37,960 bases of DNA from Muribaculaceae bacterium (GTDB lineage Bacteria > Bacteroidota > Bacteroidia > Bacteroidales > Muribaculaceae), in contig JAFUKL010000049.1 in NCBI GenBank assembly GCA_017473615.1, positions 1 to 37,960 of the forward strand. The letters are read 5' to 3'. This document shows positions 1 through 37,960 of this stretch, piece by piece. The notes below the pieces were generated by a model that worked only from the letters and a program-made list of their open reading frames with translations, did no database searches and was not told where the DNA came from. The translations under genes and the position numbers were made by a program. Every line of letters starts with the position of its first letter. Position 1 is the first letter of the stretch.

Positions 1-1368
1 CCATTCTTTAAATTTTTCTATAGCAATTTCATACCTTCCGTGATTACCATCTCCTGGCTGAAACGATATACCTACAACTCCTTGTGGTAAATGGTATTCT
101 TCTATAGATAAATCTTCCATATTGAGAAATACAAATATTTTATTTTTCTCCTTAGAGCTATTAATTTCATCCAGTAGTTGTAAATAGTTTCTATCTCCTA
201 TTTCCCAATTGTTATATTTTAAAAGAACTTCTGAGGTGTTCAAACCTGCTTTGTAAGCTACACAAGTAGTATCATTCGGAGTACCGATTGAAATACAATT
301 AGAAGATTTAACCAACTCCCACCACAAATATTTCGTTCTAAGAAACATGTTTTCTTTTATTAAAGAGGACCATGTTGCTCGTTGTTGAAGCTTTGGATAA
401 AGAATAAGAGCAGTCTCTTCTTGTCGCTTAGAACGCCCGAAACTACTTCCTTGTGAAAAACCACAGAAAGCACCTACACAAGCAGCGGCTGAAGCACAAA
501 CGAAAGCGACTTTAGCTGGTTTGGATCCTCCCTTTAGAAATTTCATATACTTTAGATACGAAAGATTCTTTTCCAATATAAACTTTGCACCTGTAAAGGT
601 GAATGAAGACAGAACTAAGTCCACATTTCCAACCTTAGGCTTTTGTGTAAATTCTTTAATATCGATGAGTATTGTATCATTCATAACATCATAAGTGGCA
701 TCCCATCCTCTGTATTCAAAATGGAGAATACTACCTTCAATGATTGTGTTATCTGCTAAAACAGAATCACTATCGATAGATGAGGTGAAATATCCCCATA
801 AAACACCTATCCCAAAAAACATTGTAAAGAAAAGAATTAGAGCTACCAAAACAATGCTAATTCCTTTTATCACCCTTAAAATTTTGCCTAACACACTTCG
901 GGTTTCATTCGCTTCTTCTATAAAATGTACCAACTTAGTGATGGAAGCATCAGGGAAATCTGTGCTATATGGAACACTTTGAGATTTTACGATAATTTCA
1001 ATGTCACGAGCATTAAAGTTTTTATTTAATTCAACCATAATTGAAGAATCAGACAAAGATTCTATTTTATCGAATAAGACAGGTATGATCTTTTTCCCAA
1101 AAGATATTGCTGTTCTGATTTCTTCTAAGAACCAGTCCTCTTCTATATGTTCTTTCGCTTTAAAACAATCTTTGGTTACCAAAAGGACTACGCAATTTGA
1201 TGAAGCAATAGTACTTTTGATCTTGTCGTCAAATAGTTCTGGACCAATACTATGTTTATCCAAAAAAATGTCCTCTAAAGAATAGGCAGAATTATCAGCT
1301 ATGCTTTTACGAATAAAATCTGCATTAACAGAAGATGATTTTCTATAACTTATAAATATATTATACAT
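1..1368 (-). CDS. TIR-domain membrane protein with PDZ-like C-terminal part (partial, runs off left edge)
   Basis: An open frame of 456 codons runs from ATG at 1368 to base 1 with no stop, so the C-terminus lies outside the window. Residues 1-100 form a TIR domain: it opens with NIFISYRKS and has DWFLEEI followed by ISFGKKIIPVLFD. This aligns with the SARM1 motif DWVHKEI...SCGKNIVPIID and places a candidate catalytic glutamate at E83, four residues after W79. A transmembrane helix follows at about 169-194, and a second hydrophobic stretch at 286-305. Residues 365-420 (VAYKAGLNTSEVLLKYNNWEIGD) resemble a PDZ fold. TIR domains with this Glu are often NAD+ hydrolases or make cyclic ADP-ribose isomers; enzymatic activity here is inferred. 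The start lies 32 bp after the stop of the upstream DUF4062-like gene, so the two are probably co-transcribed. Confidence 0.85.
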   Translation of the reverse strand, partial: MYNIFISYRKSSSVNADFIRKSIADNSAYSLEDIFLDKHSIGPELFDDKIKSTIASSNCVVLLVTKDCFKAKEHIEEDWFLEEIRTAISFGKKIIPVLFDKIESLSDSSIMVELNKNFNARDIEIIVKSQSVPYSTDFPDASITKLVHFIEEANETRSVLGKILRVIKGISIVLVALILFFTMFFGIGVLWGYFTSSIDSDSVLADNTIIEGSILHFEYRGWDATYDVMNDTILIDIKEFTQKPKVGNVDLVLSSFTFTGAKFILEKNLSYLKYMKFLKGGSKPAKVAFVCASAAACVGAFCGFSQGSSFGRSKRQEETALILYPKLQQRATWSSLIKENMFLRTKYLWWELVKSSNCISIGTPNDTTCVAYKAGLNTSEVLLKYNNWEIGDRNYLQLLDEINSSKEKNKIFVFLNMEDLSIEEYHLPQGVVGISFQPGDGNHGRYEIAIEKFKEW

Positions 1369-1400
1369 ATGAATTCGCAATCAATATATACTGAATTGTT

Positions 1401-3896
1401 TTAAATTTTACTTGCAGAATGCTCTATTATAAATCTATCAAAGAACTCTAAGGAAATATTTAATTTGACCAATTCGTTATTGTAATCCTTTATGATCTGT
1501 TCCAATATGTTACACTTATCTCCTTGTTTTGCAAAAAAGTGCGATGCTTCATCAAAAGCTCCTTGACACAAAAGAGAAGAAATATAGTTGCAATATTTAT
1601 TGGGACAATCATAATCTTGAATTGCCAATGATTTTTCAGCAAACATTTGAGCCTGAATATATTTATTCTGTAAAATATAACAATACGACAAACCGTCATA
1701 TATATTACCAATATGGTTTAAGTCCTTTAATTCTATAAAATAATCTAAAGCTTTTTTATAATAATTCTCAGCATGTTCTAATGCATCACCACTATAAAAA
1801 ATATCCATGTAACATAAAGCAATACTTTGAAAACAACATGCCTTATCTCTTTCTCCTCTATACAACTGAGACAGACTGATGAATAATTCGATTGCTTGTG
1901 ATATATTACCTGTTTTTTTTAGAAGAGTAGCTTTTACAAAGAGTAGGTTATAAAAGTCTATACTTCTATCATTGTAATTACGGTAATCAGTATATTGTTG
2001 CACAATGTCATTACAGAACGCCAAATCTTCATCATCAAACTCTTCATCTTTTTTTGCTAATGCATAAAGTGAGAACAGTTTAATTCCTGTTTGAAAGTAA
2101 AAAGCATCTAATGCCAAATATGGAGTGTAATAATAATCTATTAAATCATTAATTTCATCCTTGTATTTGTAAATGTTGGGGAAATCGTTCCAAATAATCC
2201 AATATTTATATTCTAAATACAAATTTAAATTGAGATTGTTTTGATTGATGAAATCAGGTTTGAAAATGTTATCAAGCTCATTAATGCATGTGTCTTCATG
2301 ACTTTTCTCTCTATTTCTAAAAACAGTCCTTTTTTGCATCAAAATAACAGCTTTAAACCACTGGTCATTATTAAAGAAATAATGCTCTGCACAATCAATC
2401 CATTTTATTGTGTCTAGATCATGGCTTATTTCAGAACTTATTTGACACAATTGTATACAACATTGTTTAGCACTCTCTATAATCTTTAATGAAGGTTCAT
2501 TAATCTTTTCAAAGCTATCCCACGCTTTAATATACAATTCATATCTTGATGTGAGTTGGCTGTTGTAAAAAAACAACAGATTAGCTGCAAACAGGTTTAT
2601 TTTAAAATCGTCTTCTGGTAACAAACAGATTCTTTCAATTGTTAAAGTATTTAAAATGCTGTTAATTTGAGCAAGAGCATCTGCCCCAGAATATTTGAAT
2701 ATATTAAATTGCAGTGATTCTATATTATCGTATACATAATCAATAACTGCCTGTTTATATTCAGAGTGTTTAAGGGGAAGTTCCTCTATATCCTCTTCTT
2801 TATATATAAAATATTCATATTCAGCTTTTTGAATGGAGTCAAGTGCTTTAATATGCTTTTCTATTTTACCATTCAGCCAATAATAATTTAAGAGATTAAC
2901 AATTACACGTTCTTTACGAGCTTGTTCTTCTGAATTTGGGTCAAGTCCAGTATTAAGAAGATTAATAAAATTGTGTCCAAATGTACTGCCTTTTCTAATA
3001 AGCCAATGCTCATGTACAATATAGATAAAACCACTACCATCCAACATATTATTCTGCATCAAAGCGGCTAATAACTTGTTGTGAAAAATGATAGACAACA
3101 CTTTATAGGTTTGGTAACAATCAAAATACTTATCTCCCAAATTATGAGATGTGTTATCTATCAGTTCTTTAGTTAGAATATCCGAATTATCTAATACTTC
3201 TTTATTGGCAAATATCCAAAAAGATTCAGAAGGAATCCCTTCATTCAACGCATGTGTAATTACCTCTATTTCTCGCACAATTTCATTGTCAAGAAGTGAA
3301 ACAAATGCATTGATGCATTGATAATTTAAATTAGAAATAACTATTCCATTACCTTGATCCCTTAATCGACGAATTATATTGCTAAGAACCGCAGATTCTA
3401 AATTATTAACAGTAGGAATTCTCAAATAAAAATTATTGCGGGGAGATAAATCAATTGTAGTATCTTCAATATCATCCAATACAGATGACATTGAATCATC
3501 AATTAAACTGCATAGTTTCTCCACTATCGCATCACCAAATGTGAGAATTTGGAAATTTGATTGTAAATTAGTAAGAATAAGAGGATGATGTATATCTGAT
3601 GAATATACGATTATTCTCATTTTAATATTCTTATATTTATCTGCTTCAATAATTTCGTGCTTAGTAAATTCCCCTAGCGTTTTACCTATAATGGAAATAA
3701 AAATGTCTGAATTTTGGATTTGACGATCATAGACTGGTTGGCTATTTTGATATTCATCCTCACATAGAAACAGTCGAACCATATATCCTTTAGCAGAGGA
3801 AAGCTCATTGAGTCTTCTTACATAGTCACCAATGAAAATACGTTCTTTTTCAAATTCTTCAATTGATGATGCAATAAAAATGTTAATTACTTTCAT
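1401..3896 (-). CDS. DUF4062/TIR-like N-terminal domain protein with long helical TPR-like tail
   Basis: This 831-residue protein opens with INIFIASSIEEFEKER, the start typical of DUF4062-type domains found at the N-terminus of many STAND/NACHT-like proteins. The first 100 residues follow a TIR-like pattern: an acidic CEDEY, then QNSDIFISIIG, then GEFTKHEIIEA. E81 sits where the catalytic glutamate of TIR NADases sits, though this is not proof of activity. I see no P-loop. From about residue 350 the protein is all helical, and residues about 640-800 show TPR-like repeats (GNISQAIELFISLSQLYRG, DALEHAENYYKKALDYF, YIQAQMFAEKSLAI). It probably senses or scaffolds through the helical part and signals through the N-terminal domain. 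It sits between the Ala-rich small peptide gene and the TIR-TM gene. Confidence 0.75.
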   Translation of the reverse strand: MKVINIFIASSIEEFEKERIFIGDYVRRLNELSSAKGYMVRLFLCEDEYQNSQPVYDRQIQNSDIFISIIGKTLGEFTKHEIIEADKYKNIKMRIIVYSSDIHHPLILTNLQSNFQILTFGDAIVEKLCSLIDDSMSSVLDDIEDTTIDLSPRNNFYLRIPTVNNLESAVLSNIIRRLRDQGNGIVISNLNYQCINAFVSLLDNEIVREIEVITHALNEGIPSESFWIFANKEVLDNSDILTKELIDNTSHNLGDKYFDCYQTYKVLSIIFHNKLLAALMQNNMLDGSGFIYIVHEHWLIRKGSTFGHNFINLLNTGLDPNSEEQARKERVIVNLLNYYWLNGKIEKHIKALDSIQKAEYEYFIYKEEDIEELPLKHSEYKQAVIDYVYDNIESLQFNIFKYSGADALAQINSILNTLTIERICLLPEDDFKINLFAANLLFFYNSQLTSRYELYIKAWDSFEKINEPSLKIIESAKQCCIQLCQISSEISHDLDTIKWIDCAEHYFFNNDQWFKAVILMQKRTVFRNREKSHEDTCINELDNIFKPDFINQNNLNLNLYLEYKYWIIWNDFPNIYKYKDEINDLIDYYYTPYLALDAFYFQTGIKLFSLYALAKKDEEFDDEDLAFCNDIVQQYTDYRNYNDRSIDFYNLLFVKATLLKKTGNISQAIELFISLSQLYRGERDKACCFQSIALCYMDIFYSGDALEHAENYYKKALDYFIELKDLNHIGNIYDGLSYCYILQNKYIQAQMFAEKSLAIQDYDCPNKYCNYISSLLCQGAFDEASHFFAKQGDKCNILEQIIKDYNNELVKLNISLEFFDRFIIEHSASKI

Positions 3897-3975
3897 ATGT
3901 GTAGAATGATAATTTTTCGAGAAATGGAAGAGACTAAATTATTAATCTCTTCCTGCCCATCAAAAGAGAATAAAG

Positions 3976-4149
3976 TTATTTTCCTTTTTCTTTATTCTTT
4001 TTCTTTTTGATTAGGTAACCAATGCCCACAGCAGCAGCTACGCCAACAGCTGCCACCGCAACAGCAGGAGCAGCAGCAATAGCACTGACTGTAGCAGCCC
4101 CAGCAGCAGCTAACTGTTGGGGATTACCAGTAAAATTTGGATTGGACAT
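3976..4149 (-). CDS. 57-residue Ala-rich hydrophobic peptide with Lys-rich tail
   Basis: The frame from ATG at 4149 to TAA at 3976 encodes 57 residues. It has a polar N-terminus (MSNPNFTGNPQQ), a continuous Ala/Val/Gly hydrophobic stretch at residues 13-46, then a basic end (KKKKNKEKGK). This is a single-pass membrane peptide pattern like that of small toxins, holins or membrane anchors. No family is recognised. The gene lies 79 bp before the DUF4062-like gene on the same strand and about 300 bp after the C39-like peptidase gene. Being a peptidase substrate or a membrane effector are both possible, but neither is shown; there is no obvious GG-type leader cleavage site. The composition is far from random AT-rich sequence, which supports it being a real gene. 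Confidence 0.6.
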   Translation of the reverse strand: MSNPNFTGNPQQLAAAGAATVSAIAAAPAVAVAAVGVAAAVGIGYLIKKKKNKEKGK

Positions 4150-4446
4150 AAATAAAAGATTTAGACATTATAGGAGCTCTAACAATTAAATATTTTCCCT
4201 TTCGTTGTGGCTCCATATTTACAAAAAGGGAACTATTAAAAAATACAAACAAAACAAGTCAATATATCTGTGATTTTTTGGTGTCCTTTTTCAACATATA
4301 CTTGAAGTTCTCCATTTACCAACAACTCATTCTCTATCATCCATTCTTCATTCTTGGCAAGGATTTGAAGAAGAATTAAATAAGATACGTCTATGTATAT
4401 CTGTTATTTTTTATAATTTTAAGCAATAACAAGAAACCTTATGCTC
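4150..4446 (-). other. 297-bp intergenic stretch with hairpin and possible short frame
   Basis: This gap in the leftward gene row holds a hairpin with an 8-bp stem (TTCCCTTT at 4195-4202, AAAGGGAA at 4225-4232, 22-nt loop) without a clear U-run. It also holds a short minus-strand frame at 4236-4340 (34 codons from ATG; the frame stays open 21 codons further upstream but without another ATG). The translated piece has a protein-like composition (ENELLVNGELQVYVEKG), so it may be a tiny gene or a remnant. I see no -7 element of the TAnnTTTG type pointing left. The gap may therefore be a leader, a processing site, or a promoter for an alternative sigma factor. Confidence 0.35.
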
Positions 4447-5370
4447 TCACGTTATTTCTTCCAGGAAGTCATGTCTCATACAGAATAATAACTCCTGAGT
4501 ATATTCTTTAAGCAAACCTTTATAATAGGTAACGTCTTTGTGGTTGGTTTTGGATATACGTTCCCATATAGTGCGTCGCTCAGCATCCCTGTATGCCTCA
4601 GTAACTCTTTCCCTTTCATCTTCGGTTAATTCTACATCCGATAAATCTATTGGTTTCGGAATATAGGTTTTCATATTGTTAGAAGTTATAGTTACTAAAT
4701 AATTTTTCGAATCATTCCAAGCATCTTTAAATTGCTCTATTGGATATATGTCTTCGGCATTTGAAGAATTTGGGTCAAAGAGGGTTATAGTACTACTCTT
4801 TTCATCAAGTGACAATATGACAACTGTATGATCCGGTATTTGACCTATCAAAATATCTTCTATCTTTTCTTCCGTTCTATTTCCCAGCAATTCTCCTCCA
4901 TCAACTGCTACTATTACGCATTCATTCTCATTAAGGGCATTTGCGATATTATCAATCGTTGCTTTATATCGACGAGTTACAACAAGACCTTTACTCTCCA
5001 AATGTCGTCCGACATTATGAAGTGCCGTTCCATTTTCTTTCATCCAACCATTCTGAATAGCATTTTGAAGGAGTTGCTCCTCGTCAAATTCTATATCAAG
5101 CCGGCGAAGGATATATTTCTCACACTCCAAACTGCAATAATTTTCCTCATTGCAGGTTGCTGCCATTGCGGTCATAGGAATAAACTCACACTCTTGGGGA
5201 GCCATGCCAAATTCAGCATCTACTGATTGAGAAATATGGAGTAATTCTCTCAATTCAGCATCCTCGGTAAGAGCACCAAATATCTCTTTGCTCTCCTGCG
5301 CAGTCGCATTGCCATCAAGGAATGCTGCCAACACCTCTGCCGAGATGTTATTTACTGATTTCTTTTTCAT
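4447..5370 (-). CDS. Anti-sigma-like N-terminus fused to a C39-like cysteine peptidase domain
   Basis: This is a 307-residue protein. Residues 1-55 (ISAEVLAAFLDGNATAQESK...LTEDAELRELL) resemble the N-terminal helices of Bacteroidetes anti-sigma proteins. Residues about 75-230 look like a C39/papain-like peptidase: C79 is spaced from a following IL as in C39-like proteins (YCSLECEKYIL); H181 lies in DHTVVILSLDE; D199/N201 lie in TLFDPN; and a closing FKDAWNDSKNYLVTI is typical of the family. C83 is an alternative nucleophile. A helical C-terminus of about 65 residues follows. The start overlaps the end of the sigma gene by 23 bp, so the two are translationally coupled, as in sigma/anti-sigma pairs. 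A plausible role is a regulator that controls the sigma factor and changes state by proteolysis. Activity is inferred. Confidence 0.7.
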   Translation of the reverse strand: MKKKSVNNISAEVLAAFLDGNATAQESKEIFGALTEDAELRELLHISQSVDAEFGMAPQECEFIPMTAMAATCNEENYCSLECEKYILRRLDIEFDEEQLLQNAIQNGWMKENGTALHNVGRHLESKGLVVTRRYKATIDNIANALNENECVIVAVDGGELLGNRTEEKIEDILIGQIPDHTVVILSLDEKSSTITLFDPNSSNAEDIYPIEQFKDAWNDSKNYLVTITSNNMKTYIPKPIDLSDVELTEDERERVTEAYRDAERRTIWERISKTNHKDVTYYKGLLKEYTQELLFCMRHDFLEEIT

Positions 5371-5920
5371 ATTTCTCTACTTCTTTCAGTGCTATTTCAG
5401 TCAATGCGGCAATAGCACGCTTTTTAATGTTATACAAATTATCCACATTGGTACATAGTTCTTGTGCCACAACCTTGGGCTCAGCTTCTTGCAAAACCAA
5501 TCTTCTGATGACATAGACGTAGCGTCTGTTTGGCATTAATGAAAATAGGTGCTCTATATCCATCTTCGCCGTCATCCTTTTTTCTCCATCTACAGTCTCG
5601 TTTTGCACAACACTGTCTAAAAGAGCATCTTTAGACTCATTATCTATCATGCTATCACGTTTTGCAATGAAGTAGCGAATGGCGATTACTTTCATCCACT
5701 GATAGATTGTGCTGCGACCTTGAAACTGTCTCAATCTATATGCATCGTTCTCCATAAGGTGCAAGTAGAATTCATTTACGAACTCATCATAATCAACCTC
5801 GTATGAAAATACATAGCGAATAATGCTCGAGAAAAGCGGACGGCAGTTCCCAAAGAAGAACTGCTGAGTCACTCGCTCATTTCGAGCGATCAAGGCGTCA
5901 ATTATTTGTTGGTCAGTCAT
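5348..5920 (-). CDS. RNA polymerase sigma factor, sigma-70 (ECF-like) family
   Basis: This 190-residue protein has the layout of a small group IV-type sigma factor. Region 2 covers roughly residues 20-90 and includes YDEFVNEFYLHLMEN and the -10-binding helix FQGRSTIYQWMKVIAIRYFI. A linker follows, then region 4 at about 120-180 (LFSLMPNRRYVYVIRRLVLQEAEPKVVAQEL...NLYNIKKRAIAAL). It starts 13 bp after the coiled-coil membrane protein gene and overlaps the anti-sigma-like/peptidase gene by 23 bp. It would direct polymerase to its own promoter set. Candidate targets are the genes to the left, since the gap at 4150-4446 lacks a recognisable housekeeping promoter; that link is inference. Finding a sigma factor inside an apparent defence-type operon is unusual. 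Confidence 0.85.
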   Translation of the reverse strand: MTDQQIIDALIARNERVTQQFFFGNCRPLFSSIIRYVFSYEVDYDEFVNEFYLHLMENDAYRLRQFQGRSTIYQWMKVIAIRYFIAKRDSMIDNESKDALLDSVVQNETVDGEKRMTAKMDIEHLFSLMPNRRYVYVIRRLVLQEAEPKVVAQELCTNVDNLYNIKKRAIAALTEIALKEVEKYEKEISK

Positions 5921-5933
5921 TTTTTAATATCAC

Positions 5934-6653
5934 TTAACTCAGATAGATTGAATTGACATTTTTTGATTCTGATACTTTCAAATTTTCCTTATTCTTAATC
6001 TCTTGTTCGTGATTGTATTTCATTTCAAGTTTTACCTTTTCGATTGACTCGAATTCTTGTTGTCTGAGCTCAAGTTCTTTTTTCTTATATTCTTCTAATT
6101 CCTTCTTTTTCTTTATATCTGTAAGTTTCCACATGTAAAGTTCCTTTAGGAGTTCCCATTGTTTATCACGAAACTTTGCATTAGCTTCTTTCTCTTGTAA
6201 TAATGTTTTAAATAATAATACAAACAGACCTGTAAGTGTGGTAATTACAATTATCATAAAACTGATATAAAAAAGCATTTCACTTGTGTGATCTATTTTT
6301 GTTATTTCTTTATCATATATAGGTAGTTCCTCAGAGAGGACTTTATACTCGATATTGCCATCTTTCTGTTGGATAACTATCGTTTGTATGGGGCTTGAAG
6401 ATTGCGTAACAGTAATAGTATCCTTATCTACAACTGCATTATTTTTGCTTGATAGATTATTTCCACAGAAAAATAGTGCCGATATCACAAGGACTACTAT
6501 AATACACGATATAAATAGAATTTCTCGGATAACATAGTGCCATTTTGTACAAGGCAGATTCTTTAACGAATCTTCTAATTTGAGGATAGCATCGTCGTGC
6601 TTTTTTGTGGAAGATTCTTTTTCTGAGTTCTTGTCTGATTCTGTACGTCCCAT
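5934..6653 (-). CDS. Two-TM membrane protein with charged C-terminal coiled coil
   Basis: This 239-residue protein is not recognised as a known family. It has a charged cytoplasmic N-terminus, a TM helix at about 44-64 (REILFISCIIVVLVISALFF), an extracytoplasmic loop of about 60 residues, a second TM at about 127-149 (LFYISFMIIVITTLTGLFVLLF), and a long Lys/Glu-rich coiled coil from about 150 to 225 (DIKKKKELEEYKKKELELRQQ). The start lies only 4 bp after the stop of the channel gene, which implies tight co-translation. It may be an accessory subunit of the channel or a membrane platform for the sigma/anti-sigma pair; both are inference from position only. Confidence 0.7.
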   Translation of the reverse strand: MGRTESDKNSEKESSTKKHDDAILKLEDSLKNLPCTKWHYVIREILFISCIIVVLVISALFFCGNNLSSKNNAVVDKDTITVTQSSSPIQTIVIQQKDGNIEYKVLSEELPIYDKEITKIDHTSEMLFYISFMIIVITTLTGLFVLLFKTLLQEKEANAKFRDKQWELLKELYMWKLTDIKKKKELEEYKKKELELRQQEFESIEKVKLEMKYNHEQEIKNKENLKVSESKNVNSIYLS

Positions 6654-6657
6654 ATAG

Positions 6658-8715
6658 CTATATTTTTATATTGTTTAACATTCTAATTATATCCGGTAAT
6701 TTCTTTATGATATTTCTATCTAATTGCTTATCATCTTCTGTTAAATTTTCATAAGGCTTGATAAGATGATGAGCAAACATATTCTTTTTAAGTTTATTGG
6801 TATCAATACTATCCGTTTTCTCTTTATCACTCAATGGTCTATAGCCCATAAGTAGTTTTTCCATGTTCCATCTACAATGCTCGGTATATGCCATCTTTTC
6901 TATCTGTTCATCAGAGAGGGTAGCTGTTTTGATACTTTCTTCATTGTGACCTATAGAGCGTAATTTGAATTCGATGGAGTCCGCCAGATATAGATTTGAC
7001 CATTTATTGGAAGTGGATAAAGTCTTCCACTTTGCCAAGAGTTCATCTATAGTAGGAATACTTGCCGGAAGCGTCTTATTATACGTAAAGTAAAATTCGT
7101 ATATATAGTTAAATGCCATTGCCAAATGATTGGAATAGTAATCAATAGCAAAGCTATCGTCAATCATTCCAAAAGGATATATATTTGCGTATTTCTTGTT
7201 TTTGGCATCAGAATCTTTGGCTGCATTACCAAAAGATTTGATAAGTGCTCCAGTCTTTTCTTGTCTTACAAATACGTTAACCACCTTGTCTCGATCTATT
7301 ACTTCCCAAGGTTTACTCATATCGTTTCTTCCACGCAAGTACACCTCTTCAGGTAAATACATCGCCATTCCAAAACTTTGCGATGGATTATGTAGACATA
7401 TCGCTATAGTGGTTATTGCATCATTGTCAGACATTTCTTTCTTAATCCATTCTCTAACATATTTCGACTCAACACGTCCTTTTATAAACTCGAATTGCAC
7501 ATCAAGGAAATGGGTTGTTTCTGTCGGATTATTCACTTGATATGTTGATTCGAATTTACTAAAACTCTTTTCTGACAGATCGGCATATTTGATCGGAGCA
7601 ATATCAAAATAGCCGGTATGCCTACCCATAAAAAAGTTCATCTCGGTATCAGCTTTATCGTCTATAAATGTGATTCTTGTACGGTTATTACCTGTATTCT
7701 CATCAAAGTTAGGAAAATGCATCAAGTGTGCAGCCTCTTTTGCAAGAGCTATTCCCATACGATTCATTCCTACAATGATTAAATGAACATGTTTTGAACT
7801 ATTTTCTTTAATACCATCGTGGTCTAATTCAGGGTATTCAATCTTGCTATTACCTATTCCATAATTACTATTTGTAAGCAGTCTATTTGCCCACCTCTTA
7901 TAGAAATTATATGGTTTAAACTCAAAATATTTCTTCCATTCCTCACTAATATCATTGAGTTGTAAGGCTGCGTATGATGCCTCGTTTTCAAACCATATAG
8001 TCAAAGATTTACACTCTGTAACACCTTTTTTATTATGAATCATTACTAACGTTTCAAACGTATGCATGTTTTCTGCATCATGGTCACTTTGTTCACGCTC
8101 ACCTATAATGAAGATTTCTCGGGCATTATAGGTATAGAGTAATTCCAATTCTTCCACAGAAAGTCGAGGTGCATGGACCAGAATCACTTGTTTCAGTGCC
8201 TTACGAGGTAACTTTGAAAGCAAATCATTCCGAACGTCTTCTACAGAAGCAGAAGTCTGCAACACGAACTTTAACTTAGTATATTTCCGATTCGATATTA
8301 ATTCTGAGATGATTGAAGGAACAATCGTGTCATAGCCAATGATGACAACATGATTTTTCAGATTGTAGTGAATGTGTCCATCTTTAATCAAATCGACCTT
8401 CTGACTGATGACGTTCGTGATAACAGAAACTATCAAGCCTGAGAACAAAATGGTTCCTAAACACTCTGTAATCAACAGTAATAAGTTGTTCCAAGTGTAT
8501 CCTTTCGGTTTATCTATAATACTATTTGAATCTAAAAATAGTCGTATAGCTTCCCATATTCCTAATTCTAATTTCGGATCTGAATTCGGCGTTTTTAAAC
8601 AAAGATAAATACCGATACAAAGCATAAATACACCGAGGTTGATTATTGTGAAAAATAATATTTGCCACCATAATCCACCTCCCAACAATTTATTAATCCA
8701 ATATTTAATATTCAT
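6658..8715 (-). CDS. CASTOR/POLLUX-like ion channel with C-terminal ryanodine-receptor (RyR) domain
   Basis: A 685-residue membrane protein. TM1 is at about 16-40 and TM2 at about 80-103. Between them, WEAIRLFLDSNSIID resembles the pore loop of plant CASTOR/POLLUX (DMI1) channels, whose filter region reads ADSGNHAD. After TM2, SVITNVISQKVDLIKDG and then NHVVIIGYD match the CASTOR/POLLUX junction (GLVSDAISEKVDSLRKG...NHTLILGW) leading into the first RCK/TrkA-N-like Rossmann domain at about 120-260. A second Rossmann unit starts near 309 (HVHLIIVGMNRMGIALAKEA). The C-terminal part, about 600-680, has the RyR-domain signature (YTEHCRWNMEKLLMGYRPLSD and, later, NLTEDDKQLDRNIIKKLPDII). It is predicted to be a ligand-gated cation channel, with the soluble domains reading a small molecule. 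The gene follows upxY by 12 bp and precedes the coiled-coil membrane gene by 4 bp. Confidence 0.8.
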   Translation of the reverse strand: MNIKYWINKLLGGGLWWQILFFTIINLGVFMLCIGIYLCLKTPNSDPKLELGIWEAIRLFLDSNSIIDKPKGYTWNNLLLLITECLGTILFSGLIVSVITNVISQKVDLIKDGHIHYNLKNHVVIIGYDTIVPSIISELISNRKYTKLKFVLQTSASVEDVRNDLLSKLPRKALKQVILVHAPRLSVEELELLYTYNAREIFIIGEREQSDHDAENMHTFETLVMIHNKKGVTECKSLTIWFENEASYAALQLNDISEEWKKYFEFKPYNFYKRWANRLLTNSNYGIGNSKIEYPELDHDGIKENSSKHVHLIIVGMNRMGIALAKEAAHLMHFPNFDENTGNNRTRITFIDDKADTEMNFFMGRHTGYFDIAPIKYADLSEKSFSKFESTYQVNNPTETTHFLDVQFEFIKGRVESKYVREWIKKEMSDNDAITTIAICLHNPSQSFGMAMYLPEEVYLRGRNDMSKPWEVIDRDKVVNVFVRQEKTGALIKSFGNAAKDSDAKNKKYANIYPFGMIDDSFAIDYYSNHLAMAFNYIYEFYFTYNKTLPASIPTIDELLAKWKTLSTSNKWSNLYLADSIEFKLRSIGHNEESIKTATLSDEQIEKMAYTEHCRWNMEKLLMGYRPLSDKEKTDSIDTNKLKKNMFAHHLIKPYENLTEDDKQLDRNIIKKLPDIIRMLNNIKI

Positions 8716-8727
8716 AAATGTTTTACA

Positions 8728-9300
8728 TTATATCAATTCTAAATTAATTTTCTCCACACTTACACAAGCATATCCCAATCCATTTATTCTGATGGCGACG
8801 ATAGGTTTATTCTCTTCGATATAACTTAATTCTCCTTCAAGTCCCTTCATTGAACCTCTTACAAGGCGAACCCTATCTCCAACTTTAAGATTCTCTACGA
8901 TTGAAACTTTTGCATCGGCACTATGCAAAAGAAACTTTAACTTTTCGATTTGTTCATCAGGTATAGGAGTAGCTAATTCTTTCGAACCCGGATAAGTGAT
9001 AAACTTAAGAATGAATGATAGTCTGCGAAATTCGTCTTCCTCACCTTGGGCAAGACGGACAAAAACAACCATAGGAATGACGACCCGATCGATCTTCTTT
9101 TTTCGGTCACTCCATTGATGTACTTCTTGCTGAACTGGTACGTAATTTGCAATACCCATCTTGTCGAGTTTTATAGCAACTTTTTTCTCACAATTCATCT
9201 GAACAAGAGCTGCCACCCAACGTTTTGGATACGCTTCGCGGTCGTTTGTCCCATTGACAAACGAATCACTATTTTGACAAATCGTACTCTCTACTCTCAT
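8728..9300 (-). CDS. UpxY-like NusG paralogue (specialised transcription antiterminator)
   Basis: This 190-residue protein has a NusG N-terminal (NGN) domain at about 27-125 (RWVAALVQMNCEKKVAIKLDK, IANYVPVQQEVHQWSDRKKK, VVIPMVVFVRL) and a KOW domain at about 140-188 (LKVGDRVRLVRGSMKGLEGEL). Length and context fit the UpxY group, which in Bacteroides capsule loci binds polymerase early in one long operon and stops premature termination. It is the first gene after the invertible segment, as upxY is in capsule loci, but capsule genes are missing here. It is therefore likely to be the dedicated antiterminator for the leftward payload operon. The 5' leader is about 290 nt if transcription starts in the invertible segment. 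Confidence 0.88.
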   Translation of the reverse strand: MRVESTICQNSDSFVNGTNDREAYPKRWVAALVQMNCEKKVAIKLDKMGIANYVPVQQEVHQWSDRKKKIDRVVIPMVVFVRLAQGEEDEFRRLSFILKFITYPGSKELATPIPDEQIEKLKFLLHSADAKVSIVENLKVGDRVRLVRGSMKGLEGELSYIEENKPIVAIRINGLGYACVSVEKINLELI

Positions 9301-9325
9301 ATAAAATAGAGTTTTCTGTGATACA

Positions 9326-9343
9326 GTTCTACAAAAGAACCAT
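9326..9343. repeat. Left 18-bp inverted repeat of invertible segment
   Basis: GTTCTACAAAAGAACCAT is the exact reverse complement of 9609-9626. The core is itself a dyad, GTTC-N7-GAAC, which is the layout expected of a tyrosine recombinase crossover site: two short arms around a 7-bp spacer. It lies 25 bp upstream of the upxY-like start. Confidence 0.92.
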
Positions 9344-9608
9344 AAATGTTTTATAAGTTCTTGATTTTAAAGTATTATACAGGACGTTCGATTGATATTT
9401 TAACAACATTATATATCGTATAAATTTGATTTGTAAAAAGTTACAAATAGATAGCAAAACTCTATAATGCCTAATAAATTAAAGAATAATTCTATAAATC
9501 ATTGAATATAAATTTATTCGAAATAGTTTTCGGATTTCAGTCGATAGAAAAAATAATCATCGTTTCCCACATTTATTAAGCTATTTTGAGTATTTTTGCA
9601 AATGTATA
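9344..9608. promoter_or_regulatory. 265-bp putative invertible promoter segment
   Basis: An AT-rich non-coding segment lies between perfect 18-bp inverted repeats, directly beside a tyrosine recombinase gene and in front of a upxY-like gene. This is the classic arrangement of Bacteroides phase-variable promoters. On the minus strand, TACATTTGC at 9606-9598 matches the Bacteroidetes -7 element and points at upxY. On the plus strand, TAAATTTGA at 9421-9429 (TTTT 19 nt upstream) and TATTTTTGC at 9591-9599 (no good upstream box) point the other way. Which orientation is ON is therefore not certain; see the separate promoter entry. Confidence 0.8.
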
Positions 9609-9629
9609 ATGGTTCTTTTGTAGAACAAT
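9598..9629 (-). promoter_or_regulatory. Candidate leftward promoter with the right inverted repeat as its spacer
   Basis: On the minus strand, ATTG (9629-9626) is followed after exactly 19 nt by TACATTTGC (9606-9598). The same nTTG-N19/20-TAnnTTTG pattern occurs at other genes in this window (tRNA-Lys, tRNA-Arg, metY, frd, ZIP). The -7 element lies inside the invertible segment, while all but the last base of the -33 box lies outside it, so inversion would separate the two and leave ATGTTTTAT at the -7 position. If this is the true promoter, the window shows the ON state for the leftward operon. Confidence 0.5.
9609..9626. repeat. Right 18-bp inverted repeat of invertible segment
   Basis: ATGGTTCTTTTGTAGAAC is the perfect reverse complement of 9326-9343. 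It ends 2 bp before the stop codon of the tyrosine recombinase gene at 9629, so the switch and its likely invertase form one cassette. Confidence 0.92.
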
Positions 9630-10822
9630 CACCCCAAACAACCTATAATCCCTTTGTTTGCATCGTCAATCACTGAGTTTTCTAACATTGTTAGATAAAT
9701 CTGCGTAGTCTGCTCAGAGGTATGTCCCATACCTGCACTGATGACAGAAATTGGCACATTATGATTTCTAGCAGCAGTAGCCCAACTGTGGCGAGAGGTG
9801 TATGATGTCAATTTGCAACCGGCAGGCAACATCTTTGATAATCGTTTCAATTGTCTATTATGGTTATTGATTGCTATCTGATACTCTTCATATGCCTCCT
9901 TTGTTTCCGTTGAAGTCAAAATAGGGAAAACATAAGGCGATAATGCCGATGAATATCTGTCAATTATCCGCTGGATACTAGGCTCTATACGCACACTCAA
10001 TAATTGCCCCGTTTTGCGGCGGGCATAGCATATTACTCCGTTCTGGATATTCTCTTTTTTCAGATAGGCAATATCCACGAAAGCCATTCCACGGGTGCAA
10101 TAGCTAAAAATGAATATATCTCTTGCAAGTGCGAGTGGCGTTCCTTCTGCCAACTTGAGTTTATACAACTGTGATATTACTGATTCCGATACAGCACGCT
10201 TACGGGTACGATCAATGCCTGTATAAACCTCTATGAATGGGTGTTGTTGCTCGATGAGTTTTTGTCTAACCGCCTTGTTATAGACAGCTCTCAAAACCCG
10301 CATATAGAACGACACAGAGTTGCGCACCAATCCTCTCTGAACGAGGAATGCATTATACTTGGTTATCACTTGTTCAGTCAAGGCTGATAATGGTAGGCGT
10401 ACATCGCCTAAAAACTCGCCAAAACTGCTCATCGTCTTCTCGTAATTCTTGGCTGTTCCGAGGCGGTTAGTAGCCCGTAATTGCTCGACTTGAGTACGCA
10501 TATAATCAAGCACAAGTATATGGCTCTGGGGCGACTTGTAACGACTGATTACATCCTCTACGGAGTAGTCCATTCCGCTACTATCGAGGTCAGCAATAAC
10601 CCTTCGTAACAACGCCAAATCGCTATCGATGCGGTTTTGAATCATCAAGCGATTGGGTGCAGCAGAAACCAACCGCCCCTCGTCTGCATCCCAATTCGCT
10701 GGTTGTACACGGAGTTTTGTTGTAATCTGTTGTGTTTTACGATTGTGGGTGATTTGATAATAGATAACACCTGCTTTGCCCTCTACTGAAGATGGGCGTA
10801 GTTTTACTTTTATTGTTGCCAT
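9629..10822 (-). CDS. Tyrosine site-specific recombinase, probable DNA invertase
   Basis: This 397-residue protein has an Arm-type N-terminal domain (KVKLRPSSVEGKAGVIYYQITHNRKTQQI), a SAM-like core-binding domain at about 100-200, and a C-terminal catalytic domain. The first catalytic arginine is in FSYCTRGMAF, the HxxR-type box is SYTSRHSWATAARN, and GMGHTSEQTTQIY carries the tyrosine nucleophile Y376. This is the Bacteroidales integrase type that includes both transposon integrases and the phase-variation invertases. Its position 2 bp from an inverted repeat flanking a promoter-like segment argues for the invertase role on that segment. An integrase role for a mobile element cannot be excluded, because the left end of the block is outside the window. 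Confidence 0.9.
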   Translation of the reverse strand: MATIKVKLRPSSVEGKAGVIYYQITHNRKTQQITTKLRVQPANWDADEGRLVSAAPNRLMIQNRIDSDLALLRRVIADLDSSGMDYSVEDVISRYKSPQSHILVLDYMRTQVEQLRATNRLGTAKNYEKTMSSFGEFLGDVRLPLSALTEQVITKYNAFLVQRGLVRNSVSFYMRVLRAVYNKAVRQKLIEQQHPFIEVYTGIDRTRKRAVSESVISQLYKLKLAEGTPLALARDIFIFSYCTRGMAFVDIAYLKKENIQNGVICYARRKTGQLLSVRIEPSIQRIIDRYSSALSPYVFPILTSTETKEAYEEYQIAINNHNRQLKRLSKMLPAGCKLTSYTSRHSWATAARNHNVPISVISAGMGHTSEQTTQIYLTMLENSVIDDANKGIIGCLG

Positions 10823-10929
10823 GTGATTTATTTTTAAGTACGCATACGCCGAGGAAGTTAACTCAGAAACCGGACGTTGTGTTTAAAAAATTGGTGGAAA
10901 ATGGCAAATTGCGTAAGAAACTGTTTTGA

Positions 10930-11000
10930 AATTTGACGAAAAGCCCATTCCAAAATATTCCTTAAAATAATCTCGAAATAAAATTAAAACAACTTCTAAA
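10930..11000 (+). repeat. Copy A of a ~71-bp upstream element
   Basis: About 85% identical (roughly 60 of 71 positions by eye, no gaps needed) to the reverse complement of 23134-23205. Shared blocks are AATTTGACGAAAA, ATTCCAAAAT, and TTAAAATAATCTCGAAATAA followed by AATTAAAA. The copy ends 56 bp before the ZIP start and overlaps no gene. The two copies face the starts of two unrelated genes in the same relative orientation, which suggests a shared regulatory site. Confidence 0.75.
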
Positions 11001-11003
11001 AAA

Positions 11004-11036
11004 ATTGGTGATAGAGATAATGTATATTATTTTTGT
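11004..11036 (+). promoter_or_regulatory. Promoter of the ZIP transporter gene
   Basis: ATTG at 11004-11007 is followed after 20 nt by TATTTTTGT at 11028-11036, the Bacteroidetes -33/-7 pattern. Transcription would begin near 11042, which rules out the TTG at 11033 as a start codon and supports ATG at 11057. Confidence 0.7.
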
Positions 11037-11056
11037 GTGAAATAAAGAATATTGCA

Positions 11057-11836
11057 ATGGAAGAATTATTTTTAGGATTGTCTTTACCTGTAATAGGTAC
11101 AACGGTAGGTGCAGCTTTTGTGTTTTTCATCAAAGATCATATACCTACTTATGTGCAGAAAGCCCTGCTTGGCTTTGCATCGGGAGTGATGATTGCTGCT
11201 TCGGTGTGGTCGTTGCTTATCCCAAGTATGGATATGACCGGCGTTGATGGAATAATGTCGGTTGTACCTGCCGCAGTGGGTTTTTTGTTTGGTATGGGGT
11301 TCCTGCTTATGCTTGATATGCTTGTTCCGCATTTACATATTGGCGGCAAGTCGCCTGAAGGTGTGAAATCCGGTATGTCACGTACCACAATGCTTACATT
11401 TGCGGTAGCATTGCATAATTTGCCTGAGGGTATGGCTGTGGGTGTTGTATATGCCGGGATGCTCGCCGGCGGTGGTGACGTATCGTTGAGTGCAGCACTT
11501 GCATTGTCGGTGGGTATTGCCATTCAGAATATTCCGGAAGGAGCAATCGTGTCTATGCCTATATATGCCGAAAACCGGAGTAAATGGAAGTCTTTTGGGA
11601 TAGGGACACTTACAGGATTGGTTGAACCGGTAGGCGCAGTAACGGTCATTTTGTTGGCGTCACTTGTAACCTCGGTATTACCATTCTTACTTGCTTTCGC
11701 TGCAGGAGCAATGGTGTATGTGGTGATTGAAGAGCTTATACCCGAAGCATCCCAAGGCGAACACTCCAATATCAGCACGATAGGTTTTGCCCTTGGTTTT
11801 ACTTTAATGATGACCCTCGATGTTGTCTTAGGTTAA
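11057..11836 (+). CDS. ZIP family metal transporter (ZupT-like)
   Basis: A 259-residue integral membrane protein with about eight TM helices. TM4 and TM5 carry the metal-binding motifs of the ZIP family: HNLPEGMAVGVVYAG and, later, IGIAIQNIPEGAIVSMP. The family takes up zinc and other divalent metals. The His-containing loop before TM4 is short (HLHIGG). I chose ATG 11057 over the upstream in-frame TTG (11033) because the TTG overlaps the -7 promoter element. The gene is convergent with the SulP gene, with only 7 bp between the stops, so the two transcripts probably overlap at their ends. It is the first core-like gene next to the accessory block. Confidence 0.9.
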   Translation: MEELFLGLSLPVIGTTVGAAFVFFIKDHIPTYVQKALLGFASGVMIAASVWSLLIPSMDMTGVDGIMSVVPAAVGFLFGMGFLLMLDMLVPHLHIGGKSPEGVKSGMSRTTMLTFAVALHNLPEGMAVGVVYAGMLAGGGDVSLSAALALSVGIAIQNIPEGAIVSMPIYAENRSKWKSFGIGTLTGLVEPVGAVTVILLASLVTSVLPFLLAFAAGAMVYVVIEELIPEASQGEHSNISTIGFALGFTLMMTLDVVLG

Positions 11837-11843
11837 AGTACTG

Positions 11844-13556
11844 TTACCATGTTATTTCTTGCATGTCGTTCTTGTTTTGAACCAAATTGTTTGCCATGTC
11901 TACCGCTTTTGTGATATGATCGCAGATGTGGTCTTCGCCGATAAGCTTATCTATGTGAGCATTCATAAGCACCTCTCTTACGCTTGGCACAACACCTGAA
12001 AGTACTACATGAATTCCGTCATTCTTGGATGAATTTATCAGGATTTCCAAATTGTGAATACCGGTGGAGTCGATAAACGGCACGCGTCGCATACGTATGA
12101 TTCTTACGAGTGGTTTATCTCCCATTGCACGCATCATGTCCTCAAATTTATTGGCTACACCGAAAAAGAACGGTCCGTCTATTTCGTATATTTCCACTCC
12201 ATGATTGACATGCAGAATTTCGTGAGTAGTGTTCTCTGTACCTTCCGCAAGGTCTATCTGGTCACTGAACACTTTGATTTGGGTGTTCTCCATGACGCGA
12301 CGCAGAAATAAAAGAAGAGCAAGGAGCAAGCCTATTTCGATAGCTATAGTAAGATCAAATACCACAGTAAGTACAAATGTTACTATCAGCACGGCTATAT
12401 CCGATTTCGGATTTTGGAAAATACCTATCACAGTGCGCCATCCACTCATATTATATGCCACCATCACCAGTACTCCGGCAAGGCATGCCATAGGCACATA
12501 GTTGATAAGGGGCATAAGGAACAGGAATATAAGCAAAAGTACCACAGCATGTATTATACCTGCCACCGGAGTGCGTCCGCCATTGGTTATATTAGTCATT
12601 GTGCGGGCTATAGCTCCTGTAACCGGAATACCACCGAAGAATGGTACAGCAACGTTGGCTATACCTTGTCCTATAAGTTCTGTGTTGTTACGTGTTCTGT
12701 TTCCGGTGGCTCCATCGGCTACGGTTGCCGAAAGCAATGACTCGATTGCTCCAAGGATAGCTATAGTAAACGCTGATGGCAGCAGTACATTTATCGTTGT
12801 CATGTTGATACCAAGCCAATGTGGAGTTGGTATTTCGGCGGGAAGGCGTCCGAAACGATCGCCTATGGTTTCAATACCGGTCAATCCGAAAAACTCGCGT
12901 GCCGCATATACCACCACCGTCATTACGATGATTGCAATAAGTGCTCCGGGCAATTTCTTGGAGATATAGGGTGTCAAGGCTATTATTGCGATTGTAATCA
13001 GTCCGACAATAAGGGTCGGGCAGTTTATAGTATCCATATTTTGCAGATATACCGCCCATTTACCTATGAAGTCACCCGGAACTTTATCGATTTGCAGTCC
13101 GAATAAATCCACAATTTGAGTGGAAAAGATAGTAAGCGCTATACCACTTGTAAATCCCACAACGATGGGGTAAGGGATAAACTTGATAATAGTTCCGAGC
13201 TTGAATACACCTAAAAGAATGAGTATTAATCCCGCCAAAAAAGTTGCAATAGCAAGCCCTTGAAGACCGTAAAGTTGGATAATGTTATACACAATAACAA
13301 TAAAAGCACCGGTAGGACCGCCTATCTGTACGCTGTTTCCGCCTAATGCCGAAACAAGGAATCCTCCTATAATGGCAGTAATGAGACCAACCGATGGTGT
13401 TACGCCACTTGCTATACCGAAAGCAATTGCCAATGGCAGAGCTACAATACCTACAACGACTCCTGCGATTAAATCGCTACGAAATTTTGCCCAAGAGTAA
13501 TTTTTCAGTTCGCTTAGAGCTTTGGGCTTAAATTCAACTTTTCCGCTGAAATTCAT
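11844..13556 (-). CDS. SulP family anion transporter with STAS domain
   Basis: A 570-residue transporter. The membrane part (residues about 20-420) starts with SDLIAGVVVGIVALPLAIAFG, the SulP signature, and includes PTGAFIVIVYN and GGIPVTGAIARTMTNI. A C-terminal STAS domain spans about 450-555 (VEIYEIDGPFFFGVANKFEDM, VPFIDSTGIHNLEILI). Bacterial SulP proteins carry sulfate, bicarbonate, dicarboxylates or other anions; the substrate cannot be told from sequence. The length is normal for the family. The gene stands alone, with its own consensus promoter about 125 bp upstream. Confidence 0.92.
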   Translation of the reverse strand: MNFSGKVEFKPKALSELKNYSWAKFRSDLIAGVVVGIVALPLAIAFGIASGVTPSVGLITAIIGGFLVSALGGNSVQIGGPTGAFIVIVYNIIQLYGLQGLAIATFLAGLILILLGVFKLGTIIKFIPYPIVVGFTSGIALTIFSTQIVDLFGLQIDKVPGDFIGKWAVYLQNMDTINCPTLIVGLITIAIIALTPYISKKLPGALIAIIVMTVVVYAAREFFGLTGIETIGDRFGRLPAEIPTPHWLGINMTTINVLLPSAFTIAILGAIESLLSATVADGATGNRTRNNTELIGQGIANVAVPFFGGIPVTGAIARTMTNITNGGRTPVAGIIHAVVLLLIFLFLMPLINYVPMACLAGVLVMVAYNMSGWRTVIGIFQNPKSDIAVLIVTFVLTVVFDLTIAIEIGLLLALLLFLRRVMENTQIKVFSDQIDLAEGTENTTHEILHVNHGVEIYEIDGPFFFGVANKFEDMMRAMGDKPLVRIIRMRRVPFIDSTGIHNLEILINSSKNDGIHVVLSGVVPSVREVLMNAHIDKLIGEDHICDHITKAVDMANNLVQNKNDMQEITW

Positions 13557-13680
13557 AAAACAATCCGTTTTTACTTTAAAAGCAGTTTAAATTTATCCAA
13601 ATGTATTTTTTAAGTGAGATTATTTTTAATCGAAATAAATTTAAACAAATTCTTAAAACCAATCTTTTTCTTTTGAGGGC

Positions 13681-13713
13681 GCAAAGTTAAGGATTATTTA
13701 CAAGTTTTCCAAA
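13681..13713 (-). promoter_or_regulatory. Consensus promoter of the SulP gene
   Basis: On the minus strand, TTTG (13713-13710), 20 nt, then TAACTTTGC (13689-13681): a perfect Bacteroidetes promoter. The predicted 5' leader is about 118 nt. The leader contains an AT-rich stretch (13617-13660) weakly like the 71-bp upstream element; this may be chance. Confidence 0.75.
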
Positions 13714-13745
13714 ATTTTCATAACTTCATGAAGACTAAAAATAAA

Positions 13746-13784
13746 ATAAGCCTAATTAGATGCAATTGAACTCATTAGGCTTAT
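13746..13784 (-). terminator. Terminator of the RNase R gene
   Basis: An 11-bp perfect stem (ATAAGCCTAAT at 13746-13756 with ATTAGGCTTAT at 13774-13784) followed on the minus strand by a T-rich tract. It lies 12 bp after the rnr stop codon. Confidence 0.85.
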
Positions 13785-13796
13785 CATCGATATTCA

Positions 13797-16139
13797 TTAT
13801 TTCCTTTTTTTACTTTTCTCTTTACTCTTTTCTTTCTTCTTTTTATCCTTTTTCTTGGACTTACTGCGGCGGTTATCCATTATTTCACGAGATTTTTGTC
13901 GGCTTGTCTGTTTCTTTTCTTGTATTTGCAGCAATTTTGAGCGAGACTCGGTAATTGGAACTTTATCGATGCGGTGCGTACCGACCGGATTTTTTTCGTC
14001 TACAAGAACGAAATCAAGCTGTTTTTTTGTGAGATCGGCACGGGCTATCTGTATTGTTACTTTATCGCCGAGTTGATAACGGTGTCGGCTGTTTCGCCCT
14101 ATCAGGCAATAGTTCTTCTCGTCAAACTCGTAATAATCACCTTCCAAATCGCGTATCGGCACAAGTCCTTCGCATTTATTGTCGTCAAGTTCCACATAAA
14201 AGCCCCATTCGGTTACGCCGGATATTATACCGTCGTACACATTACCCAGTCGTTCGCCAAGATATTCCACCTGCTTGTATTTGATAGATGCACGCTCGGC
14301 ATTAGATGCAAGTTGCTCCATGCTGCTTGAGTGTTCGCATTCATCTTCAAGTTTTTCGGCATTAAATGCTCTTTTTCCGGCAATATAGCGATCCAAAAGA
14401 CGGTGTACCATCATGTCGGGATAGCGTCGTATCGGTGATGTAAAATGGGTATAGAAGTCGAAAGCAAGTCCGTAATGCCCTATATTTACAGTGGTATATA
14501 CTGCTTTTGCCATAGAACGTATGGCTAACATGGAAAGCAGATTTTCTTCAGGTCGGTTTTTTATCTGCTTCAGCATATTGTTGAGTGAGCGGTTGGTTTC
14601 AGTGGCTTTATCGGTGATTTTCAGTTTATATCCGAATCGACCTGCTATTTCGTGAAGATTTCCCATCTTGTCCTGATCGGGTTTGTCATGAACACGATAA
14701 ACAAATGGTTTAGGTTTCTTTCTTCCTTCAGGTTTACCTATAAATTCAGCTACTTTTTTATTAGCTAACAGCATGAATTCCTCAATAAGTTTGTTTGCAT
14801 CCTGCGAGCGCTTGAAATACACATCTACAGGACGCCCCGTTTCATCTATTTCAAAACGAACTTCAGTACGGTCAAAGTCCACAGAACCGTTTTCATACCT
14901 TGCTTGGCGCAAGAGCTTGGCAAGACGGTCGAGTGTGATAATTTCTTCTTTGAAATCGCCTTCACCGGTCTCTATCACCTTCTGGGCTTCTTCGTAGGTG
15001 AATCTACGGTCACTCTTAATGACTGTGTGGCAGATGTCGTATTTTATAACATTGGCGTCTTCATCCATTTCCAATATACATGAATAAGCCAGTTTTTCTT
15101 CGTTGGGGCGTAGTGAGCAGATGTCATTACATAACCTTTCGGGTAACATCGGAATTGTGCGATCTACAAGATATATTGAAGTGGCACGTTGCCGGGCTTC
15201 AATATCGATTATGCTGCCCGGCAAAACATAATGAGTAACATCGGCAATGTGAACACCCACTTCCCAATTGCCGTTATTCAGTTTCCTGACAGACAAGGCA
15301 TCGTCAAAATCCTTGGCGTCCTTCGGGTCGATAGTAAAGGTGGTTATATCTCGGAAATCCTTGCGTTGTGCTATTATTTCGGGGGTAATGCGTGCATCTA
15401 TTTTCTCTGCTGCTTTTTCAACTGCTTCAGGATACCTGTACGGCAGACCGTATTCCGCCAAAATGGCATGGATTTCGGCGTTATTATCTCCTGTTGTACC
15501 CAAAATATCTACAATTTCGCCTATAGGAGTATTTGTATCTTCATGCCACTCTATAATACGAGCCGTTACTTTGTCACCGGATTTTGCACCATGAATCATA
15601 TCTATAGGTATGACGATGTCGGATGCAAGGAATTTACTGTCGGTAATGATGTGGGCAAAATAACGGTCTATACGCAGTGTGCCTACAAATATTTGATTTT
15701 TGCGTTCTATTATGCGGGTAACAATAGCTTCCGGTTCATATCCCCAGCGCTTTGCGCTTATGTGAACCTCAACCTTGTCCCCATTCAAGGCATGCATGGA
15801 ATTACGTTCGGCAACAAAAATACCGTCTTTGTTTTCGCTCACATCTAAAATTACGGAATTTTTGCCGTTATTGCGGCGACAGAATATGCCGGTCGCAACA
15901 TTTTGTTTTTTCTTAGGGGATTTGAATTTTCCCGGTGTCGTTTCGGTGAGAATACCGGAAGCAGCCAATTCCTCAAGTATTTTCGCTACCATTGGGAAGT
16001 CTACAGGTGTATTGATTCCTATTGCCGACGATACGTGCTTGTAGTTGTAGGGGATACCGTTCTCTCTATCAAAAAAATTCAGAATCCTGTCCCGGATAAT
16101 ATCTTTAGTCAAACGACCGTTGTTCTTGTTTTTAGCCAT
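13797..16139 (-). CDS. rnr: Ribonuclease R (RNase II/R family 3'-5' exoribonuclease)
   Basis: A 780-residue protein with N-terminal winged-helix/cold-shock domains (to about 220), a central RNB catalytic domain, and a C-terminal S1 domain at about 645-725 (GNVYDGIISGVTEWGFYVELD). The RNB metal-binding motif is TIDPKDAKDFDDALSV, and the family motif FTSPIRRYPDMMVHRLLDRY is intact. It ends in a Lys/Ser-rich tail (KKKDKKKKEKSKEKSKKRK), common in RNase R and thought to help with structured RNA and ribosomes. It degrades structured RNAs and takes part in RNA quality control. It is monocistronic, with its own promoter and terminator. Confidence 0.95.
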   Translation of the reverse strand: MAKNKNNGRLTKDIIRDRILNFFDRENGIPYNYKHVSSAIGINTPVDFPMVAKILEELAASGILTETTPGKFKSPKKKQNVATGIFCRRNNGKNSVILDVSENKDGIFVAERNSMHALNGDKVEVHISAKRWGYEPEAIVTRIIERKNQIFVGTLRIDRYFAHIITDSKFLASDIVIPIDMIHGAKSGDKVTARIIEWHEDTNTPIGEIVDILGTTGDNNAEIHAILAEYGLPYRYPEAVEKAAEKIDARITPEIIAQRKDFRDITTFTIDPKDAKDFDDALSVRKLNNGNWEVGVHIADVTHYVLPGSIIDIEARQRATSIYLVDRTIPMLPERLCNDICSLRPNEEKLAYSCILEMDEDANVIKYDICHTVIKSDRRFTYEEAQKVIETGEGDFKEEIITLDRLAKLLRQARYENGSVDFDRTEVRFEIDETGRPVDVYFKRSQDANKLIEEFMLLANKKVAEFIGKPEGRKKPKPFVYRVHDKPDQDKMGNLHEIAGRFGYKLKITDKATETNRSLNNMLKQIKNRPEENLLSMLAIRSMAKAVYTTVNIGHYGLAFDFYTHFTSPIRRYPDMMVHRLLDRYIAGKRAFNAEKLEDECEHSSSMEQLASNAERASIKYKQVEYLGERLGNVYDGIISGVTEWGFYVELDDNKCEGLVPIRDLEGDYYEFDEKNYCLIGRNSRHRYQLGDKVTIQIARADLTKKQLDFVLVDEKNPVGTHRIDKVPITESRSKLLQIQEKKQTSRQKSREIMDNRRSKSKKKDKKKKEKSKEKSKKRK

Positions 16140-16166
16140 ACTAATCTAATTAAGTTGTTGTCACTA

Positions 16167-16174
16167 CAAATATA
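16167..16174 (-). promoter_or_regulatory. -7 element of the RNase R promoter
   Basis: TATATTTG on the minus strand lies 27 nt upstream of the rnr start. No clear TTTG is seen at the -33 distance. Confidence 0.5.
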
Positions 16175-16210
16175 ACATTATTTTCAGTTGAAAACAGCAT
16201 GTAAGCCATC

Positions 16211-16254
16211 TTTTTTAAAAATAAATCCGGCTACACATCTCGTGCCACCGGATT
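16211..16254 (-). terminator. Hairpin terminator of the candidate small RNA
   Basis: AATCCGG (minus strand, 16254-16248) pairs with CCGGATT (16230-16224) around a 17-nt loop, followed by TTATTTTTAAAA on the minus strand. The plus-strand side lacks a T tract, so it works leftward. Confidence 0.5.
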
Positions 16255-16335
16255 CCTAACCTATGATTCACTTATTTGTTGTTGCTTTTCTAATGTTGTT
16301 ATAATTGTGTCTTTCGGGTATCGTATGAATTATTA
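16211..16335 (-). ncRNA. Candidate small RNA of about 125 nt upstream of rnr
   Basis: The stretch 16140-16627 has no gene on this strand, yet it holds a complete transcription unit. A promoter at 16373-16342 is followed by about 85 nt of non-coding sequence and a hairpin (AATCCGG/CCGGATT at 16254-16224) with a downstream T-rich tract on the minus strand. The unit ends before the separate rnr promoter at 16174. It could also be a terminated leader or attenuator of rnr. I do not recognise an RNA family. Confidence 0.4.
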
Positions 16336-16341
16336 ATTTGT

Positions 16342-16373
16342 GCAAAGATACACTATATTTCTAAAAAATCAAC
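16342..16373 (-). promoter_or_regulatory. Promoter of the candidate small RNA
   Basis: On the minus strand, GTTG (16373-16370), 19 nt, then TATCTTTGC (16350-16342). The match equals that of the tRNA and metY promoters in this window. Confidence 0.6.
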
Positions 16374-16516
16374 CATTTTGCTTACAGCAATTAACTATTA
16401 TTATACATTGGAATCATAAATTAAACAAACGAAAGCTTCGATACGCCGTTAGATGACAAAATGAAAGTAACGAATGACTTTTTTAATAGGCTACATAATT
16501 ATTTGAAAAATAGTTG

Positions 16517-16525
16517 TAATTTTGT
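16517..16525 (+). promoter_or_regulatory. -7 element upstream of the LTA-synthase-like gene
   Basis: TAATTTTGT matches the -7 consensus. Transcription would start near 16531, which makes the in-frame TTG at 16532 an unlikely start and supports ATG at 16628, with a leader of about 100 nt. Confidence 0.55.
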
Positions 16526-16627
16526 GCTGTTTTGTATAGCGTTGGTCAATTTTTAAGTCTCAATTGTTACCTGACGCGAAAAATAAGTATTTATAAATGG
16601 GATAATGAAATAAAAAAGGGGAATTCA

Positions 16628-18466
16628 ATGGAAAATGAGTTAATTTATATCATATTACATTTTGTTGTATGTTTTGCATTCTTTCAGCTGATACAGCGCC
16701 CGATGTTTATGTTTTATAATCGTTCGGCTAATTCGGAAAACATGACAATAAAGGATTTTTTTCAAATTTATCGTTATGGCTGCCGTTCCGATTTAATTGC
16801 TGCATCTTTTATGACGGCTTTCCCTGTGTTACTGTTATGGCTGCACTCCCATTTTCCGAGGTTTGATACTTTTATGCCTTTGGTTTGTTATGATATACTG
16901 TTGGCTGTTGCGCTTGGACTTCTTACGGTTTCCGATACAGCATTATATAAATTCTGGAAATTTAAAATAGATTCATCGGTATTGGAGTATCTGCATTCTC
17001 CTAAAGGCGTTTTTGCCAGTGTGTCGGGATTATATGTGTTTATAGCGTTTTCTTCGGCGGGACTTGTGTCAGCATTGTTTTTCTGCGGTGTGATGTGGTG
17101 CGCCCGGATATTTTCTCCGGGAAAGTCGGATTTAGTTCCCGGGATAATGGATCATGTTATTGTTTTTGTTTGCTTTCTGCTGATTGCCGGTTTGCTTTTT
17201 GCTGCTATCAGGGGTGTGGGAAGCAGACCGAATAATCCTTATGTATCATTTTTTTCAAAGAATCCGTATTATAACCACTGTGCGTTGAATCCATTATATA
17301 ATATGATATATTCATTCACTGTAAAACAGGATAAGTATTACAAACAGTTCCAAATTTTTGATAAAGAAGAATGCAGAAAAAAGTTTGAACCGCTGTTCCC
17401 CTTGAATGGAAAACCGAAATTGAAGTTACTTAATACGTCTCGTCCTAATGTACTGTTTATTGTATGGGAAAGCCTATGTTCCAAATACGTAGAATCTCTG
17501 GGCGGTATACCTGATGTGACACCGAATATTGAAAGGTTATCGAAAGAAGGTGCATTTTTCTCTCAATGTTATGCCGGGAGTTTCCGTACGGATAGAGGTC
17601 TTGTGTGTCTTCTGAGCGGATATTTGGGGCTACCTACTACAAGTGTGATGGCAAATATTAAAAAATTGCCTAATATGCCGGCTTTGCCACGCGTATTTAA
17701 AGATTTGGGTTATAAGACAACGGCTGTTCATGGAGGAGATTTGAGTATTCGACATAAAAGGGAATATTATTGGATTATTGGGCATGATGATTTGATGGCG
17801 CAAGAAGATTTTCCTAAAGATGCTCCTACCGGCAAATGGGGATGTCATGACGATTATGTTTTTTCTTGGTTGTATGATGATATCATCAAAAAAACTCAAA
17901 ATAAAGAACAATGGTATACAACATTCCAAACTCTCAGCTCTCATGAAAATTGGAAAGTGCCATATAATAGATTGCCGCAAGATGAAGTTGCAAATTCTTT
18001 TGCCTATGTCGATGATAGTTTCGGCAAGTTTGTTGATAAATTGAAAGCAAGCCCGGCTTGGGACAATCTCTTGATTATATGTACGGGCGATCATGGGGTG
18101 AATTTGGAACAATCTGTAGAGCGTGCCGAGAATTCGCATTTACCGTTGTTGATGCTTGGTGGTGCAGTCGAGAAGGGTGTACAAATAGACACTTTGATGA
18201 GCCAATCCGACATAGCAGCAACCCTGCTTGGGCAAATGGGGCTTCCTCATGAGGAATTTGTTTTCAGCCGCGATGTATTGGCAGATACTTATACATATCC
18301 TTTTGCCTTTCATGCTTATTTCAATGGCTTTATCTTTAGAGACGAAACAGGAATTACCGATTATGATAATGACGCCGGAACTGCCATTACCGGTGCTGAT
18401 GAACGCCGTGAGGAACTCGGGAAGGTGATTCTGCAGGAACTATATGGTGATTTAAGTAGAAGATAA
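16628..18466 (+). CDS. LTA synthase-like membrane sulfatase/phosphoglycerol transferase family protein
   Basis: A 612-residue protein from ATG 16628; the upstream in-frame TTG sits at the predicted transcription start. The N-terminal 220 residues hold about five TM helices; the extracytoplasmic domain has the alkaline phosphatase/sulfatase fold. Motifs are RPNVLFIVWESL (metal site), AGSFRTDRGLVCLLSGY with T321 as the predicted nucleophile, WGCHDDYVF, LSSHENWKVP, and CTGDHGVN near the C-terminus. Gram-positive LtaS uses this Thr to transfer phosphoglycerol. Gram-negative relatives decorate periplasmic or surface glycans with phosphoglycerol or phosphoethanolamine. The acceptor here is unknown. 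Flanked by its own promoter and a strong terminator. Confidence 0.88.
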   Translation: MENELIYIILHFVVCFAFFQLIQRPMFMFYNRSANSENMTIKDFFQIYRYGCRSDLIAASFMTAFPVLLLWLHSHFPRFDTFMPLVCYDILLAVALGLLTVSDTALYKFWKFKIDSSVLEYLHSPKGVFASVSGLYVFIAFSSAGLVSALFFCGVMWCARIFSPGKSDLVPGIMDHVIVFVCFLLIAGLLFAAIRGVGSRPNNPYVSFFSKNPYYNHCALNPLYNMIYSFTVKQDKYYKQFQIFDKEECRKKFEPLFPLNGKPKLKLLNTSRPNVLFIVWESLCSKYVESLGGIPDVTPNIERLSKEGAFFSQCYAGSFRTDRGLVCLLSGYLGLPTTSVMANIKKLPNMPALPRVFKDLGYKTTAVHGGDLSIRHKREYYWIIGHDDLMAQEDFPKDAPTGKWGCHDDYVFSWLYDDIIKKTQNKEQWYTTFQTLSSHENWKVPYNRLPQDEVANSFAYVDDSFGKFVDKLKASPAWDNLLIICTGDHGVNLEQSVERAENSHLPLLMLGGAVEKGVQIDTLMSQSDIAATLLGQMGLPHEEFVFSRDVLADTYTYPFAFHAYFNGFIFRDETGITDYDNDAGTAITGADERREELGKVILQELYGDLSRR

Positions 18467-18472
18467 ATAGAG

Positions 18473-18522
18473 AAGTGTCTCCCCAAAGTTTATCATTAAA
18501 CTTTTTTTTGGGGGGAACACTT
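18473..18522 (+). terminator. Strong terminator after the LTA-synthase-like gene
   Basis: A long imperfect hairpin: AAGTGT, CCCCAAAGTTTA, tetraloop-like TCAT, TAAACTT, TTTTGGGG, ACACTT. It starts 6 bp after the stop codon. It is nearly symmetric and may also stop leftward transcription. Confidence 0.75.
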
Positions 18523-18556
18523 CGTCTCATTAGTGCATGTTTGTGATTCTTTTCAA

Positions 18557-18581
18557 AATCTGTTTAAACTTCAAACAGATT
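18557..18581 (-). terminator. Terminator of the metY-type gene
   Basis: A 9-bp stem (AATCTGTTT at 18557-18565, AAACAGATT at 18573-18581) begins 1 bp after the metY stop, with a moderately T-rich tract after it on the minus strand. Confidence 0.65.
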
Positions 18582-18582
18582 C

Positions 18583-19872
18583 TTATACCTTTTCAAGGGC
18601 TTGCTCAATGTCGGCAATAAGATCATCTATATGTTCGGTGCCTATACTTAGGCGAATTGTTGACGGTGTGATATTCTGCTCTGCAAGTTCGTCGGGAGAC
18701 ATTTGGGAATGCGTGGTTGTGTAAGGGTGTATAACCAAACTCTTCACATCGGCAACATTGGCAAGGAGCGAGAAAATCTCCAAAGAGTCAATGAATTTCC
18801 ATGCCTCTTCTTGACCGCCTCTTATTTCAAAAGTGAAAATACTGCCACCGTCATTAGGGAAATATTTTTTATAAAATTTATGATCGGGATGACTTTGCAA
18901 TGACGGATGGTTGACTTTTATAACTTTCGGGTGTTTTGCCAAGAAATTCACTACCTCTATTGTGTTCTGTACGTGTCGTTCTACGCGTAGAGAAAGAGTT
19001 TCAAGACCTTGTATAAGAATCCATGCATTGAAAGGGCTTATAGTTGCTCCTGTGTCACGCAGAATTACCGCTCTTATTCTGGTTACAAATGCAGCCTCTC
19101 CTGCCACATCGGCAAAAACAGCTCCATGATAACTCGGATCCGGTTTGGCTATTGTCGGGAATTTATCGGCATTGCTTTTCCAATCAAATTTACCGGAGTC
19201 AATTATTAAACCTCCTAAACTGGAACCATGTCCGCCTATGAATTTGGTGGCAGAGTGAACCACTATGTCAGCTCCATGCTCGATGGGACGTATCAGAAAG
19301 GGAGTGCCGAACGTATTGTCTACGATTACCGGAATATTGTGGCGGTGCGCTACCTCTGCCACCCCATCAATATTTGTAACGTCTGAATTCGGATTTCCGA
19401 AAGTTTCTACATATACGGCTTTTGTATTAGGCTTTATTGCTGCTTCCAGCGCATCAAGATCGTTTACTTTTACGATTGTGTTGGTTACGCCTTGATGGGC
19501 AAGCGTGTGCGTTATAAGGTTAAAAGAACCACCATATAGATTGTCGGCTGCAACGATATGGTCGCCCACACCAAGAATGTTCTGTAGAGCGTAAGTAGCC
19601 GCAGCAGCACCGCTGGCTACCGCAAGTGCGGCAACACCGCCTTCAAGAGCCGCAATGCGTTTTTCCAATACGTCTTGTGTGGAATTGGTTAGTCTTCCGT
19701 AAATATTACCGGCATCCCTGAGACCGAAACGGTCAGCCGCATGTTGCGAGTTATGAAATACGTAAGAAGTTGTTTGGTAAATAGGAACTGCTCTCGAATC
19801 GGTTGTCGGATCAGCTTGTTCTTGTCCTACATGTAGTTGTAGAGTTTCGAAATGTAATTTTTTCTGTGCCAT
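18583..19872 (-). CDS. metY: O-acetylhomoserine aminocarboxypropyltransferase (sulfhydrylase)
   Basis: A 429-residue Cys/Met metabolism PLP-dependent enzyme. It opens with FETLQLHVGQEQADPTTDSRAVPIYQTTSY, the start characteristic of the MetY subgroup. The PLP lysine lies in VVHSATKFIGGHG, and the substrate/cofactor motifs VASGAAAATYAL and FGNPNSDV are present. The length of about 430 (versus about 380-390 for MetB/MetC) supports direct sulfhydrylation of O-acetylhomoserine to homocysteine in the cytoplasm. It is divergent from an Lrp/AsnC-type regulator; the promoters face away from each other about 50 bp apart, so control by that regulator is plausible but not shown. Confidence 0.93.
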   Translation of the reverse strand: MAQKKLHFETLQLHVGQEQADPTTDSRAVPIYQTTSYVFHNSQHAADRFGLRDAGNIYGRLTNSTQDVLEKRIAALEGGVAALAVASGAAAATYALQNILGVGDHIVAADNLYGGSFNLITHTLAHQGVTNTIVKVNDLDALEAAIKPNTKAVYVETFGNPNSDVTNIDGVAEVAHRHNIPVIVDNTFGTPFLIRPIEHGADIVVHSATKFIGGHGSSLGGLIIDSGKFDWKSNADKFPTIAKPDPSYHGAVFADVAGEAAFVTRIRAVILRDTGATISPFNAWILIQGLETLSLRVERHVQNTIEVVNFLAKHPKVIKVNHPSLQSHPDHKFYKKYFPNDGGSIFTFEIRGGQEEAWKFIDSLEIFSLLANVADVKSLVIHPYTTTHSQMSPDELAEQNITPSTIRLSIGTEHIDDLIADIEQALEKV

Positions 19873-19914
19873 AGTTGTAAATTTTTAAAAATCTATTTAT
19901 CGTTTTTCTGCCGA

Positions 19915-19946
19915 CAAAATTATATTTTAAAGAAAAAATACACAAG
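19915..19946 (-). promoter_or_regulatory. metY promoter
   Basis: On the minus strand, CTTG (19946-19943), 20 nt, TAATTTTG (19922-19915). The leader is about 35 nt. Confidence 0.65.
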
Positions 19947-19950
19947 AATA

Positions 19951-19982
19951 TTTTATAATTTAGAAAATAACACTATATTTGC
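19951..19982 (+). promoter_or_regulatory. Promoter of the Lrp/AsnC gene
   Basis: TTTT (19951-19954), 19 nt, TATATTTGC (19974-19982). It is divergent from the metY promoter in a shared AT-rich region, so one bound regulator could affect both. Confidence 0.65.
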
Positions 19983-20053
19983 AGGTATAAAACGAAAAAA
20001 CATATACATACCCCGTAAATAACGGCAGGTGTATAGAAAAATGTTCTGAACAG

Positions 20054-20515
20054 ATGGATACGCTTGATGCAATTGATTTAAAGATTTTACGCCAACTACA
20101 GCAAGACTCACGTCTGACGACTAAAGAGCTTGCAGCAAGGGTGAGTCTGTCGTCAACTCCGGTTTTTGAGCGTGTTCGCCGGCTTGAGCGGGAGGGCTAT
20201 ATACGAAGATATGTAGCCCTACTCGATGCCGATAAATTGGATAAAGGTTTGTGTGTATTCTGTAACGTGAAGTTACGGCAGCATAATTGCAGTTTGGGTA
20301 GGGATTTCATGACGGAGATTCAGGATATAGAAGAAATAACCGAATGTTATAATATATCGGGCGAATATGATTATATGCTGAAGATTTATGTACGAAGTAT
20401 GAAACATTATCAGGATTTCGTGTTGGATGTGCTTGGACAATTACCCAGCGTAGGCAGTATTCAAAGTAATTTTGTCATGGCAACAGTGAAACACACAACA
20501 GAGATTCCTATATAA
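20054..20515 (+). CDS. Lrp/AsnC family transcriptional regulator
   Basis: A 153-residue protein with the family's N-terminal winged helix-turn-helix (DAIDLKILRQLQQDSRLTTKEL, then STPVFERVRRLEREGYIRRYVALLD) and a C-terminal RAM ligand-binding/oligomerisation domain (ITECYNISGEYDYMLKIYV, LGQLPSVGSIQSNFVM). Members sense amino acids and bend DNA as octamers. Divergent placement with metY suggests control of sulfur amino-acid synthesis, which is inference. Length and domain order are normal. Confidence 0.93.
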   Translation: MDTLDAIDLKILRQLQQDSRLTTKELAARVSLSSTPVFERVRRLEREGYIRRYVALLDADKLDKGLCVFCNVKLRQHNCSLGRDFMTEIQDIEEITECYNISGEYDYMLKIYVRSMKHYQDFVLDVLGQLPSVGSIQSNFVMATVKHTTEIPI

Positions 20516-20604
20516 ATCCACTTAAATATTTTGCAAAAGTTTTTTTGAACGTTTCTATAAAAGTGTACTTTGGAGTTACAGTTATAAAAATGAAACTTTT
20601 TTCG

Positions 20605-20613
20605 TAGATTTGC
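20605..20613 (+). promoter_or_regulatory. -7 element of the CotH-protein promoter
   Basis: TAGATTTGC matches the -7 consensus 22 nt upstream of the start codon; the -33 box is weak (GTTA at the right distance). Confidence 0.55.
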
Positions 20614-20635
20614 ACCTATAATTAAAACTATACCT

Positions 20636-22465
20636 ATGTGCAAATTTTATTCACTTATTCTGTTCTTTTTTATCTCCTTTAGTGCAGGAGCCCTTGTAAT
20701 CCCAAAGGGTACTTTTTATTTTGATAACTCAAAGACAAAGTATAATGTCGTGAAGTTTGTTTATGGCAGTGATTCACGCAATGAAACCTATGTGGTATCC
20801 ATGACCCTTGATGAGGGAGACAGATGGAAAGTGTCTTTTAGTGAAAAGGTGGAGGATATGTATCGCTATACGTTCGCTGCAACAGCATTGCCCGACGGCA
20901 AAATAGAAAACACGTTCAGTAATGTGAAAGAAGCTATAAGTAAAACGTATAATGAGTACCGCACCGCAACTACCGATGCCGCAATTCTTGTGGGAGGAAT
21001 ATTTGTACCGTCTTCGGGTGATAATTGGGCGCAAGGCAGTTGGCAAACCGTTTCCGGCTCGGCGACTTATTCAGGTACATTGCCGGTAATGTTCATTGAA
21101 ACTGAGAACAGGGCAGAGATAATATCAAAAGAAGATTATATAAATGCCACATATTATATTGATAATATGGGTATGGATGAATATGAGGCAATAGGTACAA
21201 AAGATGCACCGCTTCCGCTTGAAATAAGAGGTAGGGGTAATTATACGTGGACAGGATTTGACAAAAAACCGTATCGAATAAAATTGGGCAGCAAAGCCAA
21301 ACTGCTTGGAATGAAGAAAAGCAAGCATTTTGCCCTTTTGGCGCATGCCGATGATAGACTTGGATTCTTACGCAATGAGGTAGGTTTTGAATTGAGCCGG
21401 CGTATGGGCATGACATGGACACCTGCCACAGCTCCGATTGAAGTGGTTCTTAACGGGGATTATATAGGGCTTTATTTCCTTACGGAAACCATAAGGGTGG
21501 ATGAAGACCGAGTGAATATTGTGGAACAGGCTGATGAAGAAACCGATTCCTATTCCATCACCGGAGGGTGGCTTATGGAAATAGACAACTATGAGGAGGA
21601 ATTACAGGTGCGTATAACCGAAGGGAACGGTGCTGCCATACGTTTCACGTATAAAACCCCGGAATTATTGTCGGATGCACAGAAAGATTATCTTACCACT
21701 CAAGTGAATGCTATGGATGATGCTATTTATGCATCGGATAAAAGCTCTACCGAATGGGAACAGCTTATAGATATGGAGACTCTTGCCGGATTCTATGTGG
21801 TTCAAGAGGTAATGGATAATACGGAGTCGTTTCATGGAAGTTGCTACTTGCATAAGGATATTGGAGAGGAGACCAAATGGAAATTCGGACCCGTGTGGGA
21901 TTTTGGATGTACTTTTTACAGTTCCAGACAAGAATTTATCTATGAAAACCCGCCTTATGGACAGACTTGGATAGGCGAAATAGCTAAATTCCCGCGTTTT
22001 CAAGCAAAAGTGTCGGAGATATGGAAATGGTTTAAAGGTAATAAATGCATCGGCTTGAATGAATTTATAGATGACTTTATCGACAGGATTAGTGTTGCAT
22101 CACAATATAATTATATGAGATGGAATGCCTATGGCAATGGAGATATTGAATATGCAGGTAATGAGTTCAAGAACAAACTCACGGCGCGTCTCGATTGGCT
22201 TGTCGAGCAATGGGGCGAGGGTGTTTCTTCTGTAGACCAAGTAACGAGTGAAACGGATTTTTCGGTTTCATATCAATCCGGTGTAATGACTGTTGCGTCA
22301 AGCGAAACAATAGAAACGATAGCTCTTTATGATCTTACGGGAAGGATTATAACAAGATTATCGCCACATTCTGCACGATGTGAGTTAAATTGTTCATCGG
22401 GCATATATATGGTGACGGCAGAGACTGACGAAAATGTCTTTCGGCGAAAAGTTGTTGTAAGATAA
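20636..22465 (+). CDS. Secreted CotH-domain protein with C-terminal T9SS-like sorting tail
   Basis: A 609-residue protein. Residues 1-20 are a signal peptide (LILFFFISFSAGA). An N-terminal domain of about 120 residues is not recognised. The CotH domain spans about 155-500: RGRGNYTWTGFDKKPYRIKL, HFALLAHADDRLGFLRNEVG, NGDYIGLYFLTETIRVDEDR, GFYVVQEVMDNTES and FGPVWDFGCTF. CotH proteins are atypical kinase-fold proteins: the Bacillus one phosphorylates spore coat proteins, and many surface proteins of fibre-degrading bacteria carry them. The last 75 residues (ETIALYDLTGRI, CSSGIYMVTAETDENVFRRKVVV) form a Por-type C-terminal sorting domain, so the protein is probably exported by a type IX system or anchored at the surface. 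Own promoter; no obvious terminator. Confidence 0.85.
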   Translation: MCKFYSLILFFFISFSAGALVIPKGTFYFDNSKTKYNVVKFVYGSDSRNETYVVSMTLDEGDRWKVSFSEKVEDMYRYTFAATALPDGKIENTFSNVKEAISKTYNEYRTATTDAAILVGGIFVPSSGDNWAQGSWQTVSGSATYSGTLPVMFIETENRAEIISKEDYINATYYIDNMGMDEYEAIGTKDAPLPLEIRGRGNYTWTGFDKKPYRIKLGSKAKLLGMKKSKHFALLAHADDRLGFLRNEVGFELSRRMGMTWTPATAPIEVVLNGDYIGLYFLTETIRVDEDRVNIVEQADEETDSYSITGGWLMEIDNYEEELQVRITEGNGAAIRFTYKTPELLSDAQKDYLTTQVNAMDDAIYASDKSSTEWEQLIDMETLAGFYVVQEVMDNTESFHGSCYLHKDIGEETKWKFGPVWDFGCTFYSSRQEFIYENPPYGQTWIGEIAKFPRFQAKVSEIWKWFKGNKCIGLNEFIDDFIDRISVASQYNYMRWNAYGNGDIEYAGNEFKNKLTARLDWLVEQWGEGVSSVDQVTSETDFSVSYQSGVMTVASSETIETIALYDLTGRIITRLSPHSARCELNCSSGIYMVTAETDENVFRRKVVVR

Positions 22466-22538
22466 TCTGCATTCAGCTTGTGTTTTAGAATAAATTTAAT
22501 CAAGTTCCAAACAAAACCGTAATATTTTTAACAACTTC

Positions 22539-23120
22539 TTAATTAAGCATAGATTTCTCGTATTTATATCCCATTGAATATAGAGCGAGTGAAACGCCTA
22601 ATAGAAAGAACTGGCGGGCAACCTTAGCAAATATAAGATAAGCCTGTTTTGTCCCGGGTTCTATGCCTTGGTGCGTTATTGCATTAAGGGCATATTCGGC
22701 ACACTCCTGAATTGTAGATACCCATTTTTTAGCCTCCTTGGCTTCCTTCTCCTTAGGCGATTCTTGATTTAACCCCATCATGGTTTCAAGCACATAGTCA
22801 TCCATATAATCAAATCCTCGCTTGTTGCGTATCTCTACATATAAGTCCGGGATATCTTTTACATTGTCCCAACATGCGTCCCAGTATACGGCAGCACCTA
22901 TCCCATAGTAGCATGCCCATGCAATGGCAACCATTGGGTAACGGGCATATTCGGGAACAACGTCCGCCATATATTGCGGAGCACTTTCGCGCCATTTTTC
23001 CATCAGCTCCTCGATGTCATATAATTGTCTGTTTAACAATTGCCGATCGGTGCATATTTTCACCAAAGTCTTCTGAAGATTGGAGACAAACAATTCATCC
23101 CCGAAATTATTATTAAGCAT
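22539..23120 (-). CDS. Protein of unknown function, about 193 residues
   Basis: I do not recognise this family with certainty. The protein is helical, has no signal peptide, and contains a Trp/Tyr/Ala-rich hydrophobic centre (YPMVAIAWACYYGIGAAVYWDACWD) and a hydrophobic segment near the C-terminus (QFFLLGVSLALYSMGY). These could be weak membrane or buried helices. Codon use and composition look native. It is monocistronic. Its start lies 13 bp after copy B of the 71-bp upstream element also found before the ZIP gene. Confidence 0.8.
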   Translation of the reverse strand: MLNNNFGDELFVSNLQKTLVKICTDRQLLNRQLYDIEELMEKWRESAPQYMADVVPEYARYPMVAIAWACYYGIGAAVYWDACWDNVKDIPDLYVEIRNKRGFDYMDDYVLETMMGLNQESPKEKEAKEAKKWVSTIQECAEYALNAITHQGIEPGTKQAYLIFAKVARQFFLLGVSLALYSMGYKYEKSMLN

Positions 23121-23133
23121 ATCTGTATCCTAT

Positions 23134-23205
23134 TTTTAGAGGTTATTTTAATTTTATTTCGAGATTATTTTAAACCGCATTTTGGAATATTTTTTTCGTC
23201 AAATT
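23134..23205 (-). repeat. Copy B of the ~71-bp upstream element
   Basis: The reverse complement of this stretch is about 85% identical to 10930-11000 (shared AATTTGACGAAAA, ATTCCAAAAT, TTAAAATAATCTCGAAATAA, CTCTAAA-type end). It abuts the start of the 193-residue gene, in the same orientation relative to the gene as copy A has to ZIP. No TAnnTTTG -7 element lies between it and the gene, so the element itself may carry the promoter. Confidence 0.75.
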
Positions 23206-23219
23206 GCGCAGATAATAGC

Positions 23220-23408
23220 ATGCCATATCCAAGCGGTTTGATGAAAAAGACAGGCAAAAAAGCCTTAAAGAATCCGAAATATGACCTAAGTAAAACTGTA
23301 ATAAAATTTTCAAGAAAATTAAAAACAGCTACTCAAACACTTGCAAAATTACTGATAATTTCTCATTCAAAAAAGTCGAATACCAAAGAGCATACCTCTG
23401 AACGATAA
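23220..23408 (+). CDS. Possible small basic protein (62 residues)
   Basis: An ATG frame of 62 codons that is very rich in lysine (MKKTGKKALKNPKYDLSK, FSRKLKTATQTLAKLL) with no recognised domain. It starts 15 bp after the 71-bp repeat, on the opposite strand to the gene that repeat precedes. It might be a real small nucleic-acid-binding protein, a remnant, or chance in AT-rich sequence. No promoter or terminator supports it. Confidence 0.3.
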   Translation: MPYPSGLMKKTGKKALKNPKYDLSKTVIKFSRKLKTATQTLAKLLIISHSKKSNTKEHTSER

Positions 23409-23476
23409 CACTAAACGCATGACTTACAAACAACAACAACTTCTATTTATTAGAAATAATAATATGAGACAGATTC

Positions 23477-23746
23477 TCATTCTATATTGAATCTTCCCAT
23501 GTATATAAATATAAGAATAGCCGCTAATAACATTTGAAATATTATTCTTCTAATATAAATTTTCTTGCTTGTTTTTTCTTCCTTATTTACCAAAAAGATA
23601 TTGATTACACTTGAAACAAGAACAACTATTGACAATACAAATCCAATCATTGCCACCACAGGAGACCATTTAAAATAATAAGTCAACCCGATTAACAAAT
23701 AACTCACAAGATTAATTGTTGCATTAAAATTTAACCTGTTTCTCAT
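23477..23746 (-). CDS. Small three-TM membrane protein
   Basis: An 89-residue protein, nearly all hydrophobic, with TM helices at about 8-26, 29-52 and 66-85 separated by short charged loops (VNKEEKTSKKIYIRR). No family is recognised. It has a clear promoter just upstream, which supports it being expressed. It stands alone between the basic small frame and the frd operon terminator. Confidence 0.65.
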   Translation of the reverse strand: MRNRLNFNATINLVSYLLIGLTYYFKWSPVVAMIGFVLSIVVLVSSVINIFLVNKEEKTSKKIYIRRIIFQMLLAAILIFIYMGRFNIE

Positions 23747-23766
23747 AAATATATAAATTTAACTTT

Positions 23767-23775
23767 GCAAATATA
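23767..23775 (-). promoter_or_regulatory. -7 element of the three-TM protein gene
   Basis: TATATTTGC on the minus strand, 20 nt upstream of the start codon. Confidence 0.55.
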
Positions 23776-23795
23776 CAGATTATTCATATAAAAAA

Positions 23796-23826
23796 GAGTG
23801 TCTTGCGACAAAATCACAAGACACTC
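23796..23826 (-). terminator. Terminator of the frdCAB operon
   Basis: A 10-bp perfect stem (GAGTGTCTTG with CAAGACACTC), an 11-nt loop, and six Ts on the minus strand. It lies 28 bp after the frdB stop. Confidence 0.92.
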
Positions 23827-23854
23827 CACTTAAATTTATCTTATATCGCTGAGA

Positions 23855-24598
23855 TTAGTCAGAAACCTTTGCGCAAAGATATTCACGATTCAAGCGAGCG
23901 ATATTGCTTAACTTGATGTTCTTAGGACATTCAGCGGCACAAGCACCGGTGTTGGTACAGTTTCCGAAACCAAGTTCGTCCATCTTAGCCACCATAGCCT
24001 TAACGCGAGCCTTAGCCTCAACTTGACCTTGAGGAAGAAGAGCAAATTGGCTCACCTTAGCCGAAACGAACAACATAGCCGAACCGTTCTTACATGCAGC
24101 TACACAAGCACCACAGCCGATACAAGAAGCCGAATCCATAGCCTCATCTGCAGCCACCTTAGAGATAGGAAGCGCATTAGCATCTTGAGCACCGCCGCAG
24201 TTGAAAGATACATATCCACCGGCTTGCTGGATTTTATCGAATGCGTTACGGTCAACAATCAAGTCCTTGATTACAGGGAATGCAGCCGAACGCCAAGGCT
24301 CTACAGTGATTACTTCGCCTTCTTTGAAGCGACGCATATAAAGCTGACATGTGGTTGCACCTGTTGCAGGTCCGTGAGGATGTCCGTTCACATATAGAGA
24401 ACACATACCGCAGATACCTTCACGACAATCGTGGTCGAACGCTACCGGTTCTTCTCCCTTTTCTACAAGCGTCTCATTAAGAATATCCAATGTTTCAAGG
24501 AAAGAAGTATCCGGAGTTGACTCTACTGAGTATTCAACAAACTTTCCTGAAGCCTTAGGATTTGCTTGACGCCAAACTTTCAAAATATATTTTGCCAT
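23855..24598 (-). CDS. frdB: Fumarate reductase/succinate dehydrogenase iron-sulfur subunit
   Basis: A 247-residue protein. The plant-type ferredoxin domain holds the [2Fe-2S] ligands in [15 protein letters not shown] and a later cysteine in TTCQLYMRR. The C-terminal half holds the other clusters: [17 protein letters not shown] and [15 protein letters not shown]. It passes electrons between the flavin subunit and the quinone-linked cytochrome b. In Bacteroidales the complex mainly works as a menaquinol:fumarate reductase in anaerobic succinate formation. Third gene of a C-A-B operon, 25 bp after frdA. Confidence 0.95.
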
Positions 24599-24623
24599 TT
24601 TTAATCCTTTCTTTCCTTAAATG

Positions 24624-26597
24624 TTATGACTTATAGTTACGAGTTTGAACCTTGATTGCTTCATATTCAAGAGGTTCTTTGATAAGAGATGGAGCTGCGT
24701 TGTCGTCACCGGCATAGTTCCAGCAAGCTACATAGAAATAGTTTTCATCATCACGCTTAGCCTCTCCTTCTTCGGTCTGATACTCTTCACGGAAGTGACC
24801 GCCACAACTTTCGTTACGGTTTAGAGCATCGTATGCCACAAGTTCACCCATTGTGATAAAGTCTCTCAAGCGGAATGCCTTATCAAGTTCAACGTTCATA
24901 CCTTCCAATTCACCCGGAACGAACAGATTGGTTTCAAATTCCTTACGAAGAGCTTTAAGTTTGGTAAGAGCCTCTTCCAAAGATGCCTTTGTACGAGCCA
25001 TACCCACATTATCCCACATGATGTTACCAAGTTCCTTGTGGATAGAATCAACAGAACGCTTACCCTTGATGTTCAATAGTGCCTTGTGTGCTTCAACACA
25101 CTTCTTTTCTGCCTCAGCAAATTCAGGAGCATCGGTAGAGAAACGCGGAACTGTAATCTGATCGCTCAAGTAGTTCTGGATTGTATAAGGAAGCACGAAG
25201 TAACCATCGGCAAGACCTTGCATTAGAGCAGAAGCACCAAGACGGTTAGCACCATGATCAGAGAAGTTACATTCACCTATCGCAAACAATCCCTTAACAG
25301 AAGTCTGCAATTCATAGTCTACCCAGATACCACCCATAGTATAGTGGATAGCAGGATAAATCATCATCGGTTCTTCGTATGGAGATACGTCGGTGATTTC
25401 TTCATACATATCGAATAGGTTGCCATAACGTTGAGCAACGACATCTTTTCCAAGACGATTGATAGCATCGCTGAAATCCAAGAATACAGCCTTACCTGAA
25501 TCGTTCACACCAAATCCCTTATCACAACGTTCCTTAGCGGCACGAGACGCAACGTCACGAGGAACCAAGTTTCCAAATGCCGGATAACGGCGTTCCAAAT
25601 AGTAGTCACGGTCTTCTTCAGGAACTTGAGAGCCCTTGATTTCGCCTTTTTGAAGTTTTTGTGCAGTTTCAAGTGACTTAGGAACCCAAATACGTCCGTC
25701 GTTACGAAGCGACTCACTCATAAGAGTAAGTTTAGACTGGTTACCACCACCCTTAACAGGAATACATGTAGGGTGAATCTGTACGTATGCAGGATTTGCA
25801 AAATACGCACCCTTACGGTAACAAGCTACAGCCGCACTACAGTTACAAGCCATCGCATTGGTTGATAGGAAATAAGCGTTACCATAACCGCCGGTAGCGA
25901 TAACCACCGCATGAGCTGCAAAACGCTCAAATTTACCCGTAACAAGGTTCTTGGCGATAATACCGCGTGCGCGTCCGTCGATAAGCACTACATCGTGCAT
26001 TTCATAACGATTGTAGCTCTTCACCTTGCCAAGTTGTATCTGGCGGTTAAGAGAAGAATATGCACCAAGAAGAAGTTGTTGTCCGGTTTGACCCTTAGCA
26101 TAGAACGTACGACTCACTTGTGCACCACCAAATGAACGGTTATCAAGAAGACCGCCATATTCGCGAGCGAAAGGAACACCCTGAGCCACGCACTGGTCGA
26201 TAATATCGTTTGACACCTCAGCAAGACGATACACATTAGCTTCGCGAGCACGGTAGTCACCACCCTTTACAGTGTCGTAGAACAGACGATAAACAGAGTC
26301 ACCATCATTCTTATAGTTCTTAGCAGCATTTATACCACCTTGTGCAGCAATTGAGTGAGCGCGACGAGGTGAATCTTGAATACAGAAATTCAATACATTG
26401 AATCCCATTTCGGCAAGCGTAGACGCAGCAGAAGCACCGGCAAGACCGGTACCTACAACGATTACGTCAAGACGACGCTTATTAGCAGGATTCACAAGTT
26501 TTTGATGAGCCTTATAGTTAGTCCACTTCTCAGCAACAGGACCTTCAGGAATCTTTGAGTCTATTACAGGCTGAGCAGCTTTTTTTGTTTCTTCCAT
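24624..26597 (-). CDS. frdA: Fumarate reductase/succinate dehydrogenase flavoprotein subunit
   Basis: A 657-residue flavoprotein. The FAD dinucleotide motif is [19 protein letters not shown], and the covalent FAD/histidine region is [14 protein letters not shown] preceded by RRAH. The substrate-site elements [33 protein letters not shown] and [18 protein letters not shown] are all intact. It interconverts fumarate and succinate on the cytoplasmic face. The length matches the type B (SdhA of the Wolinella/Bacteroides kind) family. It sits between frdC (29 bp) and frdB (25 bp). Confidence 0.96.
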
Positions 26598-26626
26598 AAT
26601 TGATTTAGAATTTTATAGTTAGACAA

Positions 26627-27313
26627 TTATTTGCAACAGCCATAAGCCATGATTGTGAAGACGATAGCCTCAATTGCGAACAATGCGCAAACGATTGTAG
26701 CCCACCACCAAGAGATTGTTTTCCAGCGAGGAAGCCATACATTGTTGCTTGTACCCACCGACTGGAATGCGCTCCAAATACCATGTGTCAAATGAAACCA
26801 AAGAGCAGCAAACCCAATTAGATAGATAGGTAAAGTCCAAGGGCAGCTGAAAGCGGCAAAAATAGCCTCTTTTCCACCAAGAACCTCTACATCATAATTG
26901 CCGAAATACATTTCTTGCAATTCAGGAAGCTGCATTTTAGCCCAGAATTGCACTAAGTGCAATATCATAAAGCACAATACAAAGATACCGAGAGCAAGCA
27001 TGTTTTGAGATGCCCATTCTACAGTAGCAGGACGCTTGCTTACTGCATAGCGGTCGTTTCCGCGAGCCTTACGGTTCTGGATTGTCAACCACAAAGCGTA
27101 AACAATGTGAAGCACTACACCGGCAGCAATTACTGCTGTTCCGGCCAAAGCATACCAATTCGCACCCAAGAAATGACAAATAGCCTCGTATGCATCCATT
27201 GACACAAGAGCCACCGCATTCATAAGCACGTGGAATGTAATGAATAGGATTAAGAAAAGCCCTGTCAAAGACATTACGACCTTTCTACCTACAGATGATT
27301 TGGTTAACCACAT
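26627..27313 (-). CDS. frdC: Fumarate reductase/succinate dehydrogenase cytochrome b subunit (type B, diheme)
   Basis: A 228-residue membrane anchor with five TM helices (about 12-36, 52-76, 100-120, 158-180, 198-224). Histidines inside the helices (FITFHVLMNAV, AAGVVLHIVYAL, MILHLVQFW, WFHLTHGIW) are the expected ligands of two hemes. It moves electrons between menaquinone and FrdB. First gene of the operon, with a recognisable promoter upstream. Confidence 0.94.
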   Translation of the reverse strand: MWLTKSSVGRKVVMSLTGLFLILFITFHVLMNAVALVSMDAYEAICHFLGANWYALAGTAVIAAGVVLHIVYALWLTIQNRKARGNDRYAVSKRPATVEWASQNMLALGIFVLCFMILHLVQFWAKMQLPELQEMYFGNYDVEVLGGKEAIFAAFSCPWTLPIYLIGFAALWFHLTHGIWSAFQSVGTSNNVWLPRWKTISWWWATIVCALFAIEAIVFTIMAYGCCK

Positions 27314-27373
27314 AGTAGTTCTGAATTTAATTATTAATTTGATTAGTTATTTCTTTAAAGTTTCAATTTATCT

Positions 27374-27406
27374 ACAAAAATAACCCTTATTCACCGTTTA
27401 TGCAAC
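27374..27406 (-). promoter_or_regulatory. frdCAB promoter
   Basis: On the minus strand, GTTG (27406-27403), 20 nt, TATTTTTGT (27382-27374). The leader is about 55 nt. Confidence 0.7.
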
Positions 27407-27442
27407 TATTAACGAAAAAATTCTCCAATTTTTATACAAAAC

Positions 27443-27482
27443 AAAAAAGCGAAACAGAGACCACGCCTCTATTTCGCTTTTT
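27443..27482 (-). terminator. Terminator of gyrB
   Basis: A hairpin AAAAAAGCGAAACAGAG...CTCTATTTCGCTTTTT, stem about 17 bp with one mismatch and a 7-nt loop. T tracts lie on both strands, so it can work both ways; it sits 24 bp after the gyrB stop. Confidence 0.88.
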
Positions 27483-27505
27483 CTCACATTTGCCCTTGCA
27501 ACAAA

Positions 27506-29461
27506 TCAACTGTCTATATTTGCATAGGTTGCATTCTGCTCAATAAACTCACGACGCGGAGCAACATCCTCTCCCATCAACATGGAGAATATACGATCAC
27601 TTTCAGCCGCATCAGAGATGTGTACCTGCTTTAGGATACGATTTTCAGGATCCATTGTAGTATCCCATAATTGCTCGGCATTCATTTCACCAAGACCTTT
27701 ATAGCGTTGAACTTTCACCTGTTTTTCTTCTCCGTTGGCATAACGCATAATGAATTGTTCACGCTGTTGCTCGTCCCAGCAATACTCTTCATGCGAACCT
27801 TTCGTACACTTATACAAAGGCGGCGTAGCAAGATAAAGATAGCCGTTTTCAATAATAGGACGCATACGACGGAAGAAGAATGTCATAAGCAATGTTGCAA
27901 TGTGCGCACCATCGACATCGGCATCGGTCATGATGATAATCTTATGATAACGCAACTTACTAAGATTAGCCTCCTTAGGGTCATCTTCAGTACCTATAGT
28001 CACACCCAAAGCACGGAACAAGTTTACAATTTCCTCACTATCAAGAATTTTATGTTCCATCGCTTTTTCCACATTCAGAATTTTTCCGCGCAACGGCAGA
28101 ATAGCTTGAAACATACGGTCACGCCCTTGCTTTGCAGTACCACCCGCAGAATCTCCCTCGACAAGGAACAATTCACATTCGTCAGGTACACGAGAAGAAC
28201 AATCGGCAAGTTTACCCGGCAGACCGCCACCGGTCAACGGCGACTTTCTCTGCACTTTCATACGCGCATTATAAGCTGCATGACGAGCCTTCGCTGCCAG
28301 CACCACCTTTTCCACAATGGCTTTAGCTTGATTAGGATGTTCCTCCAAGTAATTACCCAACGCCTCGGCTACAGCAGTTTGAACAGCACCGATAACCTCG
28401 GTATTACCCAATTTAGTCTTTGTTTGTCCTTCAAATTGCGGTTCAAGCACTTTAACCGACACAACGGCTGTCAACCCCTCACGGAAGTCATCACTCGCCA
28501 CCTCCACTTTTTCTTTCTCAAGAATCTTGGAATCCTCGGCATATTTTTTCAGAGTGCTTGTCAAGCCGCGACGGAAACCGGTCAAATGCGTACCGCCCTC
28601 TATCGTATTAATATTGTTCACATAAGAATACACATTCTCATTGAATGTAGTATTGTAGGTCATTGCGACCTCCACCGGAATACCCTGTTTCTCGATGTTT
28701 ATATGAATAATATCATTTATCAAGTGTTCCTTATTGGAGTCTATATATTGAACGAAATCGTCAAGTCCTGTTTCCGAAAAGAAGACTTCCTTTTTCGCAT
28801 TCCCCTCATCATCCTTTACACGCATATCGGTGAGAGTAAGTGTTATGCCCGCATTTAAGAAAGCGAGGTCACGCAAGCGTGTAGCCAAAGTATTGTAGTC
28901 ATACACAATCTCGGTGAAAATAGTATCGTCGGGATGGAAATAGATAGTTGTACCATGCTCTTCAGTCTCACCTATCACTTTCATATCGCTTGTAGGATGA
29001 CCGCAACTATATTCCTGCATATACACCTTTCCGTCACGACGTACCTCGGCACGCAGATAGGTAGACAATGCGTTAACACAAGATACACCCACACCGTGAA
29101 GACCTCCCGACACCTTGTAAGAACCTTTATCGAACTTACCTCCGGCATGCAACACCGTAAGCACCACTTCCAGTGCCGGTTTATGCAGTTTCTCATGCAT
29201 ATCCACCGGAATACCGCGACCGTTATCCTCCACCTTTATGGAATTATCCTCCGTGATTGTAACCTCTATGTGCGACGCAAATCCTGCCAACGCTTCATCG
29301 ATGGAGTTGTCCACCACTTCATACACCAAGTGATGTAAACCCTTGCTGCTGGTATCCCCGATATACATTGAGGGACGCTTACGCACCGCTTCAAGTCCTT
29401 CAAGCACTTGAATATTATCGGCGGTATAATTTTTTTCTTCTTCCAATAATTCTTCTGCCAT
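27506..29461 (-). CDS. gyrB: DNA gyrase subunit B
   Basis: A 651-residue protein with the GHKL ATPase domain (VYEVVDNSIDEALAG, VEDNGRGIPVDMH, GGLHGVGVSCVNALS), transducer domain, TOPRIM domain (ELFLVEGDSAGGTAKQGRD, TDADVDGAHIATLLMTFF) and C-terminal GyrB tail (QRYKGLGEMNAEQLWDTTMDP). PSMYIGDTS at the start and QTKTKLGN in the transducer fit GyrB rather than ParE. It supplies ATP-driven negative supercoiling together with GyrA, which is not in the window. Own promoter and terminator. Confidence 0.96.
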   Translation of the reverse strand: MAEELLEEEKNYTADNIQVLEGLEAVRKRPSMYIGDTSSKGLHHLVYEVVDNSIDEALAGFASHIEVTITEDNSIKVEDNGRGIPVDMHEKLHKPALEVVLTVLHAGGKFDKGSYKVSGGLHGVGVSCVNALSTYLRAEVRRDGKVYMQEYSCGHPTSDMKVIGETEEHGTTIYFHPDDTIFTEIVYDYNTLATRLRDLAFLNAGITLTLTDMRVKDDEGNAKKEVFFSETGLDDFVQYIDSNKEHLINDIIHINIEKQGIPVEVAMTYNTTFNENVYSYVNNINTIEGGTHLTGFRRGLTSTLKKYAEDSKILEKEKVEVASDDFREGLTAVVSVKVLEPQFEGQTKTKLGNTEVIGAVQTAVAEALGNYLEEHPNQAKAIVEKVVLAAKARHAAYNARMKVQRKSPLTGGGLPGKLADCSSRVPDECELFLVEGDSAGGTAKQGRDRMFQAILPLRGKILNVEKAMEHKILDSEEIVNLFRALGVTIGTEDDPKEANLSKLRYHKIIIMTDADVDGAHIATLLMTFFFRRMRPIIENGYLYLATPPLYKCTKGSHEEYCWDEQQREQFIMRYANGEEKQVKVQRYKGLGEMNAEQLWDTTMDPENRILKQVHISDAAESDRIFSMLMGEDVAPRREFIEQNATYANIDS

Positions 29462-29500
29462 AATTATATTTTTCTTGTTTTTTCAGCACATTTCAACAAA

Positions 29501-29508
29501 CAAAAATA
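29501..29508 (-). promoter_or_regulatory. -7 element of the gyrB promoter
   Basis: TATTTTTG on the minus strand, about 40 nt upstream of the gyrB start. The rest of the gap 29509-29699 is A/T- and C-rich non-coding sequence in which I see nothing else. Confidence 0.5.
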
Positions 29509-29699
29509 CTAAAAAATCCCGTTTCTACGAAATAAAAGGGTCTCATTTTCAAGACTATTTTTTCTAAAATCGGTATCTAAGAGGCACACATGCCGTCAAA
29601 CGCATTTTAAGGCTCATTACAGCCATTTGAACCATCCTACCGACAACCGGTCGACAGACCGACCATCAACACCATACAAACAAAAATTCTCATACAAAA

Positions 29700-29733
29700 A
29701 ATCGGTGCAGATTCAAAAAAATCCACACCGATT
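29700..29733 (-). terminator. Terminator of the RidA gene
   Basis: An 8-bp stem (AATCGGTG, CACCGATT), with a T tract on the minus strand, 16 bp after the stop. Confidence 0.82.
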
Positions 29734-29749
29734 AAGCCATAAATAGATG

Positions 29750-30127
29750 CTATCGCACCGCTATACACTCTATTTCCACAAGTGCATTCTTCGGCAGCGT
29801 TTTCACCGCCACGGCAGAGCGAGCCGGAGCCACACCTTCAAAGAATGACGCATATACCTCATTCATAGCTGCAAAGTCAGCCATATCAGCAAGAAACACT
29901 GTGGTTTTCACTACATTATCCATAGTCATACCTGCCTCTGCCAGAATATTCTTCATATTAGTAAGCGATTGACGGGTCAATTCTTTTATACCTCCCTCGG
30001 CAAACTCTCCCGTTGCCGGATTCACAGGCAATTGTCCCGAAACAAACACCATGCCGTTAGCTTCTATCGCCTGACTGTAAGGTCCTATCGCAGCCGGCGC
30101 ATTTGTAGTTGCAATTTGTTTCTTCAT
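29750..30127 (-). CDS. ridA: RidA family 2-iminobutanoate/2-iminopropanoate deaminase
   Basis: A 125-residue protein of the YjgF/YER057c/UK114 family. It has the N-terminal signature APAAIGPYSQAIEANGMVFVSGQLP, the central KNILAEAGMTMDNVVKTTVFL, and the catalytic arginine in APARSAVAVKTLPKNALVEIE. It hydrolyses reactive enamines/imines made by PLP enzymes such as threonine dehydratase, as a trimer in the cytoplasm. The substrate-stabilising Arg and Glu are present, which supports a true RidA. Confidence 0.95.
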   Translation of the reverse strand: MKKQIATTNAPAAIGPYSQAIEANGMVFVSGQLPVNPATGEFAEGGIKELTRQSLTNMKNILAEAGMTMDNVVKTTVFLADMADFAAMNEVYASFFEGVAPARSAVAVKTLPKNALVEIECIAVR

Positions 30128-30172
30128 AATCTTGTCTTAATCATTTATTTTATATAATTATTTTCTTTATAA

Positions 30173-31153
30173 TTACTGTAGTTCTACACTTATAACTTTC
30201 TGCCTCACCACTCCATTCATAACACACTCGTTATAATATTTCGTCATATATCTTGTTCCGCTTTCAAGCTCTATCCAGTAATACCACCGGTCGGTAACCA
30301 CAGGGACAGATATATTTTCCAAGATTTGAGAATTTGCGCCGGCTTTTTCAGCCAAATCGGCTGCAACCGAAATCAACTGTTTTTCATCATATTTCGTATC
30401 CACAACCACATTTGCCAATGCCGCTAAATCAGAATTATCAAAACTACATATTTCAACTTTTGATGTCACTTCCGCATCTATTTGAATATTAGGAGCCACA
30501 ATTATGCTTTTCTTCAGATTTCCTTTATACTCCATTCCCGAAACCATTGCAACACCATTCAGTTCAAACAACGACAATACAGGCTCCATATCCTTATAGA
30601 CCAATTCCTTGGACACAAGCATATTTCTCACTGAATTCAACATCTGCGACATCTTAGCCAAATCTTTTTCCGTAGCCTCAGGATGTTCTTGTTTATACTT
30701 ATTCAACTGCACCTCTAACACAGCATCTACCATACCCGACGACTTTAATTGCTCCAGCACGTCGTCAATATTATATATATCCTTTACCGACCCATAAAAA
30801 TCCGTTTGCAATTCTATAGGAATAGTATCAGTTTTTTCTACTATCGATTTATAGCTTTCAGCCATACCGGTTTTATCCACTATCCTATCTTTAACCGAAG
30901 GATTACACCTGAATATCAAATCTCCGTTCTGTAACGTATCCACAAGGCTCAGCAGCACCATCTGCCGATTAGCCGAAATACAAACAGTATCACCATTACT
31001 TATCTCATACTCTGCTGAAAGAATTTCATACTTGGCATTATCTCCTAATCCCCAATTATTATAAATAGAGACAACACTATCTTTGGGATTCTGAGCCAAG
31101 GACATTGAAACTCCAAACAACACCGTTAAAATCGCTGCGAACAATCTCTTCAT
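30173..31153 (-). CDS. Secreted protein of unknown function (326 residues)
   Basis: Residues 1-20 form a signal peptide (LFAAILTVLFGVSMSLAQ), so the protein is exported. The mature part is not recognised. It is a beta-rich protein with two helical segments around 130-175 (DVLEQLKSSGMVDAVLEVQLNKY, DLAKMSQMLNSVRNM) and a C-terminal YYWIELESGTRYMTKYYNECVM. The repeated aromatic/beta pattern fits Bacteroidetes-specific periplasmic proteins. It has a consensus promoter, sitting just before the tRNA-Glu terminator, and is probably monocistronic. Confidence 0.8.
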   Translation of the reverse strand: MKRLFAAILTVLFGVSMSLAQNPKDSVVSIYNNWGLGDNAKYEILSAEYEISNGDTVCISANRQMVLLSLVDTLQNGDLIFRCNPSVKDRIVDKTGMAESYKSIVEKTDTIPIELQTDFYGSVKDIYNIDDVLEQLKSSGMVDAVLEVQLNKYKQEHPEATEKDLAKMSQMLNSVRNMLVSKELVYKDMEPVLSLFELNGVAMVSGMEYKGNLKKSIIVAPNIQIDAEVTSKVEICSFDNSDLAALANVVVDTKYDEKQLISVAADLAEKAGANSQILENISVPVVTDRWYYWIELESGTRYMTKYYNECVMNGVVRQKVISVELQ

Positions 31154-31199
31154 AACAATTCAGCTTAAAATTTTCTCAAAACAATTTCTAACACTCTTA

Positions 31200-31230
31200 C
31201 AAATATACTCACATTTTCGTTAAGAACAAA
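31200..31230 (-). promoter_or_regulatory. Promoter of the secreted unknown gene
   Basis: On the minus strand, TTTG (31230-31227), 19 nt, TATATTTG (31207-31200): full consensus. Confidence 0.72.
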
Positions 31231-31240
31231 AACAAACGGC

Positions 31241-31275
31241 AAAAAGGCACTAAGTCTTAAACTTAGCGCCTTTTT
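31241..31275 (-). terminator. Terminator of the rpsT/tRNA-Glu unit
   Basis: Stem AAAAAGGC-A-CTAAG / CTTAG-C-GCCTTTTT with one A/C mismatch and a 7-nt loop. It begins 1 bp after the end of the tRNA-Glu gene. Confidence 0.88.
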
Positions 31276-31276
31276 G

Positions 31277-31348
31277 TAGCCCATAGCAGAATCGAACTGC
31301 TCTTTCAAGAATGAAAATCTTGCGTCCTAACCGATAGACGAATGGGCC
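31277..31348 (-). tRNA. tRNA-Glu (anticodon TTC), copy 1
   Basis: A 72-nt cloverleaf on the minus strand. It starts GGCCCAT, has the anticodon arm CAAGA-TTTTCAT-TCTTG with anticodon TTC, a T arm containing GTTCGATTC, and the acceptor end ATGGGCTA. CCA is not encoded. Identical to the copy upstream of rpsT. Confidence 0.95.
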
Positions 31349-31401
31349 ATCATTCAACCACTCTCTAACGAGAGCAATCTGTTCGTCAACTTAATTACCT
31401 A

Positions 31402-31656
31402 TCAGGCAAGCTTGTTCATGTGATGAGCAAGTTTTGATTTCAAATTAGAAGCTTTATTCTTTGAAATCAAGCCTTTACCAGCAATTTTATCTAATAGAGA
31501 AACTACTTTAGGATATTTCTCTGTTGCTTCAGCCTTATCAGTCAATGCACGGAAACGACGTACTGCCGTACGAGCTGACTTCACATAATAACGGTTATGC
31601 AATCTTCTTGCCACTGTTTGGCGTATTCTCTTAATTGATGATTTGTGATTTGCCAT
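31402..31656 (-). CDS. rpsT: 30S ribosomal protein S20
   Basis: An 84-residue, highly basic protein with the S20 signature ([21 protein letters not shown] at the start, [11 protein letters not shown]-like centre, then [24 protein letters not shown]). It binds 16S rRNA in the body of the small subunit. It lies between two identical tRNA-Glu genes on the same strand and is probably co-transcribed with them from the promoter at 31792-31824; processing of the tRNAs would free the mRNA. Confidence 0.96.
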
Positions 31657-31693
31657 TTCTAAAAATCTTAATCTTTAAGTGCATTTTATATTG

Positions 31694-31765
31694 TAGCCCA
31701 TAGCAGAATCGAACTGCTCTTTCAAGAATGAAAATCTTGCGTCCTAACCGATAGACGAATGGGCC
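31694..31765 (-). tRNA. tRNA-Glu (anticodon TTC), copy 2
   Basis: The same 72 nt as the copy at 31277-31348, with the identical anticodon arm and acceptor. It is the first gene of the rpsT unit, about 27 nt after the promoter -7 element. Confidence 0.95.
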
Positions 31766-31791
31766 TTAAACCTTGCTTATCAAAAGCGAGT

Positions 31792-31824
31792 GCAAATATA
31801 GGCACTTTTTTCGAATCTGCCAAA
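31792..31824 (-). promoter_or_regulatory. Consensus promoter of the tRNA-Glu/rpsT unit
   Basis: On the minus strand, TTTG (31824-31821), 20 nt, TATATTTGC (31800-31792): a perfect match to the Bacteroidetes -33/-7 consensus. A second -7-like TATCTTTGC lies further upstream (31947-31939) with a poor -33. Confidence 0.85.
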
Positions 31825-31960
31825 TATTCAAGCATCAAATTTCAAAAAAGCTCATATTTTCCATTATTTTTCACTCTTTATGCTTGCACACATCGCTGTT
31901 TTTTACGAATATTGCAAAAATTTTCCAACTATTATTTTGCAAAGATAATCATTTCCCCCT

Positions 31961-32686
31961 ATGTTTGAAAAGCTGAATGGTATAGTTCTGCATGTGCTGA
32001 GATACTCCGATAAAAATTCCATCGCTCACATTCTCACCGACCGCTGCGGACGCATGGCATTTCTCGTGCCGCAAGGAGCAACGAAAGGTGCACGCATGCG
32101 CAACGCAATATTCATGCCGCTTTCAGTCATTGAGTTTGAGGCCAAAGTCCTACCCGGACGAGAGTTGCACACATTTCGTGACGCACGTAGCATATCATCA
32201 CTCGCCGGAATCTATTGCGACCCTGCAAAAAATGCAATAGCCATGTTCATCAGCGAACTGCTCACAAAATCCATTCAAGAAAGCGAAGAAAACATTCCTC
32301 TATTCAGGTTCATCAAGGCATCGGTAGAATTACTTAACGAAATCGATACCGGCATTGCGAATTTTCATATTTGGTTTCTTTACAACCTCGGGGCATTTCT
32401 CGGCATTCAACCCGACATCGAAACTTATCGGGATGGCTACTGGTTCGACATGTCAAATGGCATATTCACCCGAGAGAGACCGTTGCATTCTCATTCACTC
32501 ACACCTGCCGAAGCCCCGGTGATTCTTCTACTCTCACGCATGACATCACACAACCTGCATCATTTCAAGTTCAGTCGTGTACAACGCGGTGAAATACTCG
32601 ACATCGCCCTAAATTATTACAGACTGCATAATTCCATGATAGGAGTACTGCGCTCCCCGGAAATTCTCAAGCAACTTTTCGTTTAA
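31961..32686 (+). CDS. recO: DNA repair protein RecO
   Basis: A 241-residue protein with the N-terminal OB fold (GIVLHVLRYSDKNSIAHILTDR, MAFLVPQGA) and a helical C-terminal domain (YCDPAKNAIAMFISELLTKS, NFHIWFLYNLGAFLGIQPD). It loads RecA at gaps together with RecR. The zinc-finger cysteines found in many RecO proteins are absent, as is common in Bacteroidetes. The start ATG 31961 lies close to a weak -7-like element (TTATTTTGC). Confidence 0.93.
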   Translation: MFEKLNGIVLHVLRYSDKNSIAHILTDRCGRMAFLVPQGATKGARMRNAIFMPLSVIEFEAKVLPGRELHTFRDARSISSLAGIYCDPAKNAIAMFISELLTKSIQESEENIPLFRFIKASVELLNEIDTGIANFHIWFLYNLGAFLGIQPDIETYRDGYWFDMSNGIFTRERPLHSHSLTPAEAPVILLLSRMTSHNLHHFKFSRVQRGEILDIALNYYRLHNSMIGVLRSPEILKQLFV

Positions 32687-32703
32687 CTCTGCCACGAAAG
32701 GCA

Positions 32704-33549
32704 CTACCAACTGCCACCGGCTCCACCACCGCCAAACGAGCCGCCACCAAAGCCACCGAAACTTCCGCCGCCGAATGAACCTCCGCCAAACGAGCCGCCG
32801 GAACGTCCCGACGAGCTACCGCCTAATAAACTGCCAAGCAAAATAGCAGCAGCTACATCCCCCGCCGAACTTCTACCACCGAACGTACCGGAATCCCCGT
32901 CACGATCATTATCGTTATCCTTACTATTACCCGACATCAAAAACACGATAAACACAAGCAACATACCGAAAAGAACTGCCACCAGTCCGGCAACTACACT
33001 CCCCGACTCACCTTTTTCATACTCCGCTATGGAATATTCCTTCGCAAGTACAGGTAGTATTACATTCAACGCACGTACAACGCCTCCATAATAATCATTA
33101 TTCTTGAACGCAGGTATCATCTCATTATTCACAATCCTACTGCATGACGCATCGGGAAGAACACCCTCAACACCATATCCGGTGGCAATAAAAGCCTGAC
33201 CCTTGGTCTCATTCTTAGGCTTAACGAGAATCACCACTCCGTTATCATGCTTTGCTCCTCCCACACCCCACTTCTCACCTATTTCATAAGCGAACTGAGA
33301 TGCGTCCATCCCCCCAAGTTCATCGACAGTGACAATCGTCACCTGATTTGAAGTCCTCTTTGAGAAACGCACAAGAGTATCCTCAAGTGCCGCAACTTGT
33401 TGCGGAGTAAATATTTTGGCGAAATCATTTATAAGTCTCGGAGGATTGGGCTTTTCGGGAACCTGTGCCGACAATGTCACGAAAAAGCCAACCATCATCG
33501 AAACTACAAAAGAAATAATCGTTTTATTCCTCATAAGAAATTTCATCAC
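32704..33549 (-). CDS. TPM-domain (YgcG/PF04536) membrane protein with Gly/Ser-rich tail
   Basis: A 281-residue protein. A signal peptide or anchor is at about 8-30; the TPM domain at about 35-165 (RLINDFAKIFTPQQVAALEDTL, QVTIVTVDELGG, VVILVKPKN, ATGYGVEGVLPD); a TM helix at about 185-206; then a low-complexity tail of SFGGG repeats ending in GGSW. Relatives take part in thylakoid photosystem II repair in plants or have unknown envelope roles in bacteria. The start overlaps the preceding TPM gene by 26 bp. Third gene of the lemA-TPM-TPM unit. The Gly-rich tail makes this DNA (32704-32815) internally repetitive. Confidence 0.9.
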   Translation of the reverse strand: MMKFLMRNKTIISFVVSMMVGFFVTLSAQVPEKPNPPRLINDFAKIFTPQQVAALEDTLVRFSKRTSNQVTIVTVDELGGMDASQFAYEIGEKWGVGGAKHDNGVVILVKPKNETKGQAFIATGYGVEGVLPDASCSRIVNNEMIPAFKNNDYYGGVVRALNVILPVLAKEYSIAEYEKGESGSVVAGLVAVLFGMLLVFIVFLMSGNSKDNDNDRDGDSGTFGGRSSAGDVAAAILLGSLLGGSSSGRSGGSFGGGSFGGGSFGGFGGGSFGGGGAGGSW

Positions 33550-33964
33550 TCAATTCATTCACATCATCTTTTTGATAGGGGAAAAATTCCGCAAGGCGTT
33601 TCCCAACCATATCAACCACTTCACACAGTCCGTCGGCTTGCTTTCCGGCTTTAAGATACCCCGAAAGTATTTCTTTCTCTTTCTCCCAAAAGCCGGCACC
33701 CACTTTAGCATTAATGCCTTCATCGCCTATAATGGCAAATTTGCGCGACTTATAGGCTATATATACAAGCACTCCGTTCCGTGCCTCTGTCTTATACATT
33801 TCAAGTTTATTGAACACCTCAACGGCACGCTCATACGGGTCACCGCACTTGCAAGTAGGTTCTACATGCACGCGCACTTCTCCCGAGGTATTCTTTTCTG
33901 CAACACCGATGGCATCCACCACACGACGTTGCGACTCCTCATTCAAAAAAGAATCTAAAGCCAT
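33524..33964 (-). CDS. Short TPM-domain protein
   Basis: A 146-residue protein made almost only of a TPM domain (RVVDAIGVAEKNTSGEVRVHVEP, ARNGVLVYIAYKSRKFAIIGDEGINAKVGAGFW). It has no signal peptide or TM helix, so it is probably cytoplasmic. It lies 14 bp after lemA and overlaps the next TPM gene by 26 bp. A LemA protein with a soluble and a membrane TPM protein is a recurring Bacteroidetes cluster; its function is not established. Confidence 0.88.
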   Translation of the reverse strand: MALDSFLNEESQRRVVDAIGVAEKNTSGEVRVHVEPTCKCGDPYERAVEVFNKLEMYKTEARNGVLVYIAYKSRKFAIIGDEGINAKVGAGFWEKEKEILSGYLKAGKQADGLCEVVDMVGKRLAEFFPYQKDDVNELSDEISYEE

Positions 33965-33978
33965 GACGATGACCGCAA

Positions 33979-34578
33979 TCAGAATTTCACTTCCGGAGCT
34001 TTCTCCGCACCGGCTTGAGCCTCAAAGTAGCCTTTCTTTTCAAACCCGAACATTCCGGCAAATATATTGGTCGGGAATTTGCGGATGTTGGTATTATATT
34101 CCTTTGCAGCCTCATTAAATTTCTGGCGTTCTACGGTTATACGGTTCTCCGTTCCTTCAAGTTGTGCCTGCAAATCACGGAAATTCTCGTTTGCTTTCAA
34201 ATCGGGATAATTCTCCGTAAGCATCAAAAGGCGACCAATAGCCTGCTGCAAATCACCTTGGGCAGCCTGATATTTCTTGATATTCTCTTCCGTAAGGTCA
34301 TCCACATTCACAGTCATTTGCGTTGCCTTTGCGCGAGCTTCCACCACACCTTGCAACGTTTCGCTTTCATGAGCGGCATATCCCTTAACCGTATTTACAA
34401 GATTCGGGATAAGGTCGGCACGACGCTGATATACATTCTCTACCTGCGACCATGCTTTATTCACCGTTTCTTCCTGTTCAACCATTCCATTATACATACC
34501 CTTAACCCATCCGAAAAGGGAAATAACGACAACAGCGACTACTGCTATTACAATCCAAGTCTTTTTCATAATCTTCAT
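33979..34578 (-). CDS. lemA: LemA family membrane protein
   Basis: A 199-residue protein with one N-terminal TM helix (WIVIAVVAVVVISLFGWVKG) and the typical LemA helical domain (EETVNKAWSQVENVYQRRADLIPNLVNTVKGYA, ENFRDLQAQLEGTENRITVERQKFNEAAKEYN). The role of the family is poorly known; it may organise envelope processes. First gene of the unit with the two TPM genes. Confidence 0.95.
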   Translation of the reverse strand: MKIMKKTWIVIAVVAVVVISLFGWVKGMYNGMVEQEETVNKAWSQVENVYQRRADLIPNLVNTVKGYAAHESETLQGVVEARAKATQMTVNVDDLTEENIKKYQAAQGDLQQAIGRLLMLTENYPDLKANENFRDLQAQLEGTENRITVERQKFNEAAKEYNTNIRKFPTNIFAGMFGFEKKGYFEAQAGAEKAPEVKF

Positions 34579-34732
34579 TTATTTTAAATAATTAATATTA
34601 TCCTTTACGTATCACCAACACAAAAAAAACGTTTTTCTCTAAAGTCGGTTTCAACATTGCACTACGAAGATAATATTTTATTCTCATTCCATTCATAAAA
34701 ACTGCAATTTTGCAGCCAAAAAGCAGCATACA

Positions 34733-34765
34733 CTTGTCAAAATCATGGAAATATTGTAATTTTGC
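34733..34765 (+). promoter_or_regulatory. tRNA-Arg promoter
   Basis: CTTG (34733-34736), 20 nt, TAATTTTGC (34757-34765). The rest of the gap 34579-34732 is AT-rich non-coding sequence that presumably holds the lemA promoter; I see no good -7 match for it. Confidence 0.7.
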
Positions 34766-34822
34766 CGATAGTTTCTCGGCTGAGAAAAGATTCTAAGTAA
34801 AGAGCTAAAAACCAAAGAAGAT

Positions 34823-34894
34823 GCCTTGGTAGTTCAACGGATAGAATAGAAGTTTCCTAAACTTTAGATAGGGGTTCGATTCCCCTCCGAGGTA
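34823..34894 (+). tRNA. tRNA-Arg (anticodon CCT)
   Basis: A 72-nt cloverleaf: acceptor GCCTTGG / CCGAGGT, anticodon arm GAAGT-TTCCTAA-ACTTT with anticodon CCT, T arm GGGG-TTCGATT-CCCC. CCA is not encoded. It decodes the AGG arginine codon. Confidence 0.93.
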
Positions 34895-34905
34895 CAAAAG
34901 AAAAG

Positions 34906-34941
34906 ACCGCCTGACAATTTTAATTGTCAAACGGTTTTTTT
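34906..34941 (+). terminator. tRNA-Arg terminator
   Basis: Stem ACCG...GACAATT / AATTGTC...CGGT with small internal loop, followed by seven Ts; 11 bp after the tRNA. Confidence 0.9.
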
Positions 34942-34983
34942 CTGTCTATTCCTGTTTCCTGCAGAAAATTCAAAACAGTTTTT

Positions 34984-37443
34984 TTATTTTGTGACGGTAA
35001 GCATGCGCGGATTATAGTTCCACTTCACTTTTGCCCATAGAGTGCGATTAACTGAATCATAATAGTAAGTACCATCGACAAGTTTCGACATTGAATCTAC
35101 TGCTTTCATCTCACCGTTGCCCCACTCAACTTTTTTCGGAGAATCTTCCAAAGCAACCATCTCAAACGTAAAGTTACGCTCTTCGGGCATTCCTGCATAC
35201 CCCCAACCCTTAGAATCCAATGAAATGGCGAGATATTCACCATTTTCACGAGCCACAAAGTTTATAAGTTGATATTTGTTATCTTCTATAGTGCGTGTGC
35301 TTGAACGGTCATCGTCAAAGAGAGAATACTCGCTTTTATCGGCTCCGGTGAAATATCTTATAAGGAATCTTGACGGATCATATTTCTCGGTGCTGCGCAT
35401 TTCGTAATCTGCCATAGGTATGAACGCTCCAGCCTTGGCAAATACCGGTATCACATGCAACGGCGCATCACATTCGACTGTAGCAGGACCGGTAAATGTC
35501 TTTGCAGGATTTTCCACCGAATACCACTTTCCGACAGGGAAATACACCATTCGGGAGGTCTTTCCCGGGTCTGTTACCGGAGCTACAAGAATGTTACGTC
35601 CCCACAGGTATTCATCTTGAATATCGGCTGTAGCATCATTCTTTTCAGTGTCGTAGAAGTTCAGCGGGCGAACGAACGGCGCACCGGTTACTGCATTCTC
35701 ATACGCAAGCGTATAATTGTATGGCAACCATTCATATCGCGCTTTCACAATCCTTTTAAATGCCTCCTGATAGCCGGGCGATGTATAATGATACGGCTCT
35801 GCTTTTACGGTGCTGTGAGTGCGGAATATCGGAGTAAACAGACCGAGTTGCAACCAACGTGCATAAAGTTCTTCATTCACAGGATTCTTCGGGTCGACGG
35901 CAAAACCACCCACATCATGCGACATGTAACCAAACCCACTTAATGCACTGTTTATCATGATAGGCACCTGAGCTTGTAACCCCGGCCAAGAACGCCCCAC
36001 ATCGGTACTCCACGGGAATACAGAGAAACGTTGAAGTCCTGCCGTTCCGCCACGCATAAGCGTCATAAGGCGCACATTAGGATATTCCTTTTTAAATCCG
36101 TCGTAAATAATACGGCTCCACTCATTCCCATAAATATTATGATATTCACTCGCCGTTTCACCGTTATGGTGACGTATTGTAAGCGGATGCACTTCCGGTT
36201 CACCCAAGTCGCCCCACCAGCCGGTCACACCTTCATCGGTAAGCTGCTTATAGCGATTCCATAACCATTTACGGGTAGCAGGATTACTCACATCAAACAT
36301 ACCGGCTTCACCCACCCAAGTGGTTACATCGTGCGTGTTGCCAAGCGAATCAAAAGTAAGGTAGCCCGCAGCCTTGAACTTGTTATAGTTATCTATCGCA
36401 CCTATTTTATTAATGTAAGGTTGTGATATAATTACGGTTTTCACACCATCAGCTTTAAGCTTGGCAAGCATTCTCTTATGGTCGGGCCATTGAGCTTTAT
36501 TCCATTCAAGCCGCCCCATATCGGTTTCTTGCCCGTACCAATACAAGTCAAGCACAATACCATCCACAGGATAACCTTCACGGCGCAACGTGTCTATAAC
36601 GCCCTCGGTTTCTGCCTGAGTGCGATACCCATATTTTGAGGTTATATAACCCAACGCCCAGAATGGTGCAAGCTCTTGCCGCCCCGTCAATTCCGTGTAA
36701 TTTTTCACCACACCGGCAATATCACCGTCATCGGATGCAATAAAGTAATAAGATACAGGCGTACGGCTCTCTGTAATATATTCGACAGGATTTTTCAAGA
36801 CAAGTTTCGATGCGGTATAATCATCGAAATACACTCCGTATCCCAATGAAGATATATAGAAAGGAACCGTGATATTCATCTGTGATGTGCGGTCGCCCTT
36901 ACCATAGGCGTAATTCTGCTTATTGAACATTATCATTGTATCGCCTTTCAAATCATAGCCCACACCGCGCTCGCCGCAACCATAGAACGACTCTTCGGCA
37001 CGGCTCTTAAACGATATACGGCGTTCCTTGCCGTTGGAGGTAATCCCGGCCTCCTCCTCAAGCACACATTTGCCTTGGACGTTAAACGACAGCCTTGAAG
37101 CAGCCTTGTCGACAACAACTTCATTACCACCTTCCATACGTATTTCCAAAGTACCATCAGAGTCGCTTACGGTGAATTTGACCCATTCAGGTGATTTCAC
37201 CACACTTTTCGACACTTTTTCGGCAACGGTTTCACCATCAGGTATTACCGACACTTTTACAATTCCTTCGCTGAAAGGAGTTATCATCAACTTGCCGTTC
37301 ATGGATTTTACAACAATGGTATTGCCGGATTTTTCATAACCTGTAACCGCCCCGAGCGATGATGCACTCACAGCGGCAACATAGGATAACGTTAACAACA
37401 AGGCTGCCACCAACCTTGGAAATTTGTGAATCATTGTTTTCAT
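34984..37443 (-). CDS. GH31 family alpha-glucosidase-type glycoside hydrolase
   Basis: An 819-residue secreted enzyme. A signal peptide spans about 1-28 (LVAALLLTLSYVAAVSAS); an N-terminal beta domain follows; the (beta/alpha)8 barrel lies at about 255-590 with VDGIVLDLYWYGQ, then GWWGDLGEPEVHP in which D412 is the predicted nucleophile, then WSTDVGRSW and FGYMSHDVGGF; C-terminal beta domains finish the protein. GH31 enzymes cleave alpha-glucosides, alpha-xylosides or related bonds by a retaining mechanism; the GDLGEPE nucleophile motif is typical of a Bacteroidetes subgroup. The likely location is the periplasm or surface. No SusC/D pair is near, so it is not in a visible polysaccharide-utilisation locus. 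Confidence 0.93.
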   Translation of the reverse strand: MKTMIHKFPRLVAALLLTLSYVAAVSASSLGAVTGYEKSGNTIVVKSMNGKLMITPFSEGIVKVSVIPDGETVAEKVSKSVVKSPEWVKFTVSDSDGTLEIRMEGGNEVVVDKAASRLSFNVQGKCVLEEEAGITSNGKERRISFKSRAEESFYGCGERGVGYDLKGDTMIMFNKQNYAYGKGDRTSQMNITVPFYISSLGYGVYFDDYTASKLVLKNPVEYITESRTPVSYYFIASDDGDIAGVVKNYTELTGRQELAPFWALGYITSKYGYRTQAETEGVIDTLRREGYPVDGIVLDLYWYGQETDMGRLEWNKAQWPDHKRMLAKLKADGVKTVIISQPYINKIGAIDNYNKFKAAGYLTFDSLGNTHDVTTWVGEAGMFDVSNPATRKWLWNRYKQLTDEGVTGWWGDLGEPEVHPLTIRHHNGETASEYHNIYGNEWSRIIYDGFKKEYPNVRLMTLMRGGTAGLQRFSVFPWSTDVGRSWPGLQAQVPIMINSALSGFGYMSHDVGGFAVDPKNPVNEELYARWLQLGLFTPIFRTHSTVKAEPYHYTSPGYQEAFKRIVKARYEWLPYNYTLAYENAVTGAPFVRPLNFYDTEKNDATADIQDEYLWGRNILVAPVTDPGKTSRMVYFPVGKWYSVENPAKTFTGPATVECDAPLHVIPVFAKAGAFIPMADYEMRSTEKYDPSRFLIRYFTGADKSEYSLFDDDRSSTRTIEDNKYQLINFVARENGEYLAISLDSKGWGYAGMPEERNFTFEMVALEDSPKKVEWGNGEMKAVDSMSKLVDGTYYYDSVNRTLWAKVKWNYNPRMLTVTK

Positions 37444-37491
37444 CAGTAATATATATATGTGTTATTTTTTAGCTAAAGCCTTTTAAGCCCA

Positions 37492-37499
37492 CAAAGATA
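37492..37499 (-). promoter_or_regulatory. -7 element of the GH31 promoter
   Basis: TATCTTTG on the minus strand, 49 nt upstream of the GH31 start; no good -33 box at the usual distance. Confidence 0.45.
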
Positions 37500-37616
37500 A
37501 GATTTTAAACCGTATTTTCTAAACAAGAAACCGTTTAAATTTATTTGTCTCGAAAAAGGTGAAATACCTGAAAACATCATTAAGAATAAAAATTTATGAT
37601 TTTTTCGCTCAAAATA

Positions 37617-37648
37617 GTTGCTATTTCAAAAAAAAGACGTACCTTTGC
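37617..37648 (+). promoter_or_regulatory. tRNA-Lys promoter
   Basis: GTTG (37617-37620), 19 nt, TACCTTTGC (37640-37648). The tRNA starts 23 nt after the -7 element. Confidence 0.75.
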
Positions 37649-37671
37649 ATCCGTAAACGACAAAAGCTAAT

Positions 37672-37744
37672 GACTTCGTAGCTCAGTTGGTAGAGCAACT
37701 GACTCTTAATCAGTGGGTCGAGAGTTCGAGCCTCTCCGAGGTCA
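37672..37744 (+). tRNA. tRNA-Lys (anticodon CTT)
   Basis: A 73-nt cloverleaf: acceptor GACTTCG / CGAGGTC, D arm with AGCTCAGTTGGTAGAGC, anticodon arm ACTGA-CTCTTAA-TCAGT with anticodon CTT, T arm with GTTCGAGCC. CCA is not encoded. Confidence 0.95.
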
Positions 37745-37755
37745 CAAAAGCGATG

Positions 37756-37790
37756 AATGGAAGTTCTTTTTTGAACTTCCATTTTTTATT
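37756..37790 (+). terminator. tRNA-Lys terminator
   Basis: An 11-bp stem (AATGGAAGTTC / GAACTTCCATT) with a T-rich 6-nt loop, followed by TTTTATTTT; 11 bp after the tRNA. Confidence 0.92.
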
Positions 37791-37960
37791 TTCCCTCCCA
37801 CTAATGTTAACAGGAATACGGTCAATTGGTCAAAATGGTTGGTGAAATTTGAGATAAATCCTCAAATGGTCATTTTGGTTGGTGGTTACAAATTGTAAGT
37901 TGTAAAATACTATGAAAAACACCACGGGGTTTGCCATGTGGCTGGGGGTGTGTAACCCCC
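37791..37960. other. Unassigned sequence after tRNA-Lys, right edge of window
   Basis: No recognised gene. It contains a near-duplicated short motif (AAATGGTTGGTG at about 37834 and TTTTGGTTGGTGG at about 37873). A short frame starts with ATG at 37912 (MKNTTGFAMWLGVCNP) and stays open to the window edge. Whether this is the start of a gene or the end of an inserted element cannot be told from 170 bases. Confidence 0.3.

Follow-up and report, generated by a model that had tools for sequence, protein, structure and literature searches.

What function could be served by an operon that joins TIR, channel, sigma factor, and peptidase-like genes? We analyzed a 37,960-bp stretch of DNA from Muribaculaceae bacterium (GCA_017473615.1, contig JAFUKL010000049.1, positions 1–37,960 of the forward strand; hereafter the window), which belongs to a metagenome-assembled genome that is 78% complete. 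The first-pass annotation had described a series of leftward genes, and the open reading frames of the window bore out their order and place: a UpxY gene is followed by genes for a 685-aa channel-like protein, a 239-aa protein, a sigma factor, a C39-like protein, a 57-aa peptide, a DUF4062 protein, and a TIR-TM protein. The operon is real and reaches the edge of the contig, and all of its genes are co-oriented downstream of a single promoter segment. A literature search found no paper on this gene set (TIR, RyR channel, sigma, and C39). With evenly balanced confidence, we interpret the operon as a modular signalling island of Bacteroidales, subject to phase variation, in which ADPR-type signals made by TIR proteins are read by RyR domains, most likely against phages.

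A perfect 18-bp inverted repeat, with arms at 9326–9343 and 9609–9626, bounds a probable invertible promoter segment (9326–9626, no strand assigned); by our own estimate, about 0.001 such repeats are expected by chance in 12 kb. Between the arms lies TATTTTTG (9591–9598, forward strand), which we take to be a Bacteroidetes-type -7 element. Beside the segment, a tyrosine recombinase gene (9629–10822, reverse strand), probably that of the invertase, matched Phage_integrase and Arm-DNA-bind_5 over the cut-off. The first gene of the operon (8728–9300, reverse strand) encodes a UpxY-family antiterminator (NF033644, 132.7 bits against a cut-off of 100, E 1.2e-38). As judged from these elements, the operon of the window is probably phase-variable by promoter inversion. 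The phase variation claimed earlier therefore stands as regards the repeat, the neighboring recombinase, and the enclosed promoter, but the assembled promoter faces away from the operon, and we read this orientation as OFF.

Parts of this arrangement recur in related loci (designated L with a number). The integrase shares 84% identity across 250 aa with the one preceding upxY in L146, where the arms are imperfect; L052 has a single half-site. In both loci, a sequence resembling TATTTTTG faces upxY. A repeat-arm-like sequence adjoins a related integrase in L108, and L106 and L108, whose C39 loci are diverged, have their own integrase and their own repeat. An invertible promoter as a rule of the family was rejected: within the 700 bases before each operon at 47 loci, a perfect repeat of at least 13 bp occurred once (L190), with 0.2 expected.

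The second gene (6658–8715, reverse strand) encodes the 685-aa channel-like protein, which contains two TM segments (19–37 and 78–96), an RCK-like region, and a C-terminal RyR/R12-like domain (6697–6912, reverse strand). The RyR-ended channel of the first-pass annotation is upheld by its ligand-type residues H613, W616, H649, and D666, which showed no variation in 22 aligned sequences, although the PF02026 score was 18.3 bits (E 0.001), under the Pfam cut-off of 27.4; the RyR assignment is therefore based on residue conservation and not on score. These four residues correspond by order and motif to the RyDEP ligand residues H75, W78, H100, and D117, a pairing made from motif and spacing only, without the RyDEP sequence itself. 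The His–Trp spacing is the same as in RyDEP, and the linker to the second His is longer. Channel homologues were found in 30 of 297 genomes of the family, its own included, and a canonical RyR domain is fused to the channel at the N-terminus in L168 and at the C-terminus in L055. The "CASTOR" label applied earlier rests on matches of the channel profile, all marginal, to DMI1 (E 0.016) and CASTOR (0.12–0.14), with KCNT1 at 0.17. The filter-like segment, which is DPGN in the majority of homologues, is LDSNS in the window and does not follow the D-x-G-N pattern. Among six channel homologues scanned, Slo-like RCK was over the cut-off in one (L144) and under it in two more.

As read from the sequences compared, the linkage is built around two genes, one for an ECF-like sigma factor and, after it, one for a protein that is C39-peptidase-like and anti-sigma-like. 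In the window, the 190-aa sigma factor (5348–5920, reverse strand) matched sigma70-ECF (TIGR02937) with 31.1 bits (E 1.7e-7), below the cut-off of 42.9. Its gene overlaps by 23 bp that of the 307-aa C39-like protein (4447–5370, reverse strand), which scored 19.4 bits (E 0.001) against a Pfam cut-off of 22; those of L189 and L184 were likewise under the cut-off. The catalytic Cys79 and His181 were invariant in 12 sequences including the window and in 39 relatives, and the third catalytic position is Asp, Asn, or other. We surveyed the 47 of 53 loci with a called C39 ORF (L161, L176, L177, L192, L193, and L194 were left out). The sigma gene lay directly upstream of C39 at 41 of the 47, overlapping it at 34 of these 41. 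The channel or its remote homologue BIG lay at most four genes upstream at 24 of the 47, a count that leaves out L151 (a 48-aa contig-edge piece) and L175 (a small RyR protein). Downstream protease genes also recur, the PrsW type at 7 and M48 at 20 of 43 loci. No shared sigma promoter emerged when 172 intergenic regions were examined for gapped dyads and 9-mers: only TTTGC-type 9-mers clearly exceeded the control, and we take these for the general Bacteroidetes box.

By our own profile, 46 of the 47 called C39 genes of relatives encode a C-terminal RyR domain (one in part), and the remaining gene is cut by the contig end. The match to PF02026 was over the cut-off inside C39 frames in 12 genomes of the family, with 112.6 bits in L189 and 106.6 bits in L184, and the C39-RyR profile matched the RyR3 R12 structures (9l90, 2.9e-54) and 3nrt, a bacterial "putative ryanodine receptor" (4.2e-45). 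Where RyDEP has H100, the C39-RyR domains of L044, L052, and L093 have Thr, and where it has D117, RyR3 has Asn. Among relatives, it is the peptidase that carries RyR more constantly; in the window, its RyR domain is missing.

The C39 gene of the window is, from its alignments, a chimera: an in-frame join to a different gene has cost it the RyR domain. Upstream of the join region (4617–4634, reverse strand), it resembles the C39 genes of L044 and L052; downstream, it resembles a separate "tail" gene of L044 encoding approximately 150 aa, and the join falls in a short sequence common to both genes. Relatives gave 11 matches to the tail gene, four of them weak (L146, L155, L159, and L162). On this alignment, the window is a deletion derivative. 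The pair of sigma factor and anti-sigma-like peptidase proposed earlier is thus present and recurrent, although its scores lie under the cut-offs and its C39 gene is chimeric.

At the far end of the operon, the TIR-TM gene (1–1380, reverse strand; 460+ aa) leaves the contig at base 1. Its TIR_2 match (29.9 bits, cut-off 28) and TM segment agree with the earlier assignment, although the gene is cut by the contig end. The protein aligned with the SARM1 TIR (E 1.3e-7), DWFLEEI corresponding to DWVHKEI, and keeps the catalytic Glu. The Glu87 column was E in 49 of 49 TIRs (the 48 of 51 found that had a profile E below 1e-10, plus the window), and so the loss of catalytic residues that would have weakened the first-pass reading was not seen. 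TIRs of gut Bacteroides produce cADPR and v-cADPR-x in vitro, according to the accessible part of the source (PMC9092222).

The adjacent 831-aa protein (1401–3896, reverse strand) contains a TIR-like DUF4062 domain over the cut-off (30.1 bits, cut-off 24.7), as predicted, whereas its predicted TPR part fell just short (TPR_12, 28.9 bits, cut-off 30.1). DUF4062 is reported as an NADase in the portion of PMC13174449 that was available. The 57-aa Ala/Val-rich peptide (3976–4149, reverse strand) has one TM segment (hydropathy, 29–47) and a Lys-rich end, and the 239-aa protein (5934–6653, reverse strand) has two TM segments by hydropathy and appears coiled-coil-like by eye. A search of 2,440 ORFs from related loci, with a threshold of E 0.01, found no homologue of the 239-aa protein, the peptide, the DUF4062 protein, or the C-terminal part of the TIR protein. 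The 831-residue protein, the 239-aa protein, and the peptide therefore fall outside the recurrent block to which they had been assigned; we regard the two larger proteins as variable components.

In 297 genomes of the same family, window included, a TIR gene was located within 10 kb of at least 28 of 66 RyR loci, compared with approximately 1 expected; this is a lower bound, taken from the best 150 TIR matches with the window's own TIR added individually, and it becomes at least 27 of 65 without the window. The channel survey comprised the 30 of 31 loci with a called channel. A TIR gene lay within 10 kb at 11 of these, six of them only 0–54 bp away, and the other 19 had none at that distance; a small RyR gene was within 10 kb at 11 of the 30, and sigma and C39 were both present at only 2. 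The TIRs adjoining channel genes include two SIR2-TIR proteins and one match to ThsB_TIR over the cut-off (L041). Among C39 loci, 31 of 47 had a TIR gene in the examined stretch, and 8 of the 30 with at least 9.5 kb to the right did not. TIR proteins of other architectures often follow C39 in relatives, and the linked TIRs have varied extra domains. The two surveys overlap (L148 and L189, for example, also belong to the family sample), and the C39-survey profiles were built from family loci. The linkage anticipated in the first-pass annotation thus holds for TIR, RyR, channel, and sigma/C39 genes, which co-occur across genera. C39 and channel alignments against viral contigs gave no confirmed match for phage carriage of the block.

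We propose that an infection or stress cue would activate the TIR protein or proteins, which would make an ADP-ribose-type signal from NAD+ (2'/3'cADPR or a related molecule), and that RyR domains would be the receivers of this signal. Ligand on the CASTOR/RCK-like channel would open or close the ion pore as an abortive membrane response, and ligand on the C39 protein of relatives would switch the cysteine-protease/anti-sigma module and free the sigma factor, giving a transcriptional branch. In the window, only the channel branch would still be ligand-gated, because the C39 protein is without its RyR domain. The DUF4062 protein may be a second executioner that depletes NAD, the TIR-type genes after C39 may occupy an exchangeable slot, and phase switching would hold the costly system OFF in most cells. 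The operon probably has an anti-phage function. The idea that RyR domains read a TIR product gains outside support from phage RyR/R12 proteins, which bind or cleave 2'cADPR and 3'cADPR according to the accessible part of a 2026 preprint (PMC13232231). We suggest more tentatively, as a possibility that we would sooner doubt than assert, that bacterial RyR domains are host receptors of TIR-made cyclic ADP-ribose, the channel opening and the RyR-C39 anti-sigma protease releasing sigma in a second-messenger-gated immune system that is sometimes phase-variable. Such a system would be a prokaryotic counterpart of the long-disputed cADPR–RyR link in animals.

The same parts could instead form a self-regulating NAD/ADP-ribose stress sensor with no anti-phage role, in which RyR domains read ADPR, ATP, and other adenine nucleotides as metabolic state, TIR NADases set the level, and sigma drives a stress regulon. 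A sigma branch is unusual in abortive defence, which fits a stress sensor. The flanks of relatives fit it as well, since they showed no excess of defence genes: 127 flanking proteins matched 62 PADLOC families, compared with 99 for 127 of 136 proteins from 20 arbitrary regions (1e-5; figures are families matched and not the number of distinct matching proteins). The flanking sample was random, with at most three proteins per locus, and block genes and accessory lengths of 290–294 and 165–170 aa were left out. Moreover, RyR3 R12 binds ADP and AMP-PCP with the adenine stacked on Trp880, as described in the available portion of PMC12627627, and this residue aligns with the Trp conserved here. We nevertheless consider stress sensing unlikely. 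The spread is patchy (13 of 393 genomes of the order, its own included), two genomes of the same genus have no operon at the corresponding place, and between the window and L148 the channel shares 29% identity, flanked by conserved upxY (89%) and sigma (94%), as if exchanged; these features, and the varied extra domains of the linked TIRs, resemble conflict systems.

The operon could also hold two or more independent systems, namely a RyR-channel/sigma/C39 module and, simply lying downstream of it, DUF4062 (Swarozyc-like) and TIR-TM genes with defence roles of their own. A 297-bp gap separates the C39 and peptide genes, the window appears to be a deletion derivative, and its DUF4062 protein, TIR-TM tail, peptide, and 239-aa protein lacked homologues in the loci searched. 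However, the TIR proteins that so often follow C39 in relatives are expected of an exchangeable slot, and the co-orientation of the genes behind one promoter segment likewise makes such a composite quite improbable. Somewhat less doubtful, but still on the unlikely side, is decay or misassembly of the window copy, which would be a non-functional remnant without the RyR sensor and the genes up to the tail gene. This would agree with the RyR domain in all 46 relatives whose C39 is uncut by a contig end, the join in shared sequence, the OFF promoter, the contig end, and the incomplete assembly; in its own genome, the sole RyR match is that of the channel, and the M48 protein of L189 was unmatched (in a search without a positive control). 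Yet the join preserves the reading frame, no gene is interrupted, sigma and upxY are 94% and 89% identical to relatives, and RyR loss may alter function and not destroy it.

We retain the signalling island with RyR receivers as the preferred reading. If it is true, TIR signalling would gain a channel effector and a sigma-factor branch, and the result would bear on whether the animal RyR ligand domain is kin to a bacterial immune sensor. Phage RyR proteins bind or destroy cADPR immune signals, as far as the accessible text of PMC13232231 describes them, and the bacterial RyR proteins beside TIR genes are likely receivers. The domains and residues named above are candidates for signal reception. 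The reading would also suggest how DNA inversion keeps a costly system mostly off.

Phase-variable upxY capsule loci of Bacteroides share with the window a promoter between inverted repeats, a UpxY gene in first place, and a recombinase nearby, but here signalling genes follow and not polysaccharide genes. CASTOR/POLLUX/DMI1 and Slo-type RCK channels similarly have two TM segments followed by an RCK-like region, and the CASTOR filter AD265S(A)GNHA compares with the D-x-G-N segment in the majority of channel homologues; unlike them, the present channel matches marginally, has an added RyR domain, and in the window departs from the filter pattern. EACC2-caspase systems with an ECF sigma factor, in the accessible part of PMC8195603, also place a protease and an ECF sigma together in a conflict operon whose domains are exchangeable, but the protease is a caspase and not C39, and no RyR or TIR receiver is described there. 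Swarozyc, a portal-activated NADase in the portion of PMC13174449 available, shares the DUF4062 domain with the 831-aa protein, which differs in its TPR-like C-terminus and multi-gene operon. Thoeris consists of the TIR protein ThsB and the cADPR-gated effector ThsA; the resemblance lies in a TIR with a catalytic Glu whose gene is linked to that of a putative ADPR-type signal receiver, and in the ThsB_TIR and SIR2-TIR matches. None of nine window proteins scanned with Pfam and PADLOC proved to be a ThsA-type effector (SIR2-SLOG or Macro-TM), and the operon runs to the contig end. Here RyR would instead be the receiver, borne by an RCK/2-TM channel and by a C39/anti-sigma protein, and the proposed sigma branch and the probable invertible promoter are further differences. 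RyDEP, as far as the available text of PMC13232231 goes, belongs to the same PF02026 family, has the same His/Trp/His/Asp ligand set, and serves phage counter-defence as a glycosidase or sponge, whereas the domain described here is encoded next to TIR genes in bacterial operons, either on its own or as part of a channel or of a protease-like protein.

We surveyed 297 genomes of the same family, the window's own included, and found the channel (a 685-aa protein with two TM segments and a C-terminal RyR-like domain in the window) in 30, RyR (PF02026) in 60, and TIR_2 in 81 genomes. Clustering of the 87 RyR matches gave 66 loci. A TIR lay within 10 kb at at least 28 of these, spread over 25 genomes and 11 genera, when the window TIR was added by hand to those among the matches listed; the chance expectation is 0.016 per RyR locus, assuming 2.6-Mb genomes. 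A TIR and a small RyR gene were each found within 10 kb of 11 of the 30 channel genes, and sigma and C39 (peptidase-like) genes near only 2. These results indicate that the channel has no fixed association with the sigma block, but has TIR and RyR genes as recurrent neighbours. The gene linkage asked about in the first-pass annotation is seen across genera for TIR, RyR, channel, and sigma/C39 genes.

In six loci (L041, L043, L048, L049, L054, and L056), TIR genes lie 0–54 bp from channel homologues, with neither sigma nor C39 within 10 kb; two of these TIRs are SIR2-TIR proteins and one is ThsB-like. A TIR and channel pair may possibly constitute a minimal two-gene system. The channel of L168 (11980–14490) carries a canonical RyR domain at its N-terminus, and that of L055 (1654–4038) carries one at its C-terminus. 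A 1377-aa channel homologue (L050, 7062–11195) is fused to an FGE-sulfatase-type domain, which also occurs on linked TIRs.

The C39 core alignment was scanned against 84,980 GTDB species genomes. This pattern-based, non-exhaustive scan matched 53 loci, all labelled as Bacteroidales or Bacteroidia groups except L186, whose Clostridiales label is probably an error. In an order-level sample, 13 of 393 genomes matched, the window's own included, some of them to diverged forms only. The C39 gene was called in 47 of the 53 loci, on which the following counts are based. An RyR domain was present at the C39 C-terminus in 46 (partly in L151), and the sole called C39 without it was cut by a contig end. 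The sigma gene was directly upstream of C39 in 41 loci and overlapped it in 34 of these; sigma/anti-sigma gene pairs often overlap. By eye, the N-terminal ~50 residues of the C39 protein look anti-sigma-like, a likeness that no profile confirmed. The channel or BIG, its remote homologue (hhalign probability 93.8), was located ≤4 genes upstream of C39 in 24 loci. A TIR was found in the examined stretch of 31 loci, and in 22 of the 30 with ≥9.5 kb on the right. Small RyR genes occurred in 14 loci and tail-like proteins in 11 (4 matches weak). The tail protein has ~150 aa and ends in WERI..NH.DV.YYK.LL.EYT. It is encoded repeatedly close to TIRs and small RyR genes, as in L145 (11122–11583) and L189 (16046–16489); the two members scanned had no Pfam family over the cut-off.

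Among the eight downstream genes in 43 loci, an M48 peptidase type recurred in 20 loci, an 85-aa protein in 16, a 168-aa protein that weakly matches a zinc ribbon in 15, small RyR in 11, and a PrsW type in 7. Pfam was applied to three proteins of the M48 type and to a single member of every other type apart from small RyR. In Bacillus, the target of PrsW is an anti-sigma factor, so regulated proteolysis is a plausible theme of these loci.

The source assembly of the window is a 2.0-Mb MAG that is 78% complete. Leftward from 9300, the window encodes a UpxY antiterminator, the channel-like protein, a 239-aa 2-TM protein, an ECF-like sigma factor, a 307-aa C39-like protein, a 57-aa peptide, an 831-aa DUF4062/TPR protein, and a TIR-TM protein, whose gene is incomplete and runs off the contig end. 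This order agrees with the earlier view of seven genes plus a peptide. The 239-aa protein, the peptide, the DUF4062 protein, and the TIR tail had no homologue in the related loci searched. PADLOC gave only weak matches on the window proteins, to one TIR-SAVED and one CARF model. Two tRNA-Glu(ttc) genes (31276–31348 and 31693–31765) lie 417 bp apart, start to start.

The window C39 matches its relatives up to SDVEL; from there on it has the C-terminal sequence of the tail protein, which in relatives is encoded by a gene of its own, and the RyR domain has been lost. The join lies within a short DNA stretch (4617–4634) common to both genes. In L189 (the same stretch as L044), the C39 and tail genes are 5.1 kb apart; between them lie a TIR gene, two genes for peptidases of the M48 type, and another four genes. 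In the window's own genome, a profile search gave no RyR match besides that of the channel, and a search run without a positive control gave no match to the L189 M48 protein. Misassembly could also have produced the join; a natural deletion is the likelier origin.

A perfect 18-bp inverted repeat (9326–9343 and 9609–9626) encloses a promoter segment, and an integrase gene lies directly beyond it. Within the segment, TATTTTTG (9591–9598), which we take to be a -7 element, is oriented away from the operon; inversion in silico places AAGCTATTTTGAGTATTTTTGCAAATG before upxY. L052 and L146 retain the repeats only in part, and in both a similar sequence faces upxY; the L146 integrase before upxY is 84% identical over 250 aa to that of the window. 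L108 carries a close relative of the window integrase (E 9e-222) and a similar repeat arm, GTTCCACGAAAGAAC. The perfect repeat, the promoter direction, the adjoining integrase, and these similar arrangements make it very probable that the segment can invert; the promoter, as read from the assembled sequence, is OFF. Other integrase and inverted-repeat arrangements precede diverged sigma/C39 or C39 operons in L106 (269–1739) and L108 (4759–6280), one of which contains a dynamin-like gene.

In two genomes of the window's genus (L232 and L233), the genes that lie to the right of the window integrase have different neighbours, the operon is absent from that place, and the gene order relative to window 11033–27313 is rearranged. 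Between the window and L148, identity is 89% for upxY and 94% for sigma, and 29% for the channel between them. Linked TIRs carry WD40, FGE, transglutaminase, Sel1, or SIR2 parts, with Lcl_C below the cut-off. This exchangeable, patchy make-up looks like that of a conflict system; a PADLOC test for defence genes in the flanks of related loci was negative.

Beyond the observed gene linkage and residue conservation, we infer a signal, gating, proteolysis, and a role in defence. The TIR protein would make an ADPR-type signal, the RyR domain would receive it, and the channel, together with the C39-sigma pair in relatives, would respond. Other adenine nucleotides may also be ligands of the RyR domains, and the role of the system may lie in stress instead of defence against phages. 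The literature searched, largely papers open without subscription, contained no description of the TIR, RyR, and sigma/C39 set or of a part played by RyR channels in the defence of bacteria. Comparative work from the Aravind group may mention RyR domains. Because of the coverage of this search, priority for the set cannot be claimed.

The catalytic Glu was kept in all 49 TIRs compared, which bears out the expected conservation of the TIR catalytic residue among homologues. For the RyR domains, the ligand residues of the phage protein RyDEP, given as H75, W78, H100, and D117 in a preprint (PMC13232231), were placed by motif and spacing, without the RyDEP sequence. In C39-RyR (n = 39), the first His and the Trp were invariant and the Asp was present in ≥90%; the second His position was Thr in L044, L052, and L093. 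In regards to the channel (n = 22), all four residues were invariant, and the linker before the second His was longer. In RyR3, H877, W880, and H902 show the same spacing as in RyDEP, and profile alignment places Asn at the fourth position; W880 is the Trp that stacks on adenine in R12 structures (PMC12627627).
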